NCBI GenBank assembly: GCA_018806915.1 | Contig: JAGKQI010000081.1 | Coordinates: 558,001 to 622,000, forward strand | Direction: 5' to 3' | Length of the DNA stretch: 64,000 nt | DNA from: Phytophthora colocasiae | Lineage: Eukaryota > Oomycota > Peronosporomycetes > Peronosporales > Peronosporaceae | Part shown: one piece after another, positions 1 through 64,000 of the stretch | How positions within the stretch are numbered: position 1 is the stretch's first letter | How the letters are laid out: each line of letters starts with the position of its first letter | Position numbers and translations under genes: made by a program | Notes under the pieces: model-generated | Told to the model about the DNA's origin: nothing | What the model saw: only the letters and a program-made list of their open reading frames with translations | Database searches by the model: none

Positions 1-133
1 CTTCAGCCAAAACGTCTTCATAATCCTCTGGAGCCCGTAGGAACCTCGTGGGTGGGTCTCTCGGCACTGAGAAAGCTTGGACTTGTACGAAGACGACGAA
101 AGCTGCAAGGAGCACGATAACCCTTACACCCAT
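1..133 (-). CDS. RXLR effector, 5' part only (runs off left edge)
   Basis: An ATG at 133 (minus) opens a frame that stays open to base 1. Residues 1-20 form a typical secretion signal (hydrophobic run VIVLLAAFVVF ending in VQVQA). Residues 30-33 are RFLR, the RXLR motif that marks secreted oomycete effectors, and they are followed by an acidic stretch (APEDYED) of the kind that precedes an EER motif. Only 44 codons lie inside the window, so EER and any WY domain would be to the left. By family knowledge such proteins are secreted and act inside host plant cells. The function of this one cannot be read here. Confidence 0.72.
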   Translation of the reverse strand, partial: MGVRVIVLLAAFVVFVQVQAFSVPRDPPTRFLRAPEDYEDVLAE

Positions 134-408
134 GAGTGGCTGGCAGAAAAAAAAACTTGAAAAATGAACTGGATGCACGACAACTTCATACCGGAGTATC
201 CTGGCGATGGGGCAAGCGTATGCTATTGGTGAGTAGACAATGAAGAAGGAATATAATCTTCCCTACCGATTGCCAGAAAAATAATCGAGAAGAATGATTA
301 CCGACACATCTGCAGGAAAAAACAACACAACAATGACAAAGAGAAATCCATTTCGATTTGGATGATGGCTCATCCACTGGAAGCCAGTGAAAACCCACGG
401 ACTTACAC

Positions 409-1554
409 CTACTGACGTGGAGCAATTCTCATGGGTTTACCACCGTTAGCGTTTGACCCAGAGAGCCCCATATCTTCCAGAAACTTGTCCATTCTCGCGT
501 TCTCCTTCGCCTAGAAACAGTAAAACCGCACGTAAGAAAGCCACAACAATCTACAACACCGCACAAAAACACTATACCTTCAGCCCCGCCAGTTTCTCCT
601 CCTGCTCTTCCAATTTCCGACGTCGAGCTGAGTCACGCTGCTCCATTCTCCGCTTCAAGTCATCGCCACGTCCGCCCATGAGGAAATCCTCACTTAGATC
701 AAGACCGTCACGTGCGTCTTCTCGGTCTCTAGCAGCTCCATGCAGTTTATCTCCTAATTGACGTCGCTTTTCAATCTGCGCTTCTCTTCCAGTAGGTTTC
801 GGTGCCAGTTCATCCATCACCACGTCACGGTACTCCCGTTCCTTTCGACGATTCATTTTTCGTCTCTTTCTGTCCTGTTCCCTGTCATCTTCATCTTCTT
901 GATACCGACGTCTACTCTTTTCCTCCTCAAATACTGGCCCCTTCACCTTCTCCTTACCAGAAGTCAACAAATTGTCCTTCTTGGTCGCCACATCTACTGA
1001 GTCTTTGGCTGTGGCCAGTTCAAATTTCTCTTTTTCTCCTAATTTCGCCACAAAACCCCATCGGTGACGGGTCCTTTTGGTCTGTTCCACCACAGATTCT
1101 GGAATTCCGTCGTAAAACATTGAAGATAACTTGCCTCGGTTCCATTTCCTGCAGAATTGGTCCGTGAACAGCTCCATAGCTTCATCCGTTGACAGATCAT
1201 CGACGTACTTGGACCTAAATTTAAGAACAATTTAGATCAAACAAGATCTAAATTCTGAAAACTCCACGTACTTGGCCTGTGCCAGCCAGACACGAAATTC
1301 CGTCTGACGCAGGAAATAGTCCTCTTCTGTGATCTTTTCCACGCCTTTGGGCAGTTTCGAGTCGTGCGATTTGTGGCTTTTATGGCGGGACGAGCGCTCT
1401 TCGTCTCTGCGGCTGGACTTGCGGCTGGAAGAGGATTTCTTCGGGCGGTTTCTCTCGCTACGATCTTTGTCACCTGCATTAGACAGAGGACACAGTTAGA
1501 GAAGAGCTAGAGAAGAGAAGAGCACAAGAGAGACGTACGGTGGTCTTTGCTCAT
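409..1554 (-). CDS. SCI1-family (style cell-cycle inhibitor 1-like) nuclear protein, four exons
   Basis: Exons read on the minus strand are 1539-1554, 1272-1473, 578-1214 and 409-510, with GT-AG introns of 65, 57 and 67 bp. The reading frame is kept across all three joins and gives 318 residues. The N-terminus is Lys/Arg/Ser-rich. It is followed by the family core: a region with EEDYFLRQTEFRVWL, then YVDDLSTDEAMELF, then a W-N-x-G-K-L...YYDGI-like segment ending in TRHRWGF. Long charged helices and a C-terminal KAKENARMDKFLEDMG segment close the protein. This matches the SCI1 family known from plants and present across eukaryotes, described as nuclear and linked to cell-cycle or splicing factors. 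The start is the only ATG giving a spliceable frame. Function in oomycetes is inferred from family only. Confidence 0.75.
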
Positions 1555-1778
1555 GACGGGGCTTAAAGGCACAATCGATTCTATTCAAAATACCGGGATG
1601 AAACCGGTATTTTTTTTTAGCAATTTCTGTACAGTGAGCGTCATTTTAAGTGCGATTATACGCGGATTATACGCGGTTTGATCTGCGTATACTGTAGAGC
1701 ACTACCTCATGTACGCCATCCCCGGTCGCTGGCTTCGCCTCGCTTTGATGCCTTCCCCACACTTCAATCTGCCAAGCG

Positions 1779-2510
1779 ATGAAAACTTCCACGGTAACGC
1801 AGCAGCGTAAGAACGAGGTGCTCGAGTGGACAAGACGTCCGATGCCTCTGGACGCGACCGGAAGTTTGAACTCGCATTATCAACTCCAGTACTTTGAAAA
1901 AGGTTTTCCATTACTTTTGAAGGCACTCCTTTCGTCCCATGGAGAGCTTTACAAGCAAGAGTTAGCACACCACATGGTTGGGATGAGTCTCGACAACGAT
2001 GAGTGGACTTATAAGCCGAACGCGAACATCTTTGGTGACAGCTACCATACCTACCTGAATCTAGAGACCGTTCTGCAGGAAGGTCGCCTGTACGAGGCCA
2101 CCAATAGCCTTCGCGCCAATAAAACCCCGGAACACAGACCGGCAGTACGCGGTGCATCGCAGGGCGCATGTGACGGGGGTATTCTACGAGCCTCCAGTTC
2201 GTCATGGAGCTGGAGGGATCTACGTACTACACTGTGGATCAACGGCATCTTCCAACCACAACTCGTCTGATGGCCCCGACTTCATTCTGAAGGTGGGGCG
2301 TTCCAAGGACATCCTCCGACGACTGCACCAGTACCAACAGTTACCTCATATCTACGCAAACTCGGCGAGGTGAAATTCCTGTTTCGAGTGGAGATAGACA
2401 CGTGCGATCAAGGCCCTGCGGAGTCTCTGCTCAAGCTCATGCTGACGGAGTTCGGCTTTTCGTTGTTTATACCAACGAAGGGCGATCGACGGAGACCTTC
2501 GCCTTCAATA
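1779..2510 (+). pseudogene. Decayed ORF with GIY-YIG-like (T5orf172/MUG113-type) segment
   Basis: Three consecutive frames each carry protein-like sequence: one from 1779 (about 115 codons, ending near RANKTPEHR), one near 2150-2365 with YVLHCGS and FILKVGRSKDILRRLHQYQ, and one from about 2367 with GEVKFLFRVEIDTC and AESLLKLMLTEFG. The middle piece resembles the GIY-YIG-like core of T5orf172/MUG113 proteins, and the third resembles the rest of that domain. The pieces join only through at least two frameshifts. Introns were considered but no convincing GT-AG pair restores the frame. It is most likely a broken gene. The family call is tentative. Confidence 0.35.
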
Positions 2511-2957
2511 AGACTCTTCCGTTGGTTCACGACATAAGTCTGCGGGGTAGACTAGTCCCTGACCACGAGAACTCCGTGGAGAATCCGTTGTACGAGCAGG
2601 GCCTTTCTCGCCAACTACGGACGCCAGTTGAACCGCACCCTCAAGAGCTGATGAAGGTTCTGTCAGTGGAACTAGGCTGGAACACTTCATCGGAGTGGAA
2701 GGGGGGCGTTAGGAAAGGAGTAGATAAGGTCGGTAGGGGAAGAATGTAAGTGGGGGGGGGGGGGGGTAATTCATCGCATGTACTTTATCGCGAACTTACC
2801 ACTCATCTGCTCGACTTTGACGCAGCGCTACCACTGGTAGTACCAGGTCGTCCGGAATAATTGCCGACAAACCCATAGCGCTCTACACAAACCACTTGAG
2901 CATAGAGAGCCATGTGGTACAGCTTGTGACGAATTTGCCAGCGGTGTACAGCACACA
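2511..2957. other. No gene recognised
   Basis: There is no supported coding sequence here. It holds an uninterrupted G run of about 15 bases near 2752-2766 and then the left flank of the Gypsy-1 insertion, ending in the target duplication gataa at 2958-2962. Confidence 0.5.
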
Positions 2958-2962
2958 GATAA

Positions 2963-3125
2963 TGTAACGGGGCGGTGCTTCTTGTAAAATATAACTCTGG
3001 GTTGGTTTAGAAGGTGGTGGCGGCCTTGGAGCCGCCACAGCCACCAACCTATAGCTAGCAGAGATTGGCCGCGGTTCAACCAATCGAACCGCGGCGTGTG
3101 ACGGGTATAGTGAAAGCCCGTCACA
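2963..3125 (-). repeat. Gypsy-1 3' LTR (163 bp)
   Basis: It is a direct repeat of 9748-9910. The LTR begins TGTGACGGGC and ends in CCGTTACA when read on the element's strand. It is flanked outside by gataa. Confidence 0.92.
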
Positions 3126-3205
3126 CCACCCCCTATCTAAAATAAAAGCTACATATAGAAATCTAAGGAAGCCCGACATTCGAGAATCGTCGGGGAGAAA
3201 GCAGA

Positions 3206-4174
3206 ATGACGGACAGCACGCGCGATGCAGTGATCGCTGCACGGCAAGCAGAGGGGATCGACACGCACGAGAGGGTCTTGGGGAGGTGGACGCTGCACGA
3301 CTGCAGTGGCTTTGAGGACGGCCTGAACGATGGTGAGATGATGGAGCTGTTCCGACGCTGGCGGGCCACCCGGAGCAAACCAGACGCGGCCAGTGGCCGC
3401 GTCACCGAGCGTTCACTTGACTGTGCGTGGACGGCTTTCGTTGAACGCTGGAATACTGAGGGTGCGGATGCCTTTCAGCGCAAGCTAGCGCGACGCGAGG
3501 AGCAGCACTCGCGTCTGTCCGTTCGAGCTTTAGCTGACCAGATCTGCAACCTGTCGTGGATGGCAGACCGTGACTGTTGTTACGTCCACTTCAAGCAGCG
3601 TTGTACGAGTTGTAGTGGAAACAGCGTGCAGCAGCCAGATGTAACGCGCTGGGAAGACATCGTTAAGGCAGTTCCTCTCTCTGGCACCGAGCGCAGCGTG
3701 ATCGGACTGTACGACCGCGCATTATCGGAGGCTAGGCGCGGTGGCCCATCGCGCCACGATGAAGTCCCGTCTCATACGCTGCAACAGCATATGGAACATC
3801 GACCAGAAGTACAGCGCGCGGTTCCCAGCTATCCTCAAGTGGACCGAGCCATCGCACCAGGTACTGGCGTTGCAGCGGTGGGTCACCATCGCGACGCCGA
3901 GCGTCGCGACTTCGATGCAGTGGACGCGCGCGATCGTCATCATGAGCCAATATACCCTCGACAATATGTCGAATATTACCACCCCCGTCAACAAGTGGAG
4001 CGGGACCATCGCGTTGGAATGGAGGAACGGGACCGCTGGGAGGACGCTGCGATGGCGCGGCGTCTCGATCGAATGGAGCGCCGGCTGCGGGACTTGGAAC
4101 GGGAGAACGGCGAGCTCCGTCATCAGCTGCCTCAGCAGTGGGCGCCACGCCGCGCGGCGCCGGACTATCGCTAG
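3206..4174 (+). CDS. Antisense ORF inside Gypsy-1 (322 aa, unknown)
   Basis: An ATG at 3206, 81 bp inside the 3' LTR, opens a 322-codon frame on the strand opposite to gag-pol. The first 175 codons do not overlap pol and read like a folded protein: a region with Trp and acidic residues (MMELFRRWRATRSK, AWTAFVERWNTEG), then a Cys/His-containing stretch (DCCYVHFKQRCTSCSG). The remainder runs antisense through the last 443 bp of pol and ends in a coiled-coil-like segment (DRMERRLRDLERENGELRHQL, near residues 285-305). I recognise no family. It could be an accessory protein made from an antisense LTR transcript. The overlapping half could also be an incidental open frame in GC-rich DNA. Confidence 0.5.
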   Translation: MTDSTRDAVIAARQAEGIDTHERVLGRWTLHDCSGFEDGLNDGEMMELFRRWRATRSKPDAASGRVTERSLDCAWTAFVERWNTEGADAFQRKLARREEQHSRLSVRALADQICNLSWMADRDCCYVHFKQRCTSCSGNSVQQPDVTRWEDIVKAVPLSGTERSVIGLYDRALSEARRGGPSRHDEVPSHTLQQHMEHRPEVQRAVPSYPQVDRAIAPGTGVAAVGHHRDAERRDFDAVDARDRHHEPIYPRQYVEYYHPRQQVERDHRVGMEERDRWEDAAMARRLDRMERRLRDLERENGELRHQLPQQWAPRRAAPDYR

Positions 4175-7100
4175 GAAGCGAAGCGGGTTCATAGCGGCGG
4201 AGTCGGCCAACGTAGAAGGTAGGGTGTAGCCGCAGGGTACTAGGCAACTGTAGTCTGTAGGCGCCCCCTAATACCTTGAGCACCTTGAATGGTCCGATAT
4301 ACCTCGGGGCGAGCTTGTTTGCGCCAAGATTTGTCACTAGTGTCGGCGCTATCCCATTGGTGGATAATAGAACGCGATCCCCAACGTGGAATGTCTCCAT
4401 GTTCTTTCTCCCTCTGCGGTCGGCATTCTCCTTCTGGCGATCGACGGCCGCAGCAATCGCATCGCGGACGTAGCGGACAATTGACTCGCGCTGTTGCACG
4501 AACTCGTGGACAGCCGCAGCGTCGCTTCGCTGCGGCGCCGCGTTGGGAGCAAAGTTTGCTGGCGGGGGCTCAGTAGGCGCGACCGGATCGGGGGCGGCGT
4601 GAAGCTCGGCTGCGCGACGTGGACGCGGGTTGATTAGCGTCCGACTGGTCCAAGCGGCAACGTCCCGTGGAGAAGCAGTCGCCGCTCGCGCGGCGGCCCG
4701 CGTAAGAGGACGCTGGCTTGGGATCCGCGTGGAAGACCTCGTGCTCACCGCATTCACATTCGGGTCAGCGGCCGTCTCGTGCGTCGCGACGGAGGCACCA
4801 CCAGTGGGGGTGGCGGTTGCAGCGTCGTGATTCTCTGACAGTTGAACTGGAAGGGGGCGCTCCAGCCCAAGGAGCGCCGGAACGCGCGGGTGACGGCCGA
4901 AATTTACGAAGAACGGCGTCAAGTCAGTTGACGCGTGCACGGCATTATTGATGGCGAACTCCACCATCGGCAGGAAAGAGCTCCATGACTTAAACGACGT
5001 GGCAAAGCTGCGTAGTACATCTTCGACGACTCGGTTAGCGCGCTCGGTTTGGCCGTCCGTCTCTGGATGCGACGCGGTGGACATACTCAGCCGCGTCCCC
5101 AACAGCTTGAAGAGTTCCCTCCAGAAGGCGGACGTGAATCGAGGGTCCCTGTCCGACACAATCGAGGACGGAAGACCGTGGTGGCGATACACCACGTCGA
5201 CGAAGAGCGCAGCAGACTGTTGCGCAGTGATCGAGGCTGCTACCGGAGTGAGATGAACCATCTTACTGAAGCGGTCGACGAAGACTAGAATACCCGTACG
5301 ACCTCGAGTATCCCGAGGTAGGCCGAAGACGAAATCCATGCTCACAGACGACCACGCATCAGTGGCGACTGGGAGCGGTCGGAGCGGGGCCTGCTTTGAT
5401 GGAGCCGGTTTCACGCGCTGGCACGCTTCACACGAGCGCACCCACTTCCTCACCCACTTGTACATGTGTGGCCAATAAAAGTCGCGAGAGAGAGATGCAA
5501 AGGTCTTCTCGCGACCGAGGTGGCCGCCACTTGGGGTGTCATGGAACTCGTGGATCAACCGGGCTCGGAGGTCGTCGTCAAGCGGGACGACGACGCGGGG
5601 GCAATCTTCTTGGTCGACGCGGTAAGTCAGCAGCGCGCCTTCAAGTGAGTAGCGGCCGACACGAGCGCGTGCTCGTGAGTACAGCTTACGCTCAGCTGAG
5701 CCACTGGGGTTGCGCAGGAAGTCGATCAGCTCGGAACAGGACGCGTCATCTTTATACGCGTCGACGATCAGGTCACGTAGCGGTGTGGTCGCTGAGACTT
5801 CGGCGGCAGCGACGCTTTCGGCGATACAGACGGCACAGTCGTCATTATCCTCGTCGCCAACTGCGTGGCGGCCGCGCTGCACGTAATCTGGCCGGCGTGA
5901 AAGCGCGTCGGCGAGGATGTTGGACTTGCCCGGTTTGTAATGCACGACGAAATTGTACTCGGAGAAGAGCGATAACCAGCGTGCCATGCGCTGGGACAAG
6001 TGGGGGCTCTTCGTCGCTGTCCTCAGCGACGCGTGATCTGTGTAGATCGCGAAGGACTTCTCGCCTAGGAGGTACACACGGAACTTGATGAGTGCGTAGC
6101 GCATGGCAAGCAGCTCTTTATCATGGACCGGATAATTCCGTTCCGCCTGCTTCAGTTGGCGCGACTGGTAACTCACCACTCGCTCGCGGCCCTCGTCGTC
6201 AAACTGCATCAAGGCACAGCCGATCGCGAAGTCACTCGCGTCGCATACAACGTGGAACGGCTTGGAGTGATCTGGAAGCATCAAGACGGGCGCGGTCGAC
6301 AAACTCGTCTTCACCGCGTCGAAGGCTGTTTGGTGCTCGGGGCGCCATGACCACATGGCGTCTGCCTTCAGGAGTTGAGACAGCGGTTGGATGGTCAGCG
6401 CGAAGTTCTTCGAGTAATGGTGAAGATACGTCGCGAGCCCCAGCCACTGCCGGAGCTGCTTCTGATCCTGAGGCGCGGGCCAAGCGCAGATGGCTTCAAT
6501 CTTCTCGGGGTCAGCACGGACACCTTCCTTGCTGACGTAGCTCCCGAGCACTGGGATCTCGGGAGCGCAGAAGATACACTTCTTCAAGTTGGCGTACAGC
6601 TTGTTCTCTCGCATCACTTCGAACACCTGCCGCAGGTGTTGCAGATGCACCTCGACGTCCGTCAAGCCTCGTTCAGCACGGCTGTGGATGAAAATGTCAT
6701 CGAAGTAGCTGGGCGCGAAGTCTCGGTACGGGCGGAGCAAGTTCGACACCATGCGGTTGAAGGTAGCAGGAGCATTCTTTAGCCCCTGTGGCATCACAAG
6801 CCATTCCCAAAGCATTCCACTGGGCGTGCTGACTGCAGTCAGCGGTACGTCATCCTCCCGCATCAAGATCTGATAGAAGCCGTCCATCAGATCAATCGCG
6901 CTGTATGTGGTGCTGCCCGACATGGTGTCGAGCACCATGTCCTTCCTCGGGATCGGCGTCTGCGCCGGGATGGTGGCATCGTTGAGCTTATTGAAGGCGT
7001 GGACGATCCGCCATCCACCGGTTGCTTTCTTCACGCAAAATGTCGGACTGGAGTGCGGGGACAAACTCTCACGGACGTGGCCGGCTTGTCGGCGACCCTC

Positions 7101-7364
7101 GAAGAAGGCGTCGATTGCTTCGACTTGATCACGGGGAAGCGGCCACTGTCTCGTCACGCAATACTTCGCACCAGGCACGAGGTCGATCTCGTGTCGGACT
7201 CCGCGGTCCGGTGGAAGGGCGGCTGGCACCTTATCAGGGAAGATGTCGATGAACTCGCGAACCAGTGGGGCGACTGGGTTGCCGGCGGCTTCGAGTGCCG
7301 GCAACGACTGAGCCAAGTAGCGAGCCTCGCGGGCGGACTTAGGCTCAGGGTATTGGACGCTGGG
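3732..7364 (-). CDS. Gypsy-1 Pol: reverse transcriptase, RNase H, integrase, chromodomain
   Basis: The frame is open from just after a TGA at 7367-7365 and has no ATG of its own at the start, so it is most likely expressed by frameshifting from the upstream protease frame around 7365. Numbering from the TTG codon at 7316, RT covers about residues 30-250 with the catalytic YFDD at 204-207 (Phe replaces the usual Val/Ile/Met). RNase H with YTDHASL follows, then an integrase HHCC zinc finger near residue 600 and the integrase core with MDFV, SDRDPRF and ETDGQTERAN. An Ala/Pro-rich linker of about 110 residues separates the core from a GPF/Y-like module (RYIGPFKVLK). A chromodomain (YLVRWLGPLEDSWEP) sits at the C-terminus. 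No internal stops are present. Confidence 0.9.
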   Translation of the reverse strand, partial: PSVQYPEPKSAREARYLAQSLPALEAAGNPVAPLVREFIDIFPDKVPAALPPDRGVRHEIDLVPGAKYCVTRQWPLPRDQVEAIDAFFEGRRQAGHVRESLSPHSSPTFCVKKATGGWRIVHAFNKLNDATIPAQTPIPRKDMVLDTMSGSTTYSAIDLMDGFYQILMREDDVPLTAVSTPSGMLWEWLVMPQGLKNAPATFNRMVSNLLRPYRDFAPSYFDDIFIHSRAERGLTDVEVHLQHLRQVFEVMRENKLYANLKKCIFCAPEIPVLGSYVSKEGVRADPEKIEAICAWPAPQDQKQLRQWLGLATYLHHYSKNFALTIQPLSQLLKADAMWSWRPEHQTAFDAVKTSLSTAPVLMLPDHSKPFHVVCDASDFAIGCALMQFDDEGRERVVSYQSRQLKQAERNYPVHDKELLAMRYALIKFRVYLLGEKSFAIYTDHASLRTATKSPHLSQRMARWLSLFSEYNFVVHYKPGKSNILADALSRRPDYVQRGRHAVGDEDNDDCAVCIAESVAAAEVSATTPLRDLIVDAYKDDASCSELIDFLRNPSGSAERKLYSRARARVGRYSLEGALLTYRVDQEDCPRVVVPLDDDLRARLIHEFHDTPSGGHLGREKTFASLSRDFYWPHMYKWVRKWVRSCEACQRVKPAPSKQAPLRPLPVATDAWSSVSMDFVFGLPRDTRGRTGILVFVDRFSKMVHLTPVAASITAQQSAALFVDVVYRHHGLPSSIVSDRDPRFTSAFWRELFKLLGTRLSMSTASHPETDGQTERANRVVEDVLRSFATSFKSWSSFLPMVEFAINNAVHASTDLTPFFVNFGRHPRVPALLGLERPLPVQLSENHDAATATPTGGASVATHETAADPNVNAVSTRSSTRIPSQRPLTRAAARAATASPRDVAAWTSRTLINPRPRRAAELHAAPDPVAPTEPPPANFAPNAAPQRSDAAAVHEFVQQRESIVRYVRDAIAAAVDRQKENADRRGRKNMETFHVGDRVLLSTNGIAPTLVTNLGANKLAPRYIGPFKVLKVLGGAYRLQLPSTLRLHPTFYVGRLRRYEPASLPSDSPAPRGVAPTAEAADDGARRSPVPSPAAGAPFDRDAAPSQRPPSGPVPPFQRDGPAPLVDGGGNIRHIVEGILAHDDDRARPLHRSRDARRRDGDPPLQRQYLVRWLGPLEDSWEPRAVLLVDVPYAVAAYETGLHRGAMGHRA

Positions 7365-8638
7365 TCACCAGCGTCTACATCGACAGCCGCGATCGTCGCG
7401 GTGTTGTCCGCGACGATCATGCAAACCTGCTCGATCTCACCATGCTTCAGATCGCGGAGAAAGTGTTTCCAAGACAGACCAGGCAACTTGGTGATCTCAG
7501 ATGCATCGCACGGCGGGCGTGCAACTTCGACATTGTGCATTCGCGGGATCGATGCCGCGTCATCCCCCACCAGAACGGAGATAACCTCGGAGTCAGACGC
7601 GTCTGACTCATTCGGAGGAGCGCGGGGTCGCCGGGGCTGGCGGCGACCACGGCGACGGACTGGCCGGATGAACTCTTCCGTAGCAGGCAGTGGGAGACCA
7701 CGCTCGACCAAGTCTGCTGTACTCAGACGCCGGGACACGACATCGGCGTCGTTTTTATCAGGGAGCCTCTGCTCAACCACATGCGGGAGCCCCTGCTCGA
7801 CCGCGCGTGGGAGACCACGCTCAACCACATCTTCGTGTTCATCGTCAACGGAGAGCCGCTGCTCATCCGGGCGTGGGAACCCCTGTTCGACCACGGTGTT
7901 GTCTGTTGCCGAGAGCCGCTGCTCATCGGGACGTGGGAACCCCGGTTCTACCACGGTGTTGTCTGTTGCCGAGAGCCGCTGCTCATCGGGACGTGGGAAC
8001 TCATGCTCGACCACGTCAGACATGTCTTGAGTCACCTGCTCAAGACCGGCACACGGCACAGGCTCGCGAGCACCCGAAGGGCCATCGCACACTTCGGATA
8101 CAGCGGGAGTCATGGAGTTGGGGTCCATGACTGCAACGTGCGGCCATCGGTTGGGCGTCCCGCGCAGAGATGTCAATACCGCATTCACATCAATGTCGCG
8201 CGGGCGGACAGTTCGAGCCAACCAGTCAATATGAGGCTGGTGACGAGCAAGCCACGGGATACCGAAGACACAGTCGAAGGATCCGCTCAACTCGATCACC
8301 AGAAAGTCATCGGACCCATGGAAACCGTCGAACTCGTAAGAGAAGGTGGCAGAACGCCGCGGGACACGCCGCGGCTTCCCGTCAGCATACTTTACAACCA
8401 TGTGGCCGGGGCCGTCCCTAACTCGCGTGTCCGCCGGTAACACCGACAAACTCTCGGCGCGAACGAAGTTGTTCGTCGCGCCTGAATCCAGCAGGGCACG
8501 AAGCGGACGCTTCGCGCCATTGACGTGTATACTGAGGATGATCAGTCTCGGGTCACTGCCGGAGGTGGTGGCAAAGAATTGCGCATGAAGCACAGGGGGG
8601 CTAGGAGGAGGATCTGCCACCAGCGATCCGTCTTCCAC
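7154..8638 (-). CDS. Gypsy-1 protease ORF (aspartic protease plus repeat linker)
   Basis: The frame has no ATG start. It overlaps the end of gag in a different frame, so a gag-to-pro frameshift near 8665 is implied. The retropepsin signature LLDSGATNNF is near the N-terminus and the flap/ILG-equivalent region (CVFGIPWL) follows. A 250-residue linker contains imperfect tandem units built on FPRPDEQRLSATDNTVVE and its relative GLPRAVEQGLP. The frame past about 7365 no longer reads like coding sequence, and pol continues in another frame there. The protease would mature Gag-Pol inside virus-like particles. Confidence 0.8.
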   Translation of the reverse strand: MEDGSLVADPPPSPPVLHAQFFATTSGSDPRLIILSIHVNGAKRPLRALLDSGATNNFVRAESLSVLPADTRVRDGPGHMVVKYADGKPRRVPRRSATFSYEFDGFHGSDDFLVIELSGSFDCVFGIPWLARHQPHIDWLARTVRPRDIDVNAVLTSLRGTPNRWPHVAVMDPNSMTPAVSEVCDGPSGAREPVPCAGLEQVTQDMSDVVEHEFPRPDEQRLSATDNTVVEPGFPRPDEQRLSATDNTVVEQGFPRPDEQRLSVDDEHEDVVERGLPRAVEQGLPHVVEQRLPDKNDADVVSRRLSTADLVERGLPLPATEEFIRPVRRRGRRQPRRPRAPPNESDASDSEVISVLVGDDAASIPRMHNVEVARPPCDASEITKLPGLSWKHFLRDLKHGEIEQVCMIVADNTATIAAVDVDAGDPASNTLSLSPPARLATWLSRCRHSKPPATQSPHWFASSSTSSLIRCQPPFHRTAESDTRSTSCLVRSIA

Positions 8639-8664
8639 ATCGCATCCAGTAGGGCGCCCCGCAC

Positions 8665-9714
8665 CTACTGGTCGTCGCCGTTTTTTGGGTCGGCGACCAT
8701 ATCATTCGCATCGTCGGCGACAACGTGTACGAGTACCGGAGCAGGGGCGCGGCACACAGCCGCGCGGTGTCCGAGTTTCCGACAGCGAAAGCATCGAAGA
8801 GGGCGTGAACCGCGACCAGTATTCGGAGCTGGACGGGCAGATGCCGTCGGCGAGCTGTCATGCCGACGACCGCGATAATCTTGGATGGCGTCAATCTCCA
8901 TCGGCTCGGGCTCCGTAGTTGGAGGTCTGGTGAGAGAGAATGCCTCGGAGGCGGACACGCTGTAGTCTTCTCGCAGCGCTGTCTCGAACGCTTCCTCCAG
9001 CGAGTCGGGCGTCTTCCGAGTCAGATAGAAGCGCTGGTAACCAGCGTTCATGCCAGAGATAAAGACATGGACTTGAGTCGCCATGTCCACCGGATTTGTC
9101 GTGATGCACGACACTAAGTGACGAGCCCGTTGGATGTACTCGAGCATGGACATCCGTCCCTGCTTGAGCGAGAGGAACGCCGAGCGTTGAACACGCTCGT
9201 CTTGAGGGGGCTCAAAGGCCAGGCGGAGATCGCTCTTCAGCGATTCCATCGTCGAAAAGCAGGAGGCGTCGGCAACAAGCTTGCCGAGCGCCCACTCCTT
9301 GGCCTTCCCCGTTAACTTGGACAAAAGGAACCGGGTACGAGCGAACTCGGTAGACAGCTGCCGAGCTTCGATCGCGATGTCGATCTCACAGAACCAGCGG
9401 TTCAGCTGGAGGCGAGCGGCGCCATCGCCGCTGTAGCAGGAGACATCGAGTTTCACGATGTCAGTCTTGTTCTTGGTCGGCGTGGGAGTCGTCGCACGCC
9501 GACGCAGGTCAGCGAGCTCACGCGCCATGAACTCGTGAGCAGCCAGTCGTTGATCTTCTTCCGTTCCGGCAGTCAGCAAGGTCTTGATGACTCCTTCTCC
9601 GGACACCGCGGCAAGGCGGTGTAGCGCCTCCCACTCGAAGGCGGACAAGTGGGGGAAGCTGGCATGCTCGAGGGCAGCACCAGCCCCTTCGGTGAAATAG
9701 GAAGCGTCATTCAT
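8665..9714 (-). CDS. Gypsy-1 Gag (nucleocapsid with CCHC knuckle)
   Basis: It starts at an ATG (9714) shortly after the primer-binding site and encodes 349 residues. A capsid-like helical region spans about residues 85-250 (WFCEIDIAIEAR, TGKAKEWALGKL, RMSMLEYIQRARHLV), the usual Ty3/Gypsy Gag core that packs RNA. A zinc knuckle CFRCRKLGHRAAVC (CX2CX4HX4C) lies near residue 315. The stop is a TAG at 8667-8665, and the protease continues in another frame. Confidence 0.88.
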   Translation of the reverse strand: MNDASYFTEGAGAALEHASFPHLSAFEWEALHRLAAVSGEGVIKTLLTAGTEEDQRLAAHEFMARELADLRRRATTPTPTKNKTDIVKLDVSCYSGDGAARLQLNRWFCEIDIAIEARQLSTEFARTRFLLSKLTGKAKEWALGKLVADASCFSTMESLKSDLRLAFEPPQDERVQRSAFLSLKQGRMSMLEYIQRARHLVSCITTNPVDMATQVHVFISGMNAGYQRFYLTRKTPDSLEEAFETALREDYSVSASEAFSLTRPPTTEPEPMEIDAIQDYRGRRHDSSPTASARPAPNTGRGSRPLRCFRCRKLGHRAAVCRAPAPVLVHVVADDANDMVADPKNGDDQ

Positions 9715-9747
9715 GGTCGTGTGAACGGACTACAAAGTGCTACCAGA

Positions 9748-9910
9748 TGTAACGGGGCGGTGCTTCTTGTAAAATATAACTCTGGGTTGGTTTAGAAGGT
9801 GGTGGCGGCCTTGGAGCCGCCACAGCCACCAACCTATAGCTAGCAGAGATTGGCCGCGGTTCAACCAATCGAACCGCGGCGTGTGACGGGTATAGTGAAA
9901 GCCCGTCACA
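9748..9910 (-). repeat. Gypsy-1 5' LTR (163 bp)
   Basis: It matches the 3' LTR by eye over the full length. Outside it lies the second copy of the 5-bp target duplication gataa (9911-9915), and inside it the TGGTAGCA primer-binding site. Confidence 0.92.
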
Positions 9911-9915
9911 GATAA

Positions 9916-10026
9916 GGAAATGATGGCAACAGTACCGCTCGAGGTAAGTGGCGTAAAGTAGGCTGCAGACCACATCGTGAATTAAAAGGGTAGAGATTTC
10001 TCGTTAAACTTCAAGTTCTAGTCCAC
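9916..10026. other. 3' flank of the split RXLR gene
   Basis: Between the Gypsy-1 target duplication and the stop codon of the downstream effector fragment there is only 111 bp of AT-rich sequence, probably that gene's 3' untranslated region. Confidence 0.4.
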
Positions 10027-10814
10027 CTACGGCTGGAACGCAAAATCTGCATCTGGGAACTTCTTGGCGTACGCTTTGTTGTATGCACGCCAAATGGCCG
10101 CACTTGGGTTGTCCGTAAACGTCTGCGAATTGAGTTTAAACACACTCAACATGTCTTTCGGCGTCTTTTTGTCCGCCATCCACTGATTAAACTGCGCAGT
10201 CTGCAGATTCGTCGCGATTTTCTCCGTGCTGGGGACCTTTTTAGCAGTTTGCAGCATCTGAGCCAACTTGACTTCATCTCCCTTGTAGCTCTTAGTGAAC
10301 GTCTGTATCATTGTCGTCTCTGCGTGAGGGAACTCCTTGTTGAAAGCCTTCAAATACTGGACCCACGTGCTCAGCAACGGATTACTGAGGAGATCGTCTC
10401 CAGCCTCATTCAGCTTCAACTTGTTGAACACATTCATCGGGTGTAAAGGTTCGTCCAGCCAACCTTTAACCAATTCCTTCTTAAACGCCTGAGTACCAGC
10501 AGTATCATCAGCTGCAGCCAATAGTTTTAGAAACCCATCGTCTCCGTACTGAGCCGTGAACATCCCCATTTGAGAAATCTCCTTTCCAGGGTGTTTGAGG
10601 TTGTAAGCCTTGAGGAAACTCGTCCAAGTCGCGAATTGGGGTGAATCAAATAACGTTTTCGACTGTTGTTCCAGTTTCAGCATCGACTGTTGTTCCAGTT
10701 TCAGCACTTTGAAAATGTCGTCCGGTTCAGAGCCCATGTTAATCCAGCGGCTAATTTGCGCATTCTCCAGCTTTAAAGCGAGTTCTTTCGTATTTGGATT
10801 AGTCAGGGCGTTGG
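10027..10814 (-). pseudogene. LWY-repeat RXLR effector, 3' part (gene split by Gypsy-2)
   Basis: The fragment ends with a TAG at 10029-10027 and carries about two and a half WY/LWY-type units (VFKLNEAGDDLLSNPLL, TWVQYLKAFNKEFPHAETT, VKLAQMLQTAKKVPSTEKIA). Its C-terminal ADFAFQP is shared with the effectors at 17950-19114 and 27131-28285. The upstream part of the gene is 5.8 kb away at 16610-17041. Gypsy-2 lies between, and the reading phase is preserved across the break if the 5-bp target duplication is counted once. Any ORF extending past 10814 reads into the LTR. The split makes a normal product unlikely. Confidence 0.85.
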
Positions 10815-11153
10815 TGTGGCGATGGCCTGGCGACAACAGGCATCTGCTGACAGCTTACCAATCCCGCAGCCAAAAGCGTTGGGATGACAGGAGCTCATCG
10901 CCAACAACACAAGTACACAGACGGCAGGCCAGATCGCACGCAAGCTCAGCTGGCAAGGCTGACTTGCATGCATGGCTGCAACAAGAACAACTGCAAGGAC
11001 GCTGCTCCCTGGACGGCCAAGGCGGCCGGCGAGAGCGCCCAAAGACTAGCATTAAAATCGATCACCTTTGCAATTTACTTTGCACTACCAAAGCGACCAA
11101 TACACGTTGCATTTTGCAGGGAGTTCCAGCTCCCAAACTGGCAGCACGTCACA
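10815..11153 (+). repeat. Gypsy-2 5' LTR (339 bp)
   Basis: It is a direct repeat of 16271-16609, starting TGTGGCGATGG and ending CACGTCACA. The gag-pol frame is open back through most of this LTR, but the first plausible ATG after it is at 11187. Confidence 0.93.
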
Positions 11154-11186
11154 AAGTTAACTTTAGTTGTCATTCGTGCAAGAACG

Positions 11187-14100
11187 ATGAGAACTCGCAG
11201 CGGAAGATCGATTCAAGGCAATCCAAGGATGCAAGTCGACCAAGCTGCTGAAGTAACCAACCCGGATGCAAGCAGGACCACGACGGACACCGACCTTACT
11301 ACGGTGATCCCCGTTACGTCGTCTACGCTGATGCCACCGTACCTGACCGACGTCTCTCACCAGGCCCTAGTGAAATGGAAGAGAGAGCGTCAGGAGTATG
11401 AAGACGCCGTCGAGGCTCGCTGCGCCACGACGGGCGAAGACAGAACGAAGGCGTTAATAAGCGTCAAAAATTCGTTCAATCGGCAACTGCTGGAGACGCT
11501 TTGCAAGTTCGAGTGGAACACGACGATCGAGGATGTGACGGAAGCTCGTATCGTTGCGGAGCTCGACAAAATTGTGAGCAACGTGATGAACGACGCCATC
11601 ATCGACGTCGACTTGATCTTCAAGACCGAGTTGAAGATGGATATGCGAGAGCGCGATGTGAAAGCGCGGGTGATTAAGTATTTCATGAAATGCGATGAGG
11701 TGATCATGCAGCATGGGTTAGCTGGTACTTTTTCAACCATCGCTGGTATCAAGGAGAAGTGCAAGATACTGAAACGTCACCTTGAGCCTGCCGCACTGCG
11801 TGATGCGATTGACACGCACCATCGCCTCGTCGACCCGTCTAGCAAGACGGACGAGACTAAGCTGTACAGCCTCGTCAAGGAGAAAGCGCTTGAACAGGAA
11901 AAGGTTTTCAATCTACTATCGAAACGCAATCGTCAGCAACCACGACGCACTGACGACGGTACGAGAACCATGAAGAACAATGAAAAGCCTCCGAGGCCGA
12001 GTAACAACCAAGGTTTCGCTGCCGAAAGGCACAATGAGGCGAAATCGAACCGCTCGGTGGTGAAATCAAGCGCAACGAAGAAATCCCAGCCATCAGTTGA
12101 GAGCAAGCCAAGAACAGGTTGTTTTCACTGTGGCAAAGACCACTGGTTGAGCCAGTGTCCTGACCTCGATGAAGCAGCCAAGGAGGCGCTACTTGCCGAG
12201 AGGAAAAGCAAGAAAGGAGCCAATGGCAATGGGCCGAAGCGTTACCGAACCAAGCGCCTAGAACAAACTACTGTCCCAGTCAGTGACGACCGCACAACGG
12301 TTTTGCTCAACGACACGGTTGAGGTGCCATGTTGTGCAGATAGTGGCTGCGATTTAAACATCATCTCCCGGAAACACGTTGAACTGCTCCAAGCACAGGA
12401 CTCAACAGTCAAACTAATTGAGCTAGATGAGCCTGTGCACTCACAGGCAGTTGGAGGCACAACTTTGGTCTCTACTCACGCGATCGACGTGAGACTTACG
12501 ATCAACACCGCTGCAGGTCCCGTGAGATGTCAAGATCCCAAGAGATGTTTGATCATAGAGTCGGATGAGAACGAGATGCTTGTAGGCAAGCTTTTGCTCG
12601 TCGAACTGGGGATTGACATTGAGCAACAATTGGAGTACCTTGCGTGTCGGGGTCCGGACGATGATGACTCTTTCGATGGGCCGGATGGTATGCCACCATG
12701 CAAGCCCAATAAAGCCGAGGTCGTACAGAATGTGGTTGACGCTCTCGTGCACGATGCTATCGACCGCGGTGTGATTGACGACTATATCACGACGCGACTA
12801 TACGAGGTGCTCCATAAGTACAGCGGCTGGCGACTTGAGTTGGGCGATGATCCGCCTGCGAGAATACCGCCACTCAAGATTCGGTTGAAACAGAATGCTA
12901 CACCGTACCGATGCAAGGTACGGCAATACAGCCCAGACAAATCCGCTTTCCTCGAAGCATTCAACAAGCGCCTAGTGGAACTAGGCTGGGTGTTCGAGAA
13001 CCGTGAGAGTCGATGGTGCTGCCCGGCGTTGCCAGTCCGCAAGCCAAGCACCAACGAGTTCAGGCAGACAACCGACTACAGACCGATCAACGGGATGACG
13101 GAGCCTATCGCTGGTGTGATGCCAAGCTTGGAGGTTGCCCTCGAGCATTGCAAGGGTATGATGTACTACGCGATGTTTGATTTCCTGAAGGGGTTCTGGC
13201 AGCTTCCTCTCCACAGGAGCAGCCAAGAGTTATTGTCATACATGACGGACAAGGGTGTTTTCACGCCAACTCGAGTGCCACAAGGTAGCAGTGATGCGGC
13301 TCTACACTTTCAATCAACTGTGGAAATGGTTCTAGGGAACCTTGTCAACAAATGTGTGATTGTGTGGATAGATGACTTGCTGGTATTCGCCAACTCGCAA
13401 GAAGAGCTGGTGGATGCAATCGAGGCTGTTTTGAAAAAGCTCGATGAACACGGTCTCATTCTCAATCCGAAAAAGAGTGCTGTATTTCTCACGGAAGTGC
13501 GATGGTGTGGCAGGATCATCAACAAACATGGTATCGGCCACGACCCCGAGCGAATCCGTGCACTACGGGAAATACCGACTCCGACAACTGCGGCGGAACT
13601 CCAACAGTTCTTATGCGCCAGCAACTGGATGCGTGCTGGGCTTGTAGACTATGCTCGCGTCGCTCGGCCATTACAGGAGCGGCTCGATGCTGCACTGGCG
13701 GGCACACGAAAGACGAAGAGAGCTGCTGCGGGTATCCAGATCGAGTTGACGACCGAAGAAGAACAAGCATTTGAAGCAGTGAAGGAACTCCTGAGCAATT
13801 CGGCGACACTAGCATACCCGGACCCAGACAAGATGTTGTGTCTGCTCTCGGACGCTTCTGACAGAGGATGGGGACTGGTTGTATCGCAAGTTCGACAGTG
13901 GAAACCCGATGTACCTATCCAAGAGCAGGATCATGAACTCTTGATCTGCATGGGTGGCAACTTCAGCGGATCGGCGCTAAATTGGAGTGTAATTGAGAAA
14001 GAGTCGTATCCAATTGTGCACGCGTGTGAAAGACTGGAGTACCTACTTCTAAGGCCACAAGGATTTCGACTCTACTGCGACTATCGGAACATTATCTTTC

Positions 14101-15869
14101 TCTTCTCGCCAAGCAAGGATTTAAAAAAGCACGTTCGCGGCAAACTTCTTCGTTGGTCCACGAAGCTGCTAGAGTATCGCTATACTATCGAACATATTGC
14201 CGGCGTCCATAACGTGTGGGCAGACCTCATCTCACGGTGGGGCGGGAAGCAGCAACCAGCAGCAAGAATTCACTCGGCCAAACGCTTTACTCGATCAAAA
14301 CGGAAACATGCAGAGAGTGTTGCAACGACCAAGAATGGCATGACGCCACTTCGTCCACTGGACCAGGACGGATTCGTGTGGCCCACGACCGACGAGATCG
14401 GCAGCATTCAGGCTCTGCATGTAACGCCAAAAGATGCTGTACCGGGCAATGATGATCTGTGGCGAATCAATGGTTTGATCTGGATACCAAGTGATGCGAC
14501 CGAGCTGATTGAAAGACTGCTGATCATTGCTCACTGTGGCCACAACGGACACCGCGGCATGAATGTGATGACGAACCACATCCGCCGGCTGTTCAGTATT
14601 GGTGGACTTAGCAGGATGGTACGCGACTTCTGCGAGAAGTGCCTACTCTGCCTGCACGTGAAGGGCGGCGTGGTGATTCCACGGCCTTTTAGCGAAACAC
14701 ACCATACCTACGAACGCAACCACACCCTGCACTGGGATTTCCTCACACTTGGTGAATCTTTTGGAACGTCGCGTTACGTGCTAGTATTGAAAGATGAAGC
14801 AACACATTTCGTGGAGCTGGTTGAATGCGACGGACCTACATCGGAAGTTGCAGCTACTTCTATCCTTGACTGGTACAGTCGATTCGGGCCACCTAGTGTG
14901 TGGGTCAGCGATTCAGGATCACACTTCAAGAGCAAGGTTATATCTGAATTAGGCCGACGACTGAAGAGTCGTCTCGAGTTCATCCTCGCGTACACCCCGT
15001 GGAAGAATGGCTCTGTAGAGCGGGTGAACCGCGACATCACCCAAGTGCTGAAGGCATTGGCACTGGAGTTCAAAGTGAGCATGCAGGACTGGCCGTACCT
15101 ACTACCACTAGTGCAGTCAAGCATCAATCACTCTCCAGTTGCGTCACTGGCCAACCGAGCTCCTATTGAGCTGTTCACTGGACTACCGTGCCCTAATGCT
15201 CTCGACTCTATATTCCTGCCAGGAGGGAAGGGACGTGTAGCCACACTGAGCCAGCCGCGACCCAGCACGGAGCAGCAACTAGCTAATCTACGGGCCGACC
15301 TCCAAGAAATGCACAAGCCTGTCAAGGCAGAACGCAAGCGCCAAGCTGAACGTTACCGGGCACGATACCATTACCATCAGCGTGTGAACTTCTCGGTCGG
15401 AGACTACGTGTTGCGCTCACGTGTCGACGAGAAACTTCATGCAAACAAACTACGCGTGATGTGGGTCGGCCCATACAGAGTGGTTGGCAGTGCTGACTAC
15501 TACTTCACAGTTGAGCATCTGGTCAACGGGACTACAGTGAATGTGCACCCATCTCGCCTAAAACTCTACGCAGACGACTCACTCAACGTGACCGAAGAAC
15601 TGCTGGACCATATTGCCTCGCAAGGGACACTGATGGCCGTGGAGTCTATCTTGGAGCACAGAATGAACCCTGACATGGAAGCCTACGAGATCAAAGTCAA
15701 GTGGATGGGTCTCGAGACTATCGAGGACTCTTGGGAGCCGCTGAAGACCATGTATGAAGATGTACCACAACTACTGCTACAGTACGCGAACGAAGCAAAC
15801 GATGATGATTTCCTACTCGCTGTGACCTCCCAGACGAAGTCCGAGACGCCAAGGCAACGCAGGAACTGA
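11187..15869 (+). CDS. Gypsy-2 Gag-Pol polyprotein (1560 aa)
   Basis: The chosen start is the ATG at 11187, 34 bp past the 5' LTR. Gag is helical and charged, with a shortened zinc knuckle CFHCGKDHWLSQC near residue 311 (three instead of four residues between the second Cys and His). The protease signature is CADSGCDLNII near residue 383, with Cys where Ala or Thr is usual. RT has the active site WIDD near residue 726 in place of YxDD. RNase H follows. The integrase zinc-finger H-H-C-C is near residues 1115-1155, and the core contains DFLT, SDSGSHF and KNGSVERVN. A chromodomain (KVKWMGLETIEDSWEP) lies near residues 1485-1530. There are no internal stops or frameshifts. A fused Gag-Pol without frameshift resembles several chromoviruses. 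Confidence 0.92.
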   Translation: MRTRSGRSIQGNPRMQVDQAAEVTNPDASRTTTDTDLTTVIPVTSSTLMPPYLTDVSHQALVKWKRERQEYEDAVEARCATTGEDRTKALISVKNSFNRQLLETLCKFEWNTTIEDVTEARIVAELDKIVSNVMNDAIIDVDLIFKTELKMDMRERDVKARVIKYFMKCDEVIMQHGLAGTFSTIAGIKEKCKILKRHLEPAALRDAIDTHHRLVDPSSKTDETKLYSLVKEKALEQEKVFNLLSKRNRQQPRRTDDGTRTMKNNEKPPRPSNNQGFAAERHNEAKSNRSVVKSSATKKSQPSVESKPRTGCFHCGKDHWLSQCPDLDEAAKEALLAERKSKKGANGNGPKRYRTKRLEQTTVPVSDDRTTVLLNDTVEVPCCADSGCDLNIISRKHVELLQAQDSTVKLIELDEPVHSQAVGGTTLVSTHAIDVRLTINTAAGPVRCQDPKRCLIIESDENEMLVGKLLLVELGIDIEQQLEYLACRGPDDDDSFDGPDGMPPCKPNKAEVVQNVVDALVHDAIDRGVIDDYITTRLYEVLHKYSGWRLELGDDPPARIPPLKIRLKQNATPYRCKVRQYSPDKSAFLEAFNKRLVELGWVFENRESRWCCPALPVRKPSTNEFRQTTDYRPINGMTEPIAGVMPSLEVALEHCKGMMYYAMFDFLKGFWQLPLHRSSQELLSYMTDKGVFTPTRVPQGSSDAALHFQSTVEMVLGNLVNKCVIVWIDDLLVFANSQEELVDAIEAVLKKLDEHGLILNPKKSAVFLTEVRWCGRIINKHGIGHDPERIRALREIPTPTTAAELQQFLCASNWMRAGLVDYARVARPLQERLDAALAGTRKTKRAAAGIQIELTTEEEQAFEAVKELLSNSATLAYPDPDKMLCLLSDASDRGWGLVVSQVRQWKPDVPIQEQDHELLICMGGNFSGSALNWSVIEKESYPIVHACERLEYLLLRPQGFRLYCDYRNIIFLFSPSKDLKKHVRGKLLRWSTKLLEYRYTIEHIAGVHNVWADLISRWGGKQQPAARIHSAKRFTRSKRKHAESVATTKNGMTPLRPLDQDGFVWPTTDEIGSIQALHVTPKDAVPGNDDLWRINGLIWIPSDATELIERLLIIAHCGHNGHRGMNVMTNHIRRLFSIGGLSRMVRDFCEKCLLCLHVKGGVVIPRPFSETHHTYERNHTLHWDFLTLGESFGTSRYVLVLKDEATHFVELVECDGPTSEVAATSILDWYSRFGPPSVWVSDSGSHFKSKVISELGRRLKSRLEFILAYTPWKNGSVERVNRDITQVLKALALEFKVSMQDWPYLLPLVQSSINHSPVASLANRAPIELFTGLPCPNALDSIFLPGGKGRVATLSQPRPSTEQQLANLRADLQEMHKPVKAERKRQAERYRARYHYHQRVNFSVGDYVLRSRVDEKLHANKLRVMWVGPYRVVGSADYYFTVEHLVNGTTVNVHPSRLKLYADDSLNVTEELLDHIASQGTLMAVESILEHRMNPDMEAYEIKVKWMGLETIEDSWEPLKTMYEDVPQLLLQYANEANDDDFLLAVTSQTKSETPRQRRN

Positions 15870-16270
15870 GTTACAAGAACTTCCTGGCCAATTGCATATG
15901 ACGTATGAGAGTTTCGAGATCTTGCAAGCATTTCCAAGTCGCGCCGCAATGGGTATCTTGAGTTCGATCTCATACACATGTACTAGTCAACTTTCAGACG
16001 ATGGATCACAATATCAACAAGTGTATTCAAGTGTCGAGCAACTCTACAATCTGGTTGGCTGATATTCAGATTTCTCGGTTCTGATTGGGCAAAAAGGTCA
16101 AGGCGAGAATTGTTGCAAATCCGAGAGATCACAACATGTAACACTGCAACGCGTTGAAGTTGGAGGACCGGTCATGCACAGTATGTGACGAGGCAGTCAC
16201 AACCGGACGATACAATCGCACACACACTGGAGGGACGATTTCGACTGAGGATTGAAAGCTTGGGGGGCAG
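15870..16270. other. Gypsy-2 3' untranslated region
   Basis: This is 400 bp between the polyprotein stop and the 3' LTR. I see no ORF of note on either strand. It ends in the G-rich polypurine tract at 16262-16270. Confidence 0.6.
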
Positions 16271-16609
16271 TGTGGCGATGGCCTGGCGACAACAGGCATC
16301 TGCTGACAGCTTACCAATCCCGCAGCCAAAAGCGTTGGGATGACAGGAGCTCATCGCCAACAACACAAGTACACAGACGGCAGGCCAGATCGCACGCAAG
16401 CTCAGCTGGCAAGGCTGACTTGCATGCATGGCTGCAACAAGAACAACTGCAAGGACGCTGCTCCCTGGACGGCCAAGGCGGCCGGCGAGAGCGCCCAAAG
16501 ACTAGCATTAGAATCGATCACCTTTGCAATTTACTTTGCACTACCAAAGCGACCAATACACGTTGCATTTTGCAGGGAGTTCCAGCTCCCAAACTGGCAG
16601 CACGTCACA
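16271..16609 (+). repeat. Gypsy-2 3' LTR (339 bp)
   Basis: It is the second copy of the LTR, followed directly by the target duplication gttgg and then effector coding sequence in antisense. Confidence 0.93.
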
Positions 16610-17041
16610 GTTGGCCAGGATATTGGAGAAGCCAGGACCACCATATTCTACTGTCATGGCCGCAGCGAGAGACTCATCTGGTGTTTTCTGGTTTGTTTTT
16701 GCCACATATAAAGCCCATTCCTTCCATTGGGCACTCTCGAGAATGTTCTCCTTCACTTGACCAACCTTAAAGGCTTGAAAAGCTTCTTTTGCAGGGGCGT
16801 CTTTGTGCAACAGACTCTTGAATTGGGGACTCAATTTCATGGACTCGAAGACTTCATCCATTTTTCCCCGGATAGCATCAAGAAACCCCCTCTCCTCTTC
16901 GTCGGCTGTCTTGTGGGCTCGTAGAAACCGCGCATGAGAAGGAGCTTGGAGTGCGGATTTCTCCATTTTGGTTGGTATTAAAGAAGCATTGGCGCTTGCA
17001 AGCAGGGCAACAACCAACATCGAAATGTACTGGACTCTCAT
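16610..17041 (-). pseudogene. LWY-repeat RXLR effector, 5' part (gene split by Gypsy-2)
   Basis: It starts at the ATG at 17041. The signal peptide spans residues 1-19 (ISMLVVALLASANA). RFLR lies at residues 38-41 and EER at 49-51, in correct order and spacing for an RXLR-dEER effector. A first WY-type unit follows (VFESMKLSPQFKSLL, ILESAQWKEWALYVAK). The frame enters the Gypsy-2 LTR at 16609 and stops after about 22 LTR-derived residues. The rest of the gene is at 10027-10814. An intact signal and RXLR region means a truncated secreted product of roughly 166 residues could still be made. Confidence 0.87.
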
Positions 17042-17949
17042 CGTAGCAGGAGACTTGTCGGTTGTAGGCTAGTTGTCAAAGTGAGAGGCCATCAGCAGTT
17101 CTAGGAGCAGATAGTTATCCAACGAAAGGAGTCAGAAAACCACGTGCTGTCAGATTGCGTAAAATTCAGCGATCGTTTGGCAAAACCGAGCCCAGGATTG
17201 ATCTGTTCTTTTTCCCGTTCCGATCTCAGGATGCATCAACTAGAGACTAGAGGTTTTACAGTACCTCTAAACGCAGAATGAGACAGCATTTTCACAATCT
17301 AGACGTTGGTCTTCAGTGCTCTGTGGCATTTACGTTTACACTTTTTTCTTGGTCCAGTTAGGTGCACTTCAAAACGATGAAGTTCGAGAGAATGTCAGCT
17401 TGAAACTTCCCGCTTTGATTAGTCACGGCAGCTTGTACTCACCTCACCATCCAGTGATGTACACCTGGTCCAGGTGATCTGGAATCCTGATCATCAGATT
17501 CTTGACATCCTGGAATTGAAGAACGAAGATACCCTTGTATTTTGAAGCAATCGTTTCACGCGATAAGATCGTCAATCTGCGAATGACTTGGATATAGTAC
17601 ATGTACTGCCAACGATCTAACACTGCGATATGCTAATGCGGATCGGAAACAACAACACAAAGTTCTATTGCTACTGTGGAGTAAACTGAGACGGTTTGAA
17701 GAGTTCATTTCATCGTCACTGTCAATGCACAGCAACGAGCTCAAGCTGAGCAACCGTGCAGTATTTTCAGTCCTCCCAAACCAAGAAGCTCACCAAGAAT
17801 CAAAACTTTCGAGTTGGTGCATCATTGTACGAGTACCAATCGCTGTCGTAGATGTCGAGTGCGTCAAGACCGAGATTTCAAGAGGGAGCAGACTGATGGT
17901 GTACATGCAGATCGTCGATGTTTGAAATGTCTGGGAAAACTGCGTTTAT
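17042..17949. other. Intergenic region between two minus-strand effectors
   Basis: This is 908 bp with no supported gene. It should contain the promoter of the split effector, which starts at 17041. I could not pick a convincing oomycete core promoter by eye. Confidence 0.5.
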
Positions 17950-19114
17950 CTACGGCTGGAAGGCAAAGTCAGCTTCTGGAAACCTTTTAGCGTATTCTTT
18001 GTTGTATGCACGCCAAATCGCACCACTTGCATCGTCCAGGAATGCCGTTGAGTCTACCTTCAAGACGTTTTTCAAGATGTCATTCGGGGTTTTCCCTTGA
18101 GACATCCACCGACCAAACTGTGCTCGCTGTAAGTTGCTGGCCATATCCTTTGTACTCTCGACGTGCTTGGCTGCCTCTAACATCTTCGCCAGTCCTTCAT
18201 CTCCGTAGCTTTTCGTGAATACGTCAACCATCGTCGTTTTCTTGGTAGGAATCTTCTCATTGAAGCTCTTCAAATACTGAACAAACGGAGTCAACAGAGG
18301 GCTCTTCAGCAAATCATCTCCTGCGTCGTCCAGTTTCAGCAGTTTAAACACTTCCTTTGGAGGAGTTCCGAACTCGAGCCACTTCGACAGCATTTCCTTC
18401 TTCATATTCGCGGCGATCACATTGTCAACATTCCCCTTTGAGAGGAGCATCTTCATCAACGCTTCTTCACCGTACACCCTCACGAATACTCCGAGTTCTG
18501 ACGTTTCTCTTCTGGGGTATTTGGTATTAAACTCGTCCAGATATTTCGTCCAAGTGGCGAATTGTGGAGTGTCAAATAGCTTTTCCGCTCCGCCGTCCAG
18601 CTTCAGCAACTTAAGGATACTGTCCGGTGTTGGGTCGATGCTATTCAGCCAGCCTTTCATTTGTGTTGCCTCCAATTTGATCGCAAGATCCTTCGTACTT
18701 GGGACCTGCTTCGCAGCAGCTAGGACTGCTGGGACTTCATCAGAACCGTAGTGACGAATTAAGGCCCAGACGAGGTTTTCGTCAGCTTTCGACTTGTCCA
18801 GCATGGTCACGTACTGTGTCAAAACCTTCCACTGTGGACTGGCAAGTAGATCGTCTCCAACATCATCGAGCTTCAGCAACTTGAAAACTTCGTCGGATCG
18901 CTTTTTTTTGAGATACCCACGATTTCAGTTGCTGGTTTTGGAAGAAATCATCGATAGGTCCGAGGTTGATACCAAACGCTCGCTCTTCTTTGTTATTTGT
19001 ACTAGACTTTGCTGTTCTTAGAAGCCTTGCAGTATCTGGGACGCCTCGGTTAGCCGAAGCCTCAGCGAGACCAAGAAGGAGAACAACCGGGAGGAGAAGG
19101 AAGCGAACTTGCAT
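17950..19114 (-). pseudogene. LWY-repeat RXLR effector with one frameshift
   Basis: The best start is the ATG at 19114. A signal peptide (VRFLLLPVVLLLGLAEASA), RLLR and then KEERAF follow. Close to residue 75 the minus strand has a run of eight A (18902-18909). In the paralogue at 27131-28285 the equivalent Q-R-K-R-S-D segment continues in frame. Here the extra base diverts the frame to an early TGA, while the remaining LWY repeats stay open from 18879 to the TAG at 17950. The C-terminus again ends ADFAFQP. Sequence identity to 27131-28285 is very high over the second half. It is either a true pseudogene or a homopolymer error in the assembly. Confidence 0.85.
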
Positions 19115-19811
19115 GGCTGTCTTCACCTATGGAGGGAATTTGGAATGTGAGCTATGTCGCACAGGGAACCATTTCCTGGAAAACTACTCTTCGAACGAGT
19201 TTACTGGTTGATTATGTGTTTGTCGTTCCTTCATGATGTGAGTACCAGATGTTGGAAACACTGTGTTTTGATTTACATGTACACAACGGATGTCACTAGA
19301 GCTGTTGTAATGCCCATCATACTATATAGTAAACAACACGTCAAGTAAGGGTACTGTATTATATAATAGCTGATGTTACTGTACATGTAGTCCGAAGATG
19401 CATTGGCGAGGTACCGGTAGTTGATATTTTTCTTCTGCAGCAGACGGACAATAACCACCATGACGCCGCTCCACTGGAGCGGCGTCATGGAGCGGCTCCA
19501 CACACACTATGTTGTCCCACAGGTCGCTTTTGAGGTTGCCAGCACAAGCGACAGTTATATTTCCACTTCACAGCATCGGAGATGATCAGTTTGTTATTCC
19601 TCGTAGAGTAAGAGGGACCTATTCTCTCCGATCTGAACCGCAAGTGTTACGAGTTAAGTGATCTCTTACAAGAGATCGTAGAACAGGATACCATAGCAAC
19701 TTTTTTTTTTACCGGAATGGTGGTACTACTACTTGTAAACTAGTATATAAACAGTTCTTTTATACTTGAATACCTTCGCTGCAACTAAACTACAATCAGT
19801 CTTTGATACTT
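19115..19811. other. Upstream region of the frameshifted effector
   Basis: There is no gene. It includes the 33-bp near-perfect palindrome at 19458-19490. The remainder is AT-rich. Confidence 0.5.
19458..19490. repeat. 33-bp palindrome
   Basis: Two 16-base arms (CCATGACGCCGCTCCA and its exact reverse complement) flank a single central C. It could be a recombination or cruciform site or a remnant of a transposon end. Nothing around it decides. Confidence 0.7.
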
Positions 19812-19869
19812 GAGCTTCATCTCTAAGTCTACGGTTGCAAGACAAAGTCATGAGTTTCATCTCTAAGTC
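19812..19869 (-). pseudogene. Tiny fragment of effector 3' end
   Basis: The sequence ctctaagtctacggttgcaagac near 19814-19836 matches the reverse complement of the shared effector 3' end (Phe-Gln-Pro-stop plus 3' flank). The motif ctctaagtc recurs at 19861-19869 directly before the hAT element and again after it. Confidence 0.45.
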
Positions 19870-20113
19870 CAGGGCTCTCCAAATAAGTAGGGATTAGGGA
19901 TTGACGGGGCTGGAGGCGTCTCAATCCCTTATTGATGAACGTACCCTTAATTGACAATATTATTGTCAACTTCAACTTATAAGATACTATACGAAACCTC
20001 TCCCGGTGGGCGTTGTACCGTGCCGGGGACCACAGCCACTCTCATGCTGGCATTTCCGATTTTGCGAACCAAGTCCAACACTCTTCTACTCAACTTGTTC
20101 ACCCTCGTCATCC

Positions 20114-20371
20114 ATGGCTACCTTAGACCCTGGTCTCTCGAACAAGGAGATCTGTTCGTTGATGTATCGAGACCAAACAAGCGAAGGAAGAACCTGCAAC
20201 GGATGCAATACCTTCATCTTTCAGGACCGAAGTCGCGGCTATCATAACCTCATCTCGCATCTGCGGCAAAATCTGCCAGTAAGAAGGCAAAACGGCGCCG
20301 TATCCAAGAAGAACCGGAAACCAACTTGGAGACATCAGGCAAAAAACGACGGCGTACAGGAAAAGGAGTGA
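20114..20371 (+). pseudogene. hAT transposase N-terminal BED zinc-finger piece
   Basis: An ATG at 20114 opens 85 codons with CNGCNTFIF and HNLISHLRQN, the CX2C...H...H arrangement of BED fingers that bind transposon ends. The frame stops where the central catalytic region would begin. Confidence 0.55.
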
Positions 20372-20571
20372 TGGAGTCGATCAACATTCGAGCTGCAATG
20401 CGCGTAAAGGAGGCATCAATATACTCGGATCTCACGTGGCTGCCAGCCACTTCGGTACAAGTAGAGCGTCTTTTCTCCAAGATTAAGTGCATGCTGGGGT
20501 ATCTTCGGAAAAGCATCAGTCATGAGACGCTCGAGACCTTACTTTACCTGAAGATGAACTGGGACTAAGTG
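20372..20571 (+). pseudogene. hAT transposase C-terminal dimerisation piece
   Basis: It contains SDLTWLPATSVQVERLFSK and LRKSISHETLETLLYLKMNW, the hAT C-terminal signature. The RNase H-like catalytic core of the transposase is absent between this and the BED piece. Confidence 0.65.
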
Positions 20572-20802
20572 ACGGACGAAGTGATTTCGAACGCCGTGAA
20601 ACGCGCAGTTGAGGACGGCAACGAAGAAGAAGCAGATCTCTAAAACCGTAGTTCTTAATCTGGAAGAAGTAGATAGAGACCCCCTTTTCAATAATTGCGT
20701 AAGTGCCAAATATTGAGATGGCCGCTCCCTCCCTTATTGTCCCCCTACAATAATACCCCTTTTTCAATAACAATACATTTTTGGAGACCCCTGCTCTAAG
20801 TC

Positions 20803-21112
20803 TACGGTTGGAAGGCAAATTCTGGAAACTTTTTCGCGTATTTTTACGTAAAAGCTTTCACTGCGGACTTGAACCAGATCGTCTGTGACATCATCGAGCT
20901 TCAGGAGCTTCAGGAAAACTTCGTCCGACCGCTTATTTTGGGATACCCACGATTTCAGTTGCTGGTTTTGGAGAAAGTCGTCCGATGTTAAAGCCAAACA
21001 CCCGTTCTTCTTCTATTATTTCTTGTTCTTAGGGAGTCTTGTCGTAGCTGGGAACGTCTTTGTCACCGGAAGTAAGAGCGAGGGTCAGGAGGAGAATAAC
21101 TGGTAGAACCGA
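20803..21112 (-). pseudogene. Relic of an RXLR/LWY effector with internal deletion
   Basis: On the minus strand this retains a degenerate signal-peptide region, the EEER-V-F-G block, QNQQLKSWVSQNKRSDEVF and KLLKLDDVTDDL. It then jumps directly to the C-terminal end (KKFPEFAFQP-like). The RXLR position reads RLPK in the matching frame, followed by a stop. It is a copy of the 17950-19114 and 27131-28285 family that lost most of its repeats. A hAT element sits directly at its 3' end. Confidence 0.7.
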
Positions 21113-21312
21113 TAAGCGTAGTTGGCGGTGGGTAGAAAGGAGATTTAGAAAGTGAGCTATGTCCCGCAGCGAAGACAGGAACTTTTCATCCATGGATTAA
21201 ACGTATGCTTACGCGGGTTAGCGTTCATGTTTGTTTAATTACTTCAATCGCTGCCAGATGCTGGAAATTTTAGCCAAAAAATGCTTGTACTGTATGAAAA
21301 GCGTCTGTTGTA

Positions 21313-22359
21313 CAGACCTGGCCAAAAGGATAGGACACCCCATAAATTTTAGGTTTTCTCAGCCAATCCGCGGTCTTTCTGATCGCCAATTGCACCAATA
21401 AAAGCGTATTTCGTGTTGATCGGGCCTATCAAATTTGAGCTTCATCGGAGAAAAATTGAGTGACTTTCAATACAACAGTCCGATTTTGAGCCTGGTCAAA
21501 AGGATAAGACACTTTGTTATACTTGAGTTTTGTATAGCTTGAGTTGAAGTTGAACTACTAGCCGCACCTGCAAACGGCTGAGCCTCACCTTCGGCTCGAC
21601 CTCAAGGTAGCGCCAGTAGCATTTAAGGACGTCAGGTCCATCTAAATTTCATTCCTTTTCATCAGAAAAACTGTTTTCCTCCAGTTTTGTTCACCCCAGT
21701 CATGAGACGCCACTTGATTCGTGCCTCAATGCGAGTCTCTGTGAGCTTAGGCACCTTGCTAACTTGACGTACTTAAACAGCTCCACTGTGCGACTGGAGA
21801 CGCCAAGCTTCTGCTGTTCTGCGAGCTTTGATGAGCTTAGCGTCCCCTGCCGCGTCGCGCGAGCAATACTACGGCAGTCGCGACCAGTGAGCTTACTAGG
21901 GCGATCTCGCTGGCCATAACTACCCGGATCTTTTAAAACGTTTGTCACTACAGTCCTTGAGCGCTTTAGAGACTCTGCAATTTGCTTCACACTGCATCCT
22001 TGACTTGATAGCGCTGTTATCCTTTCTCGAACTTCGTTAGCTGCTGCTTTCGGGCTATTTTGAGCGGGACAACTCCAAGTGCTGTGGGAAGAAGCTGAAT
22101 TTGAGCGAAGTCTGCACTGTAACCACTCCTCCTCCCATACAAAACTCAAGTATAAAAAAGTGTCTTATCCTTTTGACCAGGCTCAAAATCGGACTGTTGT
22201 ATTGAAAGTCACTCAATTTTTCTCCGATGAAGCTCAAATTTGATAGGCCCGATCAGCACGAAATACGCTTTTATTGGTGCAATTGGCGATCAGAAAGACC
22301 GCGGATTGGCTGAGAAAACCTAAAATTTATAGGGTGTCCTATCCTTTTGGCCAGGTCTG
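21313..22359 (-). mobile_element. Tc1/mariner-like element with 223-bp inverted repeats, deleted
   Basis: The left inverted repeat is 21313-21535 and the right one 22137-22359, nearly perfect. The element is flanked by TA at 21311-21312 and 22360-22361, the Tc1/mariner target duplication. Each arm has an outer tip (CAGACCTGGCCAAAAGGATA) and a second, similar motif about 175 bp inside (CCTGGTCAAAAGGATAAGAC at 21491-21510, mirrored near 22162-22181). This is the two-site IR/DR layout. About 600 bp between the arms keeps only the DNA-binding part of a transposase. Confidence 0.8.
21700..22149 (-). pseudogene. Tc1-like transposase, helix-turn-helix part only
   Basis: The frame has no ATG at the start. 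It contains SSQGCSVKQIAESLKRSRTVV, NVLKDPGSYG and RDRPSKLTGRDCRSIARATR, the paired helix-turn-helix (HTH_Tc3-like) and GRPR-type linker of Tc1 transposases, then SSKLAEQQKLGVSSRTV. The DDE catalytic domain is missing. The product could bind transposon ends but not cut them. Confidence 0.65.
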
Positions 22360-22460
22360 TAACGTTCATAGAAAATCATGCAACGTACTTCGAAGTATAT
22401 TTGTTACATAATTTTTTCATCCAATCAGAATTCACTTCATCTCCATTGGCTCTCCTGACC

Positions 22461-22494
22461 GAATATTCTCGAAATTCGTTTGAATATTCTCGAA
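22461..22494 (+). promoter_or_regulatory. Two perfect heat-shock elements upstream of Hsp78
   Basis: GAATATTCTCGAAATTC (22461-22477) is four alternating GAA/TTC units with 2-base spacing, and GAATATTCTCGAA (22482-22494) is three. This is the exact nGAAnnTTCn pattern bound by trimeric heat-shock factor. The site ends 58 bp before the ATG of the Hsp78 gene. A CCAAT box is at 22421-22425. Confidence 0.8.
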
Positions 22495-22552
22495 TCAACA
22501 TTTCCAACTGATCCCTCTTCAATCACTTTGATATTTGACACTCAAGTAGAAG

Positions 22553-24838
22553 ATGCTCTCTTTAGCTATCGGTAGGCGAACGCTGCTGCGTTCTACCTCC
22601 CCCGTTCTACGTCGTAGTATGGCGTCAATGGGAGGGCAACCGCAGGCTTGGATTAACCCGCAGAACGTTCCTCAAGGCGAAAGTCTTAAAAAATACGGTC
22701 GGGACTTGACGGAAATCGCGAAATCCGGGAATTTAGACCCTGTGATCGGCCGGGAGGATTCTATCCGTCGAGCTACGCAGATTTTATCCCGTCGGACCAA
22801 GAATAATCCGATTTTAATCGGAGAACCAGGTGTGGGCAAGACTGCAGTAGCTGAAGGACTGGCGCAACGTATCGCCCTTGGAGAAGTACCAGACAGTTTA
22901 AAAGACAAGAAAGTGGTGGCTCTGGACTTGGCTGCGTTAGTCGCAGGAGCCAAATTCCGAGGAGAATTTGAAGAAAGACTTAAATCAGTACTTAAAGATG
23001 TGGATGAAAGTGACGGGGAAGTGATTCTGTTCATTGACGAGCTCCACACTTTAGTGGGAGCTGGTGGCAATGAAGGATCTACTGATGCGGCTAATATGCT
23101 CAAGCCTGCATTGGCTCGAGGTGCACTGCATTGTATGGGAGCCACGACGCTGGATGAGTACAGGAAGTACATTGAGAAGGATGCAGCTTTAGCCAGAAGA
23201 TTTCAGCCCGTGTTGATCTCTGAGCCAAGTGTGGAAGATACAGTGACGATTCTACGTGGATTAAAGGAGAAGTATGAGGTGCATCATGGTGTGAGGATCG
23301 CGGATAGTGCACTGGTTGCTGCTGCGACGCTGGCAAACAGGTACCTGACGGAGAGGAAGATGCCGGATAAAGCTATTGACTTAATGGATGAGGCAGCATC
23401 GAGACTACGTCTGCAGCAGGAAAGCAAACCGGAACCGATCGAGAAATTGGACCGGGAGATCATTCTGAGAAGGATTGAGATTGAAGCGCTACGGAAGGAG
23501 ACGGACTCAGCTTCCAAGAAACGTTTGGCTGTGCTGGAAGATGAGGTGAAGAAGGCGTCGGAGGAGCTACGTGAACTGATGGACGAGTGGAACGCTGAGA
23601 AGCACAAGCTGGAGGAAATGCAGGACGCCAAGCGTCAGTTGGAAGAAGCTCGTCGTGATCTGGTGGCGGCGCAGAATTCGGGAAACTACGCAAAAGCGGG
23701 AGAGCTGATGCACTCGACCATTCCGAAGTTGGAGGCGGAAGTAGCTCATGAGGAACAGGCGGAAGAAGAGACAAAGAAGGCTGGGAAGAGCAGGACGTCA
23801 CTTGGCGACGCAGTGACAGCTGATCATGTAGCAGAGGTGGTGGCTCAGACCACTGGCATCCCAGCAGCTACTTTAATGGAAGGCGAGAAGCAACGCTTGC
23901 TCAAGATGGAAGACCACATCAACCAGCACGTAATCGGCCAGGAGGAAGCTGTGAAGGCGGTCAGTAACTGCGTCCGTCTCGCACGTGCTGGCCTTCATGC
24001 ACACAACCGCCCGCTTGGAGTGTTCATGTTTTTGGGGCCAACGGGAGTGGGCAAGACTGAGCTGACGAAATCTCTCTCTGAGTTCCTGTTCCAGACGCCG
24101 CAAGCACTCACACGTATCGATATGTCCGAGTACATGGAGAAATTCAGTGTCAGCCGTCTCGTGGGTGCTCCTCCAGGATACGTCGGATTCGAGGAAGGAG
24201 GAACTCTTACGGAAGCTGTGCGTCGCCGCCCGTATCAAGTGGTTCTTTTCGATGAGTTCGAGAAGGCGCATCGAGATGTGAGCAATATCCTGCTTCAAGT
24301 ACTTGATGAAGGCCGTCTAACAGACTCACAAGGTCGTCTCGTGGACTTCCGCAATACAGTTATCATCCTTACGAGCAACTTGGGCTCTGAGATTCTTGCT
24401 GGGCTTCCCGAAGGAGCTCCCAGTTCTCTGGCTGAGAACGACGTGATGAATGTTGTACGCTCACATTACGCTCCTGAATTCCTGAACCGAATTGACGAAT
24501 TGGTGCTGTTCAACCGTCTGAAACGCGAGGACATTCGCTCCATTGCTGACCTTCAGTTGCGTCAGGTGGACAAACTGCTCGAGGAGAAGGAGTTGGCTAT
24601 GAAGGTTGATCCGGAAGCGGAGGATTGGTTGGCTGACGCTGGATACAGTCCGCTTTACGGAGCTCGTCCTCTCAAGCGCCTTATTCAGCAGTACCTGCTC
24701 AACCCAATGGCTGTAAAGTTGCTGGAAGGCTCTGCTTCTCCAGGTCAAGTGCTGCATGTTGGAGTGAATCCCAAGTATGAGGAAGAAGTTCTGAAAGATG
24801 CCAAAACCGCCAAGCCCCTTCTCATTTCTGTCGAGTAG
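22553..24838 (+). CDS. HSP78: Mitochondrial ClpB-type disaggregase (Hsp78)
   Basis: Single-exon gene of 761 residues. It is an AAA+ unfoldase that, with mitochondrial Hsp70, resolubilises aggregated matrix proteins after heat stress. The first about 25 residues are Arg-rich and lack acidic residues, a mitochondrial presequence. The Clp-N domain is absent, as in yeast Hsp78. NBD1 has Walker A GEPGVGKT near residue 90 and Walker [11 protein letters not shown] coiled-coil middle domain spans about residues 290-440. NBD2 has Walker A GPTGVGKT near 494, Walker [12 protein letters not shown], and a GARPLKR sensor-2 motif near the C-terminus. All catalytic motifs are present. The start ATG fits the presequence. 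Confidence 0.95.
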
Positions 24839-24957
24839 GGAGCTGAAATTGTAGTGCGTATCCCGAAAGTTTTAATACAATTTTGTTCAGCAGAACAAAG
24901 AAAAATGTCAATTACCCTTAATTCCGCTGGTTACTAGTATGCGATTACCAACTATAA
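24839..24957. other. 3' flank of Hsp78
   Basis: Short AT-rich flank. No separate feature seen. Confidence 0.4.
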
Positions 24958-25078
24958 CTCTTGAAAAATGTCTTGAAGGTAGACTCGACGGCTTTCCTGG
25001 ACGTTGGCGTGGATACAACAAGGAATACGCGAAAAAGTTGGTTTTGCCTTCCAACCATAGACTTAAGAGACAAATAAC
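24958..25078 (+). pseudogene. 3'-end fragment of an RXLR/LWY effector
   Basis: The region matches 28160-28292 nearly base for base (tcttgaaggtagactcgacg, then the KEYAKK and FAFQP-stop stretch and 3' flank). Two short internal deletions remove the DASGAIW and FPEAG parts. It is a plus-strand truncated copy of the family, with no 5' part nearby. Confidence 0.75.
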
Positions 25079-25781
25079 GTGTTCTACATTTTAAACTCTA
25101 CACACTAATATAATGCCGACAATGTACCTCACCTGAAAAAAGATATCTGGAAGACTAATATCCGAAGTTACAATTCATACCCGTCAATTCCCTGGGTAAC
25201 AACGGCAGAAAACAAACCCCAAGGCTCCAAGACTATCCGACAGATGCTACAAGAATACCAAGACTTTATAGCTTTACCAAAAGAGTCATCACAGACAACA
25301 GAACCATCGCATACCCGTCAGTAGCTTGCAAGTGATCGCTCCATGCGTTAAACCGGAGCTGTGTCCGATTCCCCTGGAACCAGAATTCGTGTTTGCCATT
25401 CCTACTAAAGAGCTAGATGTTTGAAGGCAAGTGAGATACATAGAATTATTTTCTGTAGATAGAACATTGATCAGTGTTCTCTCACACATGCAATCCTCAC
25501 ATTTGGTGAATGTGGCGTATGGACAAGTTTCGCGCTTACCTGGTACTAAAGATGATCTTCGTCAGTAGGAAATCCTTTCTCGGTTCCTTTGGTCCTGCTC
25601 TTCCTCAGGTTAAGTTGCATTGCCTACGAAGAAATATATCAGACCGATAACTCCACAACCAAAGCACACACAACCGTAGACAGCTAACAAAACCATTCGA
25701 GAGGCTTGTATTATTCACTTCTAATGGCAAAGAAATCACATCTTGCTTGTTCAGGACTGGACATTCGCAGCAGAAATGGCT
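25079..25781. other. No gene recognised
   Basis: About 700 bp of AT-rich sequence between an effector fragment and the 3' end of the short RXLR gene. I see no coding, RNA or repeat signal. Confidence 0.5.
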
Positions 25782-26228
25782 CTAGTGATTGTTCGCACGC
25801 AAGACCGCCAGCTTTGCCGCCGCCATAGCCCTCTTGTTTCCACTGATGTACGCGTCACGCAAGGCTAGCAACGCATCGATCTTGGTTTGCGAGACTGATG
25901 ACTGGCCCATAGCTACTTTCGCATAAGTAGTTCCCCAGCCACTTGCAATGTCATCAAGCTTCGCCACGGTAGCGCTGGACAAAGGACTGCGTTCTTCCAA
26001 GTCCTCTTCGTCATGCGTTGCGAAGCCTCGTTCCTCGACGTCCACGGAGTCCTCAGATTCGTCTTCTTCCTCTTCGACGGGATACTTGTTGGTCCTCAGA
26101 AGTCGCTGGGTCGGGCTGCTCTGCACCATCTTGGCGATCTTGGCCTGGTTGGGAGTGGCAACAGCAGCCGTGTCGCTTGCGAAAAGGAAGGACGCTACGG
26201 CGATCACAAGAACTTGAGAGAGACGCAT
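25782..26228 (-). CDS. Short RXLR-dEER effector without WY repeats (148 aa)
   Basis: I place the start at the ATG at 26228, which gives the signal peptide MRLSQVLVIAVASFLFASDT. Upstream in-frame codons add a non-signal extension, so they are rejected. RLLR is at residues 42-45, followed by a strongly acidic stretch and EER at 65-67, plus a second acidic EER soon after. The C-terminal 60 residues are predicted helical (ALLALRDAYISGNKRAMAAA) with no W/Y repeat. It is not a close relative of the neighbouring LWY effectors. The single-exon frame is intact and a secreted host-targeted role is inferred. Confidence 0.82.
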   Translation of the reverse strand: MRLSQVLVIAVASFLFASDTAAVATPNQAKIAKMVQSSPTQRLLRTNKYPVEEEEDESEDSVDVEERGFATHDEEDLEERSPLSSATVAKLDDIASGWGTTYAKVAMGQSSVSQTKIDALLALRDAYISGNKRAMAAAKLAVLRANNH

Positions 26229-26837
26229 ATGGTTTACTGGGTTGGAGGACGAAGGAAAATTGCAAAGTGAGGATCGAGGTGCCCCACCAGTTGTGGGACA
26301 ACAATGCCCTGTCGCCACAACGCCCCGCGACGCTGTACTTGCAGCAGGATTGATCCTGTGATGGACAACTACACTCTGAGAATCAATCCCGAATACATCC
26401 TTCAGTACGATATGTATTCCTAGAAGCCAGATCTACTCCAGCGTAATTGATAATGTTGTCTTCAAGAACGCAGATACACGTACTTAATTAAGTCAGTCCA
26501 CGACACTCCTAGAGATTTTGTTTGGTTCACAATGTAGCATTTCAAATCCTAAAGCAGATTTTATCACTCCGGGTAACAGGCAACCTCTATCGATGTAAAC
26601 AGTGTTCACTGAATAGCGTTGCCTAGCATACAAATGCTGACACTTATTCAGGATCTGAGCGCTATGCTTTCAAATCAAGGAAGCCAACTTATTGCCTTTG
26701 TAGTAATTCTAAACCTACATGCCTGATTTCATCACATTAGTAGGACTGGCATGAAGATTGAAGTTTTAGCGTGCAGGAGAACGAGTCAACGCATGGTGAA
26801 CCTGTACAGGTACTTGAATATTTTAACTTTACTTTTT
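26229..26837. other. Intergenic, no gene recognised
   Basis: It should contain the promoter of the short RXLR gene (minus). Nothing else is supported. Confidence 0.45.
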
Positions 26838-27024
26838 TCGTTTGCTTACGCGAGTTTTATCTTAGGATGTTGTATTACCATGTTGGTAATACATCTTTGC
26901 TTACGCGGGCTACTTTTGTTCATGAATTTCTATCATTTGCTCCAGAAAAAAATACATGTACCAGCATGGTAATACTTGAAGTACAACATCCTAAGATACC
27001 TGTATTACGCGCATAAGCAAACGA
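26838..27024. repeat. Imperfect inverted repeat (MITE-like) upstream of an effector
   Basis: The left arm (from tcgtttgcttacgcgagttt at 26838, to about 26881) is the reverse complement, with small indels, of the right arm ending gcgcataagcaaacga at 27024. A core cttaggatgttgtattacca and its mirror are shared. The loop is about 80 bp. The structure lies 107 bp before the ATG of the intact LWY effector. Confidence 0.65.
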
Positions 27025-27130
27025 AGTTGACTCAAAGTCCACATCATCCCCAGAGAAATATCATACATTTTCCAAAAATGCATGTATTTTAATACATCAC
27101 TTTCTGAATTTCCTGCACAGAACGACAGCC

Positions 27131-28285
27131 ATGCACCTAGGTCTTCTTCTTCTAACGGTTATTCTCCTTCTTGATCTCGTTGAAGCTTTAGCTGACAAAA
27201 GCGTCCCAGTGACGACAAGACTTCTGAGAACAGCAAAAGCTGCTACAAATATCGAAGAAGAGCGAGTGTTTGGTATCAATATCGGACCGATAGATGATTA
27301 CCTCCAAAATCAACAGCTCAAAACGTGGTTATCCCAAAGGAAACGGTCTGATGAAGTTTTCAAGTTCCTCAAGCTCGATGAGGTGGCTGGCAATCTGCTC
27401 GCAAGTCCTCAGTGGAAGGTTTTGACGCAGTACGTCGACAAGTACAGTGCTGATGAGAACCTTGTCTGGGCTTTGAGGTGGCAGTACGGCACTGCCGGGG
27501 TCCCTGCGGTACTGGCCGCTGCGAAGAAGGTCCCAAGTACGAAGGATCTTGCAACCAAATTGGAGGCAAAGTTGATGAAAGGCTGGTTGAAAAGCATCGA
27601 TTCAAAACCGGACAGTATCCTTAAGTTGCTGAAGCTTGACGACGGAGCGGATAAACTGTTTGATACCCCACAATTCGCCACTTGGACGAAATATCTGGAC
27701 GAGTTTAATACCAAATACCCCAGAAGAGAAACGTCAGAACTCGGAGTATTCGTGAGGGTGTACGGTGAAGAAGCGTTGATGAAGATGCTCCTCTCAAAGG
27801 GGAATGTTGACAATGTGATCGCCGCGAATATGAAGAAGGAAATGCTGTCGAAGTGGCTCGAGTTCGGAACTCCTCCAAAGGAAGTGTTTAAACTGCTGAA
27901 ACTGGACGACGCAGGCGACGATCTACTGAAAAGCCCACTACTGACTCCGTTTGTTGAGTATTTGAAGAGCTTCAATGAAAAGATTCCTACCAAGAAAACG
28001 ACGATGGTTGATGTATTCACGAAAAGCTACGGAGATGAAGGACTGGCGAAGATGTTAGAGGCAGCCAAGCACGTCGAGAGCACAAAGGATATGGCCAGTA
28101 ACTTACAGCGAGCACAGTTTGGTCGGTGGATGTCTCAAGGGAAAACCCCGAACGACATCTTGAAAAACGTCTTGAAGGTAGACTCGACGGCTTTCCTGGA
28201 CGATGCAAGTGGTGCGATTTGGCGTGGATACAACAAGGAATACGCGAAAAAGTTCCCAGAAGCTGGTTTTGCCTTCCAACCATAG
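27131..28285 (+). CDS. Intact RXLR-dEER effector with LWY tandem repeats (384 aa)
   Basis: Single exon from the ATG at 27131. The signal peptide is residues 1-21 (LGLLLLTVILLLDLVEALA). RLLR lies at 30-33 and EEER at 42-45. After an N-terminal WY unit (NQQLKTWLSQRKRSDEVFKF) come repeated units of about 90 residues with K-L-L-K-L-D, a tryptophan in TWTKYLDEFN / LTPFVEYLKSFN, then R/K-E/K-T and YGEEALMKML-like helices, the LWY pattern of PSR2-type effectors. The C-terminus is AGFAFQP. It is the only undamaged member of its subfamily here, with relatives at 10027/16610, 17950, 20803 and 24958. Secretion and uptake into host cells are inferred from the motifs. Confidence 0.93.
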   Translation: MHLGLLLLTVILLLDLVEALADKSVPVTTRLLRTAKAATNIEEERVFGINIGPIDDYLQNQQLKTWLSQRKRSDEVFKFLKLDEVAGNLLASPQWKVLTQYVDKYSADENLVWALRWQYGTAGVPAVLAAAKKVPSTKDLATKLEAKLMKGWLKSIDSKPDSILKLLKLDDGADKLFDTPQFATWTKYLDEFNTKYPRRETSELGVFVRVYGEEALMKMLLSKGNVDNVIAANMKKEMLSKWLEFGTPPKEVFKLLKLDDAGDDLLKSPLLTPFVEYLKSFNEKIPTKKTTMVDVFTKSYGDEGLAKMLEAAKHVESTKDMASNLQRAQFGRWMSQGKTPNDILKNVLKVDSTAFLDDASGAIWRGYNKEYAKKFPEAGFAFQP

Positions 28286-28460
28286 ACTAAGAGACAAAAG
28301 CATATTAGAAGTACGTTTGAGACCCAGACAGTGAATCACTGATGAGAAGGAAGAACAAGAAATTACTTCAAGCTAGAGAGAGAGAATACAATCGAGGTGA
28401 AGAAAAAGTTTGTTTAAATTTAAGGATATTATCGGAATATCCTAGCAAGTACCTGTGTTC

Positions 28461-30418
28461 TCAATGCGCGTGGTTGCATGTTTTGCACTTCTTGTTCCAC
28501 ACCTGGGTCGTGTGTGCCTGGAACATGGGGCAATTGCACAGTCTGCATGCTCCCATGACTGAAGAGCGACGTTGCTGTTCTTCTTTGTGATCCTCAATCC
28601 CACGCATGGCATTGTCAATTGCTTCATAGAGTGGGGCGGCTGCTGTTGGCTGCTCTACGAAACCATTCAGCAGATCACTCGGCTGCACGTCACGTCCGTA
28701 AAACTTGCGGTTCAGATCCGAGCGCGTCGCGAGAATTGCGCCTTGGAGGGAAATGCCAGCAAAGAGTCCCTTACTCTGTGAGTAACTGTAGTTGGCATTG
28801 AGACCACTGGTACTGGCAGCAGCTGCAGCCTGCGCTGATCTTCCGTAAGGACCCACCGCAACATCCAGTCCCGCTCCGAGGTTCACCTGAGGCTTGTGGA
28901 ACACCTTGACTGCTCCTTCCGATCCGAGAATAATCATCACTTCCACCAACTCACCGCCAAGTTCAAAACCACCACTTAACCCGAACGTTCCAATGGCCGA
29001 AGGAGCAGACCATGACCCATCAGGCAGTTTAGCAACAACGAGACCCGTACCAATTTTACCGGAGATGAGGAAACCAGCTTTAACGACCGTCATGATTGCT
29101 AGACCATGAGCTTTCTGCAGGATCGCAACGGGAATCGCTCGGTCAGCTGATGCGCCCCAGTCATTCCGGAAGAAATTGCCGATAATATCAGCAGCATTGC
29201 AGCATTCTTTGTTCAATGAGTTGGTAAACGGCACGTGCAAGCGTCCACGAGCTTCATGGGCATTGTCAGTCTGCGATTGGGAATACGTGGCCACCAGTTC
29301 ATCCTGTAGCGGGTGAAGACCTGGTGCACACTGAATGCACACACGTTGAGGCACTGACGGGTCGTAATTCTTTGCTCCTTCAATCTGCTTTCCAGGCGGC
29401 ACCAGCAGTCGAACAGGAGAGCACGAACTGCACACAAAGAGTCCACACGTACGACTGCAAGTAAAATAATAAAAAGTTAGTAAAAAACACGCACAAGTAA
29501 AACATCTTGCTCTCCGTACCATTGATGACGTCTCTTAGTCACGTCAAAGCGGACGTTACACACGTCACAGTTCGGGTGATCAGCGTAGCGATTATTCAGG
29601 ATTCCCTTGCTCTGAGGCGCCTGATAGGAACTTGCAGTCGAGTCACTACGGAATGAATCCGCCATACTAGAGTTCCTGTTCGCAAAAGCTGATTGCCGTC
29701 CATCACTGCTGCCATTGCTGCTGCCACTAAAAGCCCTTGCTCGTTCTTGCGCGTTGTAGTCCACCAGTTCCTTGCGTCGATCATCATCTGGCACTAATCT
29801 GGCCAAAGTAGGCACAAAACTCCTGGTTCCTTCAGCTCCCAATTCCGTCACTAAGGACGCGTAAAATGACTGCACATCCATCTCTTTCAGGCCGTATTTC
29901 CGGCAATTCTGCTTGAAATCCTTGACTCCTCGTTCGTTATTACCTCCTCTCGAAGCTCGGATCGTCGTCACACATCTCTCGTAATATTGTTGAGCTTCAG
30001 CCCCCGTAGCAGCAGGAGGGACAGGGTCGGAAGGTACTGGAATGGCAGCAGGGGGGGAATTATTGCCATTATTGAAACTATTGCGGAATGCACTAGGTAC
30101 GGATTTCCGAACGTAAGGTTGAGGAGGAGGAGGAGGAGGTTGGGACTGGGACTGGGTCTGGGACCCATTGAAGCTGCTCTTGAGAGGATTATGCTGGAAC
30201 GAATTACCTCCATAGGGGGAATTTTCACTCCGAAAAGCTGAAGCGACAGCTGTAGCTGCTCCTTGATACGCTGCAACTGGGACAGCAGGGGGAGCGCCAC
30301 CATTGAACGAAGAGGAGAGGGAAGAGTTATTGCTGTCGTCTGTGAAGCGAGTGCCGCACTCAGAGCAGAATTTACCTCCGTTACTCTGGGCGCCACATTC
30401 CGCGCAGAACTTTGGCAT
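28461..30418 (-). CDS. Zinc-ribbon / FYVE finger / SYLF (Ysc84) lipid-binding protein, two exons
   Basis: Exon 1 is 29520-30418 and exon 2 is 28461-29454, separated by a 65-bp GT-AG intron, giving 630 residues. A double-CX2C zinc ribbon (FCAECG...FCSECGTRF) opens the protein, which is why the ATG at 30418 is preferred to the one at 30511. A Ser/Asn/Pro-rich linker follows. A helical region (residues about 150-240) resembles a small VPS27/Hrs-like or N-terminal FYVE-partner helix bundle. The FYVE finger straddles the intron, with CDVC and the RRHQCRTCG core. The C-terminal 240 residues are a SYLF domain (HGLAIMTVVKAGFLISGKIG, GSWSAPSAIG, FGLSGGFELGG, GISLQGAIL). FYVE binds PI3P and SYLF binds phosphoinositide membranes and actin, so endosomal action is expected. 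Two more CX2C pairs close the protein. Confidence 0.88.
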
Positions 30419-30730
30419 TGGTGTTAGGGGGTTCTTGGGGGCTTTTTCGATAGTGACGTGGGGAGGAGCTAGAATGACAGTGATGGAAAGATGGCGTAAT
30501 CCGTGTCGCATAATTAGAGGAGCGTTTTAAGGGTGGAATTAAAGAACGTGGTGGATAGAATGGAGAGAGAGAGGAGGGAATTTGCTACGAGTTAGAGTAA
30601 ATTTTACGTGTCTGATTCGATGTTCCACCCTCTGGCAAAAAGTGCCAATCATTTCCTACAGGTACAGTATGGGTTCACTTTTCACGCTACAGGTTAACCC
30701 CTTTTGGTTTAAACCAGAGCAAACCAGCAT
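30419..30730. other. Promoter side of the FYVE-SYLF gene
   Basis: No gene. Upstream in-frame ATG at 30511 could extend the FYVE-SYLF protein by 31 residues, but that extension is not conserved-looking. Confidence 0.4.
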
Positions 30731-30847
30731 AACGGTTAAAGAGAACCACTGCTTATACTTTCCTGGAACTGAAAGGTTTAAACCTTTCAGTTCCAACCTT
30801 TCAGTTCCAGGAAAGTAAAGCAGCAGAATCCAATCTCTTTAACCGTT
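30731..30847. repeat. 117-bp inverted repeat / hairpin
   Basis: The outer arms aacggttaaagaga and tctctttaaccgtt face each other. The inner arms tttcctggaactgaaaggt and its reverse complement meet at a ggtttaaacc centre. The cctttcagttcca block is duplicated on the right side. It resembles a small MITE or foldback element. Confidence 0.65.
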
Positions 30848-31850
30848 CTATAGATGCAGGTGGATTTTCATCGGAGGTTGGGAGTCCCAACTTGGGACAC
30901 TTCGAAGTGGTACGTATACATGTACCTTCAATGAAGCTCGAGGACAGAACGCTGTCCACGTCCAGTGGTCAATGTAACAGCTTGCTCAACTAACAGTCGA
31001 CGGAATGCACGTTGCACTGGATCGCAATCGGATTAATTTGCCTTACACAGCCGCAAGCTGGACCGGTTTGAGGCTATTCGTGATTCTCCTCAGTCCATCA
31101 TCCGTCACAGGAATGGCACAGTATGCAAGGTAGGTGCTTGTGTACTCAGAATCGAAATGGCAGGGTAGATCGAACTTATTTCCGAAGAAACAACGGGGCA
31201 TCGAGTTGGAGATGCCTCATTCAGCTTTAATACCTTGACCACTCAAGTACACAAGGTTATCTACCAGTACTACCGGTAGTACCGCGTACCGCAGAATGCC
31301 AATGCCAGGTAAAAAGGGCGCAAGAATAGTGTACATTTATCAACCAATCATATCGCCCGTCGCAGCGTTCAATCGCTAAAATAAACTGGTGACAAAAACG
31401 GATTCCCTTCTCGCATTACATGACATGTAATACATGTACCAGTCTACACTCGCAGGACAGACTTTGCACCGGCGGGAAAGTGGCCGATGCATTCTGTCCG
31501 TCTGCGAACTAGAAACTCCATTCACACAGGGTCTGCTGCTCTTTGAGTTAATATATTGGATCGAAAACGTTTCAATTGGTACTTTGTGAAAACTCTCTTT
31601 CTACACATACGCATAGATGTAGGTACATGTACAGTAGTCACATTTGTCCTTTCGTCAAGAACGTGTTCAGCGTTTGATGAGACACAGCTGTTAGTTTCAC
31701 CATCAAGAGATGAAGTACGTACGGAGCAAGTGAATTTCTTTGTGATTTGAGGGGGGGAGGAGAACGTGTGAGCCCCTCACCAGTTCAGTGACTGAAGTTG
31801 TTCACATCGCTTTCGTCCACTGAAGAAAGTTGTGCTGCTCGGTGCAGCAA
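30848..31850. other. Intergenic, no gene recognised
   Basis: 1 kb upstream of the next effector. Only short unsupported ORFs occur. Confidence 0.45.
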
Positions 31851-33299
31851 ATGCATCTCCGACTCGCACTGCTTCTAGTTGCAGTCTCCCTCCTCGTCCG
31901 TGTTGAAGTGGTGCCAGCAAAAGATTCCGTTCTCATTGGTCGGTACATCGGACGGCTACTAAGAGACGAACGACTGGAGACGGAGGAAAGAGGAGTCACT
32001 CCCGGTGCTGTGGAAAAGGTCACCGATGCTGTGGAGTCTAAAATCAACACTGCACAACTCAAAATCTGGCTCGAGAATGGGGAATCTGCCGACGACGTGT
32101 TTAAACTCCTGAAACTTAACAACGCAGCAGATGACGTCCTGACCCACGCGAAACTGGATGAATGGATCGAATACATGAAGCTTTTCAACAGTAAGAAAAC
32201 CAGTAAGAGCGCCGGGAAGCAAACGACTTTGATCAAGACTCTGACGGCTCACTTTGACGACGATGGCGTCGCGAGGATGATCCAAAAAGGTTTACAAGTT
32301 GAATCAACTGCAAAAATGGCGAAACGACTGCAATTCGAGCAGTTTCAACGTTGGTTGGGGCAGGAGAAGACGCCAGAGGAAGTTTTAACCCTGCTGAAAC
32401 TGGATCATAATCGGTATGATATCTTTGAAAAGCCAGAGTTGTTTACCTGGGTCAAGTACTTGGACGACTGGAACAAAGTATATCCAGACAAGCAGACGAC
32501 TCTATTTGCCAGAATTTCCCCTCTTATCGAGGAAGGAATGTTAGCAAAGATGTTGATAAAGGCCAAAAGTGTGGCTAATACCGAAAAAATCGCCTTTCGA
32601 ATTCAAGCCGAGCAAACTGCGTCTTGGCTTAAATCGGAGAAAACACCAGACGATTTATTCACTCTATTGAGACTCGACAGGCTTGATGATTCTTCCCTGC
32701 TAGAGAACCCGATCTTCGACGCGTGGGTTAAATACGCGGACGATTTTCGAGAAATGTACCCCAAGGTTAGTTTTGATCCAATTGCGACGATTTCAGAGCA
32801 TTACACCGCTGCAGAAGTAGCCAAAATGATCATCGAAGCTTCCAAGTCCCCTAGCACGTCCAGTATCGCCCACCGGTTGAATACTGAGCAGTTCCGAGAT
32901 TGGCTCAATGCTCATCGGTCCCCTGCAGGCGTTTTCAAATTGCTCGAGCTGGATGACGCTGGTGATAAATTGTTCCAGAGTCCTGTGATCACCACGTGGC
33001 TGAATTATGCGACTTTTTACAGTACGAAAAGGGAGAAAGTGAGTGTCACGTCGCTACTGAAGAAACGCTTTGGCGATAAGGTTCTCGCTGGAATTTTAAC
33101 CGAAGCTCAGCAAGTTCCAGCGACAAAAGAGGAAGCAACGAAGATATTAACTTCACTGGTTGGTCGCTGGCCAAAGAGTCGAGTACATCCGGATGACGTG
33201 TACAAATGGCTGCGAGTTGCTGGAAGAGAGGAAACGGATGGCTTTCGCTTGTTTTACGAGCGATACGCAGAAGCCTACCGGAAGGCGAGAAGTGGTTAA
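31851..33299 (+). CDS. RXLR-dEER effector with LWY tandem repeats (482 aa)
   Basis: The second in-frame ATG (31851) is chosen because it directly begins the signal peptide HLRLALLLVAVSLLVRV. The ATG at 31830 would place seven residues before it. RLLR lies at 35-38 and EER at 45-47. At least four repeat units follow, each with a W-centred helix (IKTWLENG-like, RWLGQEKTPEEVLTLLKLD, WLKSEKTPDDLFTLLRLD, DWLNAHRSPAGVFKLLELD) and a second W/Y helix (EWIEYMKLFN, TWVKYLDDWN, AWVKYADDF). It diverges from the FAFQP subfamily at the C-terminus (YAEAYRKARSG). Intact single exon. A secreted effector role is inferred. Confidence 0.92.
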   Translation: MHLRLALLLVAVSLLVRVEVVPAKDSVLIGRYIGRLLRDERLETEERGVTPGAVEKVTDAVESKINTAQLKIWLENGESADDVFKLLKLNNAADDVLTHAKLDEWIEYMKLFNSKKTSKSAGKQTTLIKTLTAHFDDDGVARMIQKGLQVESTAKMAKRLQFEQFQRWLGQEKTPEEVLTLLKLDHNRYDIFEKPELFTWVKYLDDWNKVYPDKQTTLFARISPLIEEGMLAKMLIKAKSVANTEKIAFRIQAEQTASWLKSEKTPDDLFTLLRLDRLDDSSLLENPIFDAWVKYADDFREMYPKVSFDPIATISEHYTAAEVAKMIIEASKSPSTSSIAHRLNTEQFRDWLNAHRSPAGVFKLLELDDAGDKLFQSPVITTWLNYATFYSTKREKVSVTSLLKKRFGDKVLAGILTEAQQVPATKEEATKILTSLVGRWPKSRVHPDDVYKWLRVAGREETDGFRLFYERYAEAYRKARSG

Positions 33300-33986
33300 A
33301 ATGATAGCAGGCAGTGGTTTCAGAAATAATAGACGCATCACACCCTTGACCCGAAGATATGTGGTTACTGTGGTAAACAGCGGTTGGAGCAGCGTCATCA
33401 CAAGTCACGAAAGATTTGTCTACGAAGACAACGTACAGTGCGCGCCAAATCGATAGGACCCCCCCCTTCAGCTTTTACCATTTTAAGTTGCAGTTTTGAC
33501 AGTATGTACATGACCTCTTATCGGTACACACCCCTTCAAGAGATTGGACTCTGGGACTCTGGTAAACAGCGTCATCACAAGTCACGGAAGATTTGTCGAC
33601 ACCGCAGGAGCAGGGAACGAAGAACTCGTGGGGACCACGTTACTGTAGGTTCGTTTACCCCCACACAAACTGACTTCGTGTACGACATAACTCGTCGTTT
33701 AAAGAAGTACTGCAAGTTAGCAAAAATATATCATCGAGATCCCAACAAATATACACAATAGCTTGTGAAGCAGGGTCTGCTCCCTATTTCCCCCTCTGTA
33801 CCGCAGCGTTTAAGTGAAGATTGAGCCCCCAATACAATTTTTATACACTATCTTTGCAGTTTGAGTAGTATGCGATTCACCATCCGCGGATGGATCACTT
33901 ACGGTTTTTGTTTTCGGTTTAGGATCCGCAGTCGTTCCGATCGCTTTGAAATTTGCAGCTACCAGCTTAAAGGAAGGGCACCCTTC
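33300..33986. other. Intergenic with a partly duplicated cysteine-motif fragment
   Basis: The stretch aaacagcg...tcatcacaagtcac appears at about 33372-33421 and again near 33565-33597, the second copy lacking 12 bases between two gcg triplets. In the first copy the plus frame reads CGYCGKQRLEQRHHKSRKIC, a possible zinc-finger remnant. No complete gene is supported. Confidence 0.4.
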
Positions 33987-35195
33987 ATGCGAGTCTACTG
34001 TGGAATTCTATTAGCTACTGCTACTGTATCCGCAACGTTCGATGTAGCTTCCACTGCTCAGACGACAGATATTTCCCACCTTGTCGTCCCTGTGGGCCAC
34101 AGAGGTGTGGCCAATTCAATTCAAGTCGCAAGGTTTTTGAGAACAATCGGTGACGACGAAGAGAGAGGGGTCCCCCTGACCAGTACTGGGAAACTCACGG
34201 ATCTGTTCGAGTCCACCGCTCTGAAACTGGTCCAAAGTGCTCGCATCAAGGCTTGGTTGGTAAAGGGGACGTCTACCGACGATGCCTACATCAAACTCGG
34301 ACTCAACACGGCAGGAAGCAAAATCTTCGAAGACCCGAAACTCCTCACGTGGGCCGTGTACGTGACTAAAGTCGAGAAACAAAACCCGGAAGAAATCATC
34401 CTAGCCAGACTCTCCAAACAATTTACTGACGGTTCTCTGGCCAAGATGATTGCATCGGCCAAACGAGTCACCAAGACGGAAGGTCTCGCTACGATGTTGC
34501 AAGCTCAGCAGAGACAAGTGTGGTTGAATGCTGGGAAATCAAGTGATGAAGTGTTCAAGCTGCTCCAACTGGATGAAGCGGGCACGAAACTGTTCAAGAA
34601 TCAGCAGTTCTCCACGTGGACTTCGTTCGTTAGGGCGAAAAACCCTAATGAAGAAGTGTCCATTCTCAAGAAATTAACCAAAAGCTACGACGAGGCCACA
34701 CTGGCGAAGATGATTGAAGGGGCCATGAAGGTTCCAAGTACGGAGTCGATCGCCACCAAGTTACAAACTCAACAGAATCGGCTCTGGCTGTCCCAGGGAA
34801 AATCTACTGACGATGTGTTTAAGCTGCTAAAACTCGATGATGTGGACATTGGAATTCTAGTAGACCCACGGTTGAACGCCTGGACCAGCTACATGAAAGC
34901 CTTCAACTCAGCGAATCCAGGAAAAGAGGCGACACTTGTTGGAACACTCACGACCCACTACAAGGATCTGGGACTGGCGCAGCTCCTAGAACAGGCGAAG
35001 GCGATCCCTAGTACGAAGAAGATCGCAGAGGACCTGCAGGTCGCGCAGTTCACGCGTTGGTTCCACGACGGAAAAAGTCAAGATGACGTGTTCAAGTTGT
35101 TGCAGTTGAAACAAAACACTTGGCCCACCGATCCAGACACGGTGATTCTGCGTCAATACAACAAGTTCTACAAGGCCATGATGGCTTCGAGCTAA
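33987..35195 (+). CDS. RXLR-dEER effector with LWY tandem repeats (402 aa)
   Basis: The ATG at 33987 is preferred over an in-frame ATG at 33861, because the intervening 42 codons are basic and non-hydrophobic and would hide the signal peptide RVYCGILLATATVSATF. RFLR is at residues 49-52 and DDEER ends at 60. At least three LWY-type units follow (IKAWLVKGTSTDDAYIKLGL, QVWLNAGKSSDEVFKLLQLD, RLWLSQGKSTDDVFKLLKLD, FTRWFHDGKSQDDVFKLLQL), with the paired AWTSYMKAFN-type helix. It ends YNKFYKAMMASS, a divergent version of the family's C-terminal helix. The frame is intact. Confidence 0.92.
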   Translation: MRVYCGILLATATVSATFDVASTAQTTDISHLVVPVGHRGVANSIQVARFLRTIGDDEERGVPLTSTGKLTDLFESTALKLVQSARIKAWLVKGTSTDDAYIKLGLNTAGSKIFEDPKLLTWAVYVTKVEKQNPEEIILARLSKQFTDGSLAKMIASAKRVTKTEGLATMLQAQQRQVWLNAGKSSDEVFKLLQLDEAGTKLFKNQQFSTWTSFVRAKNPNEEVSILKKLTKSYDEATLAKMIEGAMKVPSTESIATKLQTQQNRLWLSQGKSTDDVFKLLKLDDVDIGILVDPRLNAWTSYMKAFNSANPGKEATLVGTLTTHYKDLGLAQLLEQAKAIPSTKKIAEDLQVAQFTRWFHDGKSQDDVFKLLQLKQNTWPTDPDTVILRQYNKFYKAMMASS

Positions 35196-35397
35196 ACCTA
35201 CCAGGTTTTGAAAAAGTAGATTTCCTTTTTGTTAAAAAAAAACTTTACTCGAAGTAGAAAAGAAGTTTTGTTTGGACCAACCTGTCATGCGGTGGCTCGA
35301 AACCCAGTTCGCAAAATAATATTAGATCGATCATAACCGAGTCGCGTGCTGGTAGATAATGTGGAAGTGTTTCTTGAAGGAACCTTTAGATATGACA

Positions 35398-35624
35398 TGG
35401 TGGTCCACTGGTCAATGTACGACAAAGCTATGCACTTGGCATTGGTTCGAGTCCCTCCGGGGTCTTCCTTTCCAGATGATAAGAAAATTCGAAAATTCAA
35501 TATCCCATTCAAACAATTCACAGTCACCATCAAACCTTCAATCGCCAAGCCAAGGAGGAGCAACCAGGATTCCTGGTCCAGGAATAACCAGTTAATCAAC
35601 TTCGATTTCCTTCCTTGTCCATTC
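35398..35624 (+). mobile_element. tRNA-derived SINE, copy 1
   Basis: The head carries RNA polymerase III internal promoter boxes: A-box-like TGGTCCACTGG at 35401-35411 and B box GGTTCGAGTCC at 35444-35454. A shared body follows (aattcaatatcccattcaaa) and a 3' tail with ttccttcctt. The sequence gatatgaca on both sides (35389-35397, 35625-35633) looks like its target duplication. Similar copies occur at 37.25 kb and 38.4 kb. Confidence 0.7.
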
Positions 35625-35633
35625 GATATGACA

Positions 35634-36755
35634 AGAAGGAAGAAATTGGTTGATTAACGGTTATCGGACTTCTCGTTTTGCTAACTAAAACTTAAGATAT
35701 CAAAACTGGAAATCACGAGACCATTACGTACGAGGAATCCAAATTCGATGTTCAGGAGGGGGTAAAACTTCAGCAGTCGGGGGTTCGAAACCATGTTGGC
35801 GAAGGACTTCGACTACGGCCTCATCAACACCAATCTTTTCCGCATGAGAGTGTCGGCTACTGCTTCTTAAACGCCGCTGTAATCCAACTAGAGGGAGCGT
35901 GTGGGTCACACGAGCAGGAGCTAGAAGTCGTCTGTCACCAGTAAAACTAGGTGGACCAACCGGTTGCTGAAATCCAGCAGAGACAGCTTAGGGAGGGACA
36001 TTAGCAGCAACTACCAACCTCGGGTAGGTTGACAGTCTGTCCTCACGCTTGCCCGAACATGTAACATGTAAATATACGTAACTGAGACTCTCATGACACG
36101 TCTTCGCCTTCCACGCTCCAGACTTAGTTCATACGGCCAAGACGCCATCAGTAGGCACCGTAGCCACTCGGTCGCTAACCGAGATCCCAGCCCTCTACAC
36201 AGACTCCTTCATGATCGCCACCTCAGAACCCTGTGCCTCACCTCACTAATGACTCGATACGCCTCCGCCGACCAGTACGTCGCAGAACGAAGCCACGTAC
36301 GAAACCTCTGAATGCTGTTGGGTGAAGCCGACCCCTTGGTCGCAGTACTCCACGCGTCGTGTTTAGCTGCTTAACTCTTCTCAACCGAGCATAATCGCAA
36401 CTGGGAGGTGTGGCGGCTGACCGCGCACCCAGAGCTCCCCTAGCTACCGTCGCCCCATCTAGACTACACCTAAACTAACTATACTGGTCGCCACCGCCAG
36501 GATCTTCCTTCGGCGACGCTCTGCAAGCTTTCTCCGCCGTTCACTGCCTTCTATCTGCGTCGTTCGCCTTGGTTGTATACTTATCTCCATCGTAACTGCT
36601 CCGTGTCATCCCTCCTGTAGCGATCTTCTCATGTAGCCGTCGTCCTGCAACTTCAACGTCTCCGCCAATGTCTTGTGTCTGTAGTCCTGCTTGTCACCGT
36701 CCTGCACCCCGTTGATCCCGATTGACTTGTCGTCCACTTTCAACTGTCTTCGTCT
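35634..36755. other. No gene recognised
   Basis: GC-balanced sequence without a long frame on either strand. 36000-36750 is pyrimidine-rich on the plus strand and could be an old LTR, but I found no partner repeat. Confidence 0.35.
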
Positions 36756-37103
36756 TCACAAGTGATCAATTGTCACTGCGACGCGGGATTCTTCTGACTC
36801 TGCTGGTTCTTCACGTGTGTGAAGCACTACCTGTCCACAAGAGTATATGAATTGACAATGTCTGCGGAAGGAACCTAGCACCGCTTGTGTGCTTGGTTTC
36901 TCAACTCGCGTTTCACGAAAGTGTATATCATTTCGGAGTCTCCACGTTGCGTGAGAAACAATTCCAGTATGAACTCGCCAAAGAACGAGGAGAGCCTTGT
37001 GCCTCTGTCTCCTTTCCAACTTCCAATGCGGACTGAAACCAGCAGTATAAAGAACTATTGCTACTGCGGAGAGTCCACACAGTGTCTGACCGAAAGAAAA
37101 CAA
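36756..37103 (-). pseudogene. Possible LINE reverse-transcriptase C-terminal remnant
   Basis: The frame contains LLVLWRVHTGIVSHATWRLR-NDIHF, like the post-RT region found in non-LTR retrotransposon ORFs, then a basic helix. No RT core is found next to it. It is a weak call based on a single motif. Confidence 0.25.
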
Positions 37104-37252
37104 CTCTTTTCGTCGGCACTATCACAACATGTACCTGCGTAGCGAGGAGCTCGGACTGAACGACAATGCGGTAATTTTAAATTTGAAGTTGAACTTTCCG
37201 GCAATAATCAAGAAATCATAGCTACCGAGGTAGCTCTAGCTAGAGCTAACAA

Positions 37253-37395
37253 AATGTGGTCCACTGGTCAAAGCACAAACGTAGTACTTTCCAGATGATA
37301 AGAAATGATTAGCATTCGAAAATTCAATATCCCATTCAAACAATTCACAATCACAATCAAACCTTCAGAATATAATCGTCAAGCCAAGTACCGAC
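37253..37395 (+). mobile_element. tRNA-derived SINE, copy 2 (truncated)
   Basis: It starts tgtggtccactggtcaaagc (A box) and soon runs into the shared body tttccagatgataagaaatg and cattcaaacaattcacaatc. The B box and tail are missing. Confidence 0.55.
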
Positions 37396-38128
37396 TTCCC
37401 TTTGTCATGGCATACACCTGATATGACGGGTAGAGACCATAAATGGGATGTCCCGGCTAAATGGACTTGCACCACGAATGCAGCCTGCACTACCGGTAGT
37501 ATTTTCAGCAAGGAACAAAGCAATGAAGGTAGCGTCAAAGCTCGAAGGGCATCGTCAAAATCGTCGTCAAAACTAAATTCTCCTAACAGTTCATCTGTCT
37601 ATTTCGATCGTTTAATGAAATACCGGTAACTAATGAAAGCTCTTCTTGCTTAGATAGCGCTGTTCTTAGACCCTTTTCGCGCGTCTTCCGCTTTGCTGCG
37701 CCGCCTAACTGGCTGTGAAGTGCCTTAATGTTGCGACGCTTTCGATTCCATGCCAAGATTAGCGTTCTACGACTGTGATTTTAGACTCTGCTAGCTTAGT
37801 GTAAAATATAGTGATAGTCCACTTGATGTCCCCAAACTCTTTGAGGTGGTCCAAGACCCTAAGTTTCTCTTCGGCGGTGTATGACTCGGTCTCGTTCGTT
37901 GGTTCTTGTCGGCCTAGACCGCCGGGAAGGCGTGGTCGTCTTTTTGGTCATCTCTTCTGTGGTTCCGCCATGCAAATGGTAGACTAACTGGGTGGCTGGA
38001 AGCTGCTGTATGCGATGACAAAGGATGCACGCGGTTTCTTCCCGCATGCACTTCTGCGGCTGCTGATTGGCCAATCGGGGGGTGTATGCCTTGACATATC
38101 GTATGCCATGACAAAGGGAAGTCGGTAG
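37396..38128. other. No gene recognised
   Basis: Only short, unsupported frames. Confidence 0.4.
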
Positions 38129-38178
38129 TAGCAACCAGGAATAACCAGCTAATCAACTTCAATTTCCTTTCCTTGCAG
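38129..38178 (+). repeat. SINE 3'-tail fragment
   Basis: gcaaccaggaataaccagct and the following aatcaacttcaatttccttt match the tail of SINE copy 1 (35560-35612). Confidence 0.5.
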
Positions 38179-38434
38179 TGTATCAAAGTGCTACTATCAA
38201 TGTTGTCGCATCTTTGACCCATCTGTATTCCAAAGGTTATATCCATGTAGGATGGAATCGCAAAGCAGCTCATGGCTATGTTCTGAACTCGAGCTTAAAG
38301 TATTAGTTTCCCCATCTGGGCTATTCCCTTAAAGTGTAAGGCTGGGCCATCTGTACATGTACAGTATACGGGACGTGATGTAACTTGACTTTCATATTCA
38401 TGTCACTATTACATTTACCAGTTTATTGCACTAA

Positions 38435-38616
38435 GGAAGGAAGGAAGGAAATTAAGTTGATTACTAGTACTGGTTATACCTGGTTGCTACTTGGCTTGAC
38501 TATTGATCTGAAGATTGTGATTGTGAATTGTTTGAATGGGAAATTGAATTTTCGAATGCTAATCATTTCTTATCATCTGGAAAGTAAGTCCCCGGAGGAC
38601 TCGAACGCCTGCCAAG
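38435..38616 (-). mobile_element. tRNA-derived SINE, copy 3, 3' part (split by Gypsy-3)
   Basis: Minus-strand SINE body and tail. The tail (TTCC repeats on the minus strand) abuts the 12-bp target duplication ttattgcactaa at 38423-38434, whose partner is at 52682-52693. The B box (GCGTTCGAGTCC on the minus strand) lies near 38601-38612. The 5' head is at 52637-52681 on the other side of Gypsy-3. Confidence 0.75.
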
Positions 38617-40082
38617 TGTGGTGAAGCGGACGAAAAATTTTTCCCGGAGAGGCGATGTCAGCCACGAACCCGAATAGAGTCGGAACGAGCGACAGGGGGG
38701 ACCTGTGATCCCCAGATCTGGGTCGAATCAGACGAAGGTACGATGGGTCCCGCCGGGAACAGGCAACGGAGACACCGGCGAAGAAGCAAGTGGAGCGGTG
38801 TTCGTGGGTGATCCGAATCCTGCCGTGGTGTCCGTGGGTGATCCGAATCCTGCCGGAGGAAGAATGGGGAAATCAAGGATGTTCTCGCGCGATCAACGAT
38901 GACGGGGCTCCAAGCGAGCACGATCAGCTTACCCGGGCGCCCCGAAGCCTCTAACAGCACGATCCAACTTCCCCGGGCGGCGACGAAGCGAGATCACGCA
39001 AGATCGCGCAATGATCCTATCCCGTATAAGTACGAGGTCAGCTCCGGATCAAGGTCAACCCCAGGCGTGACGCAGACTCTTCTTGTGGCCTGATCCGGAT
39101 TCTTTGAAGGATCACCAAGCGGGATCAGGCAGCGATCAAGCTTCGGTTAAGTGCGAGATCAAGCTCCGGTTAAGTGCGAGATCAAGCTTCGGTTAAGTGC
39201 GAGATCAAGCTTCGGTTAAGTGCGAGATCAAGCTCCGGTTAAGTGCGAGATCAAGCTTCGGTTAAGTGCGAGATCAAGCTTCGGTTAAGTGCGAGATCAA
39301 GCTCCGGTTAAGTGCGAGATCAAGCTTCGGTTAAGTACGGAATCGGCTCAAGATCAGGGTTAGGGGAATCAAGCTAGGGATCAGCTCTGTAGCCAGTGTC
39401 ATGTGATCGTAGGATAGTAAATCAGGATGGGATTAGTAGGCATAGGAATAACCATAAGGAGAATCGAATTTGCCCTGAACCACTCAAGTGTCTTCGCCAC
39501 GCCTGGAACCGGGAACTACATTGGCCCTACAAGCGTCGGGAAGGTAAGGATACGTGACCTAGTATAGCGGTTAAGTCTGGATAATATATTGGCCAGCTTT
39601 GCCCTATCTAGTGAACTATCCTTTAAGTGCATACATCGGATCGGAAGGAATTGGTTGTTTGGCCTAACGATCCCGTCGAATCTCGCCCCCTCAAGACCCC
39701 CGCTATCGGAAGCGGCAAGCAACGTAAAGGAAGGGACCGAATCCCTAACTCTGGACTATTGGAAGACCTGGATCAAGAACCAGGCACCCGGATCAAGGCT
39801 CGAGAACTCGCCTACGACCGGGATCAAGTACCCCGAGGTGGAGTGAAGAACTTCCACGCCGCCTCAAACCCCTGCGTCACTCAAGACCTTCTTCTCGTCC
39901 CAAGACATCTTCAGAAGTTACCTGGAAGAGCGTAACCCGCCTACCGACGGGTACACAAGGTGAACACTACACGCAACAAGATCACGGATCATCGGGGGAC
40001 CCCCTCCGTTAGTCGGTGTCTGGGCGCAAGTGGCGATCGCGATCGGCCTCAACCAGATTTTGGCCAGATCCGCTCCACCACA
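38617..40082 (+). repeat. Gypsy-3 5' LTR (1466 bp)
   Basis: It starts TGTGGTGAAGCGG and ends CTCCACCACA. It contains nine units of the 23-bp repeat. A sense frame through its 3' part joins gag, but the first ATG after the LTR (40083) is the better start. Confidence 0.92.
39134..39340 (+). repeat. 23-bp minisatellite in 5' LTR, nine units
   Basis: The unit is GATCAAGCTTCGGTTAAGTG plus CGA. Units 2, 5 and 8 carry CTCCGG instead of CTTCGG, so the array looks like three repeats of a three-unit block. The last unit ends TACGG. Confidence 0.9.
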
Positions 40083-42413
40083 ATGGTGCGCGTGCCCGGA
40101 TCTTCTGGTGACTTCGGATATCACCGTGAGTCCCAAGAAGATGTCAAGATTAAAGAAGAACAAGGGGAAGAAGTGCCTACGAAGGTTGGATCGACGGAGG
40201 CACCGATGAAAACAGAAAGATCCACAGATCAGCAGAGTTCTGGGAGGATCTCTACTGACAGGCACGAGGCAGACCTGGATCGCAATCCAGATCTCGAAGA
40301 AAAACCTCGAATTCCTCCCCAGGCCCCGTCGAGGGCCATTGCGGATCTCGACGAGAATCGAGATCCGCACACGAGCGATAAGGAATCAGCAAAGCTGAAA
40401 CCTAATCTGCTCACCAAGTCCACTGTTGCCTCAAGATCGACCAAAAAAAAGAAGATCAAGAGCACCCGGACGAAATTGAAAGCTCCAGACTCAGAGCCAG
40501 AAGATGTGATCAACCCAGGATCAACGATCACCAAGGATGCGATCGAGCAGGCCTACTACAGGAAGAGGCTAAGCGAGACCTTGCTTAACGATCCCGTTCT
40601 TACGATCATACAAGTCCGCCAGATCGGTAACCTCACCGGACCAGTGTCGAAGCCCCGGACTAGCTCTGACCGCCTGAACGCGGTGAAGATCCTACTTGAT
40701 CTGCTCCAAGAAGCTGGTTTGGTGGCTGGAGAGTTCGACCCGAACTCTCTATTTGACTTGGAACTGCAAGCGATTCAATCTGCGACCCAGGATCTATTCG
40801 ATTCCCTCAAGATCTTGGTCGGCGAGCGCCCACTGACGCCCGACCCAGGCTATCAGACTGGGTCGTCATGCTACGCGTCAGCGACCTCGGAACCAGACTC
40901 AGATAGCCCGAGAAGGCTGCAACGCATGTCGTTAGGGCCCTCCGGCGCCAAGTTCCTGAAATCGCGTATGAAGAAACAGGATACACGATCGGTGGCTGCG
41001 AACCTGGAGGTCAAGAAGATTGTCGATCAGCAAGAAAATCGCCGGATCCGGACGGACCAGACCGCGCCGACGACTAACTCCACTGGATCGAGCAACAAGT
41101 TGGACGACTACTTTCAAATGGCGATGGATCGTTTCTTGAAAGAACGGAATCTCGCGACACCCCGATCGCCGATCAAAGGGGAGTTAGATGTTGAAATGGA
41201 GTCCGTCACGGCCTCGGATCCGGATGCATGGGAATACGATCCGGACGATCTGGGCATACCAAGTTCCGGGGGACAGATGTCGAGCCGAGCCACGATCGCA
41301 TCCGCGGCGATCGGTCAAGGAGGATCGTCGATGATCCAGCGGGTCCGGATCTCAGCGATCTCGGATCTGAAAGATTTTGCGGGTAAAGATCTGGACGAAG
41401 ATCGCGCTCGGGCCTGGATCAGTAAAGTCAAGTCGGCGTTCCAACGCGATCAGGCTACGGAAGAAGAGAAATGCCTCACGTTTGCAGATCTGATGGTGGG
41501 ACCGGCAAAGAACTGGTACAGGCAGCTCAGTCGAACGACGAAAACCAAGTGGGCGGATCTGTTGGACAGTTTCCAGACCCAATATTGTGGGTTGGGTATG
41601 TCGGTCGCGTGGCAATACTATCACGCTCGCAAGCGATCGGAAGAAACCCCTCTCGATTATCTCTACCGGCTCAACGTGGCGGCTTTACGTGCTAGACTGA
41701 AGATCAAGGACGGGAGCCCTAAGGCCCGCCGAGAACATGTGGACCACTCCATAGAGACATTGGGAGATCCGGAGTTAGCTGATCGGCTGACCCTACTCCG
41801 ACTGAGTGACGTCGAGGAGCTGGAGGAGGTACTCCGTGCCCAGGAACGGGCGAAAAGCAGGCAGCGTAAATCTGCGTTCGGATCGAAGTACAGACAAAAG
41901 GCACCGGCCAGTGCCCCGGCAGCTCCCACCCGAGCGGTGGTACGGGCGATCCAAACTCAAGATCCGAGCTCAGAATCAGAAGAAATATCCGGATCGGATG
42001 GATCCGATTCTGAAGGCGATCTCCGGAGGATATATCTTGCCGCGTCAGAAGACAAGCCGATCGGTACTGGGGGCGCTCCCCACCAACAGGATCAGTCGCG
42101 ATCGCACACGAACGTGCAGGACCGAGGCCGGACCACGGATCGCAGACAACCAGATCACGATAGAGGTCGCTGTTCGCATTGTGGGTCGCGGAAGCACACG
42201 GATCTGGACTGCTGGAGACGTCTAACCTGTGACAAGTGCGGAAAGAGGGGCCACCCAACGGATCGCTGTCTATATACATGCCGTGGTTGTGGGGAGATCC
42301 ATGAAGCTGGAGAATGCCCCATGGAAGAATTCTACAACCAGATCCGCAAGTGGTACGATCCGACCCGACATGCCGGACTGTTTTCCGAGAAGGTGGAAAA
42401 GATGTTAAACTAG
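40083..42413 (+). CDS. Gypsy-3 Gag with three zinc knuckles (776 aa)
   Basis: The first about 400 residues are charged and low-complexity (predicted disordered). The capsid-like core is near residues 420-620 (DLKDFAGKDLDEDRARAWIS, MVGPAKNWYRQLSRTTKTKW, ETPLDYLYRLNVAALRARLK). Three knuckles follow near residues 694-745: CSHCGSRKHTDLDC and CDKCGKRGHPTDRC are canonical CX2CX4HX4C, and CRGCGEIHEAGEC has one residue less before His. The ATG coincides with the start of the primer-binding site. The frame is intact, unlike the pol frames downstream. Confidence 0.88.
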   Translation: MVRVPGSSGDFGYHRESQEDVKIKEEQGEEVPTKVGSTEAPMKTERSTDQQSSGRISTDRHEADLDRNPDLEEKPRIPPQAPSRAIADLDENRDPHTSDKESAKLKPNLLTKSTVASRSTKKKKIKSTRTKLKAPDSEPEDVINPGSTITKDAIEQAYYRKRLSETLLNDPVLTIIQVRQIGNLTGPVSKPRTSSDRLNAVKILLDLLQEAGLVAGEFDPNSLFDLELQAIQSATQDLFDSLKILVGERPLTPDPGYQTGSSCYASATSEPDSDSPRRLQRMSLGPSGAKFLKSRMKKQDTRSVAANLEVKKIVDQQENRRIRTDQTAPTTNSTGSSNKLDDYFQMAMDRFLKERNLATPRSPIKGELDVEMESVTASDPDAWEYDPDDLGIPSSGGQMSSRATIASAAIGQGGSSMIQRVRISAISDLKDFAGKDLDEDRARAWISKVKSAFQRDQATEEEKCLTFADLMVGPAKNWYRQLSRTTKTKWADLLDSFQTQYCGLGMSVAWQYYHARKRSEETPLDYLYRLNVAALRARLKIKDGSPKARREHVDHSIETLGDPELADRLTLLRLSDVEELEEVLRAQERAKSRQRKSAFGSKYRQKAPASAPAAPTRAVVRAIQTQDPSSESEEISGSDGSDSEGDLRRIYLAASEDKPIGTGGAPHQQDQSRSHTNVQDRGRTTDRRQPDHDRGRCSHCGSRKHTDLDCWRRLTCDKCGKRGHPTDRCLYTCRGCGEIHEAGECPMEEFYNQIRKWYDPTRHAGLFSEKVEKMLN
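40084..40100 (+). other. Primer-binding site of Gypsy-3
   Basis: TGGTGCGCGTGCCCGGA lies one base after the 5' LTR, complementary to a tRNA 3' end of the form ...GCACCA. It overlaps the gag ATG (40083). The identical 17 bases recur in Gypsy-4 at 56761-56777. Confidence 0.75.
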
Positions 42414-43834
42414 GACGCTCGCCGGTTTGGAAACCGGTACGAGCCGAGCGTTCTGAGTACTGCATCTATGCATATGTGAACAAGAAATCGAGAGATCAAG
42501 ATAGGGAGAATTCGGATCTGCGCGGTAATACATGTAAGTTGCATTCGTATACTGCTAAGATCGCGAGTCTTCCCCGGGTCGATGAGTTCTCGCGATCTGG
42601 TGCGGAAGTGGCCTTGGATCTCAAGGAAGGAGAATCCAGGGGGTACTGGAAATACCACGCACCAGGAAAATGGTTCCGCCAAGCCAAGATCTCAGGCAAG
42701 ATTAATCATGAAAGAGCGATCTTGCTCCTGGACACTGGCGCCGAGGTATCCATCTTGGATACCACCTTTGCTCGTAAGGTTGGGTGCCACTTTGACACTA
42801 GTCAGAGACAGGAGTGTGTTGGGATCGGTGATAATGTGTACACCACCGAGGGAAGAACGAGGATCAAAATCACGCTTGCGGGATACTTGGTCTACTTTTT
42901 CGATATTTGGATCGGAGATCTATCCGGGCAGGATGCGATCCTGGGTATGGATTTCATGATCCCGGCTGGGGTCCGGATGGATCTAGCGAAGGGATCGATG
43001 TGCTTACCTAATGAAGTGGGGATCCCACTTAGTGGTCGCAAGAGATTATACGGGGAGAAGGTAAGATCGGTAAAATTGGAGGAAGATCTACATATCCCAG
43101 TTGGGGGATCTGAAGAGACAGCATCGAGAGTGAGATTATCGGCGACGGAGAAATTGTGGGTGACTAGAGGCGACCGATGGGTACCTACCGTGGTAAATGG
43201 ACCCGGCCGAACTCGGTACTTAGTGATCACGAATTTGAGCGAGAAGATTTTACGACTGGATCACAGATTACATGTCGGGATGGTACTTGATCAAGAAAAA
43301 GTTCCTCGCTACCCCGGGTTTGTGTCGGTCGGGTCCCGGCGTTACATGGAGTGGCAGAATCTGGCTCTAGAAGCGACGGTGGACGCAAGACCGGAACCTC
43401 AGGAAACCGTAGAGATCCCCTTACCGTCGGTCGAACGGCCGACCTACGTTACGCCGCGATCTATACTCCGTCGAGGTGGGGCAATCAAGACCGATCCTGA
43501 TCCTGCACCAATATCGACATTGGAACCGCGATCACCGACCGATACGGCCGAAGTCAAGGTCGCATTCATCGATCCCCAACCGGATCCCATGGATACCCCA
43601 CCGATCACGATCAGTTCCGACAAGGCCCCGAGTGGCGAAGCTGGGGGCGGTGAGACTGAGACGAATGGTGAGACTGAGACGAATGAGAGCTTGCCAGATC
43701 AGGCCCCAGGTCGGACAGATCGGACATGTGAAGAGGAAATCGAGGAAAAACAGAAAAACCAGATTTTCAAATCGAGATCCAACATGTATCCGACGCCGAT
43801 GCCGTCCCCATGGTTAAAGACACCCCGATCTTGA
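42314..43834 (+). CDS. Gypsy-3 aspartic protease ORF
   Basis: It overlaps the end of gag by 100 bp in another frame, so a Gag-Pro frameshift is implied. The retropepsin motif LLLDTGAEVSIL lies near 42730 and the second half (DAILGMDFMIPAGVRMDL) near 42940. After a region of unknown folded sequence the frame becomes Pro/acidic-rich and ends overlapping the RT frame by 25 bp. Confidence 0.8.
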   Translation: MPHGRILQPDPQVVRSDPTCRTVFREGGKDVKLGRSPVWKPVRAERSEYCIYAYVNKKSRDQDRENSDLRGNTCKLHSYTAKIASLPRVDEFSRSGAEVALDLKEGESRGYWKYHAPGKWFRQAKISGKINHERAILLLDTGAEVSILDTTFARKVGCHFDTSQRQECVGIGDNVYTTEGRTRIKITLAGYLVYFFDIWIGDLSGQDAILGMDFMIPAGVRMDLAKGSMCLPNEVGIPLSGRKRLYGEKVRSVKLEEDLHIPVGGSEETASRVRLSATEKLWVTRGDRWVPTVVNGPGRTRYLVITNLSEKILRLDHRLHVGMVLDQEKVPRYPGFVSVGSRRYMEWQNLALEATVDARPEPQETVEIPLPSVERPTYVTPRSILRRGGAIKTDPDPAPISTLEPRSPTDTAEVKVAFIDPQPDPMDTPPITISSDKAPSGEAGGGETETNGETETNESLPDQAPGRTDRTCEEEIEEKQKNQIFKSRSNMYPTPMPSPWLKTPRS

Positions 43835-45617
43835 CAGCCAAGGACGATAGGCTGCGTGATCAATCAACGGATGAACCGGATCCGACATCTCATGAAGGGA
43901 TCGAGAACGCTGATCAGACCCACTTACACGAAAGTGGCGATTTTTCGGCCGAAGATCAAGCCGATAATCTCGCAGTAGTACCGGAGATCCAGATTTTCAC
44001 CACTGAAGAAGTCAGGATCGAAGATCTGCAAGTAGGAAATCCGGGATCGGCTACCCCGGAGGAGATCGAGAAACTTCGACAGATTATTTGGAAGAAGCGA
44101 CATCTCCTGATCGGAAAGGGAAACGCACTTCCTCCAGCGGCCAAGGGTGTTATATGCGATATCGACGTGGGTGATGCAAAGCCGATCGCACAACGAGTCC
44201 GAAAGGTGGCGCCACAGTTCCGCGAGAAAGTATCGGATCTCATCAAAGGACTCCTAGCTGCCAAGATCATCCGGCCATCGACCTCGCCATGGGCATCGCC
44301 GATCGTGGTGATCATCAAGAAGAACGGTGTAGACATCCGACTATGTATCGATTATCGGCTGGTGAACGGTCTCACGAGGCTGATGATCTACCCAATGCCT
44401 CTGATCAATGACCTGTTAGAAGATCTTGACAAGGTTCTGTGGTACTGTTCATTAGACATGGCGAGTGGGTTCTGGGTCGTATCAATGACCGATCGAGCTC
44501 GCGCGATCTCAGCTTTCATCACCCCGTTCGGCCTCTTCGAGTGGAATCGCATGCCGTTCGGGCTGAAGAACGCCCCTCAGATCTATCAACGTCTTGTGGA
44601 CAACGCCCTATATGGATTTTTGAAGATCTCCCAGTCAGGGAATACGAAAGACTCTACAGATGTGTTTGAATCAGGGTCCCGAAGATCCTGGTCGCCCGTC
44701 GGTTCTAGGACGGAGATCCTACATCGACGATATCTTGATCACGGCTGGAACATGGGATCAAATGTAGGATCGGGTGGAAGACCTATTGGAGGCTTGTGAT
44801 AAGTGGAATCTCTCGATCAGTGTGGCGAAGAGCTTCTGGGGCATGGATAAGGTGATATATCTCGGACACAAAGTGTCGATCGACGGATTGGAGGCAAACC
44901 CGAAAGACCTGAAGTCTCTGACGGATCTGCCATTCCCTGGGTCGCTCCGATCCATGCAATCGTTCCTGGGAAGTTTGAATTACTATAGTCGGTTCATCGA
45001 GGATTATGCGATCTATGCATCGGTCCTATATGAACTACGTGAAGTGGAGTTCGCAGAACTGAAGAAGCGACCAGATCTTCGAAAGATCATGGATAGTACG
45101 GACCCGATCAACCGAGATCCCGTTGCGCTTAAGTCGAATCAGGATGGATCACCCGACACCTTGACTCAAAAGGGGAATAGTACGCCGGATCTTAACTTGG
45201 GGGCGACGCCTCCCCCCTGTTCAAGCAAGGTCGGAGCCAATCTGGCCCAAAGAGCTGGCGACGAAAGGTGGGGTAGGGCACACAGGGCGTTTACAGCCTT
45301 GAAAACCAAGATCGCGTCGACCCCGATCCTTCGTCACTTCGACATGACAAAGTTACCCGTGGTGATCGTGTATGCCAGTGACTGGGCGATTTCCGCTTGC
45401 CGCACTAATGCAGGAACACGACCAGATCTACCACCCGGTCGCGTTTGCCAGCCGAACCTTGAAGACGAACGAGTTAAACTATAATGTTGCCGAAAAGGAG
45501 GTGTTGGCTCTACTTCGGATCCTGGATCTACACTACACCCTGTTGGTGGGACGTCGGATCAAGGTCCTAACCAGACACTCCACGCTTGCCTGGCTGTTCA
45601 AGTCTGCCGGCCTTTAA
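43810..45617 (+). pseudogene. Gypsy-3 reverse transcriptase and first RNase H, broken
   Basis: RT begins in the frame from 43810 (PTSPWASPIVVIIKKNG-like, LCIDYRLVNG, SLDMASGFW, RMPFGLKNAPQIYQ). The catalytic YIDD (near 44730) is in a different frame, followed there by a TAG (44765-44767). RT thumb and connection resume from about 44774 (YLGHKVSIDGL, FLGSLNYYSRFI). The RNase H part is split again near 45385 (VYASDW in one frame, HPVAFASRTL in the next) and ends at a TAA (45615-45617). At least two indels and two nonsense changes make this copy unable to encode a working RT. Confidence 0.82.
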
Positions 45618-45794
45618 GGGCGTCTGGGACAATGGTCTGCTCTCCTGTCCCCATGGACACTCGAGATCACGAAGTGTACGAAGGGAGAGGATGAGATACT
45701 GGGGGCGATCGCAGCTAATATAACGCCTAGATCGGAGATCGACGAAGCCCTGATCGCGATCGCGCCACAGAAGGAACCAAGGCGTAAGATCCAG

Positions 45795-48023
45795 ATGCCG
45801 ATTCCCACCGTAGATCCAGGTGAGGAGCTATGGGTAGTAAGTTTCGACGGTTCGGCACGCGTGAAACGAGGAGGAGGCGCTTTCAGCGCGATCGTGTGGA
45901 GTTTGCCGGAGTGGAAAGTAATCAAAGCTAGATCAGACTATGCGGAGAGTCTTACTGTCAATGAAGCGGAATACCGTGGGCTCTTGCTAGGTCTTGGCAT
46001 GATCGCACAGTTAGAACGCCGCCGTTTGGTCATTTGCGGCGATTCGAACCTAGTGATCCGACAAGTCCGGGGCGAGATCGACTGCAAGGCGCCAGGATTG
46101 ACGTTACTGAAACAGAAGGTGCTAGATCACTTGCGGAATTGGGGAGGTCATGAGCTAGTCCATGTGAAGAGAGACTGGAATGGGAGCGCAGACAGCTTGG
46201 CGAGTGCCGCGCTGCAGCGAGGAAGCGGGATCGAGGTCCACGATGAAGCAGATCGGTGCGATCTGGTCACCCTAAATCGGCTTGATGAGGTGTTGATCCC
46301 TCGAGTTGAAGCTCGAACGGTGCAAGTGTCGGCCGTAGCCACGGGTGCAGCCCGAGCGCGACCCGATGCCGCCGTCCTGCGAGAGGAACTGATCCGGGAG
46401 ATGCGAGTGGATCGGATCAGGCGAGCCCAGGACGAGGAGGTCTGGATCGCCGGACTAAAGAAGTACCTGGCTGGGCAGATCGCGGATCTTACTCGAGCCG
46501 AGTCTGGATCCTACGCCAAGATCGCTTCCGAGTATGAGGTAGATGAACAGGATCTGTTGTTTTATTGCCCACCAGGGCCGAGATCAAGAGGTGATCGCGA
46601 CCGCCTGATGAGACTCGTGGTTCCAGAAACGCTACAGCAGGATGTCCTCCACCACTACCATACGACTCTGGAAGGGGGACATCAAGGGATCGGACGCACT
46701 TATCAGCGGATCCGAGATCATTTCCACTGGAGGGGATTATATCGGAGTGTGCAGCGATACGTAGGCGAGTGTGTAGACTGTGAGACCGGAAAGGGGAGAC
46801 CCACGATCCGGGGCGAGTCACCTGGGAATCTGCAAGCTACATACCCATTCCAGATCATAGCGATGGATCACATACCCTCTCTGCCCAGATCCAACAAAGG
46901 CAATACTGAACTGCTGATCTGGGTGGATCTGTTCACGGGATATGTGATCGCAAAGGCTAGTTCCTCCCGATCGGCCCAGACCGTCGCGGAATCTTATGAA
47001 GAATGCGTGTTCCGCAGATTTGGTGCTAGCGAGATGATCAGGCACGATCGAGAACCGGGCTTCATGTCCGACTTCTTCAGATCGTTCAATAAGATCCTGG
47101 GGCAGCGACAACGGGCAACGATGGCCTACCGGCCGCAAGCCAACGGGACTGCGGAACGGATGGTCCAAACGGCCACTAGGGCAATCAAGATGTATGTTCA
47201 AGATCTCGATCAAAAGGACTGGGATGAATATGCGGAGAGATTGACTTTCGCCATTAACACGGCTCACGATCGGGTCCGGGGAGATACCCCTCACTATTTG
47301 GTACACGGATGGGATCCAAGATCGACGTTGGAAGCAACGATCCCGATCGGGTCGACCAGACGCCACGATCGCGATCCAAGACGGTGGAGATATCGCGTTC
47401 AGAGATACTACCAGCAGTCGAGAGAACAGGTCAACGCTAAGCTGCGAGAGGCGATCGCGGACCGAGCTGATCGGCACAATGAGGATGTCGATCCGCATCA
47501 GATCGAAGCTGGATCACGAGTTTGGCTATACCTAGATCGTGTGAAGGAAGGGTATGCCCGTAAACTCGCCCACCTTTGGCACGGCCCGTTCCGTGTTGCA
47601 GAGAAGCTCAATGAATTCACGATCAAGCTGGAGATCGCGGGCTCTGATTACCATATCTTTCCGGTGGTTCATGTTTCTAAGCTAAAGCTGGTACGGAATT
47701 TCCCAGATCGACCGCGGATCGAGTTGACGGTAGATGAAGCAGATCGGCTCGATTTCGATGAGATCCTCCTTTCGGAGGACAGTTGGGTTCCAGATCTGGA
47801 TGCCGACGAGTACGAAGTCGAACGGATCTCGGACATGCGAAGTGGGAAACGAACTCGTTACGGCCGAATCTATCGTGAATTCCTGGTGCACTGGGTCGGT
47901 TATGATGAGCCAACGTGGGTCGACGAAGCTGATCTTAACTGTGGGGCCATATTGGGCGCGTTCCTACGTGACCACGCTAATCGGAACCGGTTCGGCGTGA
48001 TGCAGTCGCATAAAGAAGTGTAA
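45795..48023 (+). CDS. Gypsy-3 archaeal-type RNase H, integrase and chromodomain (742 aa)
   Basis: Residues about 15-145 are a second RNase H: SFDGSARVKRGGGAF (first Asp), NEAEYRGLLLGL (Glu), CGDSNLVIRQ (Asp) and DWNGSADSLASAAL (last Asp) keep the four acidic residues. An integrase zinc finger (HHYHTTLEGGHQG...CVDC) lies near 275-330. The core has MDHIPS, RHDREPGF and QANGTAERMV as D-D-E. A GPF-type module (WHGPFRVAEKL) and a C-terminal chromodomain (FLVHWVGYDEPTWVDEADL) follow. This frame is intact although the upstream RT is broken. It would normally be part of one Pol polyprotein. Confidence 0.88.
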   Translation: MPIPTVDPGEELWVVSFDGSARVKRGGGAFSAIVWSLPEWKVIKARSDYAESLTVNEAEYRGLLLGLGMIAQLERRRLVICGDSNLVIRQVRGEIDCKAPGLTLLKQKVLDHLRNWGGHELVHVKRDWNGSADSLASAALQRGSGIEVHDEADRCDLVTLNRLDEVLIPRVEARTVQVSAVATGAARARPDAAVLREELIREMRVDRIRRAQDEEVWIAGLKKYLAGQIADLTRAESGSYAKIASEYEVDEQDLLFYCPPGPRSRGDRDRLMRLVVPETLQQDVLHHYHTTLEGGHQGIGRTYQRIRDHFHWRGLYRSVQRYVGECVDCETGKGRPTIRGESPGNLQATYPFQIIAMDHIPSLPRSNKGNTELLIWVDLFTGYVIAKASSSRSAQTVAESYEECVFRRFGASEMIRHDREPGFMSDFFRSFNKILGQRQRATMAYRPQANGTAERMVQTATRAIKMYVQDLDQKDWDEYAERLTFAINTAHDRVRGDTPHYLVHGWDPRSTLEATIPIGSTRRHDRDPRRWRYRVQRYYQQSREQVNAKLREAIADRADRHNEDVDPHQIEAGSRVWLYLDRVKEGYARKLAHLWHGPFRVAEKLNEFTIKLEIAGSDYHIFPVVHVSKLKLVRNFPDRPRIELTVDEADRLDFDEILLSEDSWVPDLDADEYEVERISDMRSGKRTRYGRIYREFLVHWVGYDEPTWVDEADLNCGAILGAFLRDHANRNRFGVMQSHKEV

Positions 48024-48373
48024 GGGGAGCCAGGCGAGGTGACAGGGTCACCTCGCTGTGATCGAAGAAGCTGATGTGGAGGAGAATCCAGATCAGAACG
48101 AGAGTTTTATATTTGTGTATATGCATGTGCGTAGGGAATTTGACGTTGGAAGATGGTGATCCGGGATGTCGAGATGGAGATGAAAGGGGATCATGCCTAA
48201 AATGATAGAGTACGATGGAATGACTGTGGGAGTGGAGATTACGGATCACGAGTGGAGATTATGAGAATTACGAATGGAGATGGAAGAATGTAGAACGGCC
48301 CTGGGAGGGGTTCCGAATCCTAACTTGGGGAGAAGCCCCGAGCCTTGCTGCAGGTGATCGGAGTTCGCACGAC
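48024..48373. other. Spacer between Pol and the antisense ORF
   Basis: 350 bp between two convergent frames. No further ORF or RNA structure recognised. Confidence 0.5.
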
Positions 48374-50566
48374 TTACGGAGAAGCGGCCCCGGCGGGAGG
48401 AGGATTGAACTTGCCGATGAGACGGGGGATCCTGGTAGCAGGATGGTTGACCGGGTCTTGCCGATACTGGTTACGCCAAGGATCCGCCTCGTCACACTCC
48501 TCCAGAGCCTCGATCAGGTTCGCCGGCTCTGGGACGTTCGCGTTGGGATCCGCCAGGTTGGCACGCCGAGAGACCACGCCGGGATACCAACGAACCACAT
48601 CCACCGACGGAATGGGGAGGTGAAGGAAGAACGGATCCAGCAGGATGTCGAGATCGAACCACTGATCGCGCATTATGGCGGGGAAGGAGGCGAGGAATTG
48701 GCGCCAAGCAGACCCAGCCCGACTCCGCCGGGCCTTGCGAGCAACGTAATACCGCTGCAGTTCAAGATCCGCATCCTGCATGGCAGAGGTGATCTCGAAG
48801 TTGTGGGTGGCCTCCCAAAATGCTTGACGGTGCCGTTCCTCCAGAACGCGATAGGTGGCGGCCACGGCCGCGAGGGGTGTTCCCTCCCTCTCATGCAGAT
48901 CGAGGTCGAACGTAAGGGGACCCGGGTTCGCGAAGTCGTTCCACGGCTCCAGAGCCAGCAGATCAAGCACGTTCACGCCCGTGATCAACTCGTGGAGGTA
49001 TTCGGTGCCGGGGGTCGGTGCAGGCCCAGCCTGTATCTGGGAAGGGAACAGCCAGCCCGAAGGGATCAACAACCGTTTGCCCAGAGAACTGGCGATCAGA
49101 CCCACGATCGAATACTGCCCGATCACCTGCGGATCCCACGGCACGATGTCAGCGGCCGCGAAGGTACGCTGCCGATCGTACCCTGGAATGAAAGAGGCGA
49201 CCGGGAACAGGGGTGGTCGGAGCCCGGGGGGCGAGGAACCGCCGGAAGGAGGTGGCGGCGGTGACGGGGAACCCGGAGGTGATCCTGGAGACGGCGGGCC
49301 TGATCCATCTGGAGATGGGCTTGAGCCGTCCGGAGACCCCGATCCACGGGTGCCAGAAGGTCCGGCTCTCGGAACCTGACCGGACTCGCGCCGGTGCGTC
49401 GAGATAGACCGTTGGCGGCCCATGTGTAGAGTCTCGTCCTCCTCGGAGTCCTTCGCCTCGTTGGAACGTTCCGATTCGGCTTCAGAACTAGTTCCATTGC
49501 TGGGTTCTGGACTTTCGTCCTCTTCGGACGGCGATGAGAATGGGTGCTGGGGATCGTAGTCGGAGTCTTCCTCGTCCTCATCCGGCGAATCACCCTCGGC
49601 GGGGAGTGATCCGGACTGATCCGTAGGCGCTGGGGTCGGATCAGGGGCTGGAGTGTCGGTTTCCTCCCCTCCGGTTTGCCCAGAAGCTTGATCCGCCAAC
49701 AGATCCAGCGGACTCGCCGTTGATCCTGCCGGGGTCGGGACCACCGTGGGTGTGACAGGCTGGGTTGACCCGGGAGCTTCGGTAGCTGCAGGTTTTAGAT
49801 CACGGGGAGCTGAGGTGCTCCGAGCCGGACGCTTGCGTGAGGAAGGAGGAACGGCCGGGGAAGCGGAGGCGCTTCGAGATCTTTTGGTGGCACGAGCCGC
49901 CCGTCGATCCGCGATCCACGAGGACAACCGAGCAGAGGAATCCTCGGCGTGGTGCAGCTGTTGTTCGGCTTCGGCATAATCAGCGTCCAGCTCTTGGTGA
50001 GCCTGTCGAAGCTCCGCGTTCTGTCGCTGGAGTTGGTCGAGTTCCTGTGTCGCCGCATCCCGGGCGGAACGAGCCACGTCAAGGTCTGCGAGGGCAGACA
50101 AACGATCTTGGGTGGCATCGTCCAGGTCGACCTGGATTCGATCACGGTCTACCGTTACTCGATTGAGATCTTGCATTGCCTGATCCCGGTCGAGGCGGGC
50201 CTGATCCAGGTCTGCGACGGCCTGATCCCGCTCGGCAATGGCGGCACGATGCTGGACGGAGAGCTGGTCCCGGTCGTGCTGGATTATTTCCAGATTTCCC
50301 AAGGCGTCTGCCAGATCTTGCTCCAGGCTGGATACGGCGGCGGCATCGCCGGTTGCACCCAGAGGCGGAGCGCGAGAATCCGGGGCGGATACGTCCTCCA
50401 AGGCGAGGTGTGCCCGAGCCAGTTCAACCTGGTGATCCTCTGCCTCGCGTTCCAGATACGCGACTTCGGCTCGAGCGGCGAGCAACTCCGCTTGGGTCCG
50501 CGTCAACTCCAACCTCAACCGAGCTTCCTCTGCCGTCGGGCGAGTCTGATCAGCAGGCATGGCCAT
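48374..50566 (-). CDS. Gypsy-3 antisense ORF, main part (730 aa, unknown)
   Basis: An ATG at 50566 opens a 730-codon frame opposite to gag-pol in a region with no sense coding role. Residues about 10-205 are a long coiled coil with regular Asp/Gln/Arg/Leu heptads (RDQAVADLDQARLDRDQAMQ). A basic patch follows (TKRSRSASAS, SSRKRPARS, possible nuclear signal), then about 210 acidic and Pro/Gly/Ser-rich residues. A C-terminal region of about 260 residues looks folded (YSIVGLIASSLGKRLLIPSG, YLHELITGVNVLDLLALEPW, RDQWFDLDILLDPFF). I recognise no family. The ORF just upstream on the same strand is in the same frame and separated only by a TAA. Possible roles (accessory, envelope-like, regulatory) are speculation. 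Confidence 0.68.
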   Translation of the reverse strand: MAMPADQTRPTAEEARLRLELTRTQAELLAARAEVAYLEREAEDHQVELARAHLALEDVSAPDSRAPPLGATGDAAAVSSLEQDLADALGNLEIIQHDRDQLSVQHRAAIAERDQAVADLDQARLDRDQAMQDLNRVTVDRDRIQVDLDDATQDRLSALADLDVARSARDAATQELDQLQRQNAELRQAHQELDADYAEAEQQLHHAEDSSARLSSWIADRRAARATKRSRSASASPAVPPSSRKRPARSTSAPRDLKPAATEAPGSTQPVTPTVVPTPAGSTASPLDLLADQASGQTGGEETDTPAPDPTPAPTDQSGSLPAEGDSPDEDEEDSDYDPQHPFSSPSEEDESPEPSNGTSSEAESERSNEAKDSEEDETLHMGRQRSISTHRRESGQVPRAGPSGTRGSGSPDGSSPSPDGSGPPSPGSPPGSPSPPPPPSGGSSPPGLRPPLFPVASFIPGYDRQRTFAAADIVPWDPQVIGQYSIVGLIASSLGKRLLIPSGWLFPSQIQAGPAPTPGTEYLHELITGVNVLDLLALEPWNDFANPGPLTFDLDLHEREGTPLAAVAATYRVLEERHRQAFWEATHNFEITSAMQDADLELQRYYVARKARRSRAGSAWRQFLASFPAIMRDQWFDLDILLDPFFLHLPIPSVDVVRWYPGVVSRRANLADPNANVPEPANLIEALEECDEADPWRNQYRQDPVNHPATRIPRLIGKFNPPPAGAASP

Positions 50567-50572
50567 AGCCGC

Positions 50573-51178
50573 TTATGGACCTTGGGAGGAATCGTTCCTC
50601 CGCCAGCGATCAAGGCTACGCTGAGTGAGGGTCAGGTCATGACGCACGGCGGCGAGCCCCCGTTCGCGATCCTGAAGCTCATCCCGGAGTTCAATCTCCG
50701 TCTCCCCGGCTCTGCGAAGTTCGGCCAGCCGGAAGTCGAGATCCTCGAGCGCAGAGTCTAGCCGCGCCTGGATCCGGGCCAGTCGCTGCTCAGACTCCCG
50801 TCGTTCGGCGTCGTGCTGGGCCCGCTGATCCTGCAAGGCGGCGATCGCGTCCCCACCGATAGCATCTCCGGTTCCCGATCGCAGATGAGCGATTTCGGCG
50901 TTCAGCCGCAAAATCTCCTCCGCTTGGTCGTCCCGGAAGCGCTCCATATCCTCCATGTCGGATCGCAACCGGCGAACGGTGTCGTCCAGGTGGTCCCGAT
51001 CGCGACTCAAGGTCTCGCGCATCCGTTGGCTATGGGCCAGCCTCGCTTGCAAGGTGACCAGCTCAGGGTTTACCCCGGGGGTTGAGAAGCGGAAGGCCGT
51101 GGATCGGGCGGATCGGATCGAGTGCTCGCTCGAGGGCGTTCTCGGCGTCAAGGGGGGCGAGGAAGGCGGATCGGACAT
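50573..51178 (-). CDS. Gypsy-3 antisense ORF, upstream part (201 aa)
   Basis: It starts at an ATG at 51178, 104 bp inside the 3' LTR, and ends at a TAA (50575-50573) that is in frame with the ATG of the 730-aa ORF six bases further. Ser/Pro-rich N-terminus, then coiled coil (LRSDMEDMERFRDDQAEEIL, RIQARLDSALEDLDFRLAEL). The composition continues smoothly into the downstream ORF, so the two were probably one protein of about 930 residues, or the TAA is read through. Confidence 0.6.
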   Translation of the reverse strand: MSDPPSSPPLTPRTPSSEHSIRSARSTAFRFSTPGVNPELVTLQARLAHSQRMRETLSRDRDHLDDTVRRLRSDMEDMERFRDDQAEEILRLNAEIAHLRSGTGDAIGGDAIAALQDQRAQHDAERRESEQRLARIQARLDSALEDLDFRLAELRRAGETEIELRDELQDRERGLAAVRHDLTLTQRSLDRWRRNDSSQGP

Positions 51179-51281
51179 TTCGAGAGAGTGGTGGCGCTTG
51201 AACGACTTGTGTTCCAGGTGGTGAATGTGGAAATAAACCCGAAGTGAGCTGCGGCAGCTCAACTTACGTGCTGGGGGCGGA

Positions 51282-52632
51282 TGTGGTAAAGCGGACGAAA
51301 AAATTTTCCCGGAGAGGCGATGTCAGCCACGAACCCGAATAGAGTCGGAACGAGCGACAGGGGGGACCTGTGATCCCCAGATCTGGGTCGAATCAGACGA
51401 AGGTACGATGGGTCCCGCCGGGAACAGGCAACGGAGACACCGGCGAAGAAGCAAGTGGAGCGGTGTTCGTGGGTGATCCGAATCCTGCCGTGGTGTCCGT
51501 GGGTGATCCGAATCCTGCCGGAGGAAGAATGGGGAAATCAAGGATGTTCTCGCGCGATCAACGATGACGGGGCTCCAAGCGAGCACGATCAGCTTACCCG
51601 GGCGCCCCGAAGCCTCTAACAGCACGATCCAACTTCCCCGGGCGGCGACGAAGCGAGATCACGCAAGATCGCGCAATGATCCTATCCCGTATAAGTACGA
51701 GGTCAGCTCCGGATCAAGGTCAACCCCAGGCGTGACGCAGACTCTTCTTGTGGCCTGATCCGGATTCTTTGAAGGATCACCAAGCGGGATCAGGCAGCGA
51801 TCAAGCTTCGGTTAAGTGCGAGATCAAGCTTCGGTTAAGTGCGAGATCAAGCTTCGGTTAAGTACGAGATCAAGCTTCGGTTAAGTACGGAATCGGCTCA
51901 AGATCAGGGTTAGGGGAATCAAGCTAGGGATCAGCTCTGTAGCCAGTGTCATGTGATCGTAGGATAGTAAATCAGGATGGGATTAGTAGGCATAGGAATA
52001 ACCATAAGGAGAATCGAATTTGCCCTGAACCACTCAAGTGTCTTCGCCACGCCTGGAACCGGGAACTACATTGGCCCTACAAGCGTCGGGAAGGTAAGGA
52101 TACGTGACCTAGTATAGCGGTTAAGTCTGGATAATATATTGGCCAGCTTTGCCCTATCTAGTGAACTATCCTTTAAGTGCATACATCGGATCGGAAGGAA
52201 TTGGTTGTTTGGCCTAACGATCCCGTCGAATCTCGCCCCCTCAAGACCCCCGCTATCGGAAGCGGCAAGCAACGTAAAGGAAGGGACCGAATCCCTAACT
52301 CTGGACTATTGGAAGACCTGGATCAAGAACCAGGCACCCGGATCAAGGCTCGAGAACTCGCCTACGACCGGGATCAAGTACCCCGAGGTGGAGTGAAGAA
52401 CTTCCACGCCGCCTCAAACCCCTGCGTCACCCAAGACCTTCTTCTCGTCCCAAGACATCTTCAGAAGTTACCTGGAAGAGCGTAACCCGCCTACCGACGG
52501 GTACACAAGGTGAACACTACACGCAACAAGATCACGGATCATCGGGGGACCCCCTCCGTTAGTCGGTGTCTGGGCGCAAGTGGCGATCGCGATCGGCCTC
52601 AACCAGATTTTGGCCAGATCCGCTCCACCACA
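51282..52632 (+). repeat. Gypsy-3 3' LTR (1351 bp)
   Basis: It starts TGTGGTAAAGCGG and ends CTCCACCACA, with four 23-bp units. Besides repeat number I see only a few substitutions relative to the 5' LTR (for example CACTC versus CACCC near 39879/52429). Confidence 0.92.
51799..51890 (+). repeat. 23-bp minisatellite in 3' LTR, four units
   Basis: Same unit as in the 5' LTR, all CTTCGG type, the third and fourth with TACG. Confidence 0.9.
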
Positions 52633-52636
52633 CAAG

Positions 52637-52681
52637 TGCGTAGCTTTGTGGTGCTTTGACCAGTGGACCACCAGGAGGCCC
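52637..52681 (-). mobile_element. tRNA-derived SINE, copy 3, 5' head
   Basis: On the minus strand it starts gggcctcctggtggtccact, giving the A box, and breaks at the Gypsy-3 junction. It is flanked outside by ttattgcactaa (52682-52693). Confidence 0.72.
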
Positions 52682-52693
52682 TTATTGCACTAA

Positions 52694-53247
52694 AGTTAGC
52701 TGTCGAACTGTGGATATCCTTCGAAGTTGAATTCGATGCAAATAAATCTACATTTCAAATCAATTGCCAGAGTTACCCCGGGTGAAACATGGCCTTAGTT
52801 TTCTATCATCTTTGAAGAATTGAGTAGTACATGTACCGCCAACGCAGGATTATGGTATCTATCGAGAACGCCTGAAGCGCATCATACAGAGCTGCCATAG
52901 CACAATAAGTCTGCGTCAGCACCATAAAAACTGGTCACCACAATACAGTGTCGTGCCACCACACTTCCCAAGCACAGTGCGCGGGAATCGTGCAAAAAGG
53001 GGGAGGATAGGGTGAATCTCGTCGCTTTTCGTCACGCCAGACGCTTTCTGGTGTGACCCACATCATTTCGAGAAAGAACGTCCGCAGAGCGAGCATGCCG
53101 AGTCGGGTGAGCTGGCGAGATCGCCGAGGATGTCGACGCCGCCGAAGGTTGAGTGTCCAGCACCAACCCTCGCACGGAGGGTCTCCGAGATGACAAGGGG
53201 GTGCTTATTGGGCGTGACCGAAGGCTGAGTCATGCTGCACCCTGCGT
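52694..53247. other. No gene recognised
   Basis: AT-rich stretch after the SINE. 53040-53247 may include more of the decayed MULE next to it, but no motif is readable. Confidence 0.35.
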
Positions 53248-53592
53248 GTGATTTCGCTGCGTGCCGCTCGTATGCCACTGGCACCCAACAATTGGAGCGA
53301 AGCAAACATCGCCGTGTCGGCGCAAATGGGGTCGAATTATGAGCGGAAGGAAGTCGAGGGTGATTTGGGCGGCTGGCCGATGGATGTGCAGCGTCAATGC
53401 TGTCCTTGCGATTACTGGCTTGCGTTTGGGGCGTGTGTGCACGTCCTGTTCGCACTACGAGTCACTGCGCACGTGGACAGCAGCGGAAGAGAAGTGCTCA
53501 TTAGTCGTCGGAAGCGAAAGCGGGGCGAGGTCGCTGTACTTCCTGACATTGGACGTCCGCAGACGATTGGATCTGAGTTGAGTTATATGTGA
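53248..53592 (+). pseudogene. SWIM zinc finger end of a Mutator-like (MULE) transposase
   Basis: The frame has no ATG at its start. QCCPCDYWLAFGACVHVLFAL fits the SWIM consensus CxC...CxH, and the following basic RRKRKRG and GRPQTIGSEL tail is typical of MULE transposase C-termini. No MULE catalytic core is visible upstream, so this is a fragment. Confidence 0.55.
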
Positions 53593-53819
53593 TCCAGCGG
53601 CTGCATTACTTCGAGTTACGGCAATGTTAGTTCACGTGCATATCCGCAGCATTGAGTATAATATACTACATGTGAGGAATCTTACTATTTGTGTCGATTC
53701 GTTAAGAACGTCTCCAGCACTCATACGTGGAATGAAATGGCCGTTCTGTGAGTTCATTAAGTCGAGAGTGCACTAGATTAAAGCATTAGACGCGAGGAAA
53801 CACCTCCTTCTTCTCTTCT

Positions 53820-54887
53820 TCACTGGTGCTGTCCTCTACAACACGGCGGGCAGCACCGATCGCATGCGCATTTAAACCATCGCTCATTACCGTAGTGAAC
53901 CGTCACCTGGGCGCCTGCCTTCACGTTCTTGATCATTTTGACGAGTACACGCACTCGTGAACGTGTCTGCTGCCCCACGAAGGCTGCGTTGGGCTCGCAG
54001 GAGTGCGAAAGGAATCTCGTAATAAAGCTGCACCTCCGGGCGTCCACGTATACGTAGTTCTTGTTCACCGACTTGTCATTATACACGAGCGTGTATCCGC
54101 TGTTCTCCTTCATAGCAACAGGCGGCTGACCCTCAACTACTGCGGGGAACTCTGTGGGCTCTCCGCAGTACTCGCCCAATACGTCGCCGATGTCGAAATC
54201 AGTTGTGGTGTACACTCCAAGGCCTACACGGCCGGTCTCAAACAAATGCAAGGTGCTCAGAGTGCGCGGTGCGTTGCTGCACCTCACTCCGAGGTTACAG
54301 TACTTCGGGGTGCGAAACGATGCCGACGCCACGTTTGGGCAAGAGTCCCAGAAGCAGTCCCCCATACACTGATACGGGTCGAAACAGCCAATGTCCGGAA
54401 ACTTCACGCCATTGCGTTTGCAGCCGGTAATGCGTCGAATTTCCGCAGGCCACGGGACTGCACGGAGCAGGTTGCGGCTAGCTTTTTGCGCGGGATCCGG
54501 ATAGGTAGTACGTCGAGTGTGCAAATTCTCCAGGTGCTCCTGCACCTCTGGGCTTCTCCGCAAATTCTTGAATATAGCAGCCTTAAATGTTTTGGCATGG
54601 TAGATCGCGCTGCCGCTCTTGGTTATGGGGCACCTCGCCACGTGCCGTCGCTTCCTCGACCGGGGCACGTGCCACTGCGCCCTCTTCTTCTTGGCTTGGT
54701 GCCGTATCTTCGCACAGGCGTGGCGATTCGGTATGGCGAGGACGTAAGCGCCGATTCCCCCGCTTGGCGAGCACGCCTTAAACCGTGTAGAGGCTTCCGC
54801 AGCGCTCGGATTTGGGGTTCCGCCGTGCGCGGGGTGCTGGGTGGCCTCATGTGGTCTGCATTGGATTCCGCATCTGAAGAGCTGCAC
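53820..54887 (-). pseudogene. SET-domain lysine methyltransferase, 5' end unclear
   Basis: The C-terminal two thirds is clear. An AWS-like Cys-rich pre-SET (CMGDCFWDSCPN...CNLGVRCSN) is followed by SET (TGRVGLGVYTTTDFDIGDVL, EYCGEP, YVDARRCSFITRFLSHSCEP, VTVHYGNERWFKCACDRC). The usual N of the RFxNHSCxPN substrate-pocket motif is Ser here, though NA follows CEP. The open frame begins without an ATG (GTG at 54887), while a plausible N-terminal stretch (ETRASALNKALEGAVAAAFD, 55033 downward) lies in another frame, also without ATG. Either a frameshift near 54.7-54.8 kb or an unseen intron separates them. I favour a decayed or transposon-associated copy of a histone methyltransferase gene. Confidence 0.65.
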
Positions 54888-55144
54888 ACGCTGTTCTGCG
54901 GTGTTTCCGGGACTATTTCCTCGCTTGTATCGCGATAACCGGCACGTACGGCGTCGAATGCAGCTGCCACTGCTCCTTCAAGCGCTTTATTGAGTGCGCT
55001 GGCACGTGTTTCCGCCGAGAACGTTTCCGTCACCAGATCAAATGTCCGAAGCTTGCGCCTCTTGGATTCTCTAGCCTTGAAGAGGATACTGATGACATGA
55101 TGTTAATTCCGATTTTCGAGCGACAGGTGGATATTACGTTACGA

Positions 55145-56758
55145 TGTGATTGGTTATACTATGGGTTATAAGCGAAAGGGACTTTGGGACGCGGCCGCAC
55201 CCGTGCGACACCTGTGGAAGATTGTGGATAAACCTTCGCCTGACTGTAAAGGGGCCCAAAGGACCAGAAGTGTACTTCAGAGTGTGCACAACTCTGAAGG
55301 TCAACTACACTCTGTCTGGTCACCGGACTTTCCCCGACGATGAGTGCCTAAGTTCTGGCGGAAAGTCTCTCAGAAGAACGTATCTCTGAGAGACCTCATC
55401 CCGTTACCGTCCAGCGCGACGATGGATGGTTCAAGGATTCACAACATATACCCGCAGAGACCAAGTATCGCACGCTGGACGCCGCGCACCCGCGCAACCC
55501 CCAAGATCTTCGTGTACGTTGTAGCATTGGTGCTCCGTACTCTGGTTACTTACTCAAAACTCTGGTATCTCTAACTCTGAGTGACTAAGACTCTGAAAAC
55601 CAAGTGATATCAGACTCTGAAACCACCGAAGATTCAAGACCATACTGAAACCAAGTGAACCCAAGTTCAAGTCACGCATTCAAGTGATTACTGACCTGCA
55701 CATCCCCCGTAATGACGTCTCTACCTGTCAACCCATCGAGATCGGCTGCACAGACTGCATACTGAGACCAAGTTAAAGTACCAGATGTATACAAAGACCA
55801 AGAGTACCTGAGATATGACGACTGACTGCATAAAGGACGCAAAAGACGACAAGAAGAAGAGAGTTACCAGAGATATATGATAGTTATGAGGAAGATAAAC
55901 GATAAACAGAGTTCAATTTGCTTGCTACTGCACAAGTCCGCTTGAGAGGTATTCAAGCCACTACGTCATCACGTACGTCGTGTGATCTCCACCAAATTCA
56001 ATCCTTAGGTGGAGATCAGGTAGCATGTAGAGACCTGAAAGGACCCGCCTATTCCATATCCTAGTTGGGTCGTTTGTTTTGTCTCTAGCGGTAGCCCATT
56101 TCATATTGATCGTTTGGACAGGCTCTGGAAACTAGACAGTCGTTTTCAGAGTGCAAGGTAGACTGTTATATATAGCCGATTGTATTGGTTTATATTTTCC
56201 CTCTATATTAGAGGGTGGTGCGCGAACGTAAAGGGATACCAGACAGACCAGGTGTCTGGTAGTAAGTCCCTAGTTGACCTGGAGTGTTAGCCCACCGTTC
56301 AAGGGCCTAGAAAGAATAAGAACGGCTGTATATATTTGTATATTTTCGAACTCTGTATATTGGTTGTTTATCTCTGAAAGTCAGGTATCTCGGTTCTGGA
56401 TTTGTGATATTCAGACACCGAATTCCGACTTTTCTCTGGTATATTAACCTCTTTTCGACCGCCGACTTCCTGGAAAACACTTTGGTTTCCAGAGATTCCG
56501 ACTCCCGAACGCTCCTGGAAGGATTTTCCTGAATACCGACACCAGACTCCAAGGGAACCCCAACCTCTCTTCACAACACATTCTCAGACTCCGGCGAGGG
56601 TCATATTTCCGAAGACAACGAACCCACGAGGATACCGCAAGGTACCACACGCCAACCTACCGTTGTACGGCTCTGAAAAAACCCTTTTCGGTAGTCGTAT
56701 AACTAGGGTTCACTATACGCCCCTGCTCCGCGACCAAAGTTTCACCGACTTCGCGACA
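55145..56758 (+). repeat. Gypsy-4 5' LTR (left end provisional)
   Basis: Inferred from the primer-binding site at its right end. The interior has many short gactctgaa-like repeats (55540-55640). The left boundary is a guess from the TG start and the absence of host sequence beyond the SET gene. Confidence 0.5.
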
Positions 56759-56760
56759 AC

Positions 56761-56777
56761 TGGTGCGCGTGCCCGGA
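56761..56777 (+). other. Primer-binding site of Gypsy-4
   Basis: TGGTGCGCGTGCCCGGA, identical to Gypsy-3 over 17 bases, so both probably use the same tRNA primer. Confidence 0.75.
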
Positions 56778-56851
56778 TCTTTGGAATCGTGATATCACCG
56801 GATTTGAGAGTACAAGAAGAGAAAGTTTCCTGTCAAGCGTCTATATTCAAG

Positions 56852-58402
56852 ATGGCTACGCCAGGATCTACGAGAGGAGGACGCCGTGGTCGTGGTCGGA
56901 GCATTCCGACACGTCAATCCAAGCGTCTACAAGGTTTGTCGCCTGAAGAGCAACCAGACTTGGATGCTATCCAGAAGGCGGCCCGCGAGAAGAGGAGAGC
57001 TGCGCGAGAGAAGAAGGCAGCTGAGAATGTGAGCGTCCCAGAACCGGCGGTCGAAGACCAGCCTGCCGAGGAACCAGAAGCTCAAGAGACACCTGCTGTC
57101 CCTGGTGAACAAGGTTCTGAAGGCCCGTCAGAAGTCGAAGCTTCTGGTGACGAGGCGACCACTGCCCGCGAGGGTGGTGATGAGGCGTCTGAGGGAGGCG
57201 CCGATATGGTTGAGTCCCCGGAAGTGATCGATCTGTGTTCAGATTCGGCAACTTCCGGCCAGTCCGTGGATGAAGTGAAACCAGAACCCGGACTCTCTGA
57301 AGAACATGTTCCACGGCCCCAAACTTCTGAAGACGCACCAATGTCTGATGACATGGCGATCAAGTCTGAAGGGTCTCTGAAGACACCGTCTGATGAGTCT
57401 GGGAGGGCTGATTCGCTTGACGGGGAACGAGCTCTGAGGTATGTGCGCCGTGAGTTCCGCCGTTGGAGAGATATGGACACAGGCAAGGTCGTCCCGCCAA
57501 GCATCGAATATATGTGGCCGACGATGAAGCCTAGTGCTGATGCTTTCCAGAAAGCTGCTGCAGCGACCGGCGACTACATCAAGTGGCGATGTTCCTCCGT
57601 TTTCCCCGAGGATATGTGGATCTCCGAGTTTCACGCGAGGCGTCATGGTTTTGGTTGGATCCAAGACCTATCTTATGTTGAGATTCCGATGAGCACGTTG
57701 ACAGCACCGGAGTGTGTGGCTGTTCTTCAGACAATGTTGTACGAGGCAGGATTCGAATTCCAGAATCTCCTCCCAACCTGGCCCCAGACGCAGGCGTCAG
57801 CCGTCGTTGGGTCTCAAGTACGCAGTGTGGCGTCCGAACTTCAGAGTCGACTCGCAGTAGAATTGGTTGAGTGGGCCACAGTGACCGCCAGGTTACAAGT
57901 TTGCCGACTCCCAGAAAGCATGAAGCAAGAAGACACAGCTGACAAGAACGAAGCAAACGGTGTATTACCTGACGAAAATGCTGACCTACAAGGACAACGG
58001 CTGATCATGCGACTCCGGGTAACCGGACTCCGAGTGACGCACAGCTCTGATGGTTCCAGCAGTGACGAGCCGCCGCAGTCCAAGCGCTTACAGCAGAGAC
58101 CGCCGCGCCCACAAATCCCGTCGACACCGTCAGCTTTATCGACGCCATCGCTGTCTTCACTGCCGCAGTACGAGAGTCGCTCTGATAACACGCGACCGGA
58201 GTCTGAAAATCCAATGTCCGAAGATCACAGCATCTCTCAGACTCGGATGTCAGATGTACCAATTCCCAGTGTCATTGGGACCTCGGATGACCAGTCGTCG
58301 GGATTCCAGACTTCACGCGGAAGCTCTACGGACTCGTCCTTGATGTCCATGAGTCGAGGGCGGCATCACATATGCCGCCGCCCACAGGAAGTCTGGCGTT
58401 AA
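56852..58402 (+). CDS. Gypsy-4 gag-region ORF 1 (516 aa)
   Basis: The start is the ATG at 56852, the first after the LTR. An Arg/Gly-rich basic start (GRRGRGRSIPTRQSKR) is followed by a long acidic, disordered region. A compact segment near residues 220-370 (RYVRREFRRWRDMDTG, DYIKWRCSSVFPEDMWISEF, VAVLQTMLYEAGFEFQNLLP) and a Ser-rich tail complete it. I do not recognise the compact segment. The ORF ends overlapping the next by 31 bp in a different frame, so both may be one Gag precursor with a frameshift, or ORF 1 may be an extra protein. Confidence 0.65.
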   Translation: MATPGSTRGGRRGRGRSIPTRQSKRLQGLSPEEQPDLDAIQKAAREKRRAAREKKAAENVSVPEPAVEDQPAEEPEAQETPAVPGEQGSEGPSEVEASGDEATTAREGGDEASEGGADMVESPEVIDLCSDSATSGQSVDEVKPEPGLSEEHVPRPQTSEDAPMSDDMAIKSEGSLKTPSDESGRADSLDGERALRYVRREFRRWRDMDTGKVVPPSIEYMWPTMKPSADAFQKAAAATGDYIKWRCSSVFPEDMWISEFHARRHGFGWIQDLSYVEIPMSTLTAPECVAVLQTMLYEAGFEFQNLLPTWPQTQASAVVGSQVRSVASELQSRLAVELVEWATVTARLQVCRLPESMKQEDTADKNEANGVLPDENADLQGQRLIMRLRVTGLRVTHSSDGSSSDEPPQSKRLQQRPPRPQIPSTPSALSTPSLSSLPQYESRSDNTRPESENPMSEDHSISQTRMSDVPIPSVIGTSDDQSSGFQTSRGSSTDSSLMSMSRGRHHICRRPQEVWR

Positions 58403-60411
58403 TCGCTCAAGGTGCTGATGTAGGAGGAACAGTCTCTGAAGGCATGGGGATCCAAGTGACGCGAACGCTGTTACCAGTGAAACCAGAGTCCGAGGATGTC
58501 GACATGCCGGAAGAGAGACCAGAGGTGCCGGGTGCGGGGTCTGGAAACCAGGTGTCTGTCGGAAGTTCTTCACGGGATTTCAAACAATTGTCTCCGGAGA
58601 TCCTGCCTGTATCTGCCTCCACCCAAAGCGAAAGTCACCAGAGCCACCGCCAAAGTGTGAAGAGTGAAGACCTTCCGAGACCACCGTCCCGACGTTTGAG
58701 TTCCATCGCGTCGAGTCGTACGAAGTCTGAAGCTCGAAGCTCTCAGAGATCAGGGCCTGCCCAGATCGAGTTGAACATCATGAGGCAACAGCAGGAGTGG
58801 CAAAACCGGATGGAGCAGGCGCAGATGGAGTTCTTGGCCCGAGAACGCTTGGAGACCATGGAACGCGATCGTCGTCGAGAGCAACGTGACTTGGAGGCAA
58901 GACGCGAAATTCAGACGCTCACCGAGCGCTTGTTGAAGTCAGAAAACGCGAGGCTGGAGGCTGAGAGACGCGCCGACGATGCTGAAGAACGCAGAAGTCT
59001 GGTATCTGAAAGCAAGCTCAGGAGTCGCAGCGCGGCAGAGTTGGAAACTCTGAAAACGGAGCTCCAGAACTCTGAAAATCAACGGCTGGAATCAGTGTTT
59101 GCTGAACGCTGGCGACAAAGAGAGGCTGAGATTGAAGCCGAACGTGCGCGTGCGACTGACGAGATGAAACGGGACTGGATTTCTCAAATGGAAGCCTTAC
59201 AACAGCGAATGAAAGTCATGGAAGCCGAGCGCGACAGGGAGAAAGAAAGTTCTCAGAACATGCAACGGTTCCAAGCCGGTCAGTTGAGAAACCTTCGGGC
59301 GACATTATCCCAAGTTCAAGAAGCGCGAAGGGTCGGTCACCCTGATTCGGCAACTTCAAACCAAGTGTTACATACAGGTAACCCTGAAGTTGCAACTATG
59401 TATCCAGTATCCGGGTCAGAAATCAGAAGTGACGCAAGAAGGGTTGGGGTTGAACCCATGTCACATTCACCGGCTCTCAAGACGGAATCTCGAGAGGTTG
59501 CAACCTTCCAGCAAGGCACCCCTGCACGAAGCACGGGGACGAAGCGAGTGAAGCCTGAGAGGAATGGCGGCGCTACTGCTGCTACGGCCACCCACGTGGT
59601 TCAAGCGACCTCGGTGACAGAGACCAAGGGCGATACTAGACGTGCGCCTACTCCGAGACGAGATCCGCCGCAGAAAACTGAAGATAGACGGCCTAATGGA
59701 GATCGAAGAGCGTCTCGCAGAGCGAAGCGTCATGATAGAGCACCAGACTCTGGTGGAGACTCTGACAATTCAAGCTCAGACTCTGCGAGCTCGTCATCGG
59801 AGGACTCAGAGCCAGGTGAAGTGGTGAATCTGACGGCAGCAACTCAAGCACAAGCCGGAACCACACTTCTGACGCTAAGGCCGTTCATGAACTCGAACAA
59901 CCTTGGGGAATTCGACCCCAGAGCTACCCTCAGGGAACGTGTCCACTGGTGGGAGCGGTTTACGAATATGGCTTCTCAAGGAGGTTGGTCGACTAAGACG
60001 CGCATCCAGGAACTTAAGTTGAAGCTCCCTGTGTCTGCGCGAGACTGGTTTAACCAGCTACCCAAAAGTGTGTCCCGTGACTGGAAAGAGCTGTCTTCAG
60101 AGTTCAAGAAACGTTATTGCAAAGCTCGGTCATCGTATTCTGAGAGATACTTCACTATAGCTATGAAAGACTCTGAGACTCCGCTTGAATTTTTCTACCG
60201 ACTTAATTCTGCCGCTGGAAAAGCTGACATCGATTTCCGGAAGTCGTCCAAGCGTCTTGAGAAGCATGTACTGCGATTCATCACGAAGCTTAAGGATGCG
60301 CGCCTGAAAACGTCGCTGCAAGGTCAGAGATTTAGTTTTTTTGAATTTCAGACTTGGAATATGCGTTGCAGCAAGATGAAGATGTGTGGCGAACTGGTGA
60401 CCAAGAAATGA
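58372..60411 (+). pseudogene. Gypsy-4 Gag, capsid part, frameshifted near its end
   Basis: An ATG at 58372 opens 679 codons: a coiled coil near residues 130-310 (RERLETMERDRRREQRDLEA), then a Gag capsid-like core near 500-650 (FMNSNNLGEFDPRATLRERV, LKLPVSARDWFNQLPKSVSR, SETPLEFFYRLNSAAGKADI). Just after a T7 run (60335-60341) the frame turns into a short unrelated tail. The expected continuation is in the frame beginning near 60345. A single-base indel is likely. Confidence 0.7.
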
Positions 60412-61103
60412 CCCCTGCCAAGTCTCGAGACTTCCGGGCTGACAATATTCCGCGAGGACAGTTCAAGCCCAAGCGTGTGCATCGGACTTATGTCGCAAGA
60501 GATATGGATTCTGAAGACTATGACTCTGAAGACTCAGAAAATCATAAGGAAGCTCTGAAATTCAATCAGGATACCAGAGATCAGACGGGTGATTCCAGAA
60601 CTCCAAGTGCGACTTCAGAGTCTACCCGTGATAAAAGTACTGCGCAGGCATCTTCGAACAATTCAAAGGCTCCACCAAGTGCAGATTGGACGCAGACTCT
60701 GACGAATGAGGTATATCGAGTGATGGATAACATGGGATGGCGTCCGCCGCCCCAGTCCCCGTCTGGATCGTCAGGTCAGGGGTTCCATCAAAGGCGTCAT
60801 GAGAATGGTGGTTACTGGAACAAGTTCTGTGAAAAATGTCAACGCTCAGGACACTCAGAAGAAGATTGCTGGAGAGACGTCACGTGTGACCGATGTCAGG
60901 AAAAGGGACACCCGAGTCGAATGTGTCGGATGCCACCCTGTGAAGTATGTGGAAGAGTACACCCTGGAAAACCCTGTGAAGATTTGAAAACTCTGGAAGC
61001 ACTCAAGCAACTCGCTCGACAAGGTGCACTCAAGGACATGCCGAACCACCTACGGGAGAAACTCCTGAGTGATGAGGCGGACTCTGGGAAGCCGTTAAAC
61101 TAA
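60354..61103 (+). pseudogene. Gypsy-4 Gag, zinc-knuckle part
   Basis: It continues Gag in a shifted frame without its own convincing ATG. Acidic region, then knuckles CEKCQRSGHSEEDC, CDRCQEKGHPSRMC (CX2CX4HX4C) and CEVCGRVHPGKPC (one residue short), the same three-knuckle pattern, including the short third one, as in Gypsy-3. Confidence 0.72.
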
Positions 61104-61229
61104 TATGCCCGTCGGATGGGGATCCGAAACGCGCCGGGCATGGCGTTACCCCAGAGTTGTGTGTTCTAGTGTGTGTAGGGCCAGAGCTGAGAAAGATTCA
61201 CGATAACACTCAACAATGCATGACTACTT

Positions 61230-62909
61230 TTGCCCAAGAACCGACCATACCCTCTGGAAACTCAGGGAACGAGCTACCTGAGATCGCCGACGACGCCGAC
61301 TCCGACACCAGACGACTCAGTGTCGTTCAGGTTGAAGGATGGCGAGTGTTATGGCTGGTGGGAAGATAACTACCCTGATCGGTCAAAGAGGGATGTGGTG
61401 ATGGTGTATGGTGCTGTGAATGACCATCGGACCAAGATTCTCTTGGATACTGGTGCGACCATAAATATTCTGAGTTACGACTTTGCGCGTAAGCTCGGAC
61501 TCAGACTCAAGTCGCACAAGCAGACCAAAGTGTCGGGGATGGGTGGTGTTCCAACCTATATCGGTGCCAGCGCTGAGATCAAGTTGACGCTTGGGCCAAG
61601 AGTGGTATATATTGTGGATGTTTGGGTCGCGAATATCGGTGAAGGAATTGACGTGCTTCTGGGAATGGGTTTTATGTTTGCTGCTGGAGTGAGAATTAGT
61701 GCTCGTGAAGGTCTGGTGTCGTTACCAGACGAGGTAGTGGTGATGATGTGTAATTGGGAACCTGGTGATCACATTGGTCGTAACAGGTCGGTTAGACCAA
61801 GCGAGGCTGTCCTTCTGAGTCCGGGCGAGGAGTTCATTGTCCGAATTGACTATGGGCCAACGAACCCCCAGAGGGAAGTCGTGTGGGCCGGACGCGGTGA
61901 CCGCTGGGTTACCCAGCTGATCTATGCGGCCCGATCTTGGCCCGTGGCCGTTCGCGTGGTAAACATCTCTGATAAAAACACGTGGGTCAATGAACTTTCT
62001 GATGTCGCGAGGATCGTGGAATATGGTTTCTTCCCAAGGCATGGACGTTTCGTGCGTCCAGGTTCCGCTGCCTATCGTGATTGGGAAGTTCTGATTCTGG
62101 AAAGCACCCCGTCACCAGAGACTAAGAAACGTATGAAGAGAGAGGCGGAGTTGGAGGCTTTGATGCCGCAGCCCCCGTGTGTAGATCACCCGGACTACCC
62201 ATGGCCGACTGAAATACTGCAACGTCCAAGGTTTGACAACGCTCGAGTGCAGTTCGTGAAACCAGAGTCACCACCGACCGTGAAACGAGTACGCTTCGCC
62301 CTGGATGCATTCACCCAGACGGAGAATGGTTGCTCCGGCGAGTCAACGGGAAGTGCGGACATTAGTACAGATACCAGAGATTTGGAAACATCCTCTGAAA
62401 GTACTCCACACACAGACCCTGGTGACTCGTCCGTTGTTATTGCCGGAGACGGCCTTGACTCAAAGCCTGAGTGTATATTAGGTGACTCTCAGACCCCTGA
62501 GTTACCCGCGGACGATTTTGACCTAATGGATGAATCCTGGGATATTCCTATTCAGGGGATGCCTGGAACGCCTGTGGAAAAATTACGAGTGGAATACGAG
62601 CGGTGCATGAATGTTACGAATGAAGAATTGGACTTGGAGCCGGGTGTATATATGCGAGAAGGCACGGAACTCCTCGCTCAATTACGCGACCAACTGGTCA
62701 TGTTGCCTGAGCTGGAAGAATTGACACCAGAGTGTGATATCGACAGCGCTGATGTTGGAGAACCAGGAAAGACGACCCCAGAAATGGAGAAGAAACTGCG
62801 TGATATTCTGAGGTACCACAGGAAAATATTCCTGGGAGATGGTAATGCAGCACCCGCACCGGCAAGGGGTGTGGTCTGTGATCTGGATGTGGAGATGCCA
62901 AACCGGTAG
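61230..62909 (+). CDS. Gypsy-4 aspartic protease ORF
   Basis: No ATG at the start of the open frame (TTG at 61230). Retropepsin ILLDTGATINILS is near 61438 and DVLLGMGFMFAAGVRI near 61650. Downstream are a folded unknown region, an acidic Ser/Thr-rich linker and the beginning of the RT entry region (GDGNAAPAPARGVVCDLDVE), which resembles the same place in Gypsy-3. Confidence 0.78.
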   Translation: MPKNRPYPLETQGTSYLRSPTTPTPTPDDSVSFRLKDGECYGWWEDNYPDRSKRDVVMVYGAVNDHRTKILLDTGATINILSYDFARKLGLRLKSHKQTKVSGMGGVPTYIGASAEIKLTLGPRVVYIVDVWVANIGEGIDVLLGMGFMFAAGVRISAREGLVSLPDEVVVMMCNWEPGDHIGRNRSVRPSEAVLLSPGEEFIVRIDYGPTNPQREVVWAGRGDRWVTQLIYAARSWPVAVRVVNISDKNTWVNELSDVARIVEYGFFPRHGRFVRPGSAAYRDWEVLILESTPSPETKKRMKREAELEALMPQPPCVDHPDYPWPTEILQRPRFDNARVQFVKPESPPTVKRVRFALDAFTQTENGCSGESTGSADISTDTRDLETSSESTPHTDPGDSSVVIAGDGLDSKPECILGDSQTPELPADDFDLMDESWDIPIQGMPGTPVEKLRVEYERCMNVTNEELDLEPGVYMREGTELLAQLRDQLVMLPELEELTPECDIDSADVGEPGKTTPEMEKKLRDILRYHRKIFLGDGNAAPAPARGVVCDLDVEMPNR

Positions 62910-64000
62910 CTCAACGTCCGAGATCCGTCGCCCTCATCTCATGCTAAAGGTATACGAGCTTCTAAAGAAACTCCTGGAAACTGGTTTGATTGAGTACTCT
63001 AACTCCCCGTGGGCATCTCCTATTGTGATCGTTCTCAAGAAGAATGGTGTTGACATACGAATGTGCATCGACTATCGCATCGTGAATGGCTTCATTCAAC
63101 TGTCACGTTACCCTCTACCTCTTATTGACGATCTCTTGATTGGTTTTGAGGCTGCCATGTGGTTCATGAGCCTGGATATGGCTAGTGGTTTCTGGGCGAT
63201 CAGGATGACGGAGCGCGCACGACTGATATCAGCTTTCATCTGCCCGTTTGGACATTTTCAGTGGGTAAGGATGCCGTTTGGTCTGAAGAACGCCCCTCTT
63301 GTGTATCAAGCTATGTTAGACAATTGCCTGTGGGGATTCGTGAGACTGTCACCAGAAGAAGAAGCTGAAGTTGATGCGGAGGTTCTGGAATTTCTGCAAC
63401 TCCAGCCTCAGGACTCTAAAAGCATCTTTCAGACTCTGAGAACCATACTCCGATTTCAGAGATGCCAACCCGCACAAGTCAGATGACCGTCTTTCAGAGG
63501 AACATTCCTGTTCCCACGTGCATGGGCCCAGTCCTGGGGAGGAGTTCATACATCGACGACATCGCACATGGAGCACCGACTTGGGACCAATTATGTGACG
63601 ATTTGAATGCCCTGCTTTTCAGGCTTCGCTATTGGAACATTTCTGTGAGTTTGCCCAAGAGCGAGTTCGGGAAGTTGTCGATACCGTACCTATCCCACGA
63701 AATCAGTGCCGAGGGTCTGAGGGCAACACCTAAGATTGTCAAAGGAGTTGAAGAACTGCCATTTCCGTCTACGTTGAAGGGAGTTCAGAGTTTCATGGGA
63801 AGCCTCAACTATTACAACAAGTTTATTGAGGATTTACCGGTGATTGCTGCTACCCTCTATGAGCTGACGGACGAGCAGATTCGTGCTGGACGAGACCTGA
63901 CTCGTGCGAAAGAGGCGTTCGAAATTCTGAAACGCAAGATAGTCTCTACTCCACTACTCAGACATCCAGACCGAACCAGACCGTTTGTTGTCATTCCGCA
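62839..64000 (+). pseudogene. Gypsy-4 reverse transcriptase (two frames, runs off right edge)
   Basis: The frame from 62839 carries SPWASPIVIVLKKNGVDIRM, SLDMASGFWAIRM and RMPFGLKNAPLVYQ, and ends at 63486. The catalytic SYIDDIAHG follows in another frame from 63483, with thumb motifs (FMGSLNYYNKFIED) to the window edge. The RT palm is therefore split by a frameshift, at almost the same place as in Gypsy-3. No stop occurs from 63483 to 64000. Confidence 0.75.

What the first reader, a model, noticed from the sequence alone, without database searches (positions are those of the whole stretch)
48374..51178. A roughly 2.8-kb antisense ORF between pol and 3' LTR in a dual-RNase-H Gypsy element
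Seen directly: 201 and 730 codons on the strand opposite gag-pol, in one frame separated by one TAA, beginning 104 bp from the 3' LTR. The sense strand has nothing comparable. The encoded sequence has ordered regions (coiled coil, basic patch, disordered acidic region, folded C-terminal part), so it looks like a real protein. Plant Tat elements, which also have a second RNase H, can carry antisense ORFs at this place. I do not know of a described oomycete counterpart of this protein. It may be an accessory gene from an LTR antisense promoter.
Basis: partly seen in the sequence, partly recalled or inferred. Interest (0 to 1): 0.85.

Follow-up and report, generated by a model that had tools for sequence, protein, structure and literature searches.

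The report
Antisense gene family in oomycete retrotransposons
Jumping genes in a Phytophthora-like genome carry, on the strand opposite their usual genes, a large protein-coding gene that natural selection preserves, that in one subfamily has its own intron, and that has been exchanged together with the neighbouring promoter region; its job is unknown but is probably to control the element itself.

Summary
A 14-kb Chronos-like Gypsy element (window 38617-52632) has one antisense frame between pol and the 3' LTR; the TAA is private to this copy. Of 33 type-1 (T1) loci, 13 keep an antisense ORF of 900 aa or more. The frame is under purifying selection (median dN/dS 0.23); the frame of the longest sense ORFs is not. 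A second subfamily (T2) has pol 97.6% identical but an antisense protein only 42% identical; the differing block runs sharply from the pol stop to mid-LTR, so antisense gene and U3 were replaced together. All 12 T2 copies carry a 61-63-nt spliceosomal-type intron readable on the antisense strand. A distant Chronos-like element starting in this window has a constrained, probably homologous antisense gene. Homologues exist in P. sojae, P. infestans and P. megakarya. I read it as an accessory gene for a nuclear coiled-coil regulator of its own element: coding status is near certain, the U3-regulator role a hypothesis, promoter and expression untested.

The parts
38617..40082 (+). 5' LTR (1466 bp); U3 holds a 23-bp tandem array, 8.8 copies at 39134-39336
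40083..40101 (+). putative primer binding site; overlaps the first ATG of gag
   Evidence: read; the same motif follows the 5' LTR of the second element
40083..42413 (+). gag-like ORF, 776 aa
   Evidence: weak Retrotrans_gag match, 16.3 bits, below cut-off
42314..43834 (+). aspartic protease ORF
   Evidence: PF13975, 35.5 bits
43810..45484 (+). reverse transcriptase and Gypsy RNase H, frame broken in this copy
   Evidence: PF00078 and PF17919; two ORFs
45795..48023 (+). second RNase H (RVT_3), integrase, chromodomain
48024..48373 (.). spacer between the pol stop and the antisense stop; start of the block that differs between T1 and T2 elements
   Evidence: 50.5% identity to T2, 30 shuffles mean 43.1, maximum 48.8
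48374..50566 (-). antisense ORF, 730-codon part: rest of the coiled coil, basic/Ser-rich patch, acidic disordered stretch, conserved C-terminal domain
48377..49225 (-). C-terminal domain (283 aa), the part conserved between species; all-helical model of low-moderate confidence
50573..51178 (-). antisense ORF, N-terminal 201 codons, ending at the TAA private to this copy
51241..51247 (-). INR-like motif, 69 nt upstream of the antisense ATG; not more frequent than chance
51273..51281 (+). polypurine tract, identical in T1 and T2 elements
51282..52632 (+). 3' LTR (1351 bp); the U3 part up to about 51930-52010 is replaced in T2 elements, the rest is 83-88% alike
51799..51886 (+). U3 tandem array, 23-bp unit, 3.8 copies; T2 element L040 has a different 16-bp unit array in its U3

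Best explanation
The frame is one gene of Chronos-type Ty3/Gypsy elements, read from the strand opposite gag-pol, starting just inside the 3' LTR and ending before pol. It encodes a roughly 840-1100 aa protein: coiled coil, basic patch that looks like a nuclear localisation signal, acidic/Ser-rich disordered stretch, and a C-terminal domain without a Pfam match, predicted helical. Shown here: coding constraint, conserved place and orientation in T1, T2 and the distant T3, an intron-like stretch on the antisense strand in T2, and replacement of the gene together with U3. Inferred: an antisense mRNA is made, spliced in T2 and translated; the protein is nuclear, dimerises, and acts on its own element, most likely by binding the type-specific U3 (for example its tandem arrays) to tune sense transcription, as the antisense-encoded HBZ regulator does for HTLV-1. 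The element keeps it because lineages without it spread less well.
For: Purifying selection: T1 median dN/dS 0.23 over 560 pairs (0.20 over the 283 pairs with dS > 0.15), T2 0.37 over 66 pairs, pol control 0.05 over 941 pairs; T3 pN/pS 0.11-0.17 in 9 of 10 pairs, 0.87 in the near-identical one. Within T1 the coil (0.14-0.17) and C-terminal domain (0.15) are tighter than the disordered stretch (0.33). Of 34 pol copies without a listed antisense hit, 5 were fetched; the 4 readable ones carry it, with frame lesions in each (L046-L049). Intron: GT...AG stretch in 12 of 12 T2 copies, CTGAC branch site in 10 of 12, the same in-frame stop in 12 of 12; Phytophthora branch consensus is ctgack (PMC2483917, table row seen). 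Block replacement: pol T1-T2 dS 0.316 and 97.6% aa identity (300 pairs; the T2 copy with the most diverged pol, L041, left out), antisense 41.8%, U3 46.0% against 42.6% shuffled; 32 T1-U3T1, 9 T2-U3T2, 0 mixed, 5 uninformative of 46 rows. T1 and T2 C-terminal domains differ as much (52-54% identity) as either does from P. sojae or P. megakarya (46-55%), while the best near-full-length pol hits in six other Phytophthora species are 70-79% identical.
Against: No RNA or protein data. The gene and U3 are neighbours, so any crossover with ends in pol and R-U5 moves both; linkage alone does not show that they interact, and the pol tree gives no sign of more than one such replacement. Constraint is weaker than on pol. 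The spacer keeps slightly more identity than any of 30 shuffles, so the two blocks may share a remote common origin there. No DNA-binding domain found, no fold match. No recognisable promoter beyond chance. Nuclear location and dimerisation are guesses from sequence character.
Confidence: 0.6

Rival explanations
1. The antisense protein is real but does a replication job (virus-like-particle partner, nuclear import of the pre-integration complex, chromatin targeting) and does not regulate U3; it travels with U3 only because they are adjacent.
For: Constraint and presence in many copies fit any function needed in transposition; adjacency explains linkage; plant reviewers discuss nuclear import of the pre-integration complex as one possibility (PMC7264820, passages).
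Against: A replication partner of gag or pol should co-vary with gag-pol, yet pol is 97.6% identical between T1 and T2 while this protein is 42% identical; gag of T2 elements was not compared.
Confidence: 0.3
2. The active product is the antisense RNA (dsRNA or siRNA source, or sense-transcript interference) and the ORF is secondary.
For: Any antisense mRNA would overlap the sense 3' end fully; sRNAs map to both strands of P. infestans Gypsy elements (PMC3522703, passages).
Against: Codon-level constraint in the antisense frame, an intron that would remove an in-frame stop, and a C-terminal domain conserved across species are not needed for RNA-only action.
Confidence: 0.06
3. A host or other mobile gene was captured in reverse, once, and is hitchhiking.
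For: Outside Phytophthora only one unnamed-source relative was found, so the ultimate origin is unknown.
Against: Present at 92 merged places of this family and in a distant family with 97 matched pieces, under constraint, and in other Phytophthora species; an ancient capture remains possible as origin.
Confidence: 0.03
4. A chance open frame favoured by GC-rich composition or by a constrained sense frame.
For: GC is about 60% here; one sense frame also shows low pN/pS in T1 (0.26-0.38, frame 4), the usual mirror of a constrained opposite strand, and in the disordered stretch it is slightly lower (0.38) than the antisense frame (0.42).
Against: The antisense frame is lowest in the other two T1 regions and in T2; cross-species homologues; intron.
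Confidence: 0.01

Closest known systems
Chronos Ty3/Gypsy elements of oomycetes (Ustyantsev et al. 2017, PMC5348765; outline, abstract and passages seen)
   Same: Gypsy RNase H plus second archaeal-type RNase H plus integrase-linked chromodomain; Peronosporales host
   Different: That paper's main text uses the word antisense 0 times and, in the passages seen, describes no antisense ORF
Antisense aORFs of plant Tat/Retand/Grande/RIRE2 elements (PMC11963269 passages; PMC7264820 passages and section 5)
   Same: Large antisense ORF between pol and 3' LTR of Gypsy elements, conserved in families; nuclear or DNA-related features
   Different: In Retand the proteins mostly carry the TRP28 domain (PF04195), not found here; no antisense intron or replacement together with U3 is told in the passages seen
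Boty of Botrytis (named in PMC7264820 section 5)
   Same: Antisense ORF at the same place in a non-plant element
   Different: Its protein was not compared here
HBZ of HTLV-1 and other retroviral antisense genes (start of the abstract of PMC10186651 in the listing; mention in PMC11963269 passages; other details recalled)
   Same: Antisense gene near the 3' LTR with a nuclear regulator product; coiled-coil and acidic/basic make-up (recalled)
   Different: HBZ is a bZIP factor, much shorter and starting from within the LTR (recalled); no bZIP match here

Membership tests
Chronos group | two RNase H domains in pol | tested here: met
   PF17919 25.1 bits (below cut-off 29.8) and PF13456 47.0 bits; clear in the second element (RT_RNaseH 68.4 and RVT_3 62.7 bits)
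Chronos group | chromodomain after integrase | tested here: met
   PF00385 27.4 bits, cut-off 25.1
Chronos group | place in the RT tree with Chronos elements | not tested
   no reference Chronos sequence was fetched; other chromodomain-bearing oomycete elements outside Chronos are said to exist (PMC11541908, one passage)
Plant Tat/Retand antisense aORF | antisense ORF between pol and 3' LTR as a regular part of the family | tested here: met
   beside 26 of 60 listed pol copies by search and in 4 of 4 readable of the 5 fetched among the other 34; 29 not looked at
Plant Tat/Retand antisense aORF | TRP28 domain (PF04195) | tested here: not met
   no hit in the 730- and 201-aa parts at E <= 0.1, none for the window's C-terminal domain at E <= 1, and not among the 25 of 35 families shown for the 22 members; the genome-wide search found 0 but its control was empty too
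HBZ-type retroviral antisense regulator | bZIP domain | tested here: not met
   no bZIP family among hits of the 730- and 201-aa parts at E <= 0.1
HBZ-type retroviral antisense regulator | antisense transcript from the 3' LTR | not testable with these tools
   no RNA data
Protein-coding gene | dN/dS clearly below 1 in the claimed frame | tested here: met

The most novel reading that the evidence does not exclude
The antisense gene and its U3 form an exchangeable immunity-like cassette: each protein type recognises its own U3 (possibly its tandem arrays) and regulates or shields elements with that U3, so T1 and T2 are regulatory specificities carried on one gag-pol backbone, much as phage repressor-operator modules are.
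Probability: 0.25. Interest if true: 0.9.

Novelty: new variant of a known kind. Interest (0 to 1): 0.72.

Why it matters
Antisense accessory genes of LTR retrotransposons are known from plants and a fungus, and a review calls their function unknown (PMC7264820, section 5). A separate lineage with a similar architecture (second RNase H plus antisense gene), an unrelated-looking protein family, an antisense intron that gives a clean RNA test of expression, and a gene-plus-U3 block that was replaced as a unit offers a natural experiment on what such genes do. It may also explain a set of Phytophthora proteins now annotated as hypothetical, though their genomic context was not seen here.

Tried and rejected

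Promoter: I first took an INR motif upstream of the antisense ATG as evidence for an oomycete core promoter (motifs from PMC3599244, passages). It is at -69 in 28 of 28 T1 rows and doubled in 8 of 8 T2 rows, but a Markov control on three of these rows expects at least one in 0.49-0.68 of such stretches, and the INR+FPR combination occurs in 0 of 36 rows. Dropped as evidence. In the one T3 copy whose upstream stretch was printed I saw no INR by eye.

Cassette swap in L048: the pol tree of 42 rows put T1 element L048 among T2 elements, which I read as a recent cassette swap. The sliding comparison shows instead a T1 element with a T2-like patch in pol, aa 421-660. So the data show past recombination between the types and one old block replacement, not repeated swaps.

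Homology T1/T2 to T3: tblastn E 2.8e-4, HMM E 7.1e-7 in six frames of 16 kb, hhalign probability only 53%, E 1.4e-4; restricted to C-terminal domains 5%, E 0.0021; HMM 17.7 bits against at most 2.4 in 200 shuffles. Probable, not proven.

The tree of C-terminal domains leaves the order of T1, T2, P. sojae and P. megakarya open. A second protein search from P0014 found only itself. No relatives in viral contigs. Searches for a description in print: (open-access PMC; of 104, 2079, 393, 4 and 24 papers holding the terms, only the 20, 20, 10, 4 and 10 listed were seen).
Full report
What is there. The window holds a complete Gypsy insertion at 38617-52632 with LTRs of 1466 and 1351 bp (7 mismatches in 1439 aligned bases; the length difference, 115 bp, is five 23-bp array units), a 4-bp duplication and a gag-pol whose pol frame is broken in the RT region. 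Domain content (protease, RT, Gypsy RNase H, second RNase H, integrase, chromodomain) is that of Chronos, the oomycete group described by Ustyantsev et al. (PMC5348765; outline, abstract and passages seen). Placement in the RT tree was not tested. The genome is 92.5 Mb in 105 contigs. The best pol matches in the protein search are mostly Phytophthora entries (79% P. cinnamomi, 74% P. fragariae, 89% over a 468-aa P. citrophthora entry), so I take it as a Phytophthora; the species was not identified.

The antisense frame. ORFs 48374-50566 and 50573-51178 on the minus strand lie in one frame. The stop between them is found only in this copy among the 34 T1 rows mapped, where it stands twice because W and L001 are the same locus. 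Of 33 T1 loci, 13 have an antisense ATG-to-stop ORF of 900 aa or more; the others are shorter, by stops, frame lesions or truncation. Merging searches gives 92 places in the genome, a lower bound since only 61 and 59 candidates were scored. Of 60 listed pol copies, 26 have a listed antisense match right downstream. Of the 34 others, 5 were fetched: in four (L046-L049) the antisense gene is there, split by frame lesions; the fifth (L045) is two overlapping elements and was set aside. The other 29 were not looked at.

Selection. T1 pairs: median dN/dS 0.23 (560 pairs), 0.20 where dS > 0.15 (283 pairs), 0.30 where dS < 0.05 (127 pairs), as expected when dead copies add neutral changes. T2: 0.37 (66 pairs). 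Pol: 0.05 (941 pairs). So the antisense protein is constrained, but less than pol. By region in T1: 0.17, 0.14, 0.33 and 0.15 for residues 1-200, 200-420, 420-655 and 655-934 (all). In a six-frame control the antisense frame has the lowest pN/pS in two of three T1 regions and in T2; in the disordered region a sense frame is marginally lower (0.38 against 0.42), the usual mirror effect; the frame of the 273- and 270-aa sense ORFs is at 0.88-1.03 in T1 and 0.75 in T2.

Two subfamilies and a replaced block. The genome holds T1 (34 of 46 rows, the window locus standing twice) and T2 (12 of 46) antisense types. Between the types pol is 97.6% identical in amino acids with dS 0.316 (medians of 300 pairs; L041, a T2 copy with more diverged pol, left out), but the antisense proteins are 41.8% identical overall (L004 against L042) and 52-54% in the C-terminal domain. 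At T1's own dN/dS a dS of 0.316 would leave them near 85-90% identical (my estimate). Along the element, identity is 86-96% up to the pol stop, 40-62% through spacer, antisense gene and U3, then 83-88% in R-U5 (W against L042 and L040; L044 is similar except that its last window is 59%). The polypurine tract and the first bases of the LTR are the same in L042, L040 and W apart from one base of W. U3 type and antisense type agree in 41 of 41 informative rows (32 T1, 9 T2; 5 uninformative). U3 arrays differ: a 23-bp unit in the T1 elements scanned (window, L047) and a 16-bp unit in T2 element L040; L042 passed no array threshold there. In noncoding parts U3 is at the level of shuffles (46.0% against mean 42.6, maximum 46.0), the spacer slightly above them (50.5% against mean 43.1, maximum 48.8). 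Fast divergence does not explain the sharp edges or the noncoding loss of similarity; replacement by recombination does. One element (L048) shows that T1 and T2 have recombined in pol. T1 and T2 C-terminal domains are as far from each other as from those of P. sojae and P. megakarya (46-55%), so the two types are old or one came from another lineage.

An antisense intron. In 12 of 12 T2 copies the antisense frame meets the same stop inside a stretch (63 nt in 11, 61 in L034) that begins GTRCG and ends CGTAG, with CTGAC 34 nt from its end in 10 of 12 and TTGAC or CTGAT in the other two (the script's pattern missed L036 because of one exon base, its stretch is printed there). The script's 'in-frame stops' column counts stops in all frames; the true in-frame stop is the one. 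Phytophthora introns favour a ctgack branch site, with table values of 74-78 that I take to be median lengths (PMC2483917, table row seen). Differences between copies in the stretch (0.049, 10 sequences) are at the level of exon third positions (0.039). The flanking coil matches T1 and P. megakarya proteins, which have no counterpart of the stretch (my reading of the sequences). An intron on this strand is invisible to splicing of the genomic RNA and so survives retrotransposition; this is indirect evidence that an antisense transcript is made and spliced.

A distant relative. A second, larger element starts in the window (5' LTR about 55093-56758) and ends beyond it (3' LTR from about 70541, window numbering continued). 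Its integrase-chromodomain region is 45% identical to that of the first element over 491 aa; it also has two RNase H domains and a chromodomain. [quoted passage not shown] the window copy is broken into three, and intact copies exist (tool-reported open frames up to 1148 aa among 97 matched pieces from 89 scored candidates; 1106 aa from the first ATG in L052). pN/pS is 0.11-0.17 in nine of ten pairs and 0.87 in the near-identical pair. Its C-terminal part matches the T1/T2 profile weakly but above every one of 200 shuffles. Thus the antisense gene probably predates the split of these element families.

Other species. Twenty-one proteins match the C-terminal region at E <= 0.01: 3 P. sojae, 1 P. 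megakarya, 16 P. infestans and one from an unnamed source (36% identity). The fuller ones share the plan coil, basic patch, acidic stretch, C-terminal domain. Their genomic context could not be seen here.

Mechanism. Shown: coding, constrained, conserved in place and strand, replaced with U3, intron-bearing in T2. Inferred: expressed; nuclear; dimer; acts on its own element. I prefer a regulator of U3 because the protein changes with U3 and not with pol; adjacency is the plain alternative and I give it real weight. Literature gives the nearest parallels: plant aORFs, in Retand most with TRP28, with Grande gene23 nuclear and transcribed from its own promoter (PMC7264820 passages and section 5, PMC11963269 passages), and retroviral antisense genes such as HBZ (start of the abstract of PMC10186651 in the listing; details recalled). 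No oomycete antisense ORF was seen in the listings, which cover open-access papers only and of which only the top rows were shown.

Noticed in passing
window 55093-64000, continuing in L050 and L051: Second, distantly related Chronos-like element with two RNase H domains and chromodomain, LTRs 99.4% identical, same primer-binding motif, and its own antisense gene family with tool-reported open frames up to 1148 aa among 97 matched pieces in the genome.
   Followed up: partly
window 39134-39336 and 51799-51886: The two LTRs of one insertion are 99.5% identical but hold 8.8 and 3.8 copies of a 23-bp array, so the U3 array seems to change in length faster than point mutations arise.
   Followed up: no
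window 40083: The first ATG of the gag-like ORF lies directly behind the 5' LTR and overlaps the putative primer binding site, so gag may have no leader outside the LTR.
   Followed up: no
L048, pol aa 421-660: T1 element with a T2-like patch in pol: recombination or template switching between subfamilies.
   Followed up: yes
L040 just after its 3' LTR end (about 6750): The flank resembles the antisense leader of a T2 element, perhaps a nested insertion beside another copy's LTR.
   Followed up: no
L042 and L043 upstream of the T2 antisense ATG: The T2 antisense frame stays open from an ATG 159 codons upstream of the likely start, into the U3 region.
   Followed up: no
window 3732-6938 and 8665-9714 (-): Another Gypsy element with Ty3-like capsid (PF19259), RT, RNase H and integrase on the minus strand.
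   Followed up: no
window 10884-15869 (+): 1661-aa Gypsy polyprotein with chromodomain; Gypsy-type RNase H models but no RVT_3 match.
   Followed up: no
window 53820-54887 (-): SET-domain ORF between the two elements.
   Followed up: no
window 22553-24838 (+): ClpB/Hsp104-like AAA+ protein, 761 aa.
   Followed up: no
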